Of a stretch of 64,000 nucleotides of DNA, positions 1-64,000 are shown piece by piece. The notes under the pieces are model-generated. The model ran no database searches, was not told the DNA's origin, and worked only from the letters and a program-made list of their open reading frames with translations. The position numbers and the translations under genes are program-made. The stretch's first letter is position 1. Each line of letters begins with the position of its first letter. Where the stretch lies: the NCBI RefSeq assembly GCF_000516985.1, contig NW_006917100.1:186001-250000 (forward strand), in the 5' to 3' direction. The DNA comes from Pestalotiopsis fici W106-1 (lineage: Eukaryota; Ascomycota; Sordariomycetes; Amphisphaeriales; Sporocadaceae).

Positions 1-1244
1 AATGAGAGCAGCTATGCTCCAGGGTGTTCGGCACGACATAGATAACGAGACGCTGATTGGGTTATTGATTTAGTTGTGAGCGTGTCTCGCTAAACGGCAG
101 ATCTGCGACCATGCATGTACTCTTACCTGCCTATCGTCGTTAAGCTTGAATTGATCTGCAGGGGACTCTTGGCACTCTATTGCAACGCCGTGCAACCTAA
201 TGGGAAGCGGAGCGCGCCGCCTGGAGCCAATTTGTTCGCATCTTCAGTATATGCTAAGCAGACCAAGACGGCTATTGCACCGCATTCATGATAGCTCCCA
301 TCTCCCAAATTGAATGAAGGGCGCAAGAGCTGCTTATCGTGATACTTGATTCAGGAAATGGGTCCGCTTTTACGGCCAGAGAACCAAGAAGTATAAAGGC
401 TTGCAACTCCTTGGCCCTGGTCGCTCGGCGTCCCGGCACATCTCATCGCTTACCAGGTCACCCTGCAGTGGCAGCAAGAAATAGTAATGGACCATCAACA
501 AGCCGCCATGATTCCGCCAATAGACCAACCCACGAATGCGCCCAGAATTCGAATGAAGACACCGAGCATATGTTGAACGCGGAGCCGGCCGGGTTCTTTG
601 TGCATGGATCTTATTGCTTCAAGCTATGAGAATGTCTTGTCGCTGGCTCTAATGGAAGCCAATGATTGTTTGCGATAAGTCACGAGTGCCGACGACAGGG
701 CTTTGGTGGACTGCCGCCTGCATACAACTTGGCTGCATCCTGGTGCCGTGGCTAATCATTGTATTTCATGTTGCAGCTGTGAGAACTTTGGCCAAGATGT
801 CTATATTTCTAGTTTGAAATCGAACCATCATGAAATGGCCTTTGATTTTCCGTTTGGGATCTTGAAGACTAAAGTTGCGTAGTGCTCAAAAAAGGTAACT
901 GAACAACAAGTTTGGTAGTGACGATATAGTGTCATACAGAGAGGTGTATTTCTTATTTTACAGCATAATACAGGTATAGTTTTGACAGATATATATACAG
1001 ATAGGCCCTGGACATCAGCCATTAACCTGGAATGGATCCCTACCGGCGACCCAGCTCACCAGCCTCGACTTTTGTAATCGATTGCCGAGATGGACCTACG
1101 ACCTCGAGGGCTCCCCTGATCCTGACAATCAAGATGGCAGATGCTGTTGCTTTCAGCATCGTCCTTCTGACCACATGGCCGGAGGAGAAGGATCAAGCAA
1201 GACATGGGTTGCCCCAATCCACCATCAGACCAAGAAAGGCCATT
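1..1244. other. Intergenic, no gene seen
   Basis: Open frames here are short and show neither family motifs nor convincing splice structure. The stretch next to 1245 is probably the 3' flank of the TMEM14 gene. Confidence 0.5.
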
Positions 1245-1688
1245 CTAAACTCCGAATCGGAACTCCCTGACCTTCTTTTGGTAGTACCAAGTCGCGAGAG
1301 CGCCGGTGGCACCCAAGGCAATTGGTACTGGGGCCCGTCCTCCGGTCTTGATGATGCGAGGAACGGCAGAACCAAGCAGGGCGATACTGTTGCCAAGGGC
1401 CAGCTCAGTACCATAGTCCTTGTTCTCCTTGATCAAGTAACCTGTAAATAGCGCAGTCAGCCGCTCTGGTCGGATCCTTGATCTGTTATTGAGTTAAAAC
1501 CTACCGGCAACCGCGTATGATGCACCGAGACCGACTCCCGCGACGAGGGAGGGTGTTGAACGAGTTCTCGCCCAACCCATAGTGCCACCAACAGCCACTG
1601 AATGAATGAATTAGCTGACGACTACACCATGAGAGCCCCGATGCTTCTTACAGAGGCCGGCCAATGTGAAGGAAGGGTGTTCAGCCAT
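1245..1688 (-). CDS. TMEM14 family small membrane protein
   Basis: Three exons join in frame to a protein of about 108 residues: a short start exon (MAEHPSFTLAGL), a middle exon (MGWARTRSTPSLVAGVGLG) and a last exon with ENKDYGTELALGNS and LATWYYQKKVREFRFGV. Introns have GTAAGA...CAG and GTAGGT...CAG borders. The glycine- and alanine-rich hydrophobic segments, the small size and the basic tail fit the TMEM14/UPF0136 family. Animal TMEM14C sits in the inner mitochondrial membrane and supports heme synthesis; that role is only by analogy here. The ATG at 1688 was chosen because it begins the only exon that splices in frame into the glycine-rich segment. Nothing looks broken. Confidence 0.85.
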
Positions 1689-3176
1689 GATGATTAATGT
1701 AGGTGCTGCCTCGGTCTGAAGTGACTGTGAAGGTATCGTGGGATATCGTGTTTGAGTAGCAAGTCACGGGTTGGTCGGAAGCGATGCTTGAAACAGAGAC
1801 TCTCGGCATGGATGCCAGCAGCGGACGACGATAGCGATACGCGAGCCCCGATAATTCCCCGCCGGCGGGACACTATCCGAACAATCGAACCATGGAAGGC
1901 GCATTTCAATACACTTGACGACGGGAGATAATTCTTCATTAAAAAAAGACTAAGCAATTCTATGCCGTGATTCCTGCAGATGACGAATGAAAAGTCACTT
2001 TTGCATGAATACCTATGTATTACATCAATCGAACTTGGTGCATCTTTTATTTCGCTGTGTGTTCGAGTAAAACAGTCATTGTTCTACAGTGGCTCAAGAT
2101 GCTGTGAGATCAGTGAGCTTGGCACCCTGTCTCCCCACTATAGCTGTCAGTTCTGTGGTAGCTTTTAGTGGGAGCCGCAACTAAACCCCACCAAACTTTG
2201 GTGCTCATCCAATTCTGGACACCTCTTCCATCCCAAATCGGCGCACAACTCCAGCGGAGGCATCTACCTACCCTTACCATGACACGCGCAAAGACTTGAA
2301 CTTCGCCGCCTGGGCTTGCAGCTTTGGTCGCCCCCACGATGCTCACCGAATATTACGCCCTTGCGACGATGCGATACCAGTGAAGTGCGCGGAATGAACC
2401 ATGGAGACATCCGAGACCAGTTTGATTAGATGAACAACATTCCACCACCTGTCCGACGACCTTGGAAGCTCTGCTCCCCACGATCCCCTCACGCCTTTCA
2501 TCGGTACTACGACGTGCGAAACACTTGGAGACCTTTACAACGAACCAAGTAACGGCAACACGAGAGAGAGGTTATTGACGGCTAGAGTAAAGAAGTCGAC
2601 GATCGCAAACGCCGCACCACACAAGACAAAGTTGGCAATCAAAGGCAGCAGCAGCCGATAGCCACCGAACGAATACTCCTCTGAGAATGAACAATAAGTC
2701 ACTCTGAGCATTTATTCGAGCACCTGTAGCCGCCGGCCCTGAGTTGACGCACTTCCCAGCAATGGCCTTCCGCGTGATGTGTGGAATACCACTGCGTTTC
2801 CCTTACAAACAGCATATGCCCAAAATATGCCCGTTTGCGGCTTCGACCACTCCAGACAACGCTCGGGGGTAAATATGCTGCATTGTGTGTATTAAAAAGT
2901 CTAGATGAAGCCCATGACATGCTGTCAAGTCAATGGCCAAGGGGGTATCTACAAAATTGCACCTGCGGCAACATCCATCTCCCTGCCGAGTCCGAGAAAG
3001 TCAAGCAAGACTGTTGTTCTTGACTTTGTTGTCCGTTCATCATTAAATCCTCCAACCATTGGAGTAAGGGGCCAACCTGCCCAGTCAGTGACTAGGTAGG
3101 AGGTCTGGCAGAGTCCAAAGTTTGCGTGACAAGGCCAAAGGCCTCGATGGTGTTTGAATAAATTCCTGCCAGTCCT
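1689..3176. other. Intergenic, no gene seen
   Basis: Only short overlapping open frames occur and no family motif was recognised. The left end should hold the promoter of the TMEM14 gene and the right end the 3' flank of the gene ending at 3177. Confidence 0.45.
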
Positions 3177-4157
3177 TTATTTCGGCGAGATGGGTTTCCC
3201 TCGAACTCTGCTCCAGAGCACGTCAATCATGTCCATCTCCTTTTGCACTTCAACGTCGTTGTCTTTGATCATTTCGGGGTCCGCGTTTTCTCCAAATGTG
3301 TCCACCCTCGATCTGAAGCGGCCCACCATGAGATCGAGTGCAATCTTGGGAGAAATGGCAGACAGCTCTTCTCTGAGTTTGCCTTGACTGATGGTTCTGC
3401 CTTCGCAAAGTTGCTTGACGAGAATCTCCACCATGTCCTGGCAGTTGCTGTTGAGCAGATTGTATCGGGGATGGAGAGCTAAATGCTCCGCTCCTAAAGA
3501 GAGAAAAGAGTTGGTATGATATTAGCGACAGAGAACGTACAGTTACCACTCACCCATTTTCTCAATCTGCTCATGCGTCTTTATCGTCTCGCCAACATAA
3601 TAGCAAGATGTCCAAGTTTCAATAAAATCTGGCGTGACCTCGTCGAAGCGGAACTGATTCTTGCCGAGCGCATTGATGGCCAAGTCGTCGCTCATGAGCT
3701 CATAAAAGAAGCACGGATTGAGACCTCGATCAATGACGGCAAGTGCCCAATGGTTGACGCCATCGATGCTCGCGGCCGGCGACAGTTTTGCCAGTAAACT
3801 GTAGGAATTCTTGGACAGCTTGAACCGGCCAAAGGTGATGGGAATGGTAACCAGAAACACGGCCTTGTGGGGGTCTGCCGGGTTGCAGGTCAGAGGTGGC
3901 ATGTCCTGAGCCGAGGACCCAGTGCGCTTGGCCGTGATCAACTGAAGGTACTGATTCCTCTCGTCTATGCGCCGGTTCAGTTCTGCCTGCGCAGCCTTTC
4001 CGGCATCTCTCAACTTGTGCTCATCCCTATGCGAGACTGTCAATGCCTGTTTCAACGAAGACTGGATACGGTGCTACTAGACTCACCACTTCTTCTTGAC
4101 AAAGCCCTCAGCCGCCTGGCTGGCGTTGCTGAGCTTGGCAAGGACGTCGAATCCCAT
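3177..4157 (-). CDS. Papain-like (H-N-C type) hydrolase candidate
   Basis: Three exons join in frame to about 280 residues starting MGFDVLAKLSNASQAAEGF. Introns lie near 4025-4086 (GTGAGT...CATAG) and 3491-3553 (GTGAGT...TTTAG). The centre has a HWALAVID strand, and the last exon has YNLLNSNCQDMVEIL. A His in a hydrophobic strand followed by an N-x-N-C-Q-D helix start is the layout of circularly permuted papain-fold enzymes (LRAT, PPPDE and NlpC/P60 relatives), so a thiol hydrolase or acyltransferase is plausible. The permuted fold is inferred from these two motifs only. The N terminus is alpha-helical without a clear signal peptide. The protein could also be a member of an unnamed fungal family, and no substrate can be stated. 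Confidence 0.7.
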
Positions 4158-5265
4158 GTCGAGGATAGTTGCAAGAGCCAAGACCAAGCCTGCCAGGCGG
4201 GGAGCCTCTGCTTTTCTGCTATCTGTTTTTTTAATTTTTAGTTTTTGTCAATTGGCTGCGCAAAGGAGGCCAACGGGCAAAGCGGCGGAATTGTGACCGG
4301 GTTGCACTGCCGGCGTGGTTTACGTCAGTTGCTAGTATCTGCATTAACCGGTTTCGCGCATAAATTGAGGCGTGCCGTGGCATTATTTGTTGACCAACTC
4401 GGGCCCCCGAGATGCCGAAATCCGGCAAAGTTTAAGGCATCAGCCAGCGGCCTCACAATTAGTGTAAATCAGCACCTGCCAACCATTCTGTGTGAAGTTG
4501 GGACAATGTGTAACCCTGTGTAATCAGAGTATAATCGCATTCTACAGTACTTGGGAGGTCGTCTTGTGCATAGAAGTTCCAGCAGACAGCGACCGGAGAC
4601 AGCACGGTCACAGTATGTTTTTCTTTTCTTTTTCTTTTTGCTTGTCCGTGCTCCATGGACCTGACTAATCTTGTCAAACACCAGCGCCGTTGTCGCAATC
4701 AAACGCCGACCTGGAATTTGCAGCAATCGCGAAAAAAACATTTGTCAAGAAGCCGTTCTCTTTGGCAAAACGCTGACTGAAGGCGGGGCTCAATGCGAAA
4801 ACCAAAGACGCGTACTATAACTTTGAAATATGTAGGTAGTACACAATAAAGCTTTTGGCCGATCTTGTCGGATATTTAGAGTAGTGGCTTGCCAAAACAG
4901 ACTTCTCGCTAACCAAATTCCACGACGAAACCAAGCGTCGATCTTAAAATGGAAATAATCTCAAAAAGGAAAAATCACCCAAGAAGCAATGGCCATGACT
5001 AATTGCTACGGCTTACCAATCTAGCAACGCACAAACCCAACCATTATTAGTAGTTCGTTTACTTGGGCTATTAGTAGTTTGCTTCAAGGTGTACTACGTA
5101 AATCAGCTCATATTTGAGTTTACAACGTCTGTCTGCATTCAAGATGTGATGGTTATTATAATCCAAGCATGTCGCTCGTTGTTGCTCGGCTAATTCCTCG
5201 AGCCTCCAACATCAATCGCTTCTTCTCTCAACTTGCTGTCACCACCTTCGCCGACACAAAATAAC
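4158..5265. other. Intergenic, divergent promoter region
   Basis: This lies between a minus-strand gene starting at 4157 and a plus-strand gene starting at 5266, so it holds both promoters. It includes T-rich tracts around 4620-4640 and AT-rich DNA around 4830-5160. No convincing gene was seen. Confidence 0.5.
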
Positions 5266-6481
5266 ATGGCTCCCCGCACCCACACTGCAGTCGTCACTGT
5301 CGGGCCCCGGAAGCCCCTAGAGGTCCAGCAGCGCCCTACAGTGACTCCCGAGGGCGATGAAATACTAGTCCGTTCTAGATTCACTGCCTCGACACCTCTG
5401 GATCTGCACAGAGCCGACGGCGGGCTATTGGTAGAACCGCCGCAGGTGCTGGGTGCCGTCACCGTCGGTGTAGTTGAAGATGTCGGCCCCGAAGCCAAGC
5501 TCTTCAAACCTGGCGACGAGATCTTTGGATGGGCCCACGACGGTAATGTGCGTGCGGCCCAGCAAGAGTACGTCACTGTTCCGGAATGGAAGTTTGCCAA
5601 GGTATGAGTCTACTTGGTCCCCTCTTCTTCACAGGCGCCAGAGGCTCATGCGCACGCAGATACCCAATGGATTCACCATGGAGCAGGTAGCCACTATTCC
5701 AGAGAACTTTGTCACCGTCTTCAACACCATGGCTACTGACCTTGATCTTCCGACGCCTTTCCCAAAGCCCGCGGATTATGTGCCAGAACGGGCAGAAGAA
5801 CCCATTCTCATTTGGGGAGCCGCCTCATCGGTCGGTCAACAGGCTATTCAGGTGCTGAAATACTACGGCTATCGCAATCTGATTGCCACTGCGTCGCCGG
5901 CACACCATGACTATCTGAGACAACTTGGCGCGACAGAAGCAATCGACTACCGGGACCCGGATGTAGCTGAGCGTCTTTTGAGCGTGGGCAAGAAAGTCCG
6001 CGGAGACACACAACCCGTGATTCCCATGGTGATTGATTGCATCGGCTCACAGGAGGGAAGTCTAAACTCCATCGCAAAGGTTGCGCAAAGGGGTACCAGG
6101 GTCGCCGTCATGCTACCCGTCATTTTGAAACATGCATCCAACGAGCAGATCCCCGAGTACAGCATGGAAGTCCAGGCAGCTGCGCCCTGGGCCGAGGGCG
6201 TGGAACCCAGAGGGGTACGAACACATTTTGTTTACAATGTAGGTCTACGTCACTTGTGTCCATATTGTCAATTCTGACATTCACTACAATAGAATGCCTT
6301 CTTCAAGGAGAATCTGGCATCTAAAATCATGCCGGCATTCATTGCAGAAGGTATTGTCGTCCCGCAGCGCTATCGCGTGGTCGAGGGCAAGGCAATCCTT
6401 GACCGGGCCACCAATGCACTTAATGCGCTCAGAGACGGTGTTAGTCGCGAGAAGCTGGTTTGGAGAACTAGCGAACACTAA
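5266..6481 (+). CDS. MDR-family oxidoreductase (trans-enoyl reductase type)
   Basis: A medium-chain dehydrogenase/reductase of about 365 residues encoded by three exons (5266-5601, 5660-6238, 6293-6481). The N-terminal GroES-like half has EGDEILVRSRFTAST and VLGAVTVGVVEDVGPEAKLF, with KPGDEIFGWAHDG after it. The Rossmann half has the nucleotide loop WGAASSVGQQAIQVLKYYG and an IDYRDPDV segment. The Cys and His ligands of zinc alcohol dehydrogenases are not visible, which suits an NADPH enoyl reductase or quinone oxidoreductase of the kind common in fungal secondary metabolism. No polyketide synthase lies nearby, so the partner is unknown. The ATG at 5266 follows a CT-rich leader and has a good context (AACATGGCT). 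The upstream TTG in the same frame is unlikely to be used. Confidence 0.88.
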
Positions 6482-7198
6482 AGAAAAATAATGCTACCCG
6501 TCGCTTTTTTTGGTTTTGCGCAAAGGTCGTGATTTACCACAGCGTAGTCTTGTTCGAGAGTCTGTAGGCGACTTGGTCACTCGAGCCGTTGAATGCGAGC
6601 CGAGTAGTACTATGGCAGCTACATGTGGTGAGGACACAGAGGTATATGAGCGATGAACTCGACATGAAGGAGCGTATAACAGCGCTGTTGAGTGCCAATC
6701 TACGCGTATTGCTGACCATGTCGGCAATTGGCTCCCGCAATTTCTCAGCTAGAAATGCACGTCGCGACATTTTGTAGTCTTTAGACATGCGTGTGGATAC
6801 TGAATGACGAAGGCACTCATCCTTAGCACTGATAATTGAAACATGTGGCAATCTACTGCGCAGGTGCAGCTGTTAACACTGTACCCTTTCTGTCGTACCC
6901 ATGCGAGTTGTTGGTCTCTGTGAGCGCAAGCACTCTATGAATGACCCAGATCACCAGTGGCTCACAGTAAAACCATGCCTCTTAAGACTACAGTGCAAGC
7001 AGTATCTGAACAGTTGCGACTTATGTTCATTGATTGGTCTTGATATGCACTGCCATCATGGCCAGTAGTCTATCTACCACGTATTCATTTCAGCCTTCCT
7101 CCGCGAGGCCATGTATAAACCATTTCATCATGCAACGACTTCCGACTCGTCAGATCCATCCCGGTCATGCTCGCCGCTGTCCAAAGGCAGGAGCTGCA
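6482..7198. other. Intergenic, convergent 3' flanks
   Basis: The stretch separates two converging genes. No motif-bearing frame was found. Confidence 0.5.
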
Positions 7199-7882
7199 TC
7201 AGACCTCATCGAAGCTCAGGTTCATGCCCATGCCATTAGCGTCAATGTTGGCACCATCCTGGCCCTCGTGGCCGTTTTCCTCAGTGGTGTCGGGCTCCTT
7301 GTCAAGTGTGCGTCAGCGCCAAATCTCAAACGATACCAAAGAGAAAGAGGGGATGTGTCGTACGGCCTTGACCTTCTTGGGGGTGGCAGTCTTGCGCTTC
7401 TTGACGGGAGTATCATTGACAGCTCCGTCATCGTTGTCGCCAGCGGGGACCTTCTTGTTCTTGCTGCCAGGAGTGCGGGTGGCAGCGTTCTTGCCGTTCG
7501 GGGTTGACATGCCACCATTATGCTCGTCCTTGAACCAGCCGCGCTTCAAGCCTATGAAATCTATATTAGGTAACTCATTCGACGGAAACAGGCAGGCACG
7601 TGCGAATGAGATATTTTGTTCAACCAAGAATATAATACTGGAGGTGCAGAGAATCGAGGGAAACTACTTACTGATCTGACGGAAACGCTTCCTGGTAGAT
7701 TCGACGCTGGCGCTGGCGAGATCCTCGCGGACCTTCTCCCAGTCGATGATCGAATTCATGCTGGGATCAGTGCGCTGGAGAACAGCGTGAATGATCTTGC
7801 TCTCGGTTTCTGAAAAGCAAAAGCCATTGGAAGCACCATCTGCTTCGACACCGTCGCTGTTGCTCTGCTTCTTGGCGGGCAT
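7199..7882 (-). CDS. SANT/Myb-like domain basic protein
   Basis: Three exons give a protein of about 170 residues. Residues 20-75 form a SANT/Myb-like helical unit (FSETESKIIHAVLQRT, then IDWEKVREDLASASVEST and RKRFRQIS). A lysine-rich tail follows (TPVKKRKTATPKKVKA), then an acidic C-terminal exon (EPDTTEENGHEGQDGAN). The first intron starts GTAAGTAG near 7673. The second starts GTACGA inside the basic tail and ends with AAG before GAGCCC. Small proteins of this layout are common in filamentous ascomycetes and are taken to be nuclear DNA or chromatin binders; that is inference. The start MPAKKQSNSDG is the only ATG before the domain. Confidence 0.8.
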
Positions 7883-8393
7883 CTTGGCTGTTGAGAACTT
7901 TTGTTGGAGATCAGTTGACTGCGAACCTGTGAGAATCTGGTATTGCTGTTCGTTTCTGGAATGCAGATGATAGAAGAAAGAAGAGGGAATGAAGTGTCGC
8001 TCAAAGAGACAGAGGGATGTGGTGCTGGCTGCAGAAAAAGAAACACTTTGGAGCGCCTGCCAAACTCATGACAGGGGTTAGAAAAGTCACTGAGTTGATA
8101 ACATATTTTGTTGTTGCACCTAACAATTTTGTCAATTGCGAAAGGGTGAGGTCGGAAAAAATTGTTCTTCGCTTGCAATGCCTGATCTATGTTTTGTTTT
8201 GGTCAGAGTTTCGGAAAAGGAATGATTGTTTCAGAGAGCGGCTGTTGATAACAATCTGCAGATATCAGGTTTGTGATGGAAAGCACCGGCCTGTTTGGTC
8301 TTTAACAATTGGGACAAAGTAATTGACGAGACACAATCGGAACTGCGGGGCATTTCTTTGAAAGTCAGAGTAGTAAATTTGAGACGTGACTTG

Positions 8394-8413
8394 TTGCGTC
8401 GTCAACGACGCAA
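8394..8413. repeat. Short palindrome (9-base arms, 2-base loop)
   Basis: TTGCGTCGT and ACGACGCAA are perfect reverse complements around CA. The site is intergenic, 500 bases upstream of the SANT-like gene start. It could be a dimeric regulator site or chance. Confidence 0.5.
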
Positions 8414-10526
8414 AATGTGTATTGAGCAAGGGCGTTACTGAGTCATCTTATAATTGTGCCTGCCTTGGTCATATCCTAGATCCATTTGCTTTCAAGCTAC
8501 GCGACTGCGCCGGGCTCATAAAAATCATTCGACTGATAACGCACTCTTCTAAATGAAAGATCTTGAGTGTGCTATATGCAACATTGGCACCTTATAGAAG
8601 AGAGAGCTTTTTACTGCATGCACTTCGAAAAGAATCATCCGGACCGCGATTTATGAAGTTTGGGAATTCTATTGAGCAAAGCCATGCATTCTTTGCTTGC
8701 CATATGCGGATTCTCAGTGAACTATTCCGCGTAATATTTAAATATCTTGTGCGTCAAGCCTCTATGCCATAGTTTAGTTACACACCGCGTGCCACCTATT
8801 AACTCAGACAATCTGTGCAAGTTATTTTTTTGACATGACTAAACCAATATTTTTTCTCCAGTGAAGCTCTTGGTTCCAGCCACAAGAAATTAGCTAGACC
8901 TTGGGAGGGGTTTTATGAATATGGTGTGAAGATAGAATGGAGTCTCAATGGGTGAACGCAGCACATGTTCAAACTTGGAGGCGGGGAAACTGGAAGGTTG
9001 CTCGTCACCAGAGGCCGATCACTTTCCAAGTCTGGATCTTGTGAGCTCGGTTGTCTTTTGTCTGCAGAGTTCCCTTCAAATATAATGTGTCACTTTCAAG
9101 TTCCCGCGTGCCCGTCTAAGGGAGCGAATCAGCTGGATATCATAGTTGTCACTCTCCTTATATAAAGGACCCGAGTCCCGGCCGCCACTGATAAACTCTA
9201 ACTTCACCCCATATTTTGCAGTGGCACATGATCTATTTATTACTGACACAGCTAATGGTTATCATGTCAGACTTGATATGTAGCCAATTTCATCATCGAA
9301 CCACCCTCATAACCTTTCTGTACATTACCGTGCCACAACGTTACACCCTTCATGAATCATGACATCAGGTTGATTATATCCTGGTATATTAGAGCAAGAA
9401 ACGAAAGCAATAATTACATGGGCTGATCAGGAATGTGGAGAATGCGTTGAAAGCTGTGCATCCATGTAGAGTGCAATATTGTGCCAGTGTTGCCGAGTAT
9501 CATTATCACGCTATACTCGGGAGGACTCCAAAAGGTCTGAACAAGGTCCATACTTGTTCCCAGCTGACTGAAATTGCAATCATGCCATGGCGATGTCCGT
9601 ACTTGGCGAGACCTATCCGCCTTCCTCGGAATGTCATTTGAACCATGACTTACCATCACAACGACGACTTGGATGGCAATAAGGCCTAAAGACCTCAAGT
9701 TAGGAGGCAGCACAAGGCTCACGAACTTACGTAAGGGGTCATTATTTCCTTTCAGTTTATGCTGGTTTCGAGGATTTCCCCCTGGGCGGATAGTGGATTG
9801 CCAAGGCCCTTGCGGATTCTTCAACAGTGGCGGAGTGAGTAGCAGTGACATCATTGCCTTTGGACGCCATGCAGTTCCTGGAATAGGATCCGTCGATATT
9901 TATAATCCTCGTGATTGACTAGACTACTTTACCAAAGTCATCTGGCTTTCTATCGTTCCCAAGAATGCTCCTGGTCTTGATGCACCCAGTCATGCTTATG
10001 TCCCTGTAAATTTTGGTCCAGTTTTATAAGCATACCTTGGCTTTTCTCCACCCTCAACTCAATGGGACTGGCCCCATAATACCGCGGTCATATTATGACC
10101 TGCGCCTTAGATAATACTTACAAGTCTTTAAGATGATTGTCACTCGAGGAGCGCTGCTGGTTTTGATACCTCGACAAAGCGACGAATCACATGATCCAAA
10201 TGCGTGAAATCTTATGCGTAGTAGTATTGTTAGCTTCCAATCACGCCATATTCTGCATAACTGAACGAGATGAAAATAGTATATTCGTAGACAGAGTGTA
10301 ATTCACCATCAGGGGATAATAAAGAACGACGCAGCTTATAATTCCGATTATACCATGCAGCTTTTGGTTGTAAACTGGCCACCCCTGATAGTGCACTTGA
10401 CTCTTGGCTTTGATCCTTCAGGAATGGCCGTCACGACCACAAGGACGACAAAGCTGATTGGTCGGTTCGGACTTGGGCTATACAAACTACACAACCTACC
10501 TGAATTAGATTTACTATGCTTTGATA

Positions 10527-10545
10527 TCAAGTATATATAAGTCGA
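10527..10545 (+). promoter_or_regulatory. TATA-like core promoter
   Basis: AAGTATATATAAG lies about 100 bases upstream of the ATG at 10637 and is followed by an A- and C-rich leader, as in many highly expressed fungal genes. Confidence 0.45.
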
Positions 10546-10636
10546 CAAGTTTGACCATATCAATAATAATAAACAAATCATTCATTCTCAACACCTCCTC
10601 TCCAAGAATCTTTTGTAAATCACATTTTCCACAAGT

Positions 10637-11400
10637 ATGGCCGCCGTTCAGCTTTTGCTTGCTCTTCTCAAGGCCGGTATTGAAATTGCCGGCGCAACTG
10701 TCAACGACGACAACCAGATTGTAAGCAAGACAGTTTCGAAGGTTTTGAGGAAGATTTATTAACGAATACCAGGACCTCTATAGCAAAGTCAAGGAGGGCG
10801 CTGTTCCTGGATTATGTATCCTTCAATTTACCGGCGAGACCAAGTTAGAAGAGCCGCACGACCTTGTCGGAGGCGTGGGCATCTCCTGTAAATATGGCCG
10901 AAACCGAAAACATGCTTGTAAGCTAATTTGGCCGTGTTATCGTACAGGTTTCTCAGGCAATACGATTGATTATTACATGATCTATCAATTTGAAAATATG
11001 GGTACAGATGGGTAAGTGAAGCTTGTATTTCTTCTCATCATTATTTGAAATCTTCCATGCTGATTTGCACCATAGCGAGAACAAGATCAGTGATCCCCAT
11101 ATTGGCGACTTTACAATCTCCTTTAGCGGAAGTGGTCCCCAGGTTCAGGTGCCCTTGGAAGGAAATGCGGTCCTTGACAGTTCCTGGTATGCCACTGTAT
11201 CAGGAACCGATACTTTCAGCACTGTCGGTCTGCAGGACTTGGCATTGAACCCCATTCTTATGGACAATTGTGCCGGGGATTCGGTCGATGTTATTATTGG
11301 TGATTATGAGTTTTCATCCGATTCTAATGTTGCGGATCAGCAAATCATCTATAGCATCGTTGTACCAGCAAAAGACGCGACCGGTCAGTGCCCGAGTTAA
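10637..11400 (+). CDS. Unrecognised 215-residue protein
   Basis: Exons 10637-10720, 10773-11011 and 11076-11400 join in frame to 215 residues. The start MAAVQLLLALLKAGIEIAG is an amphipathic or hydrophobic helix; it has no clear cleavage site, so secretion is uncertain. The middle has a short basic and Cys-containing stretch (CKYGRNRKHACKLIWPCY), then a region rich in beta-strand patterns (FTISFSGSGPQVQVPLEG, DSVDVIIGDYEFSS, IIYSIVVPAKD). A GTAAG...CAG pair at 10918-10947 would make an intron of only 30 bases; because it is open and in frame it is kept as coding. I do not recognise the family. A strong TATA box and a compact beta-rich product would fit an abundant cytosolic or secreted small protein, but no function is assigned. 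Confidence 0.7.
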
Positions 11401-11911
11401 TGAAGGACACTGTGATATGTACCAGTCAATGGAGAAGCGTCCTGTGTGGTACTGAATTACCAGATAGGGAACTCAGGGACAAGTGGTTAGATAGATCAGT
11501 ATGCAGCAGGTAGTAGTTTCAATAACTTGTTATGGCTGTTGTCACTTGATAGTCCCTTTTTGGTTGATGCTTTCAGGACAACCGACGGGGCCACCATTGC
11601 TATTTACCCAGTAGCATTATTCGTCGATGTACAAAAAGACATCTTTACCGCACTCAACAACTTGTTGTTTGGCAGTGCAACATGTCCCGACCACACGGAA
11701 CAATCTTTTCTCTTTGCTTGCCCCCTCTGGATGGGTGAGTGCTTCTTCATCACCCGTGACCTAGTCGTATTTATTTATTTTCAATCCTCTAACATTCTTG
11801 GGATTTCATCATTTTTCCTGTGGAATTTATCTATCTCTCATACCTAAAGGTGTATTATTGATCTACTTCTTGATTGAGAGCATTGAGATTTTACCACACG
11901 CGCAGGAGAGA
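11401..11911. other. Intergenic, convergent 3' flanks
   Basis: Separates the gene ending at 11400 from the minus-strand gene ending at 11912. No motif was found in the short frames. Confidence 0.5.
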
Positions 11912-14822
11912 TTATCGCGCGTTACCAGATGAAGGCACGGATGCAGACCGTGTTGCCTCCAATACGTAATCTTGTAAAGCACCAAATACAGCTCTGTATC
12001 CAGGATCATCAGCACCCCTGAACTTGCATATCTGGGAATGATTTCCCGGGAGCCCAAGCGAAACTTCCTTCCGGGCATGACCGACTAAAGAGGAGTCATA
12101 TGGGACAACCTGTTTGATTATTAGTTACACATCCCATAATCCAAAGAGAGCGAGGTCTCCACATACCAAACTGTTGAGACCATAGAGACCTAAAATTGGC
12201 TGAGTCTCGTAAAAGGAATGTATACTAAAGTGGTCATCCTCTAGCATCTGAAGGAAATTCTTTCTGAGATTCTCTAAGAGTTCACTATTCGGAGTCAAGC
12301 CCCGCAGCACCCTGTCCGACGGACTTTGAAGTGCACACTTGGTGATCTTGCTTGCAATGACGCCCCAGTCTGCTACTCCGGCTCCTCCGTGAGGTGTGCC
12401 GAGAAATACTATTCCTTTCGTAGACTTGTAAATGTCGAGGTACTGCGGCTGATGTTGTGATCGTCTTGAATTGTCAAGCGCCTATGTGTAGGTTAGCAAA
12501 TGGATGCTGGTCATGGATGCTGAAACAATTACCACTTTCAAAACGATACCACCGAGACTATGGGCAACGAATATCAAGGGTCTTTGTGGCTATTTTGTGT
12601 TAGATTTACTCCGAAAGCTTGCATGAGTTACTCACATTCGATTTTCTCTCTTGCTGTAGACTAACTAGTAGATTGTTGCCGTGTTGAGAGATGTTTTGTT
12701 GATCGCTGGTGCCGAAGAAATCTCGTACCACTTTCGTATCATATCCCCAAGCCATCATTCGTGTGTTTGCGAAATCTTGAGTTTGTGCGAGTAGATCGTA
12801 GGGCCAGTAGATATTATGAGAATCTTCGACAATGGAAGTGGAAGCCGAGCGGAAGAGTCTGCGCAATGGGCTAGGTTTTGTGGTCGGGCCTCCCCCGTTA
12901 TAACTCCATGTCTTCTCCGGGTGGCCTTGCAGTCCATGGATAAATACGATACTGTTACCATTGTCAGGTCAAGTCCACATCTAAACAAATCGACTGTAGG
13001 TTACTCACTCAACTGTAGCATTGGGAGAGTCATGGATGGTTGAAAACCCGTGTACAGATATTGTAGGCCGGATACGTAGATTTGAATATACTGATGGTCC
13101 CCATATTTCGGATTGCGATGATACCTGAGGGGCTCTGTACATTTGCGCTGACGTGGGTGGTGGTGTCGATGTTGGTGTCGAGCTGAATGTCGCACGTTCA
13201 CTTGAAAAAAGACCAGTGGATGAGGCCTCATTGCTCTGGCTTTCGCTAGATTCTCTAGTGGCTGTCGACTCGGTTCCTGGGATTCTTGCCGTTGTCTGTG
13301 CATCTGTATTGGCAGGACGAGGAGCACCGACAACCTCATCTGCATCATGCTGTTCTTCGAGAGCTGGCGCTGCACATGTATATGGGTCCCAAGGCCTGGC
13401 GCCAGCTTCGAGTAATAGCGTTACTGCTTCAAAATGTCCCCCTTTGGTGGCAGCCGCTATGGCGCTACCATGTTTGCCGTTCTGGTCATCAATGTCGATT
13501 TTGGCTCCTCGGCTCAGGAGAATTTGTACTGCTTTTGCCTTTCCTGCTAAGGCTGCCACCTGGAGTGCCGTGCAGTCTCCATCACCTCTTGCTCTTACGT
13601 CCGCTCCCGCATCTAGGAGGTACTTGATTACCTCCGGGTTGCCGTTCCATGACGCTGCCTGTAGAGCGTTACCATAAGGACCACCTACCACACTAACACT
13701 GGCGCCTTTTTTCAGAAGAAAACGCGTGACTTCCGCTCGTCCCCTAGATGCAGCAGCCATGAGAGCGGTCCCATGTAGCGAGCTTGTTTGGCCGATGAGG
13801 GCGCCCTTGTGAATTAGGAGTCTAACGATCGCCAAGTGCCCTTCGGCAGCAGCTAGCTGGAGTGGCGGAGCACCAGCTGGCCCACGAGCATTGACTGCAG
13901 CTCCCTTCTTGAGCAGGATATTGACGATATTGGCATGACCTAACGCTGCCGATACGTGCAGCGGACTACCGTCTGAGCCGGACTGGGTATTCGCATCTAC
14001 ACCAGCCTCGATGAGGGCTAATACGAGTCTTTCATTGTTGGATTTGGCGGCAGAGATGAGAGAGGCTGCTAACCGGCTTCGCCCGGCTTCTGTTGACTTC
14101 TCGCTGGCTGGTACTGAGATCCTTCGTGCTCCCCAAATTGTTCTAGTCATCTGGTAATCGGTGCTTCCTGATAAACCCTGTCCAGGTCCCTGTCCCGGCG
14201 CTTCACCATGTTGGCGCCGGAGCTGGCGCACGACATCATAGAAGCATTTCTGTACATTGTAATCACTCTTTGCCGAAACTTCCATGAAATCAATGCCCAG
14301 GCTAGCAGCTAAACCATGGCCTTCCTGTGTCGACACTTCCCTTTCGGTCACTCTATCGGCCTTGTTTCCCACAAGAAGGATAGGAACTGGTGGGCGAAGT
14401 GGTGCCTCAGCGGCACCGTTCAATTGTGATATGGTTGAGTCTTTGATGCGGCGGATTTGTTCGTAAAACCTTTTCACACGAGCGAAGCCCGACCGAGAGC
14501 AGATGCAATACGCTATGATAAAGCCTTCACCATCCCGTATCCACTGGTCTCTCAAAGCCGAATATTCTTCCTGTCCAGCCGTATCGAGTATCTCGAGCAT
14601 GCAAGGTATCCCGTCGATGACCACTTGCTTCCGGTACGAATCTTCGATCGTGGGGTCATAGCTATCGACGAAATGTTCCAAGGAAATCTGGAGTAGTGTT
14701 AAACAGCTTACTTCATCCAATGACGGCACCGTCGGCGCACTGACCTGGATCACCAATGCCGTTTTGCCTACCCCAGCATCGCCTACGACGACGAGTTTGT
14801 GTGTTTTCAGTTTGCCAACCAT
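11912..14822 (-). CDS. Ras GTPase-ankyrin-alpha/beta hydrolase fusion protein
   Basis: One gene of about 880 residues in six exons. Residues 1-190 are a Ras-type GTPase with G1 GDAGVGKTA, switch [14 protein letters not shown]3 [14 protein letters not shown]4 NKAD and G5 EVSAK. A 57-base intron without a stop, bordered GTCAGT and CTCCAG near 14690-14750, splits VIQ from [12 protein letters not shown]. There is no CAAX end; instead about seven ankyrin repeats follow (for example [20 protein letters not shown]). After a low-complexity linker comes IHDSPNATV, spliced to [16 protein letters not shown], which opens an alpha/beta-hydrolase domain of the SERAC1/DUF676 kind with nucleophile elbow [11 protein letters not shown] and TPHGG. 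The last exon has [19 protein letters not shown]. All joins keep frame, so the fusion looks genuine. The hydrolase head resembles the effector heads of fungal NLR proteins, which suggests a signalling or immunity-like role; that is inference. Exon joins were judged by eye. Confidence 0.85.
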
Positions 14823-15609
14823 GACAACGACGCTGCTATGCAGACTTGCAGAAGCCCGCCGCGATATCAGCCAGACTGGACTGATTGTCGGAAAATGTCA
14901 AGCAGGAGGCGGAAGGCTGGAGCTCGCGCTCGCGTGTCAATCCACGTAAGGCACCCATCGCTGCACAGCTGAAAAGTTCCCCCCTGCCACTCTTCAATTG
15001 AGCCTGCTTGCAGCGACGCACTAAGCGTTCTGGGGCGCAGACAGGCTGCAGACAATTGTGACCACTTAGAGGGTGAGGATCAGCGGAAGTCGTAGCTTTT
15101 AAGCGCCGTCTTTGTCCGATCTCGCTATGGTGATCATGTACAGCAATCTGACTTGCATATCCCTTGTATCGGAATATTCACTCCGCCAATGCATGCCGCT
15201 ATATTTCGAATATACCAACATGCTAGTATAGGCGCCGAACCATCGCGATGGACTGATCTAGCGGACCGGCGCCTGAGCGAGGCCCCGGGGCTCCGCTACA
15301 CCGCCCTCCCCTACAACCTACAAGGTAGGTGCGTTGCGACTAGGTCCCATACTAGGCCATAGTGCCGCAAATGCTATAGAGATTGTTATAGTCGAATGTT
15401 CCGCGACACTCCGTAAAAATTGCCGTTGAGTGAATTATTGTGCAAACAACTTTTGCTTTTTGCTATCATGTATCACAATTGTGTTTTCTTTAATTTGGAT
15501 TCTTCCAATACACTAGGTAGCATTGAGGCGTAGGACGTAGAACGTGAGCGATCTATCTGGCTGAGTTACAAGGGTGATAAGGGTATAAGCGAAGAAATGA
15601 CGTTTCGGA
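14823..15609. other. Intergenic
   Basis: Promoter side of the Ras fusion gene and 3' flank of the next minus-strand gene. A single CGGACCG heptamer lies at 15262-15268. No gene was seen. Confidence 0.5.
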
Positions 15610-16539
15610 CTACCCCCATGTTTCGGCCGGATTGAATATAATAGTCAAGTTCTCTAGCTTTACAGCCGCATTCAACTGACCAAGACTAGGCCAAAAGTTC
15701 GGGTAGAATTCATCGCCAACAGCATTGACATTTTCGCCAGCAACCACGTCTCCGGCGCCTTGGTCCAGATCAACCAATGCTACGCCCGGTGCAGTATCCT
15801 GCAACGCGAGCACAGTGTTGGCCCACGTTTGGGTCCCAGGCAGCTCGCCGTAGCTCCCGTTGCCCGTCGGCAGTGGCGCCTGGTTCAGTCTGACCGGCAC
15901 GCCTTCGGGAATCAAAGGGGAGCTGAAATTGACAGAGATGTCGGGTCCGGCGTCTGGGTAGATGGTGGCCTGGAAGAAGGGCTTGTCGGCCGGGTAGGAC
16001 TCATTCTCGTCGCCGGTGGTGTCGTATGGATAGAGCTTCACCGTGGTGCTTCCATCGTCATTGTCGGTCCAGTCAAACGAGGCAAGGTGCTTGGGAATAT
16101 TCCAATTGACTCTACCATTCAGGCAAGTATATTTTTGAGACACATACATTCGAGAAACGCGTAGGTCTGTCTCCGGAAGTCCTAGATACGGCCCTGCGTA
16201 TGTGAACGCCCCAGGTATGAGGACGAACTCATCATACGGCCCTACTGGCGTATCGGTGTATCTGATTATTTGTATGGCGCCGACGACGCCTGTGTACAGT
16301 CCCTCCGTCGCGGTTGAGCCCTGTTGACGTTCAAGGGGCGAGTAAGTTTTCTCAGGCAACGACAAGACGGCCGGGAGGGGAATTGCCCAGCCAGTGCCGT
16401 GGAGGGTCCATGGTGCAGGAACAACCTCAATGGGCTTTGTGCAGTTGTTGGTCCAGCAGTTGTCGCTGTCGTCTGCCAATGTCTTGCATACGAGACTGCT
16501 GAGTAGGGCCCAGCCGAAGAGATAAAAACGCATGTTCAC
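15610..16539 (-). CDS. Secreted acetoacetate-decarboxylase-like protein
   Basis: A single exon of 309 residues. It begins MNMRFYLFGWALLSSLVCKTL, a signal peptide probably cut near LADD. The mature part has PWTLHGTGWAIPLPAVL, GAIQIIRYTDTPVGPYDEFV and LIPGAFTYAGPYLGLPETDL. This pattern (PW.L.G.G, then I.RY.D.PVGPYDE) is that of the acetoacetate-decarboxylase-like beta-barrel superfamily. The catalytic lysine of true acetoacetate decarboxylase cannot be placed with confidence, so the reaction is unknown. Several N-x-S/T sites (NCT, NES, NFS, NGS, NLT) agree with secretion. A second in-frame ATG two codons downstream is an equally good start. Confidence 0.75.
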   Translation of the reverse strand: MNMRFYLFGWALLSSLVCKTLADDSDNCWTNNCTKPIEVVPAPWTLHGTGWAIPLPAVLSLPEKTYSPLERQQGSTATEGLYTGVVGAIQIIRYTDTPVGPYDEFVLIPGAFTYAGPYLGLPETDLRVSRMYVSQKYTCLNGRVNWNIPKHLASFDWTDNDDGSTTVKLYPYDTTGDENESYPADKPFFQATIYPDAGPDISVNFSSPLIPEGVPVRLNQAPLPTGNGSYGELPGTQTWANTVLALQDTAPGVALVDLDQGAGDVVAGENVNAVGDEFYPNFWPSLGQLNAAVKLENLTIIFNPAETWG

Positions 16540-17944
16540 AGGGATGTGGAGCTGAGTGCGCGGAATGAAACAAGATTCGCAAAAGGGAATTGAGAGTTGA
16601 GTGTAGGCATTTTCTCAGTTGTAGGCGAAACCACGAAGCACTGTATAAGTATATTCACTATAATGAAATTTGTATAGCATGTGAATATTACCGGACTCAT
16701 CTCTTGCGTCATGCTCCTACCCGAGACTCTTGGCCGAAAGGAAATGCATTGACATTGCAGGGTTGAAAATGAGAGGAGAAAATGCTACCTGGTTGCAGAA
16801 GAACTCCGAATTGAAATTCAACACCTCCTCAATTGAGCCATCGCATCGGCCGATTGAACTCGCCCGACATGAATACTCGGCCGGGTGGTTCGGGGAACCG
16901 GAGCCGACGGGGCTGTTACAGTTCCATCATACGGAGCAGACTACGGCCAGATTGACAACAATCCTGTTGTAAAATTCAAGAACGAAAAAGAAGTCTCTGG
17001 CACTACTAGTTCCTCTGAACTATAACATTTTTCAAATGTGCGTTCCTCGTTCAGCTCAAGATACGGATCAGCTGAGCACGTCTCATTCGCGACATCGCGG
17101 CAGTTGGGTCAGTACAGCATATTCTGACAACGTCAATACAGACAAGCAGGATGCTCTGCCATTCTGCATCCCACATTCACGGCGTGCATCCCGAAATCAA
17201 CGGAGATTGCGGCTGAATCGGGTATCCCTTTTCGGGGTGAGGCTCCACCAGGGCGGGATGGCGAACATTGACAACATCAGACATATTGTTGTTCCCGAGG
17301 CAATTCCAGCATTCGGCCGGAGAGGAGAAAGGTTACGGAATAAGCCATGAGGGGGCGTGGTGATTGCGACCTGCATGTGAAGTAGAATTCCTGCATGACT
17401 GCCATGGCAGAATGCAGCTGTGCCTAGAATGGAGGCGTGCGGCCTTGGTGCGGGGGTATATGGTCAGACATAATGGACGAAAAGAGTAAAATCCTGAGCG
17501 CCCATATTTCTTGGCTTCCCCATGAAATGGCCCCAACCTCGGGAACTGCCAGTCATACCGAACTAGATATAGTCCCACCCGGAATACCACCTCGTTATAC
17601 TACCTACACGCTACACGTTTTCTGCACGTTTCTTGTGGTGCTGTGTCGAAAAGCAGCAATCTAATCGTCAATTACTACAGGGGTTTAGGTTTGTGGGCTG
17701 ACATGCAGGTCCAAAGCGTCAAATTCTGTTGATGCATGCGCTCATGTTCACGAGGAAATCATGACTCGACGGATTCCAAGGAGATTATTATTTTATGCAA
17801 AGCTCAATTAATAGGTAGGTTTTGATGATGTATGATCCAGATGTTGTGTCTGTTGGCTTGTAGTATGTAAGGTGCCATTTTCCGGTGTCCTCATTCGTTT
17901 ACTCAACCGCCCGAAAGAAACAAGCACTCACTCTTTGTGCCACA
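16540..17944. other. Intergenic, divergent promoters
   Basis: Lies between the minus-strand gene starting at 16539 and the plus-strand GMC oxidoreductase at 17945. A 13-residue frame at 16711 contains PETLGRKE, but it is too short to call a sugar-transporter relic. No other gene signal was found. Confidence 0.45.
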
Positions 17945-20231
17945 ATGGGATATCGAACTCAAGCCATGATGCGCTGCATTTTGGCCTTCTCTGCGGCTGC
18001 CTCTATTGCCAGCGCCCAACTCGTCGGCAACGGCAACCTGCGCGATGCGTATGACTATGTAATCGTCGGCGGCGGCCCAGGCGGAATGACGCTTGCCAAC
18101 CGACTCTCGGAGAATAGCTCCGTCACAGTCCTCCTCATCGAGGCGGGGCCACTGTAGGTATCAAAGCTGCCCTGGAAAGTTGTTCAAGTATTGTTTCTAA
18201 TTGGGCATCAAGCCACGACTACGAGAAAGCCATCATGATCCCACGATGGCAGCCTCTGAGTGCCCTGGAACTTCAATATCAATGGGAGTTGTTGACAGTA
18301 CCACAAACAGAACTACTTTTACGCCCAGTCTCTTTAGAGCAGGGCCGTCTACTTGGTGGAGGAAGCTCGATTAACATCATGTTGATGAACCTCGGTGCTC
18401 CAGCCGAGTTTGAGGCGTGGGCAAACTTTGGAAATCCTGGATGGGACTGGGAGGGCATCACGCCATACTATCGCAAGGTATGTTTCAACTTTGCAACTCT
18501 TAAAGTGCCATTGGAGCTTCGAGTCATGATTCTTACAGTTTTAGGCCGAGAAATATACTCCTCCAACTTCTGAACAGGTCGCCGAGTTCGATATCACATA
18601 CGACGAGGCGTGTCACGGCTTCGACGGCCAGGTAGCAAGTGGCTACAGTGCGTGGCACTATCCACAGAACAGTATGCACCATGTCCTTGAGACTTTCCCA
18701 AATAGTTCAACGGGGAACAACAGGATTGCTAATCTGGTATGATTTAGGTCTTTGGCAGGAAGGCCTGGACTCGTTAGGGATTAAACGAGCATATGATCCG
18801 CTCTGTGATCCGCTGGGCTCCTTCTTCAGCCCCCACGCCCTCGATCACACTAATCAGTCCCGAGTGGATGCCAGGATTGCCTACTTCGATCCCATCTTTG
18901 GTGCTGGCGGCACACCAAGGGATAACATTGACGTTATCGTGAACACGATGGTGACGAAGCTCATTATGACCAACGATACGGCGGATGGCACCACTATTGT
19001 CACTGGCGTGGAGGTGAGTCGACGTTCAAATCACCCTTTTCTTTTGCGAGACCAGTACCCAGCTTACAAAGTTTCATTACAGTTTGCCGAATCCGCTTTG
19101 TCTCCTCGTACCACGGTGAACGTCACAAAGGAGGCAATTGTCTCGGGTGGTGCTATTCAAACACCTAAGTTGCTGCAATTGAGCGGTATCGGTGATGCAA
19201 AGGTGCTCGAGGCCCTGGATATTGACATCATAGTCGACCTGCCAGGCGTGGGTGCCAATTTGCAGGACCATCCTGGTGCATGGAATGTTGGCGCAGGTTT
19301 GTCGCTCTGCCCAGTCAAGCCGACTTCAAGGTCTCTCATTGTAGTGACACTGACTCTAAATATTTGTGTTAACCAGTTGGGTTGGGTATCCCAAATGAGC
19401 CCGAGGAATGGCTGAACCCAATTCTCGATAGCGAACAAGGCGACCTGTACTACAGCAATCGAACCGGTCGTTGGACCGAGGCAGGTGACTGTCTGGCGTT
19501 TATACCATGTGAGTTCTCACAACTTCCCGACAAGCTCAACGACTAATAGCATCATTCTGCCAGATAACAACATGTCCTCCAGCAAGGAAATTGCTGCCCA
19601 GGTCCTTGCCAGCATGGATACAGACACATCGCTCACCTATCTGCCACCCGACACACACCCCGACGTTGCCGCCGGATACGCTGCCCAAGTGGACGCTATC
19701 CGCGGCATGACTATCAACGGCACCACGGCTGGCGCAGAAATGATCTGGTTCGGTGGCGGCTTCGAGGTTGTCAACGTGCTCATGTCGCCCTTGTCGAGGG
19801 GGACGGTGCGCCCCGTCACCAAAGACCCCTTTGTGAACCCGGCCGTCGACCCGCGCTACGCCACTCACCCTGCAGACATGGCTAAACTTGTCGACTCGCA
19901 GGAATTCTACCGCAAGCTCATTGCCACGCCGCAGATGCAGGAAATCGGTTTGGTCGATGTCACCCCGGGTCCGCTGGTGCAGGGGAGAGCTGCGCTCGAG
20001 TTGTACGTCAAGGGTGTGCTGACGACGGCCTGGCATCCGGTGGGTACGTCCGCCATGCTGCCGCGTGAGATGGGCGGTGTTGTTGATTCAAACTTGAATG
20101 TCTACGGCGTTAAGAACTTGCGCGTCGTCGACGCCTCGATTATGCCCTTGTTGGTGTCGGCGCACACGATGGGAACGACGTATGCCATCTCGGAAAAGGC
20201 TGCCGATATTATCAAGGCAACGTGGGTATAG
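17945..20231 (+). CDS. Secreted GMC oxidoreductase
   Basis: Seven exons (17945-18153, 18213-18477, 18545-18671, 18748-19013, 19083-19296, 19377-19508, 19564-20231) join in frame to 626 residues, the usual size for the glucose-methanol-choline family. A signal peptide ([17 protein letters not shown]) is followed by the FAD-binding fingerprint [19 protein letters not shown] ending in LIEAG. The family signature [19 protein letters not shown] follows, then the second signature [18 protein letters not shown]. The C terminus has the catalytic His in [23 protein letters not shown], and a second His in [18 protein letters not shown]. It should be an extracellular FAD alcohol, aryl-alcohol or sugar oxidase or dehydrogenase; the substrate cannot be told from sequence. 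The gene seems intact. The ATG at 17945 starts the signal peptide; MMRC eight residues later is an alternative. Confidence 0.92.
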
Positions 20232-20732
20232 CCATAAACTGTAATTATTATGTAATTCAAGATCAACTAGCTGTGGTGTAGGTGACGTGTTTGATAGGCG
20301 AAACCTTTTATTGGTCAAGATCCATCACACTGTAATTGAATGGATTCTTTGAGCCAGCTACTATATGTACATACTGGACTCGTAGTTAGATTGCAGGCAA
20401 CACGCATAGTGACTTGAGAAACCCCCCGCTGCATTCCCAACTGTGCCGCATTCTCTGTATATACATGTCTCCTTGCATCCCGAAGCGCCAACGGCATATA
20501 CAGCAAGCAATGAGTTGGGACCGCATGGATCTGCATGCACGTTTGAGCGTCTGCATATGTACTAACCAACGAGTTGGCTTTCGACGCCAGACCTATCAGA
20601 CATTCTTGTTTACATACATTTCACGCTTTCTCGAACTCTGAATGATATCAATATGCAGCACCTTGTCATTCAACATCGAGAGTACACGTCGATCCAATTC
20701 TTTGATAATCAGCAAACTCCAATTCCAGCAGC
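20232..20732. other. Intergenic
   Basis: 3' flank of the oxidoreductase and promoter of the next gene. No gene was seen. Confidence 0.5.
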
Positions 20733-22061
20733 ATGTCTCAGATTCGAGTGGCCATATGTGGCGGCGGACTAGCAGGTGCATCCCTATATCATGCACTTCA
20801 GCAATATTAGCACCTGGACGTGCACATCTTCGAGTCTGCGTCGGCCTTCAAGGAAGCGGGCTTGGCAATTGGGGTGACGCGCAATGCCTTGGCGGCTCTG
20901 GACCTCATGGGACCTTCAATCGTCCAGGCTCTTGAGCGGGCTGGGGCCGTTCCGATGCGAGGAGTTCGTTTCATGTTGGCGCAAGGCGAAGAACAAGGCA
21001 AAGTCGTGGACGAAGTGGATGAGAAGACGGCAGGACAGCGTCTGACAAGCATTGTGCATCGTGCACCATTCCTTAAGAAACTGCTGGCTGATGCTCCTCA
21101 AGAGCGCATGCACACGGCAAAGAAGCTTGACCGAGTTGAGCGAAATGCACTTGGACCCGTCACGCTCCATTTCACCGATGGGACTACCCACGAGTGTGAT
21201 ATTCTGATAGGTGCCGACGGTATTCACAGCACTGTTCGAAAAGTCGTACTCGGCGACGATCCTTCAGCTGCCCCGAGGAACACGGGAGTTTGGGTCATCA
21301 TGACCCTTCAGCCGTATGCAGAGGCCCAAGAAAGCCTTGGCGATGGAACTATTGATATTGAAGAGGCTCGCGAGTACTCTTGTATTGGAAAAGGCACTTA
21401 CGTGCTCCATAATCTTTTGCAAGGTGGACAGCTAGTTCAGTTTGTTGTGGCCTCCAAGGACGAAAATGTGTCTCCCGATCATTGGCACCGCCATGTTAAG
21501 TCAAATGAACTCAAAACGCTCTACCAAGATTAGCCTAGGCATCTTGTCAATGCTGTAGATGAGGTTCGTGGCTCTCAGTTACTGATTCTCAAGCACTAAC
21601 ATGGAATCCAGCTGCTTTGTCGTCAATCAGAGCATCACGCCATCTATCTATGGGAATATCCACCAGCACCTACATATGTCTCTGGACTTCTTTGTATTAT
21701 GGGAGATGCTGCTCACGCCACAACTCCCTGGCATGGATCAGGTGGTGGTATGGCCATCGAAGATAGCCTCATCCTTTCAACGCTGCTTGGGAGATCAGAA
21801 ACGACTGATGATGCTCTGGCGGCGTTGAAAGCATACGACAAGACTCGTCGCCCACGCACTCAGCGTATCGTTGAATCCAGCCGCGTGACAGGTGAAATTC
21901 TGACTGGCAATAGCGAGGAAATGGATTTCTGCGCCAAACATCCAGGCACCTTGCTACAAAGATGGGATTTCATCTTGGACATCGATATGAAGAAGCATCG
22001 TGACGAGGCTGTGACAATCATGGAAGCCGAGCTCAAGAGCAGGAAAACAACGTCGTGGTAA
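20733..22061 (+). pseudogene. FAD-dependent monooxygenase, two nonsense codons
   Basis: The frame encodes a flavoprotein monooxygenase of the salicylate-hydroxylase type. It has an N-terminal FAD fingerprint MSQIRVAICGGGLAGASLYHAL, DVHIFESASAFKEAGLAIG, the central DILIGADGIHSTVRK (GD-type motif) and, after an intron near 21561-21610, CIMGDAAHATTPWHGSGGG. Two in-frame TAG codons interrupt it, at 20808-20810 just after the first beta-alpha unit and at 21531-21533 before PRHLVNAVDE. No splice pair of acceptable length removes the first; a GT..AG span there would be only 35 bases. The TAG at 20808 could come from CAG and the one at 21531 from TGG, both by one C-to-T or G-to-A transition. The rest is well preserved, so inactivation is recent, or the stops are assembly errors or are read through. 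Confidence 0.75.
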
Positions 22062-22183
22062 TATTGAGTAGCACGTACTAAACTGAACATGAGGCCAAAG
22101 ATACAGAAAATCGAGAAGCTATTTACAATGTTGAAAAGAAATAATGACTCATCCAGGTTGGCGGACAGTTTTGTATTATTAGC

Positions 22184-23419
22184 TTAGCAGCCTACTGCGA
22201 TTGAGTTCGCGTACAGCGCGTATGTGTCAGCGTTATCGAGCTCTTCCGAAGCACTGATATCAGTGACACAGCCCTCGTAGCCGTAGCAAACATCGTCGGT
22301 ACCCTTGACCTCAGTCAGGTGAGTAGACTCGTGGATCAACACGTAAGGCTGGTCGGCAACATGGCAGGTTGAACCAGTCGCGGGAAACTGGAACCAATAG
22401 TCGCACACGACGATGTATTCGTCAGATCCCGGTTGAGTATAAGCCACAACACCATCGGAACATGCATTTCCAATGTCCGTGCAGTACAGCGCCACGCCGC
22501 TCGAGTCGCTGTTGAAGACGCTCGAGGCGATGGTGTCAAAGACCTCCGCGACAGCGCTCTCGGTGCTGCTTGACGTCGACTTGAAGTACTCCTCCATATT
22601 GGTTCCGGCAGTTGCGGCGGCGGCGGCGTTTGTTGCGTAAGTCTTGGCAACGCTGATAGCGGCATCAACAGTACTCTGCTTAGAGCTGCTGCAGTCGCTC
22701 TGGACTGTAACCCGCTTATTCTTCGTCGCCGCACGGAAAGCGGTATGAACCTTGGCCGCTTTGACGCCGTCGACGGCAGCTTGGACAACATTGGAGTTGT
22801 ACAAGACTTGGCCAGCAATCTTGTTACTATCCGCTTCGGCGTATCGCAAGCTACCGGCAGCCGTGATGTTGAAGTCGCCACCCGTGCTGAGATCGTGCAC
22901 TTGAGCCGCGTCCCATTGGACTTCAACCGTTTCTCCAGCTGCAATAGTTTGGAAGGCAGAGTCGCTCAAATCTTCTGTGTGAACATATAGGCGCAGACCA
23001 GTAAAGGCAACCTTGCTATCTGAAAAAGAAATCAAATTAACAAACTATTTTCCACTTTACAGCTAAGTGAACAGCTGGAGATGGACAAAAAGACGAAGCA
23101 GGAAACTTTCAAGAAAAAAGGAAAGAAGAGAAGGGGAAAAGAGAAACGATAGAGAAACAATACAAGCAGAAAGATTGAGTTACTTACCGCCTTGTGAAAC
23201 CTTGGACTTCTCAACTGGAGACTCGTCCAGAATACTTCCAGCCTTCAACACCTTCAAAGAAGTGGCTCCAGTGTTGGTGATGCTGGCCTTGACCTCACTG
23301 TTTCCGACGTGCTCAATTTCAACAACAAGAGGAGACGAGGAATACGCCCTTTTGTCAAGACTGACGACAGCAGCATTGGCCAGAGAGGCGAGACAAGAAA
23401 TAATCGGCGCGGCCTTCAT
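22184..23419 (-). CDS. Deuterolysin-type zinc metallopeptidase (M35)
   Basis: Two exons split by an intron of about 170 bases (GTAAGT near 23187, acceptor TTTTTCAG near 23022) give about 357 residues. The start MKAAPIISCLASLANAAVVS is a signal peptide. A propeptide with SITNTGATSLKVLKAGS and GETVEVQWDAAQVHDLS follows. The mature enzyme begins near the KNKRVTVQSDCSSSKQ stretch, where a KR site suits Kex2 removal of the propeptide. The catalytic region has HESTH (HExxH, zinc ligands and base) followed by GTDDVCYGYEGC, which holds the aspzincin GTxxxxYG signature. Paired cysteines and the C-terminal Cys agree with a secreted peptidase of acid to neutral pH, likely for protein nutrition or host tissue attack. 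The ATG at 23419 starts the signal peptide directly; upstream in-frame starts would mask it. Confidence 0.93.
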
Positions 23420-24843
23420 GTTGGGGATGGGAAAGCTATACCAGCTCCAAGAAGAATACAAGGAGAGACAGAATCGAAGAAAAATGAACGGATGGAAGAA
23501 CAATTTCAAGTCAACGTCGGTAGTAACGATTGTGAACAGCTTCTTCTCACCATGGCGGAATGCTGATATTTATCTTCTCCTTGCCGACTGATATTTTCTT
23601 CCCCTTTCTCCATCGTCTTGAGCGCCACAGCCACCATTAGCGATATGCCGGCACATGGCTAAGCGAAATGCGGAGGGTAGCATGGGAAGCAACGAGAGAA
23701 CAAGGGGTTGCGAGATGCTTGGCATGTATAGCTCCCAGTGCCGCCGCCAAGTCTTCCCAGGGTCCGTTGCGAGGCTCAAAGAAGCGTACTCGGATTGACG
23801 AAGCCGTGCTCTTCCACCAACCCGAACCCGGTTGCCATAGAGTAGCAATCAAGCTCCTGCTACACGACAGGCATTGTGGGTGAGCTCATTAGGTAATTGA
23901 CAGGGCCTGCGATATATTGTAAGGACTGAGAGGAACATTCTGGCCATGTTCAGTGGGGTCTTAAAAAGAGAGGCTAGAACCTGATGGGGTTTCTAAATCA
24001 TCCCAAGATTGGACGATTGTGTGCTCTAACGGTAGAATACGGGGATTTAAACATGGCAAGCATGGCTCCATTGAAATCCAAAAAATTGGAAGATTTTTTA
24101 TTCCACGATTTGTATTTAAACTTAAACTTTGCCCGTTGCACTTGTGGTATCGGACATATTGACCTTGTGGGGGATCCCAGCAATGGAAGTGGGCCAGTGA
24201 CAATAGCCATCGTGTAGTAAGAATATCAGGTAGATTGACGCGCTTCGGTGTGCCATACAGCACGTGGCAGATGCGACGAAACACGTTAGTCCATAGGTAG
24301 GTTGCACAGCGCAAGTTGACTTCCTGGTAATACGGGCTTTCATGCTCCGGAATAGTCCTTCTATCAGACTGCAAGACCTTGACAGGGCAGGTAAGACCTT
24401 TTGGAGCCGGAGACATGAAGAGACAGATCGGGAAAATCAAGTGGCAATTGTTGTGAAGGTGGGAAAAAGTGCTTACTCTGTAGAAGACCCCTAGGCTTCA
24501 AACTGCCGCTGGGCCAGGGATGCTGGGTATGCTAATCCACTATGCTTAATTGTAGGTGATGCCAAGAGACTTTTTACAGTGGATGCATAGTATAAAGAAT
24601 ATTTAGGGACGTGCTAGCTGGTAAGCGAGACCAGGGCATTTATTCACTACATCTTGGAAATCGCACGATGTCGGGCTCCCATCTACGGCCATTGTTTCTA
24701 TTCAAATGATGCCCGTTCCTTGGAGAGTTGAAGATTTGAATTGACTGGCGACTCAATAGAATCGTTGCCTTGGACTTATCAAGGCTCAAAAGCCCTTCTT
24801 CATTGCTCACTTTGCATCCGTCGCTGCAAGGCGGGAAAACACA
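23420..24843. other. Intergenic, divergent promoters
   Basis: Lies between the minus-strand M35 gene and the plus-strand gene at 24844. The frames are short and motif-free. Confidence 0.5.
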
Positions 24844-25338
24844 ATGACGCAAGAATCATTCCTGGTAAACCTTCAAACCAATGTCTCCGTGACATCAAAG
24901 AATCCCCCAATTATCTCGGTATCAGTCAAAAACACACATTCCTCCGAGGTTGCGACGATCCTCAAATGGGAGTCTCCATTGGATCCCGCCGCACTGGCTC
25001 TGGGCCTGGTATCCGTCATACCCGCTGGTACGACGGAGCCGATCCGCATCAACGCGCTCAAGATTAGCCGGGCAATGCCGCCGGGCTCCGAGTCGCTGGT
25101 GACGTTGGGTCCCGGGGAGAGCGCGACAAATACCCTAGAGCTGCGGGAACCGATCGTGCCCGGAAGCGTCTGGGCGTCTGGGGACCCTGCCACGGTCTGG
25201 CTGAGCGGGAGGTGGATGGCAGTCTGGCTGGGACTCACCAAGGACGATTTGCAGAAGGACATGCAAAAGCTGCAGGCTGTCGGAGCCGGAGTTGGTTCCT
25301 TGATTGGGAGATGGGAATCCAATAAGGTGCTCATCTGA
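24844..25338 (+). CDS. Small protein resembling an M35 propeptide
   Basis: A single exon of 164 residues. It has no signal peptide and no zinc motif. The layout SVSVKNTHSSEVATILKWES, PLDPAALALG, then MPPGSESLVTLGPGESATNT and LELREPIV parallels the propeptide of the M35 enzyme 1.4 kb away (SITNTGATSLKVLKAGSILD, later AAGETVEVQWDAAQV): an NT turn, an LK strand, a LD turn and a G-E-S/T strand. Stand-alone proteins of this sort are common in filamentous fungi and are usually named hypothetical. A role as a cytosolic peptidase inhibitor, or simply as a fold relative, is inference. The gene is divergent from the M35 gene, so the two share an upstream region. Confidence 0.75.
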   Translation: MTQESFLVNLQTNVSVTSKNPPIISVSVKNTHSSEVATILKWESPLDPAALALGLVSVIPAGTTEPIRINALKISRAMPPGSESLVTLGPGESATNTLELREPIVPGSVWASGDPATVWLSGRWMAVWLGLTKDDLQKDMQKLQAVGAGVGSLIGRWESNKVLI

Positions 25339-25804
25339 TTCTTTCAGGTATTTGGAAGTAGATTGGAACTGTTTTGCTGAATGCACTAAATCCGATCTAC
25401 TTTTAGCGCATTTTTATACTGGTTAATGCTGGCCTACTAGCTAGCCAGAGCAAAGGAGAAGAAATAACTACATGAGCATCGATTAATGGTTCCGTCAGTG
25501 GTGCCTACTGTTCCCCGAAGAAAGTCATGCCCTCTTAGATAACATAACGGGTTGGCATAACGATCTGCAATCACGTAGTTTCCTGTGGGTACTGTCAATT
25601 GCAATCATGCGGCACGGAATCGCCCAAGTCCTGGACAGGACTCTAAGCTCCTATCTCACTCACGGCATACCCCGCACAATGCTGTAGTCCTATCAACAGC
25701 GAAGCTCGGATATATAGATGATGAGACAAGACTATATCAATAGACGTAGTTCATTGAGATAGTGATCCTTAATTTGAAATCCCCAACTTCGCGACATCTA
25801 CAAT
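25339..25804. other. Intergenic
   Basis: 3' flank of the gene ending at 25338 and promoter of the gene at 25805. No other gene was seen. Confidence 0.5.
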
Positions 25805-27460
25805 ATGACATCGCTGCGACTCATACTCACACCGCATCTCGACTGCGACCCAGAGCAGCACTCAATCAGTGTGCGCATGATTCTCACCCTTCCCGACAAG
25901 GTCAAAGATGACATTCTTTTCCACCATGTGTTGGCCCGAGGCCCTATTAAGACTGTGCAATACACCGCAAGCGACGTGACCATTCGTGATACCAATGGTT
26001 CTCTCCCTTTGTACGCTGCCGACTCCAAAGACGGGCGACGTCGCATGTTTCACGCCGGGAGAGACGTTGCGCCTGGAGAAGTATCTGTAGAGTATACGGC
26101 GACACCTTGGGACGCGACAGAGTCAAGCCCTTGTGGGCCTCAGATAGCTCTTGAACGGGATGGTGGTGGGTTGACTTCGGCTGGTATGGCCTTCATACTC
26201 CGTCCCGCTACAAATGACGTCCTGGACACGACTATTGAATGGGATTTGTCGTCGGCCCCGCAAGACACACGTGCAGCATGCTCGCTCGGCGAAGGCGTCA
26301 CGGTTACAGCACAGGTAAAGGCCACAGTACTTGATGAGTGCTTCTTTGCTGTTGGGCCATTGCAAAGCTACCCCTCTGGCGAGACGAAAGGGCCATTTGG
26401 CACGTACTGGCTATCGAGCCCACCATTTGATGCAAAAGCTCTGAGTGCCAAAATGCACGCATTGTATCCAAAGATGGCTCAGTTCTTTGGCGACCCGGAC
26501 CCGACATATCGTATTTTCATTCGCCGGAATATCCAGAAGTGCGTCTCCGGTCGAGGCCTCCACCGTGGCTTTGTCTTTGCTTGGACCACGGTTGCACCGC
26601 GCGACGAGGACGGGATCGATGAATTTTTGATGCATGAGACTATACACAACTGGCCACGGCTTGGCCATTCCGCCGGCGGCCCAACACTTGAGGAGATGGC
26701 GGATGGTTGGTGGAATGAAGGCATCGCCGAATACTATTCGCTTTTCCTCCCCTTCAGATTTGGTGTTTTCACTGAACAAGACTTCGTTCGCCGGCTGAAT
26801 ATCCATATTTCAGGCTATTATACAAATCCCGATCGCCAAGTTAAGAATAAGGATATCCAGAGCAGATTCTGGGCTGGTGGACATGTGAATAGAATTCCCT
26901 ATCAACGCGGCATGATGTACTTTCTTCTTCTGGCGTATCAGCTGAAGAAGTCCGGGGGGCGTTCCTTGGATGAGCTGATACTTGAGATGATACACCTCCG
27001 AAGGCAGGAACAGCCTCACGGTATCGCTATATGGAATGCTATTCTTGAGAAAGAGCTAGGCCCCGACGTTGTGAGAGGATATCAAGACATGTCCGAAGCG
27101 ATCCCGATCGTCCTGCCGACTGACTTCCTGCGCGTCGCTGAGGGTCTAGACTGGAATTTGCAGCGCCAAGACCAGGAGGAGTTTTGTCTCGGATTCAGCG
27201 AAGACAGTTTGTCGCGCTCGGGGGGCACTGTGAAAGACCTGGATACATCGTCTAGGGCTGCTAAAGCAGGTGTACAGGAAGGCGATGTGACTACGCGGCA
27301 GCATAGCTTCTTTTTCGATGCCGACCGATGGGGACAAGACTTTACCATGGTCGTCCGGCGAATAACACCTGATGGTGGCGAGGAGCTCAAAACATTGTCT
27401 TGGTGGCCAAGAGGTATAAACAAAGTAGAGAGCTACCAGCTGATTCAGAACCACGCCTAG
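25805..27460 (+). CDS. M61-like zinc metallopeptidase with PDZ-like tail
   Basis: An intronless gene of 551 residues. An N-terminal beta-sandwich is followed by the catalytic part with HETIHNW (HExxH) and, about 30 residues on, WWNEGIAEYYS, whose Glu is the third zinc ligand. This spacing, with NEG.AEYY, is that of the M1/M61 gluzincin clan, and the length and C-terminal PDZ-like segment (GTVKDLDTSSRAAKAGVQEG) fit the glycyl-aminopeptidase M61 family. There is no signal peptide, so a cytosolic aminopeptidase is likely. M61 is mainly known from bacteria, but fungal members exist. The lack of introns in a window of intron-rich genes is worth noting for possible transfer. It converges on the next gene with 136 bases between stops. 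Confidence 0.85.
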   Translation: MTSLRLILTPHLDCDPEQHSISVRMILTLPDKVKDDILFHHVLARGPIKTVQYTASDVTIRDTNGSLPLYAADSKDGRRRMFHAGRDVAPGEVSVEYTATPWDATESSPCGPQIALERDGGGLTSAGMAFILRPATNDVLDTTIEWDLSSAPQDTRAACSLGEGVTVTAQVKATVLDECFFAVGPLQSYPSGETKGPFGTYWLSSPPFDAKALSAKMHALYPKMAQFFGDPDPTYRIFIRRNIQKCVSGRGLHRGFVFAWTTVAPRDEDGIDEFLMHETIHNWPRLGHSAGGPTLEEMADGWWNEGIAEYYSLFLPFRFGVFTEQDFVRRLNIHISGYYTNPDRQVKNKDIQSRFWAGGHVNRIPYQRGMMYFLLLAYQLKKSGGRSLDELILEMIHLRRQEQPHGIAIWNAILEKELGPDVVRGYQDMSEAIPIVLPTDFLRVAEGLDWNLQRQDQEEFCLGFSEDSLSRSGGTVKDLDTSSRAAKAGVQEGDVTTRQHSFFFDADRWGQDFTMVVRRITPDGGEELKTLSWWPRGINKVESYQLIQNHA

Positions 27461-27596
27461 AAGAACTGGCTGGGCCAGAACCGAGCAGGTGTAACCATAT
27501 TCAGCGCGCAAGACGTGGCACCCGCCTCTTTTTATTGTCAATTCCGAGCTGAAAGATGCCAATAGCTGCGTTCATGGCTTTGATCCTGTGATTCTG

Positions 27597-29118
27597 TCAT
27601 CGCCTTCTCTTTTCCGAGCGCGATCGTGACCAGCCCTTCAGAAGGTCCATTTCCGCCGTCTCTGGTTCAATCGTGTCCTCGACAATCCATGTCACTGTGC
27701 CATCGGGATTCCGTTTTACCCACTTCTCATATCCTCGCCAATACTCTCCGCCATAACGATCGGCTTTTGCGTTCCTAATGTATCTGAAGTCTCTGAGCGC
27801 TTCTGGTTGGTAAAGGGTCTTGTCCATAATATCGTAATCATCGGCGCTTTTCACCAACGCCGCACCCTTGTGCCTGATTCTGTAGCGCACAGATGAATGG
27901 ATAAACTCGCATGTATCAGTAAGGCGCTGGTCAGTGGTTTCCCCAGTGATTGGATCTGTGACACAATACTCTCCCGGAGTGCGTATCTGCTTTCCAGTGA
28001 TGGTCGAGTACAATTTCGTGTCTGAAGCCTGCAATAGACCCATGGCCCATGAAAGCACACGTACACGCTTGCGATGGTAAAATTCGACATTCTGCTCACG
28101 CTGCCTTTGGATGTACGATCTGTCAAACGCCAGGAATGGGGAAAGCTGAGTGATCATCCAAGCAAGTGTTATGTCCGAGGATGATGTGTCTTCATAGCCG
28201 CCTCCCACCCCCGAGTGAGCTCCAAGAAACCAGCATTGCCGGAGTCGTAACAACACCGCGCCCGAGCCAGGTTTAGGTGATTCCCAGACGGTTGGCGAAA
28301 ATGGTGCTCGTCGTTCGTCTAGAGCCAGAGCTTGGAAGGCGTACTCGACATTGGGAGGTACCTCGGTGTTTGTGAAAGCATATTCGCGTGTGGAATGCAT
28401 ATAGACTGGAATCTTGAACAGTTTTATGGTTGGCACACCCAGAGAACCTACAGTGTCGAAAACGCCAATTGCCTTGATGGCGGGGATCGCGGGCCCAGAT
28501 AACCCAGCATCCACCAGCCTGTGCCAGTAATGCTTACTTCCAGCCTGGAATACGGGACGATGGCGGAGCGGCCAGGAATGTGTCTCAAGTTTTGGCGTGT
28601 ATCCGGGAATATTCTGATTCTCCCAGTCTTTAAAGATAGGGTAGAAGGCCCCAAGTCCGCTTCGGGTCAGTATGCCAATGCTGGAGATGAGAGACCCAAT
28701 GCTGCGCGCAATGAAGGCGCCGCGTGAAAAGCCGACCAGGAATATCTCATCACCCTCTTGGTAGTTCTGGACAATTAATTAGTCGGGCCATGAGACCACG
28801 AAGAATGATGCTTGTGTCCAGTTGACATACATTGCAAATAAAGGTGTAAGCTTGTCTAATGTTTTCTCCCAAACCATGACCAAAGATGCCACTCAAATGG
28901 CCAAAGAGCCCGCCGGTGCTGCCGACACCCGACTGATAAAACACAATCTGCTGGACTCCACCCCTGGACTCTGGCAACAGAGCGCGACAGAGACGTGTTA
29001 TGTTGGATGGGATCGCGACTTTCTCGTTGGTGCCAAACAGGGAGTAGTTCCGAATGCCACTATTACTGTCTAGCCATGTTCCGTCACAAGAAATAATAAG
29101 TCTTTTGTAGGGCGGCAT
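27597..29118 (-). CDS. DUF2235 family alpha/beta-hydrolase
   Basis: Two exons (28831-29118 and 27597-28766; GTATGT...CCAG intron) give 485 residues. The start MPPYKRLIISCDGTWLDSN is the hallmark CDGTW of DUF2235, followed by IVFYQSGVGS, and across the splice site by EIFLVGFSRGAFIARS, where G-F-S-R-G is the nucleophile elbow. Later landmarks are AIGVFDTVGSLG and CWFLGAHSGVGGGY, with the aspartate and histidine expected of the triad. The family includes the Tle1 phospholipases of bacterial type VI secretion and many fungal cytosolic proteins of unknown substrate. No signal peptide or membrane segment is visible. The C terminus is very basic (GWSRSRSEKRRR). The gene appears intact. Confidence 0.9.
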
Positions 29119-30298
29119 TGCAACTTGTCAGCCTTTACTATGGCATGAGAGCGGCAGCGATATAGTAAATTGTCGCAAAGTATAGGTCCATATCCGAGAC
29201 ATGTATAGAAGACGTCCTGACAGATCGCGTCAATTGAACATGTTGCAGAGACATGGCTGACGAGAGCAAAAGGGGAGGCTGGAAATAAGTGCTCGGGCGT
29301 TGGTGGAAGCCAAGAAAAAGCTGACATTTTTTAGGTGATGGATTCGGTAGAGCGCGTAACCTTACCTGTAGGACTCGGGACAAACTTGGTGACTAGGTTG
29401 CTGTCAATCATCACCTGCATGACCTTCCCGCCCGGAGCTACCCCACTTGGTACGTCTCCGTACATTTATTTACGTAGTAAACATCCCCCTTCTCAAATAG
29501 GGTCTGCGTCGGCGGCTCGGACGGGCACTTTGGTTCGCTCTGGTTCTCTCATCGTGGCTCTGCGAATCAAAACTGACGTGCATTCTGCGCCTTGTACCTT
29601 GCTTGGGGGTTTGCAATGTTGTACCTGTAAGTGGACAATAGATATACATAATTAGTTGCTGCAGAAATCCATTTTGGAGGACTTTATCAATCTCTGGCTT
29701 GCAACATTGAAGGGATAATGAAAGCGTGGCGGCCTTCGTGTCATATGTACCCCGCCAAGCCAACAGTGCACTTGTTGAACAGAGCCCGCTCCGTAACGGC
29801 TCACATACAGTCAATCTGAGAAGATTCGCCCACTCGTGCACCTTTTCTATTTACTTCTTCTTAGTTAGGTATGGACATAGGAACATGCTCATATCAAAAT
29901 CCGAATACTGGCTAAGGGGTTGAAGTGTCGAAAATGGTACCTACGTAAAAGGATGTACCAAGCAAAGTTCCATTTAGCGTTTACAGCCACATATGATGGC
30001 TAGCCATTGTCTTTAACACCTGAACTCAGTGGATGGGTACCCCGCTGCATTCCGTCACGCCGTAGAAGCCCAGCTCATAACCCGAGAATAAAAAACTGAA
30101 GCAAATTTTTGACTACCCAAGATGGCTTGAATTTTACACCATGGCGCTGAGCATCAAGACCCACACGTAGCAACGCGAGATTTTGGAATATCTCTGTCGT
30201 GGCCGACCTCAATTTCGCATTGTCATTGCAGCAGGCTGCTGCATTCACAGATAGCTTTTAAACATGACACCCTTTAACGGCGAATCCTCTCATCCGCG
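29119..30298. other. Intergenic
   Basis: Promoter side of the DUF2235 gene. No gene was recognised among the short frames. Confidence 0.5.
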
Positions 30299-30395
30299 CC
30301 CTTGATAGCTCAGTTGGCAGAGCGATGGACTGTAATTGATACCATTCCAATCCAGGAATATCCACAGGTCGCCGGTTCAAATCCGGCTCGAGGGA
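30299..30395 (+). tRNA. tRNA-Tyr (GTA) with intron
   Basis: The acceptor arms CCCTTGA and TCGAGGG pair at 30299-30305 and 30388-30394. The D arm has GCTCAGTTGGCAGAGC, and the T arm GCCGG-TTCAAAT-CCGGC is perfect. The anticodon GTA is at 30332-30334. An intron of about 24 bases (about 30336-30359) follows one base after the anticodon, the canonical position; its exact borders are inferred from the stem. Eukaryotic tRNA-Tyr genes always carry an intron. No 3' CCA is encoded, as expected. Confidence 0.93.
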
Positions 30396-31154
30396 CTCAA
30401 TCAAATCGACCATATACATACATGGTCGAACCTTTTTGTTTTTGTATTTATATTCATTTCCTCTATGCCACGTTTGGCCGTTGCAAATTGGATGCAATTC
30501 TTTTGGCTTACGAACCCCCCGATGATCCTGTACTTCATACAGCGTTCCAGAGGCCCCACACTTGAATACTCAAGCTCAAATCTTCTAGTGAAAGCCCTTT
30601 CCAGAGGTCGGATCCCGTTGTCAAGACAAAGTTCACAATTCCATTTTCGAGCAGAAACAAAGATACACGCACGAGTCGAGGCCTTTCAAATGCGCATCTA
30701 TCGTAATCTCTTGATAATTGTCTACCGTATTTGTACAGACGCCTAGATGAGTTGTGAAGCATTTTTTATTTTCATCATGCTATTTAACATGCTCGAATTT
30801 GGTGCTACCACTTCTAGCCATCATTCATTGAATTTATAAGTGATCTTTACAGCATATTAGGGACTCAGCTGCATCACATGGGTAGGGTGTACGTATCAGA
30901 TCATCTGATTTCTTCACCCATGTCCGTAATCGACGGGCGGGGTAGTTCAGCCTGCAACGCGAATGCGCATCCGCAAAGCTGGGTTACCGTCAGATTACGA
31001 AGCACCCGGATCGAAAAGACATCCAACCGTCCAAGATGCGATTCTCTTATTAGTGTAACAACCTTATCGCCGGTGTAGAGCACAAACTTCAACGGCAAGG
31101 CCCCTTTTGCAGGCGGCGGCCTGAGGCAGGCTTCGTGGGCCCGCACGAGGCAAG
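30396..31154. other. Intergenic, promoter of the NLR-type gene
   Basis: No gene seen. A TATA-like tract and C/T-rich DNA precede the ATG at 31155. Confidence 0.45.
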
Positions 31155-34100
31155 ATGGCGCCTCATTTGACCAGCCTGGTGTATCGACTTCGTGGATTAC
31201 CCTCTTATATAAGCAGCCACACTCAAGCCGCTGGACTTCTCGGCTGGGCCCTAGGACAGCAAGTCGCCAGCATAGAGATCTGCTCTCTGGCCACAGTCAC
31301 GGTCAGTGCTTGGACCGGGACGACCAAGACAGCTACAGTCATGTTTGAGGAAATCCCCCAGATCGTTCAAGACTCTCCAAATCAGGATGAATGGACTATT
31401 TTGCATCCTCGCCTTGTGCACGGTCTCCTTCTCGACTCGCATTTCAGGGGCATGACCCCTCTCCACGATGTCTTACCGCCTCGTGAACACAAGTATAGGT
31501 CAGTAACTTGTTGATTGACATGAAGCCCCGTATTAATGTAAGTCAATGCAGCTGTATCGCAATTTCAGGACTTTCAAGCCATCCGTTCGGTTCGTGGCAA
31601 CCTCAGGGCGGAAGAAAAGAGTTCATATGGCTTCGTGACGAGTTACCACAACATCACCCAACGATGCGGGTGTGGGTATATGGTTACGATACAAACTTGA
31701 CTGATAGAACGTCGTTTCAATCCATCTCGGATCTTTCAATCTCTCTCATCAATCACCTCGAGGCATCCGACTTCGCGTCGCCCACGGCGCCTCAGATGCT
31801 CGTGATGGCTCACAGTCTCGGAGGCATTGTTTTCAAGGAAGCTATTTCCAACTTGGCAAGAGGTGGAGAGAAATACACTCACATCCTGCACCTCATTAGA
31901 GGTGCCATTCTATTTGGAGTACCCAATCTTGGAATGGAACAATCTCACCTCCAGAATTTGGTTCAGCACCAGCCTAACCGATCTCTCGTGAAAGATCTGG
32001 CGTTAAACTCGCCATACCTCCTTGACCTGGACAAAAGGTTTCTGGCACACAAATTCAATCACAGGATGAATGTCATCTGGGCTTATGAGACTCGGACATC
32101 TGGCGTTTTTGAAGTAAGAGCGTCGAAGATCACCACATCCCTTGTCATAACCTAATCAGTGAACCAGGTAACCCAGGATGGCAAGATTTGTAAATCTGCC
32201 AATCGGAGAATCCTTGTTTCAAAAGAGTCAGCGACTTCAAATCTCATAAGCGAACACGCGAATTTAACTATCCCGATCAACAAAGATCATTCCAGTATTG
32301 TCAAGTACCATAGAAATGACGAAGACTGCTCTAGAGTCATGTTAAAAATCCGCGAAATCATTGACGGTATCGTTGCCTCACCCTCAGGAAGGCCAGGTGC
32401 ATTTGACATCTCGGGGCCCCCTGTGGCCGAGCAACAAGCCCAGCCTTCGACAGTCACCCCAAGCTCTGGACCGTCCATGAGCTTTACCTTTATGGACATC
32501 CGTCAAGACGAGAAGATAGTTAGCTCCGTGACTGCAGCCAGTAAGTCTTGTCTAAGTATGCATGACACAGATGATGATTGCTAACTGGCCCAGTACTTGT
32601 GTCAGTACTTCACGTACCAGAACTATCCGAGAGACATGAAGCAATTGAAGCCAGGGCTATGCATACATTCGAGTGGATATTTGAAAATGATGAGCTCGAA
32701 TTCACAAAGTGGCTCCGTTCTGGGGATAAACTCTACTGGATCCAGGGAAAGCCTGGGTCTGGAAAGTCAACTCTGATGAAGTTCATTTACAATGACCCAA
32801 GAACACGCGCCCTTCTCGATAATTGGAAGAATTCCGAAAGACCGATAGTTGCGTCCTTCTTCTTCCATCATCGTGGATCTGTTCTCCAAAAGTCTATTGA
32901 TGGGCTACTAAGAAGTATACTGGCTCAGATTCTCCGGCAGCAACCCCGGCTAGCCGATATATTCAACTCTGCAATTGAAGAGCTGGTGAGTGTCAGCTTT
33001 CCGTTGAAGGAGCAAGCCTTGAAGACCAAACTCCAAAGCCATGCATGGAAGCAGAGTGAACTATGGAAGATGCTCTGTCAAATACTTGGGCAAAAACTGG
33101 TCAAGTTAGATATATGCTTCTTCTTCGATGCACTTGATGAATACGATGGCACACCAGATGTCATCAAAGAATTTCTCAGCGACCTAAATCAAGCGTCTAG
33201 CTCCGGACTGACCAATTTGAAAATCTGCTTCTCCAGCCGTTCGTGGGAATCTTTTAAAATAAGCTTCTCCAAACACACCAACTTTTCAATACACGAACAC
33301 ACTACGAATGATATTCAAGCGTATTGTTACCAAACGCTGGAGAGCCTTGAAGCTGTTGCGGAACTTCTCGGACCCTTGGTTCCGGAGATTACAGAAACCG
33401 CAAGTGGCGTCTTTCTGTGGGCAAGACTGGCCCTCAGAGATCTCATCCAAGAGGTCGAAGAGAACGAGACCACAGCAAATCCCGAATCCCTTCGAGAAAA
33501 GCTGAATAGACTCCCCAAGGAGTTGAAAGACTACTACGGGGAGATTGTCAAGCGTTGTCACCATTCACTGAGGATGCAAGCTTATATGCTTTTAGAGATA
33601 GTCACGCGCAGTGATGGGATCTTGACTCTTTCTCAAGTGTCACTGATTCTGGCTTCCTTCACCTCAAAGACAGTCAACGCCTGTCGGAATGCTATTGAGC
33701 TCAGTAGAACGAATGAAGGCATCGAGGGCTCTGAATTCGCACATACAGAGAAGATGATCACCAATGCATGCGGTGGCTTAGTCGAGGTCAAGGGTTTATC
33801 TTATGTACCTCAAAGAATGTGGTACATTCAACTCATGCATCAGACGGTGCGTGAGTTTGTCCTTGGTCCCAAATTCAAGACCTTGTTCTTGGACAGCGGC
33901 GCGAAATACCAGCACGAAAACGGACATTCGTTTCTTGGCAAGTTCTACTTGACCCAGAGCATGATGGGCGTTACGTCAACGGTGGGAATGAGGTTCTCTG
34001 AATCGATTAGCCCCGTAGAGCTGGCCCGATATCATCTCAAGGAAGCTGAAATGACCACGGGGAAAAGCCAGCTCCAGTTCATTAATTCTTTCACTCGTGA

Positions 34101-35256
34101 TCAGATCGATGCTACGTCGTACACGGGAGGGCGGACCGGGTGGACCGGGTGGACAGGTCCCCGTGTCACAAATCTCCCATTCGCACAGTTTGATTTCGCA
34201 GCAACGGGAGGTCTACATCTGTGCCTTACGGAACTGATAATACAATACTTTGTCACGAATGAGGAGAAGGACGCAGCTCTGCTTCGCTTTCTGTCCCTTC
34301 TAGGTGTTGGCGATCACTCGCACCGAACGAATTCAAAGGACTCCCAAAGCATACTACAACTGTTAGGCTTGGAAGAAGGAGATACACCCCTGAAGTTCCT
34401 CTGCAACAACCGTGTCAATCTCATATCTCAACAGCCCGTTGTCAGATTGCCCCCATATCCTGAAGCTGAAGGCGCTAAAATTGGCATTTCTTCCCAATAC
34501 CCTATTGAGGGCTTACCCTTTCCTGATCCGCAAGGAACCATCAAGAAGCCCGTCAAAATTATCGAGATACATGATGATTTGCTCACAGTTTTTGAAAAGC
34601 TTTTCGAAGAAGAAAGGGACGCAGGCAGCGACCTCATCGCTCTTCTCCGTTCTGGAATAATGATCTGCAATCCATGGTTCACAGATTTGGTTCTGGTGTC
34701 ACAATTCTTCGCCTCCACTGATGTCATGATCTGGGGCCGCATGTTTGTGGAATGGTCCATAGTATTCTGGAGCACGAAAGAGCGTGCTGAAGATACAGGG
34801 CGGATATCCGTGGCACTGGCAGAGTCTATTATCAATATTTTTAACTGGATCAGTTCGGACCAAAAACTATTGATAAACAACAGAGCTGCATGGAAGTTGG
34901 CCCGGCGCAATTTGCTAGGTCCGAATCGAAACTCTTCTTTATACCTAGAAGTTGTACAGAAGATGGACGTTTTGTTGTCCAGAGATAACAATAGCCCTTT
35001 CGTTAACTCTGAGAATTCCAACATCCAGTGGAACAGAGACGACCGTTTTGAACATTCGACACGGAGAGAGCCTGAGGTAAGAGAGCCTGAGGTAAGAGAG
35101 CCTGAGGTAAGAGAGCCTGAGCGTGTTGATGAGCATCACCCTGTGCAGGAACCCTCAAGGGGAAAGAAAGTACCAAAGAATGAAACGATTTCAGCATTCA
35201 AGAACACACTAAAAACACGGATCAAGGGTGCATTCACCTCCTCTCGAGGGGGTTAA
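31155..35256 (+). CDS. NLR-type protein: alpha/beta hydrolase plus NACHT ATPase
   Basis: Four exons with introns 31499-31551, 32114-32167 and 32541-32593 give 1313 residues. The N-terminal segment has the YRLRGLP motif seen at the start of many fungal NLRs. The hydrolase head follows (CIAISGLSSHPFGSW, WVYGYDTNL, nucleophile elbow [13 protein letters not shown]). After a linker comes the NACHT ATPase: P-loop WIQGKPGSGKSTLMKF, Walker B ICFFFDALDEYDG and the sensor-like CFSSRSWESF. The C terminus has no ankyrin, WD40 or TPR array; it ends in a helical region, a tandem REPEV tract (35065-35121) and a basic tail. Such STAND proteins act in fungal self/non-self recognition and regulated cell death; the trigger here is unknown. 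A phospholipase- or thioesterase-like effector activity of the head is inference from the GHSLGG-type elbow. Confidence 0.9.
35065..35121 (+). repeat. Tandem 15-base repeat encoding REPEV
   Basis: Three full copies of AGAGAGCCTGAGGTA and a fourth partial one, in frame in the NLR gene. Each full copy makes a GAG|GTAAGA sequence that resembles a 5' splice site. Confidence 0.95.
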
Positions 35257-37087
35257 GGTGTCAAGATGCAAAAATTCGTGGTATCTTCAGACCGATCCAC
35301 GGATTGACTTTGGTGGAATAGCTTCATGTATCACCTTCTAGTCATATCTTTCAAATACACACGCAATGCATGAAAATGATATTTTCTGGGTCCTTCATCT
35401 CTCTAGCCTTCTGGCCGAGAGCATAAAAAGGCACCAAGCATTTAATACATTGTTGACTAATTTTCCCTATCTTTATATATTCCTGGATATTTAGAAATCA
35501 CAAATCCGAAGATGCATGTGCCAAATTGCATATTTCATAGAAAAATAACATTATTAATGTTCTAGTGACGCTACAGCACCGGGTTTGACGTGACTGCCAT
35601 TTATGCGATTTGTCTTGTATAATTCCACCCACCGTTCTGTCAGCCAGTAAGAGCCAATGGTCAAGTTTTGGTCAATATATGATTCGAATTTGGAGACTCT
35701 GCGCCCGTCTTTTCCTCTTTTTTCTTTACTTCTTTTTTCTTCCTTTTTTTTCTCTCTCTCTTTTGTTTCCCCTAATGTTTTCTTTTATTATATATAATAG
35801 TGACGTTCGATATGCGCCGTCGGATCCGGTGTGCCCGCTTCAACTCAGTTTGGGGGTGAGCAGGAACGCCGGTCTCTGGACCGGACACGATGCATTGGCA
35901 GCGACGAAAAGCCACCGAGTGCCTCATAAAACGGAAGTAGCTTGCCACCGAGAGCTGCCTAGATGGTCAGAACAATCCAGACCGACATCTCAGTCCCTTG
36001 ACTAGAAGGCGCCGAGGCTCAACTGGCCCCGAGTGCCTTCAATAATTGTGATACAACAAGGTACGGCAGCAGATACTGCAGCGGCACCTTCCCTCTCATT
36101 GCAGATCTCACGCCGAGCTCACTACGGATCATTGGTGCCTGGGGCGCAAAGAGTCATAGAAGTGTGTTCTACCATCGTTCTTGCCATATCATGGCCAGAA
36201 AGCCTCTCTTGTTGCCGCATCGCTGCATAGCCTATTTGACCCGACCCATGGATCTCTCGTGTATATAAGTAGGTAGACCCTCCTCTCCTCGAAATTCTTC
36301 CCCCCCCCCCCCCCCCCCCCGTTTCCTCTCCATTATCTTATCTCATTTCACCTTCCCACTCATCTCCTCCTACATCTTCAACATGTTCCTCTCAAACACT
36401 TCTGCACAGAGCTTCTCTCTACCTACAGCCGTGATGAGCTTCAAGGCGGCTTGACCCAGCTTTTCAAAAAAAAAAATAAAAAAATAAGGTATGTATATGA
36501 CGACCCTTCCCCTTACGATTAAACTTGTGTTCACTTTTTTTCTCTTGTTTTTTTTGTTGTAATTCTCTCGTATGCATTTTTTTTTTGTTTTTTTTTTTGC
36601 GTTCACTGCGAAGTTGGTTCTGCAAGTAGATAGGTCTATGAAGCCATCTCGATTGAGATGATGGAGGCGCCACTTTCGGAGTTTCCCTCGTAGTGGCCCA
36701 GAACGAATGGTCGGGCACCTTTTCCCGGTGTTCTGGATGAGTAAGCTTGTTCAAGCGAACATTCTGAAACTAAGATCTGACCAATAATGCTATTCATGTT
36801 CCGCAATTATGGATTTTCTAATGATTACCTCTTCCTTCTGACCAATTTTACGTGAAATATGGACTGTGCGGGTCACATAAAAAACGCCAATCGAACCATT
36901 TCCCATGGAGGGCATTGAAATTGGTCAATAAGCTAGTGTTGTGCTCGCATTGAATGGCAGAATTCATTTCCACCTAGTCTCATCTGTGAACGCCTCGGCA
37001 TAATGATCTCATTGGTCGCGTCACACATATGAACTTTACAACGTTATCTGGCGGATCTACAACACATATCAAAGCTAGAGTACGTCT
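35257..37087. other. Gene-poor region with homopolymer tracts
   Basis: Contains T- and C-rich tracts, a 21-base C run at 36300-36320, a TATA-like TATATAAG near 36262 and a 23-codon frame at 36383-36454 behind a CT-rich leader. A- and T-runs lie around 36465-36600. No complete gene was recognised. This is the left border of the RiPP cluster. Confidence 0.45.
36300..36320 (+). repeat. Poly(C) tract, 21 bases
   Basis: An uninterrupted run of C between a TATA-like box and a short frame; the length is likely to vary or to be a sequencing estimate. Confidence 0.9.
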
Positions 37088-38220
37088 TCAATCATGTTCC
37101 TCGCCATGAGAGTGGCAAACCGGCATTTGGCCAAGGACGACATTCTCATCATGATCTTCCTGCCAGATGGGCAACGCTGACAAATTCAGTTTTCCAGAAA
37201 TGACGGTACCTAACTCGGGATGACGGAGCGTGTTGGACAGGTCTGGAACACTATTGGAAGCCCAGTTTCTTATTTCTTGAAAGTTTCGGCAGACATGCTT
37301 GTTTTGCCAAACTGCCCAAGGCTCGAGCCAGCCGTCAGCCCACCGCTGAGGAACAAGACTCAGGTCAGCATGACATTGAAGAGACAGCCGAATAGAGTCT
37401 ATGCAATGAGCTGCAGAGGAATATGCCAATTAGCTACAACTCTGACACTAGGGCGGACGCCGGGTCCTTCGTTGGGAGGGGCTCAAGACTCACGGATGTG
37501 GAACTCTGGCGGGACTTGTTGATCTTCGACTTCAGTCTCGGAAGGATAAAGATGATTATAGAGGACTGTTTTCTTGCGCAGGTAGTTGAGGCAGTGTAGT
37601 TGATGAAATACGTCCATGCCAAAGAAGTAACCTGATTGGTCATGGAATTGAACCGAAGACTGGCCCATGGCCTCGACCTTTTCTTGGGACACTTTGATCC
37701 AACCCACTGATATGTGTCAGCGCTCAAAGTAAAAGTGCGCGAAGGTCTAGATGTAATTGGATTTCACGAGAAGTTGTTAGATGAACTCACACCCGTCTTT
37801 CATGCTGATCTTGGCCCATTCTGGATCGGCTACAGAACGATCGAATGTCGTGTAGACAGACTTTTCTCCTAAAGGGAGCTGGTATTGGGAGTATTTCTCT
37901 TCAAATGGCGCTTCCCATGGTTCTTTGTATTCTTAGCTGATGAAGCATGATCGAAATGCCCACTCTGGCTGCGAAGACTCACCGTATGGAGTTCCGTGCC
38001 CTGTCAAGTTCCGGGTGCGATAGTGGAAATTCACAAAAGCCCAAGAAATATTGATGAGCAATAAAAGGCAGTGAAATACATAAGTAATTGCTTTTGCCAG
38101 TCTTGAACGACCAAATCTACTCTTGGTCGGCCTTTTGAGCTCAAACTCGTCCTTTTCACTGGCTAAGAGCGTAGCTTCCTCACTGGATAAGGTATCCGAG
38201 TCGCGTTCGAAGTCAGCCAT
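37088..38220 (-). CDS. UstYa-like oxidase 1 (DUF3328)
   Basis: Four exons give about 300 residues, longer than usual because of a C-terminal extension. An acidic cytosolic start (MADFERDSDTLSSEEATLL) precedes one membrane segment (AITYVFHCLLLLINISWAFV). Both UstYa signatures are present. The first is VFHQLHCLNYLRKK (HxxHC). The second is assembled across an intron as HIPHCIDSIRLSLQC. UstYa-family proteins perform oxidative cyclisation or hydroxylation of peptides in ustiloxin- and cyclochlorotine-type pathways. The extension after LSLVPQRWADGWLEPW replaces the usual DG.G..H.C.DW end but keeps tryptophan and cysteine positions. The gene is the leftmost member of the cluster; a paired CGGTCCG operator lies 127-171 bases upstream of its start. 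Confidence 0.88.
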
Positions 38221-38803
38221 GGCGATCTCTATGGTAGAATCACGTTATTAGGATGAAATGAGTTGAATAAATCATTTAAATCACATTAAAACCAAACGCG
38301 AATATCGTTGTACTGACTTGGATGTTAACAGCCCTGAAGGTGTCTGGTCCGGTCCGGGCTGCAGCGCGGCCCAAAATAGCCCGGACCGGACTCCCCTCTA
38401 TCCGACCATCGGCGTCGGAAAACACAGTCAATCACTTTTGGTCACCAATTTTCTTGTGCAACAGATTCCCGACTTTTATTTCCACATTTTCAACGAACTG
38501 CAACACATATGCTTGTTATAAACATATCACTGTAGCGACTGATCAAACCAGAATTACGGAGCTGACAGTGTCGTATCTCTTTAGTCATGACAGAATGATA
38601 GATGAGAACAACCAGAAATTAAAACTTTTGAAAAAGCTGCGGATCAATATCTAGTCAATGCTCAAAGGGCAATGAAAGTAGAGACAGACTACGGTACTTA
38701 AAGCACTCTAGGCATACTAAAGAAAGATCCATATAAATGGCAGTAGCCATATAATGCATTTGCATTTTTGGTTGTGTTTCCGACTCGATATTTTCTTGGT
38801 ACA
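38221..38803. other. Intergenic, promoter of UstYa-like gene 1
   Basis: Holds the inverted repeat described separately and the 3' flank of UstYa-like gene 2. Confidence 0.6.
38347..38391. promoter_or_regulatory. Paired CGGTCCG operator candidate
   Basis: A perfect 14-base inverted repeat: GTCCGGTCCGGGCT at 38347-38360 and its reverse complement at 38378-38391, with a 17-base spacer. Each arm contains CGG-T-CCG, a symmetric layout expected for a Zn2Cys6 dimer. Confidence 0.7.
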
Positions 38804-39469
38804 TCAAATTTCGTCCATGTCAGGTAGTTTCATCAAGTCCAGAAGCACTCGCCAATCTTTACACTGGTGCTCTACGCCCTGCCCATCCGTCTCCACGTAG
38901 CCCTCTGCTAATGGTTCCAAGGTCATGTCGGCAGCACAGAGTATATCCTACAAGATTCAGTGTATACTCAAGAATGTCTGTTGCCTTATTACATCTCTCA
39001 CCTGTCGCAAAAAGTCGAAACAGTGTTCCAGGTGATTTTGGTTCAGTGTAAGATCAACTACCCTTTTCTCGTGGCTCCCTGTTTGAGGCTCCGATGCAAC
39101 TTGCCTTTTCGCCGGTCTCGCATCGTCCATGGCGAGATTGGCAAACTCCTCTCGAATAGCGATTAGGCAGTGCATCTTGTGAAAGACATCAATGCCTCGC
39201 GGGAACCGTCTGCCGGCGTCGTCGCGCCATTCGGCATCCCACCAGTCATGCCAGACCATAGCTCCCCAAAATTGGCCGGCTTCGGCATTGTCAAAGTCGC
39301 GAAGGTGTGGATGATCGACGAAGGTGTAGGTACGGAGCGGCAGGTTCATGGGCCACTGCGAGACGGGGCGTTCCCAACGACTATGAAATACAAAGGCAAG
39401 GATGATGCAGAACGTGGTCAAAAGACCCATCCCCCAGGGGAGTTTGGAGTTTTGCGATGGAGGAGCCAT
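38804..39469 (-). CDS. UstYa-like oxidase 2 (DUF3328)
   Basis: Two exons give about 204 residues. After MAPPSQNSKLPW a single membrane helix (GMGLLTTFCIILAFVFHS) leads to the lumenal domain. The first signature is VFHKMHCLIAIREEF, the second HLEHCFDFLRQ. Across the intron (GTGAGA...TTGTAG) the frame continues DILCAADMTLEPLAEG and ends DGQGVEHQCKDW..., the textbook C terminus of UstYa proteins. All four HxxHC histidines are present, so it is predicted to be active. It is divergent from UstYa-like gene 3 with a 360-base shared promoter holding two CGGTCCG sites. The ATG at 39469 was chosen; an in-frame TTG upstream is not a normal start. Confidence 0.92.
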
Positions 39470-39829
39470 AGTCACCTGTGCGTGCAAAAATTATTTTTCC
39501 GTTTTCGAAAAGCGAAAAAGTCAAGAAAGTTTTTGATGGAAAGGCCATCTGATGCAATAAATCAATCAATAATGTGCCATTTGTAGTATTTCGAAAACGG
39601 GGACTGTATACGCCACTGTAATTACAAGGCATTATCCACTACCGGTCCGGGGCAATGCACCCCACCAAGTCGGTCCGGCTGATGAGAGGCCAATGGGAAT
39701 ACAGACATTTTTCTTTTCATGCGAACATACTTCTTTGTAATTTCTCAAGGTCAATAAGCCTGACATGTCTACATAGTTGAGGTCAATTAACTCCAACTTG
39801 TAGTACTCATATACCAAATTTTCCAAATA
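39470..39829. other. Divergent promoter of UstYa-like genes 2 and 3
   Basis: A 360-base gene-free stretch with the two operator candidates at 39641-39678. Confidence 0.65.
39641..39678. promoter_or_regulatory. Two CGGTCCGG operator candidates
   Basis: CCGGTCCGG at 39642-39650 and CGGTCCGG at 39671-39678, 150-210 bases from both divergent starts. ACCGGTCCGGGGCAAT (39641-39656) recurs exactly at 42338-42353. Confidence 0.7.
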
Positions 39830-40559
39830 ATGTTGAAGTACGTGTATATGGCCTGCGCGCTTGGCGCCTCCATCATCTTCCTGTGGCTGTCTCTGACTGG
39901 CCCACCGCCACCAATTGCTCACCATACCTATTTGCCCGAAGTGGAAGCAAGACCACGCTTTCTACTTGGAAATGTGACATACCGACACTTTGACGACACA
40001 GCCGAGCGTCTTTGGGACGAGCTGGTCCCTTCTAACAATGGTGCCGTCCTCGCCACCAACATAACCAGTGGTTTTCACTTCTGGGCGATTCCCGCAATGT
40101 TCCACCAGCTCCGTTGCCTGCGCGAGATTCGGCAAGAATTCATCGCGCTTAGCAGATCTGGAGCAGAGGCGCGCAGGTTCATGTCTGATCGGGGTCCCGG
40201 ATCCTCGTACGCAAACGTGTCGTACTGCTTTGACTACGTCCGTCAGGTACGATCAGCCATGACTCAAACGCACCTTGGAGATAAATGACATATTTGCTGA
40301 ACTCTAGTGTCTAGAGCATTCTCTGCCATGCAGATACGACGTTGCACCCGGTCGCGCAACTCACTCCAGAACAGAAAATCATTGACGGAAATGCCTTGTG
40401 GCACATGTGCAAGGATGATTCAATCCTGTACCAATGGGCACAAACGTCTGGAATGCCTCACCAGGTATGTTTAGTCAAAAGTGTTCGATACCCATCTTTG
40501 CGCTTGCTTATATGATCATCTAGGACTATCTAATTCGTGAACACCCGATTTCCGGATGA
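39830..40559 (+). CDS. UstYa-like protein 3, degenerate HxxHC motifs
   Basis: Three exons (39830-40246, 40315 to about 40468, about 40527-40559) give about 200 residues. MLKYVYMACALGASIIFLWL is a signal anchor. The fold is clearly UstYa (SYCFDYVRQ spliced to SILCHADTTLHP, then DGNALWHMCKDD), but both histidine motifs are altered: the first reads FHQLRC in place of FHQLHC, and the second reads NVSYC in place of HxxHC. With three of four motif histidines changed, the normal metal or catalytic site is probably lost or rebuilt. It may be a non-catalytic partner, as in paired UstYa/UstYb-type systems, or it may be decaying. The reading frame is intact and the promoter carries the cluster operator, which favours a functional role. 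Confidence 0.85.
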
Positions 40560-41203
40560 AAATGTCTCATTTTCTCTGTGAGCGATTGGACAAGATCGAA
40601 GTGCCCTGTCTTTGTGTGGCCTTTTTTGACATAGCAATGAGGTACTCTTCGAAATGAGAATGGTATATATGCTGATGACGACTTCAGAATGATTGGGGGT
40701 TAAATGGGAAGTCATATCGTATATTAGTAAAATAATATTGGAAAATAACAATATCGATAAAACTAAGAAATAAATGGCATACACGTTTTACTAAACTGCA
40801 CTTGAATCAACTTGAATATGCAAATTTCACAATCCAAGTGTCAGCAGTTTCACTTTCAATTTTTTTTAATTCTTTTTTTAATTTATTTTTTTAATCTTTC
40901 TTTTTCTGTAAAAAAGAAGGCGGCGACATGCCGGAACAAAAGAATGAAGGAAAGAAATGAAGAAACAAGAGAGAGAGAAAAGGCGATATTTGCCATCAAC
41001 GGGAGGAATGGCTTTGAAATCAGTTTAGACCCAGCTTACTCTCGACACTATATCTGAGTGTCTCTTGATGCTTCTGTCTTCGCTAGTTTGCGTCCGACAC
41101 GAAACAATATTGTCAGGAAGTAAGAAAATGTTCCGACGACAAGACCCAAGATGGTGAATTATTCGAACAATTGAAAAGGTCATTTGTACATTCACTACAT
41201 TTT
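40560..41203. other. Convergent 3' flanks, AT-rich
   Basis: Between the stops of UstYa-like genes 3 and 4. T-rich tracts at 40858-40910 and purine-rich DNA at 40915-40985. No gene was seen. Confidence 0.55.
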
Positions 41204-42124
41204 CTACGCTGTCCCGTGAGGATAACCACCCTGGTCCGAGATGCGATGCTTTCGTGCGAAATCGAATACAGTTTCGAAATCCCTGCAAACATGGTATGCC
41301 CCAAAGCCGTCGGTGGCAGGCTCATCAGTATCACTCTTCTGTCCCTCTAAGGCAGTGTCGGCACAGCACGTCAAGGAATTCTTCAGGTACTCGAAGCAAT
41401 GACTGACGTGCCACATCATCAGGTCGTCTGACATATCCTCATGCCCATGATGTTTATTGTTGCCCAACAGATTGCTAAACTCCTCGGCTAGCATGTGCAA
41501 GCAATGCAGTTGATGAAAGACGGCAATATTGTATAAATTCTTATCGCGCGATCGAATTGGAGGCGGCAACGACTTGTCGCTCCAATCGTCAACGGATATA
41601 AAACCGCCACCAGCTATGTCGAGATCTTTTCAGCATGTTGACCGCAATTTTACGTTCTCGGTATTCGGCTTTTACCTGGCATGACTTTCATCCAACTCGC
41701 ATCGGTGGCATTCAGTGGCTCAAAGCTCGGATCTGCCTTGAATATTTTTACTTTGGATCCAACTATGGACAAAATTCAGCTCTTATACCCGCCCATGTAG
41801 AATAGAGATGTGCTCACCAGAAGGGACAAGCGAGTTGAACTCTTCAAGAGGTCGTGGGTCCTTGGACTGTAGCCAGGTGGAGTGGAGTATCGCAGTCTGC
41901 AGCATGACGACAAGCAAAAGGACGCCGATGAGTGTATTTCGGCAAAGTGTTACAATCTGAGCTTTGCGCCGCCGTCTTCGCTCATGCCTTGATATAGTGC
42001 GGTCGACCTCGTACTCAAAGTCATCGCTGGGAGCTGTCGAGGACGAGCTAGCGATACTTAGTAGTGGCCGTTCAGAAGATTTGCGCATGGCAACTTGTTT
42101 GGAGGTGTACACTCCAAAAGCCAT
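41204..42124 (-). CDS. UstYa-like oxidase 4 (DUF3328)
   Basis: Three exons give about 265 residues. A long basic and serine-rich cytosolic start (SRHERRRRRKAQ) precedes one membrane helix (NTLIGVLLLVVMLQTAIL). Both signatures are complete: AVFHQLHCLHMLAEEF and WHVSHCFEYLKNSLTCCAD. It ends TDGFGAYHVCRDFETV..., the ustiloxin-type C terminus (DG.G..H.CRDF). This gene and UstYa-like gene 6 are the two most alike in the cluster (both AVFHQLHCLH and a CC-D-T-x-LEGQ stretch), so they may be paralogues that act on the same kind of site. It is divergent from the precursor gene and shares its 525-base promoter, the arrangement expected of a core modifying enzyme. Confidence 0.92.
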
Positions 42125-42649
42125 ACTGAAGTCCGCTAATGTGTAAATAGAATAAATGATGGTTAAGATGTAAGGTGAATAATGCAGGATCTAATTTGGG
42201 CTGTTGTAGCTAAATGGTGGGATATCCTGGGCTGGGTGATTGATTCGAATGTTAGAGCGTACTCGAAATGTTAAGGGAGCCGAAAGAATACTCCCGGAAA
42301 GTTTTACACATTCTAGACCCTTAGACGGTCCAATATGACCGGTCCGGGGCAATTCCGGACTTGTAGAGGACAACGCCGGATAGGCGCTTTCCGGACGAAC
42401 GAGGACCACGGTTCAAACCTGGAAAGACAGTGTATTGTCGGTAGAGTGAGGTCAATATTCGTTATACTTCATCAATGGTTATCGATTCACATTACGTCCA
42501 CGTATATAGCCCGGAATGTCTTCGCTCGAGTGTCAACCCTCAGCAGCAGCATCAACGCTTCTTCACTCAGCTCTTCACCGCCTCATCCAATTCATCACAA
42601 CGATTCTATTCTTTTTAGAGAAACCTCGAGCATCAATTATTTGATCAGT
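42125..42649. other. Divergent promoter of UstYa-like gene 4 and precursor
   Basis: Contains the operator candidate at 42338-42353 and a C/T- and A/C-rich leader before 42650. No other gene was seen. Confidence 0.65.
42338..42353. promoter_or_regulatory. CCGGTCCGG operator candidate
   Basis: ACCGGTCCGGGGCAAT, identical over 16 bases to 39641-39656; a half-like CGGTCC lies 12 bases to the left and TTCCGGAC to the right. It is about 215 bases from UstYa-like gene 4 and 300 bases from the precursor ATG. Confidence 0.7.
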
Positions 42650-43078
42650 ATGGTTTCTGCCAAGTCTTTCGCCGTTCTGTCCCTCCTTGGACTCTGCATG
42701 GCAGCTGCTCTGCCCGCTGAGTAAGTACTGCAAAAGATCCCATATAATTTCCGGGTGAACAAATACTCAAGCTGAACGATTTAAACCAGAGTCAGTGACA
42801 AGAGATATCTCGTCAAGTATGAAGGCGACAGTGCCAACGACAAGCGCTACTTGGTCAAGTACGAAGGCGACGAGGAAGCCGCCAAGGACAAGCGTTACCT
42901 TGTCAAGTATGAGGGCGACGAGGAGGCAGCCAAGGATAAGCGTTATCTTGTCAAATATGAGGGTGATGAGGAAGCTGCCAAGGATAAGCGTTACCTTGTC
43001 AAATATGAGGGTGATGAGGAAGCTGCCAAGGACAAGCGCTACCTTGTCAAGTACGAGGGTGATGACGAGACTGCTTAA
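42650..43078 (+). CDS. RiPP precursor peptide, six YLVKYEGD cores (dikaritin-type)
   Basis: Exons 42650-42720 and 42790-43078 (GTAAGT...ACCAG intron) encode 119 residues. Exon 1 is a classical signal peptide (MVSAKSFAVLSLLGLCMAAA, cut near LPAE). Exon 2 starts VSDKR and then holds six repeats that start at 42806, 42848, 42896, 42944, 42992 and 43040. The repeat is YLVKYEGD plus a spacer: SANDKR in repeat 1, EEAAKDKR in repeats 2-5, DDETA at the end. KR before every repeat fits Kex2 cleavage in the Golgi. The core holds two tyrosines (positions 1 and 5) and a lysine. A secreted, Kex2-cut tandem-core precursor next to UstYa-like genes is the definition of dikaritin RiPPs such as ustiloxin, phomopsin and asperipin. 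This core matches none of those I know. The peptide product, its crosslinks and its bioactivity are unknown. Confidence 0.93.
42806..43075 (+). repeat. Six tandem core-peptide repeats (42-48 base period)
   Basis: Units of 42, 48, 48, 48, 48 and 36 bases. Third-position differences (for example AAG/AAA, GGC/GGT) show that the encoded core is kept while silent sites drift. Repeats 4 and 5 differ at only a few bases. Confidence 0.95.
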
Positions 43079-43949
43079 GGAGAGGCAAAGGATTGTCGTC
43101 CAGAGGTATTCAGCACGATGTATCTCGACATCATGCAGCTTTCCCTTTGTGAGATGAATGATGGTATATGACTGATGGTAGCGAGATGGTAACGTTAAGC
43201 TTATGCTCAATACACTCCTTTGGATCAACAAAAGCTTAAGTTCATGAACACTTATTCACTTATGCAACTTGAAATACGTCCACTGCGGCACGACAGGGGT
43301 CTGCTGACTCATTCCGACACAACAGCGACTGTTCCACTTTTAACGTGGCATTTTGTACCCGACAGCGGCTCCGTATCCAGGCTCCGTTATGGCGCTTTCG
43401 GCCGGAGCACCGTTGAAAATCCAAGCCTCTAATCATACCTATCGCTAATATTAAAAAGATACTATCAAGGTTAGCCGTCGCGGTTAATAAATATTATCTT
43501 AATTTACCTTTTCGATTATAATTAGCATTTTAATATCGTATATTTAATAATAAAACAAGGTTCCTCATCAAGTAGACGGGACGAGTTCGCCGAGCCTATA
43601 TTTGGGATGTCGTCTCGCAAGTGGTCCTAGCTCATAGTCCCGGGTGATACCGAGCATTGCGGAAGCCTTCATTTGAGCGTACCTAGTGCCACGCCCTACT
43701 TTGCAAGCCATCCTTTAGCCTGACATGTTGATCTTCTGCAGGCTGTTGTGCACAGGTTTTGCCCCGTCATCCAGAACACGACTAGTATGAATGAACTCGA
43801 AGGATTTCCGAAACGGGAGCATGGTGTAGGAGTATATGTAAGGATCTAATTGAGGAGCTTAGATATGTTAGCTAGGCATTTTTGAGTTCTATTAGTATCC
43901 TGGCTGGCACGGTGTCAGCATTACTATGTTTCGTCACAGGCCCTCTCTA
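43079..43949. other. Intergenic with AT-rich island
   Basis: 3' flank of the precursor, then a very AT-rich stretch at 43435-43560 like a mutated repeat relic. No gene was seen. Confidence 0.5.
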
Positions 43950-44281
43950 TTAAGGACGCCATACGACCGTCGGATGGGTATTTTCGCAGGGTCTGTCATC
44001 ATGGCCCTGGGCAGCGCTTTGCAGGGCGCATCGGTCCATAGTGAGTGTTCACAATTACCTCGCAAATAACGATTAGGTCCGCGATCTCTAACGATTTTCC
44101 TCCACTCGCTATGTTCATCATGGCTCGGTTCGTCATTGAGTTTGGGCTTGTCTTTGCCAATGCTTGCGCATCGATGCTGATCGCGGAGCTGGCTCACCCC
44201 AAAGACCGCCAGGTGGTGACTTCCCTCTATCAGACCGCCTGGTATCTGGGCGGCGTCATGCAGTCGCCTGACTCCCCCTGA
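43950..44281 (+). pseudogene. MFS sugar-transporter fragment
   Basis: Two pieces split by an apparent intron at about 44040-44110 read YDRRMGIFAGSVIMALGSAL and then MFIMARFVIEFGLVFANACA, IAELAHPKDRQVVTSLYQTA and WYLGGVMQSPDSP before a stop. This is the early core of the sugar-porter family (R-x-G-R-R loop, MF..ARF..GFGL..A, I.E..HPK.R). The N terminus and about two thirds of the C terminus are missing, so it is a relic. Its position beside an AT-rich island, between the precursor and the 4-TM gene, suggests insertion or rearrangement. Confidence 0.75.
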
Positions 44282-44648
44282 ATGACTAAGGATCCAGCAG
44301 ATATTTTGCCTCCCCTTTCGACACTCATACTTAACTTTTACACGTGAGCCAAGCCTGGCACACCAGCCTCGGGACACTACGAAGTGAATCCAGAACATCT
44401 ATCAAACTCCTGATGATCCAGATTTATTCCTATAATTGGTCCCAAACACTGAGGGTGATGTCATGCAATTCCAGTATTGTCTATGGATTTTCAAAACGGG
44501 CTTGTCAAAGCTTTAAGATCATGAGTAGTATTAATTCCCGTAGTTATACAATACCGCGCGTGTTTAATGATCGTGGCCTTCCTGCTCGCGGCGGAAAGTG
44601 TGCTGATTTCTACCCTTTTTTTTTTTCTTTTTGCGGCGCGCCACTGAT
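44282..44648. other. Intergenic
   Basis: Short gap with a T-run near 44615-44625. Nothing else was recognised. Confidence 0.5.
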
Positions 44649-45700
44649 CTACCTCCGATAATATTGGTTTGCAGCATCCTCCAGCCTTTGCGCCTCTTCC
44701 GCTCGTCTCTGTACCTCCCTAGCCCTTCTCTCATCAGCTTCCTGCATCATACGAGCGGTATTGTCCTCCCTTGCTGCGGGGCTTCTCCAGTCCTCTACGA
44801 ATCCGCGTTTAGGTCCTGCACTGCCTCCACTGCACCGATGAAAGAAGAGTGTTATGAGGGACCGGATGAGAACAGGATTTCCAATTACCCGCGCGACGAG
44901 TGCGGCAATGAGAAGCCAGAAGCCAATGCCTAGGATTGCCAGGGTATTCACTCTTTCGCCTGTAGCAGCCGCGATATCGGTGTGGGTGTACGGCGCTATT
45001 GCGTATTGCGCGATGGTCACGTACAGCACGATGCACGCCACCAGAAGCACTACGTCGAATCCTGTCACTAGCATCACATGGCGTCCGAAGGCCTTTCCGG
45101 ATATGATTGGAGTAACGAAGACCATGACGCTTATGATGATGGATATTATGAGGAACGCAAAGATAGCCGCGGCCATTGCATTGGTCGTCGGAAAGTGGCC
45201 ATCCACGGTCGCAAAAGGCGCTGTGCAGATGGCGATGGTCTCGTTGTCTGCTGATGCTACGACGTCGGCTTCCAACAGGCGAGCCCAGTCTAGGGCTGGC
45301 GGGAAGTGGGAGCGGCAGGTGACCTCATCGCCGAAAACTCGGCAGGAGCCTGAAAGATTACAAGATGAGATGTTAGCAAATCGATCAGTAGCAGCGATGT
45401 GAACATGCAGACTTACTCGTCAGACTGATGCGATATTTGTCAGGGATAATCTCCGTGGCAAGGCTAGCGCAATCATCCCCGACAAACATCTCAATCATCC
45501 TCTGATAAGGATTAGATAGACTGAAGGCGCTCGAGGTTGAGTCTCGAGACCCGGCCAGAATGAGAATTGCGAATATCACATTGGCTAATTGATCATTTGT
45601 TAGATAGCGATCGCTTGAATGACGAAGACTGTCGTGCTCAGGGAGCTTCCCCACCGAAATTCCAAAACCAGTGCCAACAACGCTTCCATATTTCCTCCAT
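44649..45700 (-). CDS. Four-TM membrane protein, unrecognised
   Basis: Two well-supported exons join by a GTAAGT...TTTCAG intron (about 45352-45418) so that RISLTS leads into SCRVFGDEVTCRSHF. The N-terminal exon is uncertain: the ATG at 45700 followed by a GTGGGG...TTAG intron gives a tryptophan-rich start (MEEIWKRCWHWFWNF) that runs into the hydrophobic ANVIFAILILAG. Three membrane helices follow the loop (AMAAAIFAFLIISIIISVM, VVLLVACIVLYVTI, LAILGIGFWLLIAALVARV), then an acidic-basic tail rich in E, R and Q. One helix, a Cys-bearing extracellular loop and three helices resemble the fungal SUR7/PalI-like layout, but no signature was found. It has no cluster operator, so membership is unlikely. 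Confidence 0.6.
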
Positions 45701-48398
45701 GATGCCTCCGTCTTTGAAGTCACCACGTGCTAGGGAGTTTCGGACTGAATCCGTATCACAACAATCACATGGATTGCCGGCACATCTCAGTTTATATACC
45801 TGTCGAACCCCGGTTCTAAATCAGTACATGACGCACAGCCCACCAGGTCTCAACGACCTATTCCGTCTTTGCTGTGACAACCTCCGTGCCATGATGCATA
45901 ACATTGGATCCCCAGCTGTAACGACCTCCTGGCCAGAGCACTGCTTGGAGCCTCTGAACATAGATATCGATAATTGGAGAGGTCAGTTCAGCTGACGGGT
46001 GTTGGGCCAAGTTCCGGGGCCACGATTGGAGAGCCAAGACCTGATCCCAGACATTAGCCCCGCTCATAGACAATCAATCCTCAGCTGCCAGGCCACAAAC
46101 AGTATTTCTCCAATCACCGAGCTAGAATCAGACAGGGCATCTATTCGAGAGTGACAGGAACAGCAGATCATCGGTTGTGTAACATGGATGTCCCTGGTTC
46201 ACGGACCCATGCTTCGGGTCGAATGTGGGAGGTCTCGGTTGGGTATTGAGCTCGTGTTTTCCCGCTTACGGAAGCTTACATGGTAGGTCTCAGCCAGCGC
46301 TGTCGAGTAGGCATAGAAGTGTTCTTGCTACAGAGCGCTGGGGGGGAAGAAATAACAGATGCTACAGTAGCTTTAAGCGTTTATTCCACATTGTTTCGTA
46401 CAGGTGAGAGCGGGGAAACAAAAGGAATTATAGTTGTGACAGATTGCTTCGAGCTCAACGTAATGATTGGCTCCCTTGTACCGGAGTGTAAGGGTGTTGG
46501 TGCGAAGCACAGGGCCAAGCTACTTCAACCTCACTTATTGAGTCTAATTTCCAAGCACACAAATCACTGTACAATGTTGTTGTGTCACCCTAACAATTCT
46601 TTCAGGCGGTTCCGACTCCTCGTACCGACAGTGCACCGCTCAGTCTAGTGTTTGGAAGACCACGGTCCTCGTAAGGCGACTCAGCATGCCAGAGCGGATT
46701 TCAAGTCTACAGATCATACAAACAAACAACATGAGGGCACCAAGCGCTGAGACCCGCACCTGTTGAACGAAAGTGTCGAGTTTGACACGCCCATTAGATC
46801 GTGTGGAACTTCCCCTACCGGTGGCCGTTGCAGCATCATCTTATTTCCGCCCGAGATTGGACGACCTTCATCAGGATCTTGTTGTATGTAGGAGGTGTTC
46901 CGTGGTTTATTAGAACGACGACAAGCAGATTCATCCCTAACAAGATTTGGAAAGAAGATAAAGTTCCGGCGCGTATGCGACTGAGGGGCAATCAGGCTAT
47001 CAAGATCTAGACCAACGAGGCTGACGATTAGCATAATCTACTGTACTCTATTAGTGAAATAGGTGAATTGCTTTTGGCTCCGAAGTGTAGTTTAACCCAA
47101 GGATACTGAATAGCACATTACACTTATTCTCTATCTGCTATGCCTGCACGGGCTCGCCCGGTCTTCCACCTGCCTCGCTGCAGGGGTGCTAGAGCCGCCG
47201 CTAAAACGAGAGGCTTTACTGACTCGACCAGCTTAGTGGACGTACTATGTGTGTATATATTGAAGCATTTCGAGGTTTTCTTCCGGACTCCTGCAATAAA
47301 TCCCTGCATAAATCCCTTGGGCTTCGGCTGAAACGCGCCACGGCGTTTCTTGGCAACGTCCGCACCAATCGATCTCAGGATGTGCGTTATTAACAGTCAT
47401 GATTGGGCTACCGCGAAGATTAGAAGGATAACTAGGGCAGTTGGCAGTGGACTAATCCACTTCCGGCATTGTATTTGGTATAGGGCGAGCCATTCTTTGA
47501 TCCCATAACTTCCAGTTTTGGACATCGCCATGCCGAAAACCATTGTATATGTCCAATTTCCTTTCTGCAATAATATGGCGCACGTGAAAAATTGATCAAG
47601 TTAGCATTCAATAAATCTCACCGTTTAGTATGTATCAAATGGCTCTTTGAAATCTCAACGAAATTTAAACTCACTCGTTGACACATTTTTTATTCATTTC
47701 TAATACCTTTCTTTTTTTTTTCAAACTTCCACTGGGGTTTTAATCGACGATATACGGCAGAGCCTAATTAGCTCGATTAGGCTGATCTTACAACACAATG
47801 TCTCTACAGTCTTTTCCCCCTCCACTTCTCTAATTTTCTCAATTATTCTTACTCTCCACTACACCTCCCTCACTGCTTGGGATGGGTCAATGAGAACCTG
47901 TACCCGTATTTATATGACAACAAAAAGATGTATTTAGTTTTCCAAATGCGTATTTTGTTTTCGAATCACAAATTCGGACGGTATACACAATTGCATTTCA
48001 ACAGTCATATATACTAGGTAGTTTCAATGTCGCATTACAAAACCGCCACAATTTACACTTAATATTTCAAAGTAAGAGAATTTCATTTTTGTCAGCAAAA
48101 GAGGCAAAAGTTTGGTGTGGCTCCGAGAATGACACGAAAACTCTCATCGCCCCGTGACCGGTCCGAGGGCGGTCCGCATTCGTATTTTATTTCCGGTAAA
48201 TCGTATCCACCAACTTCCTTCCCAAGTAGAGATATTGGAGAAGATATCATATTTTGGAAACAATAGTATATACTATAATTGGTAATCTTGTTGTCTTCGT
48301 GTTATACCTATGTGTTAGAATACTCATATGATAACACGAGAAAACCCATATTTTAGCGCCGCAAACATCTCCTAAGTCCCAAACTAGGAACATCGAAC
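45701..48398. other. Gene-poor region of 2.7 kb inside the cluster
   Basis: Only short, motif-free frames, some AT-rich DNA (47640-48110) and no transposase remnant that I can recognise. The promoter of the acyltransferase gene is at the right end. Confidence 0.5.
48157..48176. promoter_or_regulatory. Two CGGTCCG operator candidates
   Basis: ACCGGTCCG at 48157-48165 and CGGTCCG at 48170-48176, about 225-240 bases upstream of the acyltransferase ATG at 48399. Confidence 0.7.
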
Positions 48399-49880
48399 AT
48401 GTCCCACAGACGTTCTGCCTTCTCAATAGCGGCATTGGCCATCAGCGGATCATGGACTGCCCGCGAAATAATCAGCACAGTCGCAACAAGCCTTCTCCCT
48501 AGCTTTATGAGATCATCGAATGAGGAAAAGGAACCTCTCACAACAACCAAGTCTACCAAAAGCAGTCGCCGTCAAGACACGGCGTATCTTGATGGTCTCC
48601 GAGGCTTGGCAGCATCTGCAGTATATGCATATCATTTCATGGTCCCTTTTAGTCGATCACTTTTGTACGGCTCCTTACCCAGTAGTCCGGACTCGGCTTC
48701 CTTTTTTGGACTGCCCATCATTGGGTTCTTCCGCAGCGCCGCGACCATGGTGAACATATTCTTCATCATCTCGGGCTATGTGTTATCACTTTCGACCCTG
48801 CGAGCTATCCACTGGCAAGACTGGGAGAAGGCTCTGCATTGCCTATCGACTGCTGCTTTGAAACGCGGAATCCGTCTATTTGTACCTGCAGTCATCACCA
48901 GTCTGCTCATATTTGTGCTGTTTTCAGGACAGCTCTATGCCAACGAGGACCTTTTCATGACCTTGCCGGCACATTGGGTACCCCTTCGACCAAGGAGAAA
49001 AGCCTCGCTCCTTGCACAATTTCAGGACTGGCTCGATTTCGTGATTCGACGATTGACGAATCCGTGGCGATGGAACTACGACCTATTTGCCAGCCCCAAC
49101 GCTAGCTACTATGGGGCACACCTTTGGACTATCCAGACTGAATTCCACTGCTCGCTCGTATTATTCTTCATCATGATGGCGCTCAGTCGGATAGCCGGAA
49201 GTTGGGCAAAATTTACACTTTCAATTTCCTTGATACTATATAGCTGTCTATGCGACCGGTGGGAAGTGGCCATGTTCCTGTGCGGCATGATATTTGCAGA
49301 ACGCGACATTGGTTCTAAAAAGACGTTGGAACCAAAGTGGAAGGACCTAAATGGTCACTGGATATTCAGGAGGTGGTACCGAGTATTCATTGTGCTTCGT
49401 GGTCTGGTGGTCCTCTGCACTGGCTTGTGGCTAGCTTCGTATCCGGAGCTGCGCGGTGCTGAAGCGATTGGATTCAGCTGGCTCGCGAAGGTTTCTCCAT
49501 CACCACAGGTCTGGCAAGCTATTGGAGCATCTTGTGTGGTCTGGTCAGCAGCAAACGTCACCTGGGTTCGTTCTTTCTTGGCTACTGGCCTGCTGAGGTA
49601 TGTCGGCCGTATATCATTTGCCCTCTATCTTATACATGAACCACTTTTACAGGTCTGTGGGTGGACCTTTGCCTCTGAGATGAGAAAGTACTTCATCTCT
49701 TTTTCTACAGATGTCGGTCTTTCCCCAGGGCTTGGTGCGCAAGTGGGTATGTGGATTGCCTTTGTCCCCATAACGTGCGTGGTCGTCATTGTGTCCGATT
49801 ACGTATGGAGAGCGCTGGACAAACCTTCTGTGGTACTAGCTGGCAGAATGGAGACATATTTACTATTAGAAAACGAATAG
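48399..49880 (+). CDS. AT3-type membrane acyltransferase
   Basis: An intronless gene of 493 residues. The family entry motif YLDGLRGLAASAVYAYHF contains Arg-x10-His, the conserved pair of acyltransferase-3 (PF01757) enzymes. About ten hydrophobic segments follow, including FFRSAATMVNIFFIISGYVLSL (AT3 helix with FFIISGY), HLWTIQTEFHCSLVLFF and YVGRISFALYLIHEPLLQV. AT3 proteins move an acyl group, often acetyl, from CoA to sugars, lipids or natural products at a membrane. Here the promoter operator and the position suggest acylation of the peptide core, for example on lysine, tyrosine or a hydroxyl added by a UstYa enzyme; that target is inference. The ATG at 48399 gives an N-terminal tail of about 55 residues before the first motif. 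Confidence 0.9.
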   Translation: MSHRRSAFSIAALAISGSWTAREIISTVATSLLPSFMRSSNEEKEPLTTTKSTKSSRRQDTAYLDGLRGLAASAVYAYHFMVPFSRSLLYGSLPSSPDSASFFGLPIIGFFRSAATMVNIFFIISGYVLSLSTLRAIHWQDWEKALHCLSTAALKRGIRLFVPAVITSLLIFVLFSGQLYANEDLFMTLPAHWVPLRPRRKASLLAQFQDWLDFVIRRLTNPWRWNYDLFASPNASYYGAHLWTIQTEFHCSLVLFFIMMALSRIAGSWAKFTLSISLILYSCLCDRWEVAMFLCGMIFAERDIGSKKTLEPKWKDLNGHWIFRRWYRVFIVLRGLVVLCTGLWLASYPELRGAEAIGFSWLAKVSPSPQVWQAIGASCVVWSAANVTWVRSFLATGLLRYVGRISFALYLIHEPLLQVCGWTFASEMRKYFISFSTDVGLSPGLGAQVGMWIAFVPITCVVVIVSDYVWRALDKPSVVLAGRMETYLLLENE

Positions 49881-50080
49881 GCAGATAAAATGCATTCCTT
49901 TAACAATAGTACACTTGCTTCAACTGCACTCATTGATGGTAATTCAACATGGACATAGATCAGAATTCGGATAATCTGCCACCAAAATGCAGACTTTTGG
50001 ACTTGGTAAAATATTTCTAGGTGGCTGGTTTTGGTGACTATAGCATAATAAAAAAGAGAGAAAAGAAAAAGGGGGGAAAA

Positions 50081-50094
50081 GGGGGGGGGGGGGG
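50081..50094 (+). repeat. Poly(G) tract, 14 bases
   Basis: G14 directly after G6-A4; a homopolymer whose length may vary. Confidence 0.85.
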
Positions 50095-50212
50095 TGGATT
50101 TTACAAAACTATCACAACATGATAGCGTGGCGTTGATTCATTAACCTCGAATACGTCCGAGCAAACAATCGAGGGGCGTCTCGGAGACTATGCCGGGGGG
50201 CACCCGTTAAGG

Positions 50213-50272
50213 CGGTCCGGAAAGTCCAGGAATAGTGGCCATCAGTTTCCGGATATGGCTGACCCGGACCGG
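50213..50272. promoter_or_regulatory. Paired CGGTCCGG / CCGGACCGG operator candidates
   Basis: CGGTCCGG at 50213-50220 and, in the opposite direction, CCGGACCGG at 50264-50272, 148-207 bases upstream of the ATG at 50420. Confidence 0.7.
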
Positions 50273-50419
50273 ACAAAGTATGCATAGATCCGTGAGGGAC
50301 AGTCTAAATTTCGAAACTCATTTCCAATCAATGGGCATGATTATCATCATCAGCGGCTACCAGTTGGAATTGATTGTCTTCCTACTGTTTTCCTTCATAC
50401 AACCTTTTGCACTCCAAGT

Positions 50420-51379
50420 ATGGAAGCAATGATCAGCTCTAGGCCTAGCAACGACAAGTACGAAAAAGTCTTGGCGAACGATCCCGAGCTTGAGAGTAAC
50501 AGCCAGCGCACCGAAGACGAAGATGAATCGATTCTCCCAAAGTGGGACCAAGGATATAGGAAACGTTCGCTTGCAGCAATGGTATGGCTTTGCATGCGCG
50601 TCGCCTTGATCGTGGCCAGCATCATTGCTTGGGGCTCGTCGCTATGGCTGACCCATTTGGCGACCCTGGAGCTCCAAAAAGCCCGAGCACTCATCCCACA
50701 CTCGGCAATTACTACTGCGCAAGCCACCAAAACTCTCACTGTCACAGCCAAACTCTCAGCCCCAACTCACACCGATCAAAAGACCGACAGTCATGAAAGC
50801 ACCGGACACAGAATTACCAATCCTCACCATGACTCGCTAAACACCATGTTCATACCTGGCGGACAACTTCCCGTCGCCGGATACGGTCTCGCATACAACA
50901 CTTATTACTGCAACGGGTGGTCCGACCCCGAAGGCGCCCGGGCTCGAGGGTGCGTGCTGGACCCGAGCCAAGGCGGCTGGGTGCACGAACTCTGCCACGA
51001 CCCAGAACTCCGCGCAGAATGGCTGCGGCTCCCGGACTTTGGCTGGTGGCTCGACGCCCACCGTACCCAGCCTATAGCCCAGGAACGAGTCTGGGCCGCC
51101 GACGTGCCGGGCGGCGTGCACACGGAGCTCTTCACCCCGCAGGCGTTTCACATTGAGCACTGCAAGTTTGTCATGCGCCTCCGTGTCAAGCATACCACGC
51201 GCCGCAATCGGGGTCTTGGGTATCTGCCTCTGGACCCTGGGCACATGTACCACTGTCTGCACATCATGACGGATGATGGTTCGGATCCCACGACGCTCAC
51301 CAAGGTTGTATTGGGAGAGTTTGGTGGAGGAACTTCGGGATTTGGATTGGGTGGTGAATGTTATATGCCGATACTTTGA
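50420..51379 (+). CDS. UstYa-like protein 5, divergent form
   Basis: An intronless gene of 319 residues. A charged start and a membrane helix (MRVALIVASIIAWGSSLWL) precede a Thr/Ser-rich stalk and a lumenal domain. Two HxxHC motifs are present (QAFHIEHCKFVMRL and PGHMYHCLHIM), but the context differs from the other members: there is no FHQLHCL helix, and an upstream tract (YYCNGWSDPEGARARGC, VHELCHDPEL) adds further Cys and His residues. It fits a separate branch of DUF3328-like proteins that keep the two motifs in a different frame. The operator-rich promoter ties it to the cluster. It may perform a second oxidation, such as hydroxylation, but this is inference. Confidence 0.75.
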   Translation: MEAMISSRPSNDKYEKVLANDPELESNSQRTEDEDESILPKWDQGYRKRSLAAMVWLCMRVALIVASIIAWGSSLWLTHLATLELQKARALIPHSAITTAQATKTLTVTAKLSAPTHTDQKTDSHESTGHRITNPHHDSLNTMFIPGGQLPVAGYGLAYNTYYCNGWSDPEGARARGCVLDPSQGGWVHELCHDPELRAEWLRLPDFGWWLDAHRTQPIAQERVWAADVPGGVHTELFTPQAFHIEHCKFVMRLRVKHTTRRNRGLGYLPLDPGHMYHCLHIMTDDGSDPTTLTKVVLGEFGGGTSGFGLGGECYMPIL

Positions 51380-51877
51380 GCTTAACGACAGGTGAGGAGG
51401 AACAAAAGCGTTGACTTGCGCTTGAAAGCATGAGCTGAGAATGAATTTCATTATGTACCATTTGTATCTCGATCTAATACATGATTAAAACTTTGGTATC
51501 GCTCTCTGGAGTACTTGAAATGTGATTTTCAAACGCGAGCCTCTTGTTATTTCAATTTCTAATGAACAATTGTATTGTTTCGACGAACACATATCGCCAA
51601 TTACCCGTGCGGGATGGATACATCATGTGCGTTCAAGACGACCTGCATGTCAGGATTGACGGATACTTTGAGACTGTCCGATGATGATACACACATTAAG
51701 CAATAGATTTCGCTTCGATAATTGGAGGGAACGAGGCAAGGAAGATGGGAACCATTTATTCCGCTATAGATCATGACCAATACTATGAAACATATGTAAC
51801 TTGGCCGTGCGTAGTCGAGAGTACTATTTCACTAACGTGACTGAATGATTGATCATACCCCTCAATGGCAGATAATC
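51380..51877. other. Convergent 3' flanks
   Basis: Between the stops of UstYa-like gene 5 and the transporter. No gene was seen. Confidence 0.55.
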
Positions 51878-53977
51878 CTACTGACATATGGCCCAGATCA
51901 AAGCTGGAACACACAGAACAAAAGTCCACAAGACATCAGGTACCATACCTAGCGCATCGAGCCCTTGATCCAGAAGCCAAACAACGACTAGTGCCATAAT
52001 TTGGGGAACAGTGATCGACATATTGTGGACTGCTAGAAGCCTTGGGGTACTGTGGTCGTCATCACACTCTGTGTCAGGATTTTCGTCCTCATTTCCAGGC
52101 GCCTGGTCATTCGAAGGACCGTCTTTCTCGTGATTGGCAGGATTTTGATTCTGGTTGGGTCGAGGAGAGTTTGCCGTCCTTGCTCGAGCTCGCACTGCGG
52201 CTTCGTACGCAATGAGTGTATACGGCACCCAGTTTGCAAGACTGAATAAAAGTCCATTGGATCCCAAGAACAGTGAAGTCATCAGAGCGGTAGAAGTGCT
52301 TTTTGGGAAAAGATTCGTCACAATGGTGGCCACCAGGGAAATAGCTAGACCAAGCAAGGACGGCCGCCATATCTCCCGCCAAAGTGTTTGGCGGGTTGTT
52401 TCCAGCGTTTTAGTACCATGAGATTCTTTGTACTTTTCAATCTGTATTGGCTGTAAAAGGTTTGTTGTAACATCTTGCCGGTTGTCATGATTTGAGGCGA
52501 CATGGCTGGTTGTTGTGATATGGAGTGAAGCACGTCTTACATCGGCCTCATCTGCTTCCGTCTCGGGATCACTATCATCTTCGATAGTAAAAACGGCGTC
52601 ACCAATTTCGTCATCTTCTCCGTTTGTCTTCGAGGATAATAAGTGATATGAAGAATCTTCCCTGGTAAGAGAAACTAGCACCAAAGATAGCAGAGATGTG
52701 CAATGAAACAGGAGTGCGGTCCAAGCAATAGCCGTGGCTGACTGTTGGGACGCTGCCATCAATGTATTGTGATCTTCGTCTTGACACAAGTTAGTACCAC
52801 CTTTTTTGTAATAAGAGTTTGTCAAATGTTGAACTCACACGCGCGAGATACAAGGCTTTTCAATATTCGCATTTGGTCGAGTTAGCGTCGGATGCTAGAC
52901 AGCAATCAAGAGTAAGGGGCAAACACTATGAAAGGGTGCAGATAGACTTACACACTCGTATAGTGTAAAACCAGAAACCAGGCAAACCATGACCGCAGCT
53001 GCACCGCACACGTCCAACGAGTGATCGGTGGCAAATCACGCGCAGTCTTCAATGTATGCGAGAGTCGAGAACGGATCGACATTGATCTCTGCACAGGTTC
53101 TGATACCCCTAGTATAGGATACCTGTACAACTGTGACACGGCTACCATGATGAGCATCGCTAAAAGCAAGGCCACCACAACCAAACTCAGATCCCAAAAT
53201 GCGGGACTGTAAATCAGTGCGAGGAGAGCAACGAATATGGATCCCATGACGGAAAAGCAGCTGACCCATAGATTAACAGCAACCTGCTCATCCGGGTCAA
53301 AGTAGTCGACTATGGAAGCGCGTAGCCCTAGCGATAGAGGCTGGATGCAGAAATTGAGCATATACAGGCTGACCCCCGCAACGACATGAGTGACTTTCGC
53401 ATCGCTCCACGCCGCAGCGGTAGAGTAGGATAATTGTTCGACAATGATGCTAATTGATGCAAACGCCAGGAGGGAAAAGATGACACCGATTCCGCCAAAG
53501 AATATGAGGGGCTTGCGTTTGCCGTAGGGGCTGCCAAAGCTGTCACCTACAGCAGCGACAAGGGGTGGAACGATCAGTCCTGCCAGAGGCCCGGCAAATA
53601 GGAAAAGCGGAACGTTACTGTCGCTTATACCCAGACTGTACAGATATGGCTTGATTTGAGCAGTCAGCAATATCCAGGCAATGTGGACACATATGGAAAC
53701 AAGGAATCTTGAACTCCATGACAAACGACTCACAATTCCAAAAACTTGTTGGATACTCCACGTCAGCTGAAGGCTGTTGAAGCGAAAGAGTTAGTGTCCA
53801 TGCTCATTGCACTTTTCTTGCGTCGAGGATTTACACGTACCAGAAAAAGGGGAGGGTGGCAATCAGAAAGTCTCGCCGCAACCTAGGTCGCTCCTCTGTT
53901 TGCGGTGTATCAAGGGAACCATTTTCATCATTTGTCGGCATAAAGGGTATTTCTTCGTAGATAGGTTCATTTTCCAT
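51878..53977 (-). CDS. SUT/GPH-type carrier (SLC45-like), cluster transporter
   Basis: Exons join to about 600 residues with around 12 membrane segments. After a soluble start (MENEPIYEEIPFMPTNDENG) the frame runs CLQLTWSIQQVFGI, spliced to PYLYSLGISDSNVPLF, then AGPLAGLIVPPLVAAVGDSF and GSPYGKRKPLIF. LTWSIQQ..., PYL.SLG and AGPL.GLIV are the landmarks of plant-type sucrose carriers and fungal relatives, with the D-F-G-S-x-x-G-K-R-K loop of the superfamily. The last exon has a long acidic and polar loop between helices. Its gene is divergent from UstYa-like gene 6 across a shared operator-containing promoter, so it is probably the peptide exporter or an organelle carrier. A sucrose-type carrier in that role is unusual for RiPP clusters. 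Some small exons near 52790-52850 are less certain. Confidence 0.85.
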
Positions 53978-54405
53978 AGTGGCAGAACCAAAATTCTGAT
54001 ACGAACTTGTAGTTGCTCAAGATTGAATGTGAAAAGACAGATGCTAAGCGTGAAATGTTTTGCTCGTTTTTTTTGATTCACTGACAATTTTTCGCCATCA
54101 TATTCAGCTGCACAAGAATTGGGAAACGGACTCTGGGGGGTGGAGTGAAACCAGTGCTGATTGGTTGGTAATGGTGTTTGTGCTATCCCCATTTTTGGTC
54201 ATTATTTTCCGGAGATGGTCGTTTGCCGGACCGCAGCTCGGTCCGGGGACTCCACAGTCGATGGCCGCTCTGATACCAGAGCCACTTGACAACGACCTGA
54301 GTATAGCCAAGTGATTGAAGACGTTCAGCTGCCTCTTTTTCTCTCTGGATATCATTCCTTGAGGCAAAGTTTCATGCATTGTGCTACCGTCGAGAGTTCA
54401 TCAAA
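53978..54405. other. Divergent promoter of transporter and UstYa-like gene 6
   Basis: 428 bases with the operator candidates at 54226-54246. No gene was seen. Confidence 0.65.
54226..54246. promoter_or_regulatory. Paired CCGGACCG / CGGTCCGG operator candidates
   Basis: CCGGACCG at 54226-54233 and CGGTCCGG at 54239-54246 in opposite orientation, about 160-180 bases from gene 6 and 250-270 from the transporter. Confidence 0.7.
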
Positions 54406-55220
54406 ATGTTCAGCAAACATATCAGAAACGTTCTTCGGCGAATGGATACGCTCACCGAAGAATATTTCATACTCACCTCATGGAAGTATCTTCGTCGGAT
54501 CCTCCTTATTTGCATAGTATTTGCGCAGTGGTACCTTCTTTGGAAATTATGGACAGACCCGCCCTTGCCTGAGATATTGGGCGACGTGAATGGATTTGCA
54601 CCGTCTTGTAAGCGACTCTTGTGGCCACCGTGGTTTGACTAGCTCTCTGACTTTCTAATGAGTCTAGTTGGCTCTAAACCTACTCTTTTCCAGAAAGAGC
54701 CGGACTTTAATCCGTTGAACGCAAGCGATTCGCGGTGGTCAGATTTGCTTCCAGAGTGTAAGTGATGTGGAGCAAAATAGATTGATCTGCTATTCTGACA
54801 TTTGCAGTGGGTGGTGGATTTGTACGAGTTCCATCGTGGCAATCCTTCCCACTACTACCAGCGCCAGTCCGCGCACCGAGCGACGGAACCGAGAGCTACA
54901 ACGTGGCCGTCTTCCACCAGCTTCATTGCCTGCACAGCATTGCTGAGCTCGTGGAAGAGCTTCTCCCAACAACGGCGACAACGACGGAACCAAAGGCGCG
55001 GATTCCCTCGCCCCGACGCAAGCACATTGAGCACTGTTTTGAATACCTCCGGCTATCGCTGCGCTGCTGTGGGGATACTACGCTAGAGGGCCAGGGCAAG
55101 ACTGTGACACCACCAGGGATCGATGGATTTGGGAGCGTTCACATATGTAGAGATATTTCCCGGATTTCATCGTGGGCAGAGGAAAATCGCGCTTCTGACT
55201 TGCAGGAGTTGCCAACTTGA
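54406..55220 (+). CDS. UstYa-like oxidase 6 (DUF3328)
   Basis: Three exons with introns of about 54608-54667 and 54759-54808 give about 238 residues. A basic start and one membrane helix (ILLICIVFAQWYLLWKLW) lead to a lumenal domain with GGGFVRVPSWQSFP. The signatures NVAVFHQLHCLHSIAELVEE and HIEHCFEYLRLSLRCCGDTT are complete, and the end PGIDGFGSVHICRDISRI matches the DG.G..H.CRD pattern of the family. It looks catalytically competent and is most like UstYa-like gene 4. The ATG at 54406 was chosen because the upstream frame opens only with a TTG. Confidence 0.92.
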
Positions 55221-55709
55221 AGTGACTGCAACTAAGCTTCGATATATTAGTCATTCCCATTTCCAAGATCCATTTTCGTCACATGGGTGCTGTCAGAGCG
55301 CTGCAGGACTGCAGGGGGTTCGACGCGGGGCATATAGATTCGTAAATAAGGACCGTTGGATCGCCATATAGGTGGCTCCAACAGTAGGCTTCGGTTGTTT
55401 CTTCAATATACCGGTGCCTATCACTCTATCGTTCTAGTGATTCCCACAGGTGCCGATTACAGCGTTGTAATATTCTTTGTTCGTGTGAAAAGATATGATA
55501 GGTATGGGTAACAGTTGTTGTATTAGTTGAGTTGTTTACATCCAACAGAGGTTGGATGGTCAAAGATATATACATGTGCGGAGAGGCGCTCCACTTATTT
55601 CTACATTTTGACAGTTTGGGAGACTTCAAAGATCTAGTCCGTTATCTGCCTGCAAATATCGACGTTTTGGGCTCATCCGTCATCTGAACTAGAATTTGCG
55701 TACTCGGAT
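55221..55709. other. Intergenic, convergent 3' flanks
   Basis: Between the stops of UstYa-like gene 6 and the regulator gene. No gene was seen. Confidence 0.5.
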
Positions 55710-58495
55710 TCAAACCCTATCGACCATGGAAACTAGGTCCGCAACATGCTCAAAGAACTTGTGATGTGGCAAAGTCTCAGCCAGCCTCCCGAACAGTCCA
55801 TAGGCCATGGCAATCAGTACTCGACCGTCGCGCTTTTTCGCGTCCAATTCTGAATTCCCATCCGCTTTCTCAATAGCGAGAAGACACAGGGCCATTGTTG
55901 GGACGTGAAGTAGTGTTCTGTCATATACTGGTCAGCAATGAAGTTCTTGCTGGTTTGCGAGACCCAAGTTCAACTTTAAAGAACCATGCCAATTTGGACT
56001 GCATACCTATCATATGTGATCTGCGATAAATGAGTCCCCATCTCAAGCACGCTCCTGACAGTTTGCATCAACATTTCTGTTGCTGTCTGATCTTTCTGGT
56101 TTGACTGGTCATGATAGCGGGCTCGTGACTTGTTCATGACAAGTGGGCTAAGCACTGATAGCAAAGCCTCATAATACTGGTAAGCCGCGGAAATCTTTAG
56201 AAGCATTTGGCACTCTTGTATGCTGGCTTCGCCCTCAGCATCTGCTCGGCTATGTGTGATGAATTGAACTGATTTAAACCAATCCTGCAGATCTGCCAGG
56301 AGATTATTGATGGTTGCATTCTGCATCTCGTCGGACAGGGGTTGTGATTCTTCTCGCACCATGTCCCTTCTGACCTTCTCCTTCGATGCTGAGTTACTGC
56401 ATGTGGCAGATAAGAAGGAGCCCTTGGTAATGCGAACACAAATTTGGGCATAGGAGCACTGGTAACATAGCCAATCTTCTTCGTATCCGTTTGTGCCAGT
56501 GTCGGATTGGGATGACCGGCTAGTATGTCGTCTCTTTTCAGATCGCGGCAGGTCGTAGTCCAATTCGGGCAACAGCTGAACTGGTCAAAAGTTGTCCAAA
56601 AAGAGATCATGGCGGGCGTACCGGAAATGTTTGCCAACGAAGCGCGTAGCGCTTATCAATGACGAAGAGGAACCATGTTGCCCGTTTCACTTGGATTGTA
56701 CTGATTCCAGACTCCTTTCCCTGCAGAATGAAATCAAGATGAAGCCTGAGAGACTGTGCAAGTGAAACAGCCTCGGCTAGGATAGATGAACATTTCTCGA
56801 GGCCAAATCTGAATGCAAAGACGGACTAGATTGACTCTTAATACGATGGTCACGCTCCATGGGCGAGCAATGAAGAATCAAAATCACAATAACGTACCAT
56901 TGCGACGATACTCTGTTTAATTCGAATATTAGAAATACTTGCCCTACAGTTTGAGCAGGGTTATACCTACCAAATACTTTGATATGGAGTCAGGCTCCGT
57001 TACCAGGAGTTGGTATTGCTCCAACAATCGTACTTGCAGGTCACATATGAAGCTTAGACTCATATTCGTTTCGATCATAGCTCATCAAGCGAGGGCGAGT
57101 GTCAACAGGAAGTCTTCCGAATCTGTTGGAATTGCCATCTTCTGTGCTTCTTCGAGGCAATCTTCTTTGATGAGTTTTGTGACGTTTCCTTTTTCAAGAA
57201 AGCATGATATTCTGATAAGCTCGTGAATCGTTAGTGTCCGTTACTAACCCAAGAATAAAACCCATGGACACACTTACCCTGTTGGATCCTCGAAACATGC
57301 TGACGTCCAAATGAGCTCGTGTCATGACAGGCATGGTCCGGGTCAGTCATTATACTCACAGTTCACCAAATTTTGCACCTGGCTTACCGACAATGTGCAA
57401 TTCACATTCATGTCCCCGGGAGAGTTGTCTCCAACATGATCAGCCCAAGCTGTAGGAAGTCCCAGCATGGACTGTTTTGAAAGAATCGTAGCTGTAAGCT
57501 GACGAATGCGATCCTTTGTCGTCATTTGTTCAATCGATTCACCAGCCGAGACTTCGGTGAGGTCGTAGGAGGATTTATTTCTTTTGATCACGGATGAATT
57601 AGCAAATGAGTGAAGATTGGGAAATAACAGGCTTCTGCGACGTTTTCCGTTGCCTGATTGTTCTGTTGCAATCAATTGCTTCGTTCCAAGGCAGGGCCGA
57701 GACTCCTTGAGAGGGCCAAGTGAGTTCGAAGCCGTGCCATCAAGGTTGTGGGTACTACTGCTAGTCTCCAGAACCCATTCAGTGCCATTTGCTAAGTCAG
57801 ATGCCTCTTGTAACAGTGATAGTGCATGAGAATCATCTTGAGTTGAGGTAGAAGAGCTTTCAGATACTAATTGTGTATTCCGATTTGGGAAATGCCTAAC
57901 CTGCTGCAGTCCAAGGCACTTCAGAGGCCAGAAATTCCGGTACCGCCGGGGAAAATATAGCAGACTGTATAGACCGCCGGTTTTCCGAGCTTGAATCAAG
58001 CTCGTGAACCAGAATATCGGTCTCATCATGCAAAATAGTGCTGTGCGATTCATGCAGCCAGGATTCGTGACTCTGGTCCGTTAAGCCATAGGACCAATCC
58101 ATAGTGTCATACCATGGGATGGCAATTGCCTCGCTGGGCGAGCCAAGAGTCAATGCCGAGCCGGCATTTTCTTCATGTTGCTGATGAGCACTTGTTCTGT
58201 TGCTCTGTAGCTTGGCTTTTGTTGGTTGATAGGTACAGGTGTTGTCATGTCGCTAGTGTATGTAGCAGATAAGCTTTCATCCTCTCATGTGTTTGTCATC
58301 CAGCAAGCTGATGGCGAAGACATACTTTACAAAAAGAGCATGGCTCTTCCCCATTGCCTAAACACTTAGTATGGGCAGTAACCAACCTGCGATTGGTGCC
58401 TACTCACATCTAGCCTTCTTTTCACGGCACAGTTGACAGGCACCACGACGCCTCTTTATCCTTGGAGACTTGGGATCGCTCTCTTTGGAACTCAT
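55710..58495 (-). CDS. Zn2Cys6 transcription factor, likely cluster regulator
   Basis: The DNA-binding domain is built from three exons: RIKRRRGACQLCREKKARC, then NGEEPCSFCK, then RHDNTCTY. This yields C-x2-C-x6-C-x5-C-x2-C-x6-C, an exact binuclear zinc cluster. The following exons carry ESSSTSTQDDSHALS, KRRRSLLFPNLHSF and a helical C terminus ending RRDG-like and HHKFFEHVADLVSMVD, all on the same strand as the start. Several internal exon borders (for example near 57900 and 57360) could not be fixed by eye, so the span is secure but the exact protein is not. Zn2Cys6 factors bind paired CGG triplets, and CGG-T-CCG pairs lie before nine cluster genes, which makes this gene the best candidate regulator. 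No CGGTCCG lies in its own proximal promoter. Confidence 0.85.
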
Positions 58496-60504
58496 CTCTT
58501 CCGTGTTCAGAATATCAGTTTGTACGCCATGTTTGCAATATCTGTAGATTATTTCAAAAAGAGGTTCTGCTGGCAGCCGCAATGCTGGTGCAAGACTCCA
58601 TCTTCAAGCATTTGTTTATTTATCGGACTGGCTCGCAAGTTTCTTTATTCCGAGTCGTTAACCGATTACCTCCGACTTGTGAAATCTTTCCTGACAGCTT
58701 GCATCCCCAGTCGTATTGCATCAAACTGCCGACAACTATTATTGGCGACAAGGTTTGGCGGCAACAGGATTTCGATTGTACCATCCCCGCAGTTGACCGG
58801 TATGGCCACGCTATTCCCTCATGCTCCCTTTTAGTAAGGCATGCCTAAGGCCTCGTGGATATCCCTTGCTTTGGTGCCGCGATGCCTCCTCCTAGGCGTC
58901 AAAGTTCTAGATCGCGGTCACCTCATGCCAATCAATCTCACTGATCCACCTGGCGTGTCTAGAGTGTTAGAAAGCTTCCCGAGCCGCAATGCTTGTTTTT
59001 CAAACATCTTCTGCTCCAATGATCTGCAAGCAGCACTATGTACTCGATGAGGTGATGATTTAATAGTCGTCGCTAAAACTTACCAATCCCCACCGCATAT
59101 GAGATGCAGTATTTTAATGTTTGATATTTTTACCAACTATTGATTCATCTCAGCAATTATTTCAAGCTGCGTAAACTCGGTGAGAGAACAATTTACGCAG
59201 TTTCGCAATTTCGCTAGAGCTTGATAGTATCACAGCCCGTCGCTTTGACTTATACACATTAAGACGATGATTTTTGGCAAAGCTTTAGAATATGCATACG
59301 GCATAGACCACAAATTTATCATCAAATGCCTGTACTGTGTATATACAGATAGACAAGATGCCGTGACCGCGCCAGCCAGTTACCTTCAAGTTTGACAATC
59401 TACATAGCATATCGGCACCATGCTACCGATACCCACTCGTTCGCATTGCGATCTTTAGACGAGGGTCGGTGAGACGAGCCTAATGCTTACCCAATACTAC
59501 CACGGCATGGATGGCCACGATGGTGGCAGTTGACGTTGTATTGCTAATGCTTGTTCTAATCGGATCACTATGATGGCGCCAGCCCGGCTGCGCCGGACGA
59601 CCTTCCCCTCACAACTGCTTCGATGCATTGCTACCTCTTAGTCTGTAGACGGTCCGGGCGGAAAGGCCCGCGGCGTTGGGCAAAAGCTTATTTTTATAAA
59701 GTCCGAAAGAAAGCGCGGGAAACCCCGCTGCTCCCGCCCACAACCCACCTGGACAGCGACAGCCGTTGGAGATTCGAATTTTGAACTCAAGGGAACGCGC
59801 AGATCCATGATCTACTAATGCAATAAGAAACGACAAAATAGATCTGAAATGGCAGGAGGAAAAGCAATTGCCGTTGTGGGGATAAGAACAAACATTAGTG
59901 CTGACCTCGGATGAATACCAGTGGTCTGATGGTTATTGTCGGGTTGCGAGGTTGTCAAGGTTGTTGCTCCATTGCTTGATACGACAGAATCCTTCAATGG
60001 GCAAATATGATCAATCTGACTAACGAGATGCTACCGCCTCACCTCTCCCCCCCTTCTGCCGATCTGACCTATCTTGAAAAGTGCTAAAGAAGTCAGCGAT
60101 CATGACTCCCACATTCCGGCAACATCTCGCGAGCAAGATCTTCACGCTACTTTGCCAAGACTGAGTAACGGGTTCTTTATTCGATGGAATAGTCTAGAGA
60201 GAGGGCCCACTATTACATGCCTTCAAAGAGAAATCCCACTCATTCGGGACGTTAATATTGGTACTTCACGACGTTTTGAACTCCCGCGAGGCAAGGTGGT
60301 GTGTCGACATCACATTCAAACCATCATACCTCCGGTAATACCATGGTACACCATCTTGAACACGCTGGAAGGTGAATGTATGGGATGGGTATCAGCTACG
60401 AAAGAAACCGCAGCCAATAAGTGTATTTTAGTATAAGGGTTACGCAATATTATAAGAGAAAGATTAATTACCACCTTAATTCGTTTCGCTCACTATAGGA
60501 CACC
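58496..60504. other. Gene-poor region right of the cluster
   Basis: No gene recognised. One isolated CGGTCCGG lies at 59650-59657, about 1.15 kb from the regulator start. AT-rich DNA lies around 60420-60500. Confidence 0.5.
59650..59657. promoter_or_regulatory. Isolated CGGTCCGG site
   Basis: The same octamer as in the cluster promoters, but single and with no start codon of a recognised gene nearby. It could be a distal site of the regulator gene or chance. Confidence 0.35.
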
Positions 60505-62236
60505 TTACTCCGTAAATGGTTCATTGGATTCAAGACTATCCACGCGCCCCAGGAGAACCTCTAGATGACGATAGGCCGCGCTTGGCGCATATTGCGGTAC
60601 CATGTGCCCTGCCATGTTGATAGTCACGAACGTAAGCCCTCGCTCCGTATGTGTTGTGCCCATGACCCCAGCGCCAGTCAGAGTAGCCAGCTGTGACTGG
60701 TCATTGGTGGCGGTGATGGCCGCGTACGTGGAGAGAGCGTGCTGAGGGACGAGGAAGGGCTCGCTGGGTGCAGACTGGAACCCCTGCAAGCCGCCCCAGG
60801 TCATGTTTTGGATAGCAAGCAGTGTCTGGTTACTGATCAGCACAAAGTCGAGTTGTCCGTGGCCAATGATGACGTTTTGGGTCGCGTCAATGACACGAGG
60901 AATGGCCGCCCAGCTGCTGGGGTCAGAAGCGTCAATGTTGTCTTGAAAGATCCCACCACTACACTCGGACCAAGATTGGTTTTCGTGTACATGTATTGCT
61001 TTCTTGACATCTGCCCTGTCGAAATAAACTTCTGCGCCTTTGGGGAGATATGACAATGAGCCAGGCGCTCCGAGCACGTCCCAAAGCAGAGGGCAAGTTG
61101 TGGCCACCTGATACTCATCAAAGCACGGGTTTATAGGAAACATCTCTGTGTAGATAGATGTCCACAATCCTTGGCACTCATCAGTCAGATTCATAGTCCC
61201 TAAATCTGGCTGTGGGCCTGGTGGTGGGAAAGTCAGGTATGTTGTTAGGCGGTGCTGAAAGCCGCAAGACTCATGAAGTCTGTGCATATTGCCTGCAAAG
61301 GAATCGTTTAGAGGAAACAGACTCTTGTGCTGGTCAACAAATGGAACAGCCGCTATATTGCGATCACTGATGGCGTTTCCGATGAGCGGGTCATAAATGA
61401 GCATGCCGGACACATTGAAATATGTGGCATCCTGAGCGTCCAAAAATGCCGACCCAATGTATGGACAATACATGCCGGCATACGATTCGCCCGTAATGTA
61501 TACCTTGAAGCCATGCAGCCCGAAAAGGTCAACAAAGTTCTTCCAGAAGCCCATGAACTGGTGGCTCAGTTCGTTTTCATCATGGATGGATGGCGTTCCT
61601 GTAGAGAATCCAGTGCCAATGGGCTGCTCAATGTAAACAATATTGGTTAGGCGACTCCAGCTCCAGGGATTGGGAACTGGTTTATAGGTGCCATACTGCC
61701 AAAGGAACGGGCCATTTTCCTGCAGTAGACCTTCCAAGGAGGAGCAGCCTGGCTAAATCATCGTGAGCCAGATCCTTCAAAACGAATTCAAAGTCCAACT
61801 TACACCGCCATTAAGCCAGATTACAATTTCATCCCGGGAAGTAGCGGATGAAGAGGGAAAGAACCAGAAAAACAGCCTTTCGAGAATAGAGAGGTCCTCG
61901 CTGATGGACAAGAGTCCAGCGTAGGATTCCCCGATATCGAAATCGACATCTGGAAGAGAGGTGCTGTTTACAAAGAATTCTATAAATAAGTCAATTGGAA
62001 TGCACTATTGAAATGTAGAAGAATGCTTTCTTACGTGTTGTATTTGCTTGAAGATAGCTTGAGTTAGATGGTTGTTTAGAATTCCGTTGAAGTAGTTGAT
62101 AGTCATTGCCTGTATCTAATCTCTGTAATAGCTGGTCATGGTGTGAGAGAAGTCGGCTGTCCGTCAAGGCGAAACATGAAAGCAAGATTAGGATATGCAA
62201 GACAAATGTCCACGGCCACGAAAAGGATGAGTACAT
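60505..62236 (-). CDS. Secreted serine carboxypeptidase (S10)
   Basis: Three exons give about 540 residues. A signal peptide ([16 protein letters not shown]) follows the ATG at 62236. The catalytic landmarks of family S10 are complete. WLNGG is spliced to [21 protein letters not shown] (the oxyanion-hole region). The nucleophile is in [16 protein letters not shown], the catalytic Asp in [11 protein letters not shown], and the catalytic His in [19 protein letters not shown]. It therefore should remove C-terminal residues from peptides in the secretory pathway or outside the cell. It lies 2 kb right of the RiPP regulator and lacks the cluster operator. A role in trimming core peptides after Kex2 cleavage (removing trailing KR or spacer residues) is conceivable, but it is speculation. 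Confidence 0.93.
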
Positions 62237-63393
62237 TTTCTTTTTCAATACCAACACTTGAAGGTAATGATTACGCCAGCAGTGCTACAATCAAGGATGC
62301 ATGGCATTAACTTGGGTGATTGGAAGAGCTTGTCAATGATATGCTATGTTCACTTACTCCGAAGCCTCATGTGCGGAACAGCGGATTTCCGAGTTGGAGT
62401 TTTCCTTTGAGTATCTCAGCCAGTAGTCAGTACTGAATGAGACGGGGATTTTGAACATGCCGATACTACCCAGTCAAGCTTTATGAGTCGCATCGCGTAG
62501 TATGCAGGGCTTTGGGATGCATGAACGTTCGGATCCAGACTTGATTGGAGCCTTGCCAAGGAAAACATATGCCGCGTCTTGAATGTAACATTTGTGCAGG
62601 GCGACAACCGAACCGGTGGGTTATCGCGTGTATTTGTCTGACAGAATGGTGACACTGGTGGAAGTTCCGCGGGATCCTGACGTGTTCCGCGGGAGGTGTT
62701 TTAGTTGCCGCCAACGGTCCCCGTGTTTACCCCTGTACGACTACGCCTTGTGGCCCCCCCCAATGCGCTAGATCTTCCACCATTTCCCGCCCGCCCGCCG
62801 CCACCAGCGTACTGCTTTCTAGCACCTACCCGTACTTGTAATTCTCCGTTCTCATTCTGGATCCAGGGTCTTTCGTCTCGACTAACCTACCACCCACCTC
62901 TTGGCTATGGTTCTTGTCATTATAGCGTTTTCTGAACATTTACTTCAACCGGATGAAGCTATTTTCAACAGATCTTTCTCTTTCTCTTTTCCTTTCTTGA
63001 TATATTTGTAAGGAGGTCATTTTAATCAATTGAAAACGCGCTTCTATATTGTGCCGTTCTCTTAGTGATGATCAACCACCGTCCCTGATTTGAGGCCTAG
63101 CTGAATCTGGTAATGAGGAACTTTGGCAATTATCCAATCCATCGTAATAACGTATGTAGGGAGCAGCAGTAACTCACTATTAATACTATTAATCGAATAC
63201 CAACCCAGAAAAAGTTCAAACCATGCATTGATCTCACTTTTTTATCCAAAGAGAACGATATACAAGACCAGTCTGTATACTGAATGCATCCTCAAGCCAA
63301 GCTGGGTTCGTTTGAGCTCCGTCCTTAGAGCCGCCAAGTCAATTAGTGCTGTGTTTTAGCGCTGATTGCCCTACCTTAGAGGCCAGCAGTTCA
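62237..63393. other. Intergenic, divergent promoters
   Basis: Between the carboxypeptidase start and the transporter start at 63394. Pyrimidine-rich tracts near 62760-62810 and 62970-63000 could belong to the leader. No gene was seen. Confidence 0.5.
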
Positions 63394-64000
63394 ATGGACC
63401 CCAATTCGTGCATCAGCGCCGAAGCCTTCGGTTTGGATCTCTGCACATTCACGGACACTTTTGCGCAAACCGAATACAGATGGATCTTTTGGTTGTCACC
63501 AGCCACTGCTGGAGCGTTCCTAGCCCTAGGTGGTCTGCGATATCTACATCTCCTTCGCCGACGCTCCAACATCACACGCGCTCCAATCCATGTATTTGCC
63601 TTGAAATTGGTTTTCTGCGTTGCCTTTGCAGGTCTACGCCTCGCTCTTCTTGTCGAGGCGCTTCACGTTGGACACGACCAAACCGAGCCACTCAAGGCCT
63701 CGAGGATACTAGACTTTGCAGCATCATGCCTTCTTCTTGGGCTATCGCCACTTGAGCACTTCAGATCAGTCCGTCCGTCTATTCTCGTATGTAGCTTTTT
63801 GTTGCTTACTTTCATCTACGATGTGGCTCGATGTCCCTTGCTTTGGAACACCGGGCTGTGGCCAAACGAGGATGGCATTTCTGGTGGCTTTACGAGACTT
63901 TTCACGGCATGCACTCCCGTGGAGCTTGTCCTCCTAGTTTTGGAGACTTTTCAGCGCCGCGCATGGGTCGTCTGGAGTGCGCATGATCACAGCCCGGAAG
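63394..64000 (+). CDS. ABCC-type ABC transporter, N terminus only (partial)
   Basis: An open frame of 202 codons runs off the right edge without a stop. It starts MDPNSCISAEAFGLDLC and shows the TMD0 layout of fungal multidrug-resistance (ABCC) transporters: WIFWLSPATAGAFLALGGLR, VFALKLVFCVAFAGLRLALL, ILDFAASCLLLGLSPLEHFR, SILVCSFLLLTFIYDVARC and ACTPVELVLLVLETFQRRA, closing with HDHSPE, where ABCC proteins often have SPE-E. No nucleotide-binding domain lies in the window, so the family is inferred from this five-helix N terminus. A plasma-membrane or vacuolar exporter is expected. Confidence 0.8.
   Translation, partial: MDPNSCISAEAFGLDLCTFTDTFAQTEYRWIFWLSPATAGAFLALGGLRYLHLLRRRSNITRAPIHVFALKLVFCVAFAGLRLALLVEALHVGHDQTEPLKASRILDFAASCLLLGLSPLEHFRSVRPSILVCSFLLLTFIYDVARCPLLWNTGLWPNEDGISGGFTRLFTACTPVELVLLVLETFQRRAWVVWSAHDHSPE

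Follow-up and report, generated by a model that had tools for sequence, protein, structure and literature searches.

A probable dikaritin-type gene cluster of Pestalotiopsis fici with a six-core repeat precursor and a UstYa-family lineage lacking the copper histidines

In the ustiloxins and phomopsins, the N-terminal tyrosine of the core peptide is joined to an internal isoleucine (PMC9233826), and an EDYXI or Y-x-I motif has been published for both groups (PMC6339444). The formation of the ustiloxin ring requires UstYa as well as UstYb, and the third system considered here, asperipin-2a, is a bicyclic peptide derived from the core FYYTGY (PMC6514808). The chemistry of such UstYa (DUF3328) proteins is exemplified by CctR, a DUF3328 enzyme in which two copper ions are held by the histidines of an HxxHC(x)nHxxHC motif, and in which the change of conserved motif His and Cys residues to Ala abolished the activity (PMC12435403). 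The precursors belong to the KEPs (Kex2-processed repeat proteins), of which 1758 out of 7878 in fungi were found to adjoin DUF3328 genes (PMC7329392). A review from 2022 counts only five reported dikaritins, yet 22% of the KEP genes have UstYa neighbours (PMC10512285).

The locus described here lies in Pestalotiopsis fici W106-1, within a window of 64,000 nucleotides (C10:186001-250000, the whole stretch of DNA that was analysed) of a genome of 51.7 Mb in 20 contigs. The precursor gene is read from the plus strand and consists, in the gene model, of two exons encoding 119 aa. Exon 1 (42650..42720) begins with the ATG at 42650 and encodes a hydrophobic N-terminus, MVSAKSFAVLSLLGLCMAAALPA(E), judged by eye to be a signal peptide; it is followed by a predicted intron of 69 nt (42721..42789, GTAAGT...CAG) and by exon 2 (42790..43078), which carries six DKR-YLVKYEGD units and ends with a TAA stop. 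The cores start at 42806, 42848, 42896, 42944, 42992 and 43040; all six are identical and each is directly preceded by DKR, which bears out the first-pass annotation of a signal peptide followed by six near-identical repeats, each after KR. Tandem Repeats Finder describes the array as a 48-bp repeat at 42832-43065 in 4.9 copies, and it is single-copy in the 51.7-Mb genome, where the sole further match has an E-value of 2.3. The protein combines both features of a KEP, a signal peptide (by eye only) and repeats split by KR sites, and it has the N-terminal leader and repeated cores that characterise a dikaritin precursor. The computed [M+H]+ is 986.483 for linear YLVKYEGD, 984.467 with one crosslink and 982.452 with two, and that of the tailed form YLVKYEGDEEAAKD is 1629.764, before the loss of 2 or 4 H.

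The six core copies differ at eight sites, all eight of them synonymous (pS 0.72, pN 0), a result with a probability of 1.4e-5 under a naive neutral model of independent sites. The variable sites of the four internal EEAAKDKR spacers are likewise all synonymous (4 of 4, naive probability 0.0014), and the core is therefore not alone in varying only at silent sites; amino acid differences are confined to the first (SANDKR) and last (DDETA) spacers. The earlier observation of silent variation around an invariant core therefore stands, and its reading as selection on the released core specifically is weakened. Judged from the sequence, the pattern is better explained if the 16-residue unit as a whole is constrained, or if the copies are young, than by a constraint limited to the core.

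Relatives of the precursor were sought among 5.8 billion proteins, with 6344 candidates scored; the proteins covered were about 52-166 aa long, and any longer precursor would be missed. The sole match at E up to 10 is P0001, a protein of 89 aa with a modest E-value of 5.8e-3, which carries YLIRYEGD twice, each time after DKR. The same chain also contains a second, unrelated repeat type, with AAWATKRDEP-like units in between. The search with P0001 as the query returned no match beyond P0001 itself. YLVKYEGD and five variants of it have no relevant match in the paper texts searched, and to that extent its description as new-looking holds, although the core may be listed in the supplementary tables of the KEP surveys; one paper that came up in this search deals with grass-pollen allergens and was discarded as not relevant. 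The further claim of a core different from those of ustiloxin and phomopsin is not supported, as the present core starts with Y-L-V and that of P0001 with Y-L-I, which fits the Y-x-I rule (PMC6339444), for the present core only if Val may replace Ile. Where the published EDYXI motif has ED in front of the tyrosine, the present core is preceded by KR. Repeat precursors are frequently encountered next to UstYa genes, so that the present one, taken by itself, is an ordinary new example of a familiar class.

The window contains five genes with a Pfam UstYa (DUF3328) match and one cryptic UstYa-like gene, and four UstYa genes are located on one side of the precursor, within 6 kb. These are Ya1 (37200..38220, minus strand; HQLHC and, across a predicted intron, HIPHC; exon matches at 37256-37414 and 37516-37704; 3′ end approximate), Ya2 (38807..39469, minus strand; HKMHC and HLEHC; PF11807, E 3.6e-9; 3′ end approximate), Ya3 (39830..40559, plus strand; PF11807, E 2.7e-6) and Ya4 (41204..42124, minus strand, divergent from the precursor; HQLHC and HVSHC; PF11807, E 1.7e-25). 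Ya5 (54406..55220, plus strand; HQLHC and HIEHC; PF11807, E 3.3e-20; exon limits approximate) lies on the other side. Ya1, Ya2, Ya4 and Ya5 are canonical, with both HxxHC motifs; Ya3 is the one of the five that fails in this respect. The cryptic gene (50420..51379, plus strand; HIEHC and HMYHC) encodes a UstYa-like membrane protein with no Pfam UstYa match of its own. Further genes encode a membrane acyltransferase (48399..49880, plus strand; PF01757, E 6.4e-20), a probable GPH-type transporter (51878..53790, minus strand, limits approximate) and a probable fungal transcription factor (55713..58252, minus strand, limits approximate). The transporter gene has at least two open frames, and its match (TIGR01301, E 4.6e-11) comes from the first frame only and is weak, with 42 bits against a cut-off of 511; that of the transcription factor (PF04082, E 4.8e-5) comes from one frame, 56610-56825, and equals the cut-off (23.0 bits, cut-off 23).

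The five-gene definition of the dikaritins includes a tyrosinase, a methyltransferase, and a transporter or peptidase. The nearest tyrosinase (PF00264) match on the contig is at C10:531349, and neither a methyltransferase nor a reductase was found among the frames scanned in the window (20 of its 43 ORFs of at least 150 aa, together with shorter ones). The place of the transporter or peptidase could be taken by the weak GPH-type match or by a serine carboxypeptidase of family S10, which is situated beyond the stretch that carries the promoter word described below. The S10 gene (60508-62004, at about 60.5-62.2 kb) adjoins the cluster and has no promoter word; for this position it was set aside as a candidate for trimming the peptide tail. 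Beyond it, at about 63.3 kb, starts an ABC-transporter-like gene that seems to run past the window. Just downstream of the precursor, a short frame at 44045-44278 matches sugar transporters (PF00083, E 1.8e-8) and is perhaps a relic, and elsewhere in the window a single open frame (13008-14897) joins a Ras-like GTPase to ankyrin repeats. The genes from Ya1 onwards probably form a dikaritin-type cluster of about 22 kb with the KEP precursor inside.

The word CGGTCCGG occurs ten times at 37.2-59.7 kb, compared with a single occurrence in the remaining 41.5 kb of the window and another in 190 kb taken from other loci of the genome. The limits of this region were drawn after the sites had been seen, the right end being set to take in the last site at 59650, and this makes the Fisher value of 1.7e-9 too favourable. 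With a first-order Markov model of the region as the control, the mean was 0.35 occurrences and the maximum 2 in 300 runs. Of the 8-mers that the region contains five times or more, CGGTCCGG is the most over-represented, 34-fold against a 231.5-kb control (with pseudocount). Each of the six UstYa-type genes has the word in its upstream region, as does the precursor; the sites lie 130-310 bp before the start codon in Ya1-Ya5 and the precursor, and about 156-207 bp before the UstYa-like gene. There is a convergent pair upstream of Ya1 (38350..38388, plus strand), and two sites each precede the UstYa-like gene (50213..50271) and Ya5 (54226..54246), both without assigned strand. Upstream of the acyltransferase stand two CGGTCCG sites, matching the 7-mer only (48159..48176, plus strand; 229 and 240 bp upstream). 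An extended 15-mer, CCGGTCCGGGGCAAT, is located on the plus strand between Ya4 and the precursor (42339..42353) and between Ya2 and Ya3 (39642..39656, with a second CGGTCCGG at 39671), and these two promoters hold its only exact occurrences in 51.7 Mb. With up to one mismatch, 5 matches were counted in the genome and as many for the reversed control, and with up to three mismatches there are four matches in the window, a number reached in 3 of 100 shuffles. The pair pattern around the Ya1 sites was found at one place only, and the reversed control gave two per strand. The cluster genes are apparently co-regulated, presumably through a factor that would bind this word.

The flanking UstYa genes and the promoter word in common support the proposal, made in the first-pass annotation, that the gene encodes a dikaritin-type RiPP precursor; the probability of this reading is put at about 0.8. 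The product would probably be a ring-shaped peptide, cut in six copies from a secreted protein. Kex2 cleavage after DKR would leave each peptide with Tyr1 at its start, and the canonical UstYa copper enzymes Ya1, Ya2, Ya4 and Ya5 would join the phenol of Tyr1 to the beta-carbon of Val3 (Ile3 in the relative P0001). A second link may be formed by Tyr5, as in the bicyclic asperipin-2a, the acidic tail would be trimmed off, and the acyltransferase may acylate the product. A tertiary beta-carbon is common to Val and Ile, so the same ether could form on either; a Tyr1-Val3 ring as in ustiloxin and phomopsin has, by this analogy, even odds.

Two other products have to be considered. The ring could be of the asperipin-2a kind, a bicyclic structure with both tyrosines linked and no Tyr1-Val3 ether, which would suit a core with two tyrosines and a locus with no tyrosinase near it, as the asperipin-2a cluster of four genes likewise has none in its published description (PMC6514808). 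The pathway of asperipin-2a, however, uses one UstYa-type protein compared to six here, and position 3 is beta-branched in the present core and in P0001, as in the Y-x-I cores, which makes this kind of ring rather unlikely. The gene could also be a KEP that releases linear, pheromone-like signalling peptides, the UstYa genes being chance neighbours. The same architecture is indeed known from linear pheromones, and 6120 of the 7878 KEPs of the survey have no DUF3328 neighbour (PMC7329392); the four UstYa genes within 6 kb and the promoter word that they share with the precursor argue against chance, and nearly all KEPs annotated as mating factors in the same survey come from genes without a DUF3328 neighbour. 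We consider this reading very improbable, and the dikaritin-type precursor remains the preferred one.

The unexpected part of the locus is Ya3, not the precursor. Its motif 1 reads HQLRC and its motif 2 NVSYC. In an alignment of Ya3 with 20 homologues (E up to 1e-3), the second histidine of motif 1 is lost in 21 of 21 sequences, being replaced by R in 15, Q in 4 and K in 2. P0019 is not alignable at motif 2, and in the other 20 sequences the first histidine of this motif is lost without exception and the second in 19, P0020 keeping it. None of the 21 sequences has a full motif 1 or, among the 20 alignable, a full motif 2, and the HxxHC(x)nHxxHC arrangement is absent from all of them. All 21 aligned sequences share His83, His92 and Cys96, Cys133 is almost invariant, and the identity within the lineage is 58-92%, except for two distant members. 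The nearest named homologues come from Neopestalotiopsis sp. 37M (92%) and Pestalotiopsis sp. NC0098 (89%), the latter a member of the Sporocadaceae, Amphisphaeriales. The other named sources are Trichoderma, Cladobotryum, Cadophora, Rhexocercosporidium and Stipitochalara, genera which, together with Pestalotiopsis and Neopestalotiopsis, we take to span the Sordariomycetes and Leotiomycetes.

As a control, 10 of the 10 canonical UstYa frames of alignment A4 retain all four histidines, partly by selection, as A4 took only frames with both motifs visible in one exon. In a fairer control, a motif 1 of the canonical xHxxHC type is present in 17 of 17 other UstYa frames from the loci retrieved, and Ya3 alone lacks it; five further rows of this relaxed scan, judged by eye to be chance matches in non-UstYa frames, were left out. 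The Ya3 lineage is separated from the canonical frames in the FastTree tree with a support of 0.966. The AlphaFold model of the homologue P0004 is poor (mean pLDDT 55), and only its helices 88-109 and 126-144, which hold the degenerate motifs, lie in blocks at about 74-81 pLDDT. The comparison of a UstYa exon with solved structures gave no match at E up to 1, and the titles and abstracts of the literature searched contain no description of a lineage of UstYa proteins lacking the copper ligands.

Only one relative of the precursor was found, yet Ya3 homologues of 86-92% identity occur in Neopestalotiopsis, Pestalotiopsis and metagenomes. The precursors of these fungi may have escaped annotation, fall outside the length range of the search, or be of another kind. 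The ENA contigs that encode P0001 and P0017, the latter a Ya3 homologue with 66% identity, are both 9902 bp long; by this equal length they are probably one and the same, so that precursor and Ya3 would adjoin in a second fungus.

Going by its residues, Ya3 alone is unable to build the known binuclear copper site, and it looks like a conserved inactive or re-liganded subunit. The ustiloxin ring requires two UstYa proteins, and by analogy Ya3 may be a non-catalytic partner of a canonical UstYa, to which we give somewhat less than an even chance. Ya2 is a plausible partner, since the two genes have one divergent promoter. The main alternative sees in Ya3 a working enzyme whose metal site has been altered, with other conserved residues, for example His83, standing in for the lost histidines. 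The invariant residues of the lineage and its preserved identity would agree with this, but CctR lost all activity once its motif His and Cys became Ala (PMC12435403), and no reliable model places His83 near other conserved residues; we regard such an enzyme as unlikely. The loss of the copper ligands could also mark a decaying pseudogene without function, which is hardly credible in view of a reading frame intact over three predicted exons (200 aa) and of the same loss in 20 homologues of high identity from several genera. The non-catalytic partner is kept as the working interpretation. Its extension, that Ya3 founds a lineage of inactive or re-liganded but necessary partners and marks a tyrosinase-free Y-x-[V/I] sub-class of dikaritins in the Sordariomycetes and Leotiomycetes, is offered tentatively and is more doubtful than probable.

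In its layout the product of the cryptic gene at 50420-51379 matches UstYa, with two HxxHC motifs and, judged by eye, one membrane segment. Aligned together with five distant relatives from the genome (L041-L045) against UstYa, it gave an hhalign probability of 92.7% (E 4.3e-7), and one of the relatives reaches 23.8 bits on the UstYa model, just below the cut-off of 25. Two of the five, at C6:762664 and C3:5375729, lie within 2 kb of UstYa matches; the closest paralogue of the gene, in two pieces at 4647 kb of C2, does not. The family may represent an unrecognised branch of these copper enzymes (DUF3328). Pfam mostly does not call its members UstYa, and motif 1 of L041 has no Cys. At C2 4647460-4647920, the N-terminal half of the gene is found in two frames of 68 and 58% identity, perhaps a broken copy.

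Other KEPs of the genome were looked for at 9 of the 23 UstYa loci counted in it, and a KEP is present at three of the nine, the present locus included. One antisense match in L012 and the matches in L008 and L009, which overlap the window, were left out. The second KEP (L012:6364-6864, C2 at about 4922.4-4922.9 kb) has three NNEVDADEYDLRSAWAKR repeats, and the nearer of two UstYa genes is about 6 kb off. The third (L019:7818-8270, C1 at about 6660.8-6661.3 kb) is a mixed GNPIQDGDEYHHYNNKR / SPVEDPEVVSNEYLNYDKR precursor, which alternates two repeat types, EYHHYNNKR with paired histidines and EYLNYDKR, and adjoins a group of several UstYa genes. A search with an alpha-pheromone pattern gave seven matches, compared with three for the reversed control, and none of them was clearly a pheromone.

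The cluster provides a delimited set of genes, together with predicted masses and a candidate regulatory word. Through the Ya3 lineage it becomes testable why pathways of the ustiloxin and phomopsin type carry more than one UstYa, and the conservation of a member that has no copper site suggests that certain UstYa proteins may be structural or substrate-guiding partners and not enzymes. For this lineage and the delimited gene set, the locus is of more interest than the precursor alone.

The ustiloxin cluster, with UstA, UstYa and UstYb, resembles the present one in the signal peptide, the repeated core starting with Tyr, the KR sites, the presence of more than one UstYa gene and the transcription factor, a probable one here. 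It differs in the core, which is YAIG in ustiloxin B (PMC6514808) and YLVKYEGD here, and the cluster of P. fici has no tyrosinase near but contains an acyltransferase and an apparently inactive UstYa. With the phomopsin cluster it shares several DUF3328 genes, five in phomopsin (PMC7329392), and, if Val may replace Ile, a core of the Tyr-x-Ile type, while core and repeat are different, the tyrosinase is not near and a methyltransferase was not found in the part scanned. The asperipin-2a cluster (aprA, aprY, aprT and aprR) is alike in that it has no tyrosinase, that its core contains more than a single Tyr and that it includes a transporter, a probable one here, and unlike in its one UstYa-type gene compared to six here; a reductase was not among the frames scanned at the present locus. 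Both HxxHC motifs of CctR and the DUF3328 copper enzymes, absent from Ya3 and its 20 homologues, are present in Ya1, Ya2, Ya4 and Ya5, and the precursor has the architecture of the KEPs described in the surveys PMC7329392 and PMC6339444.
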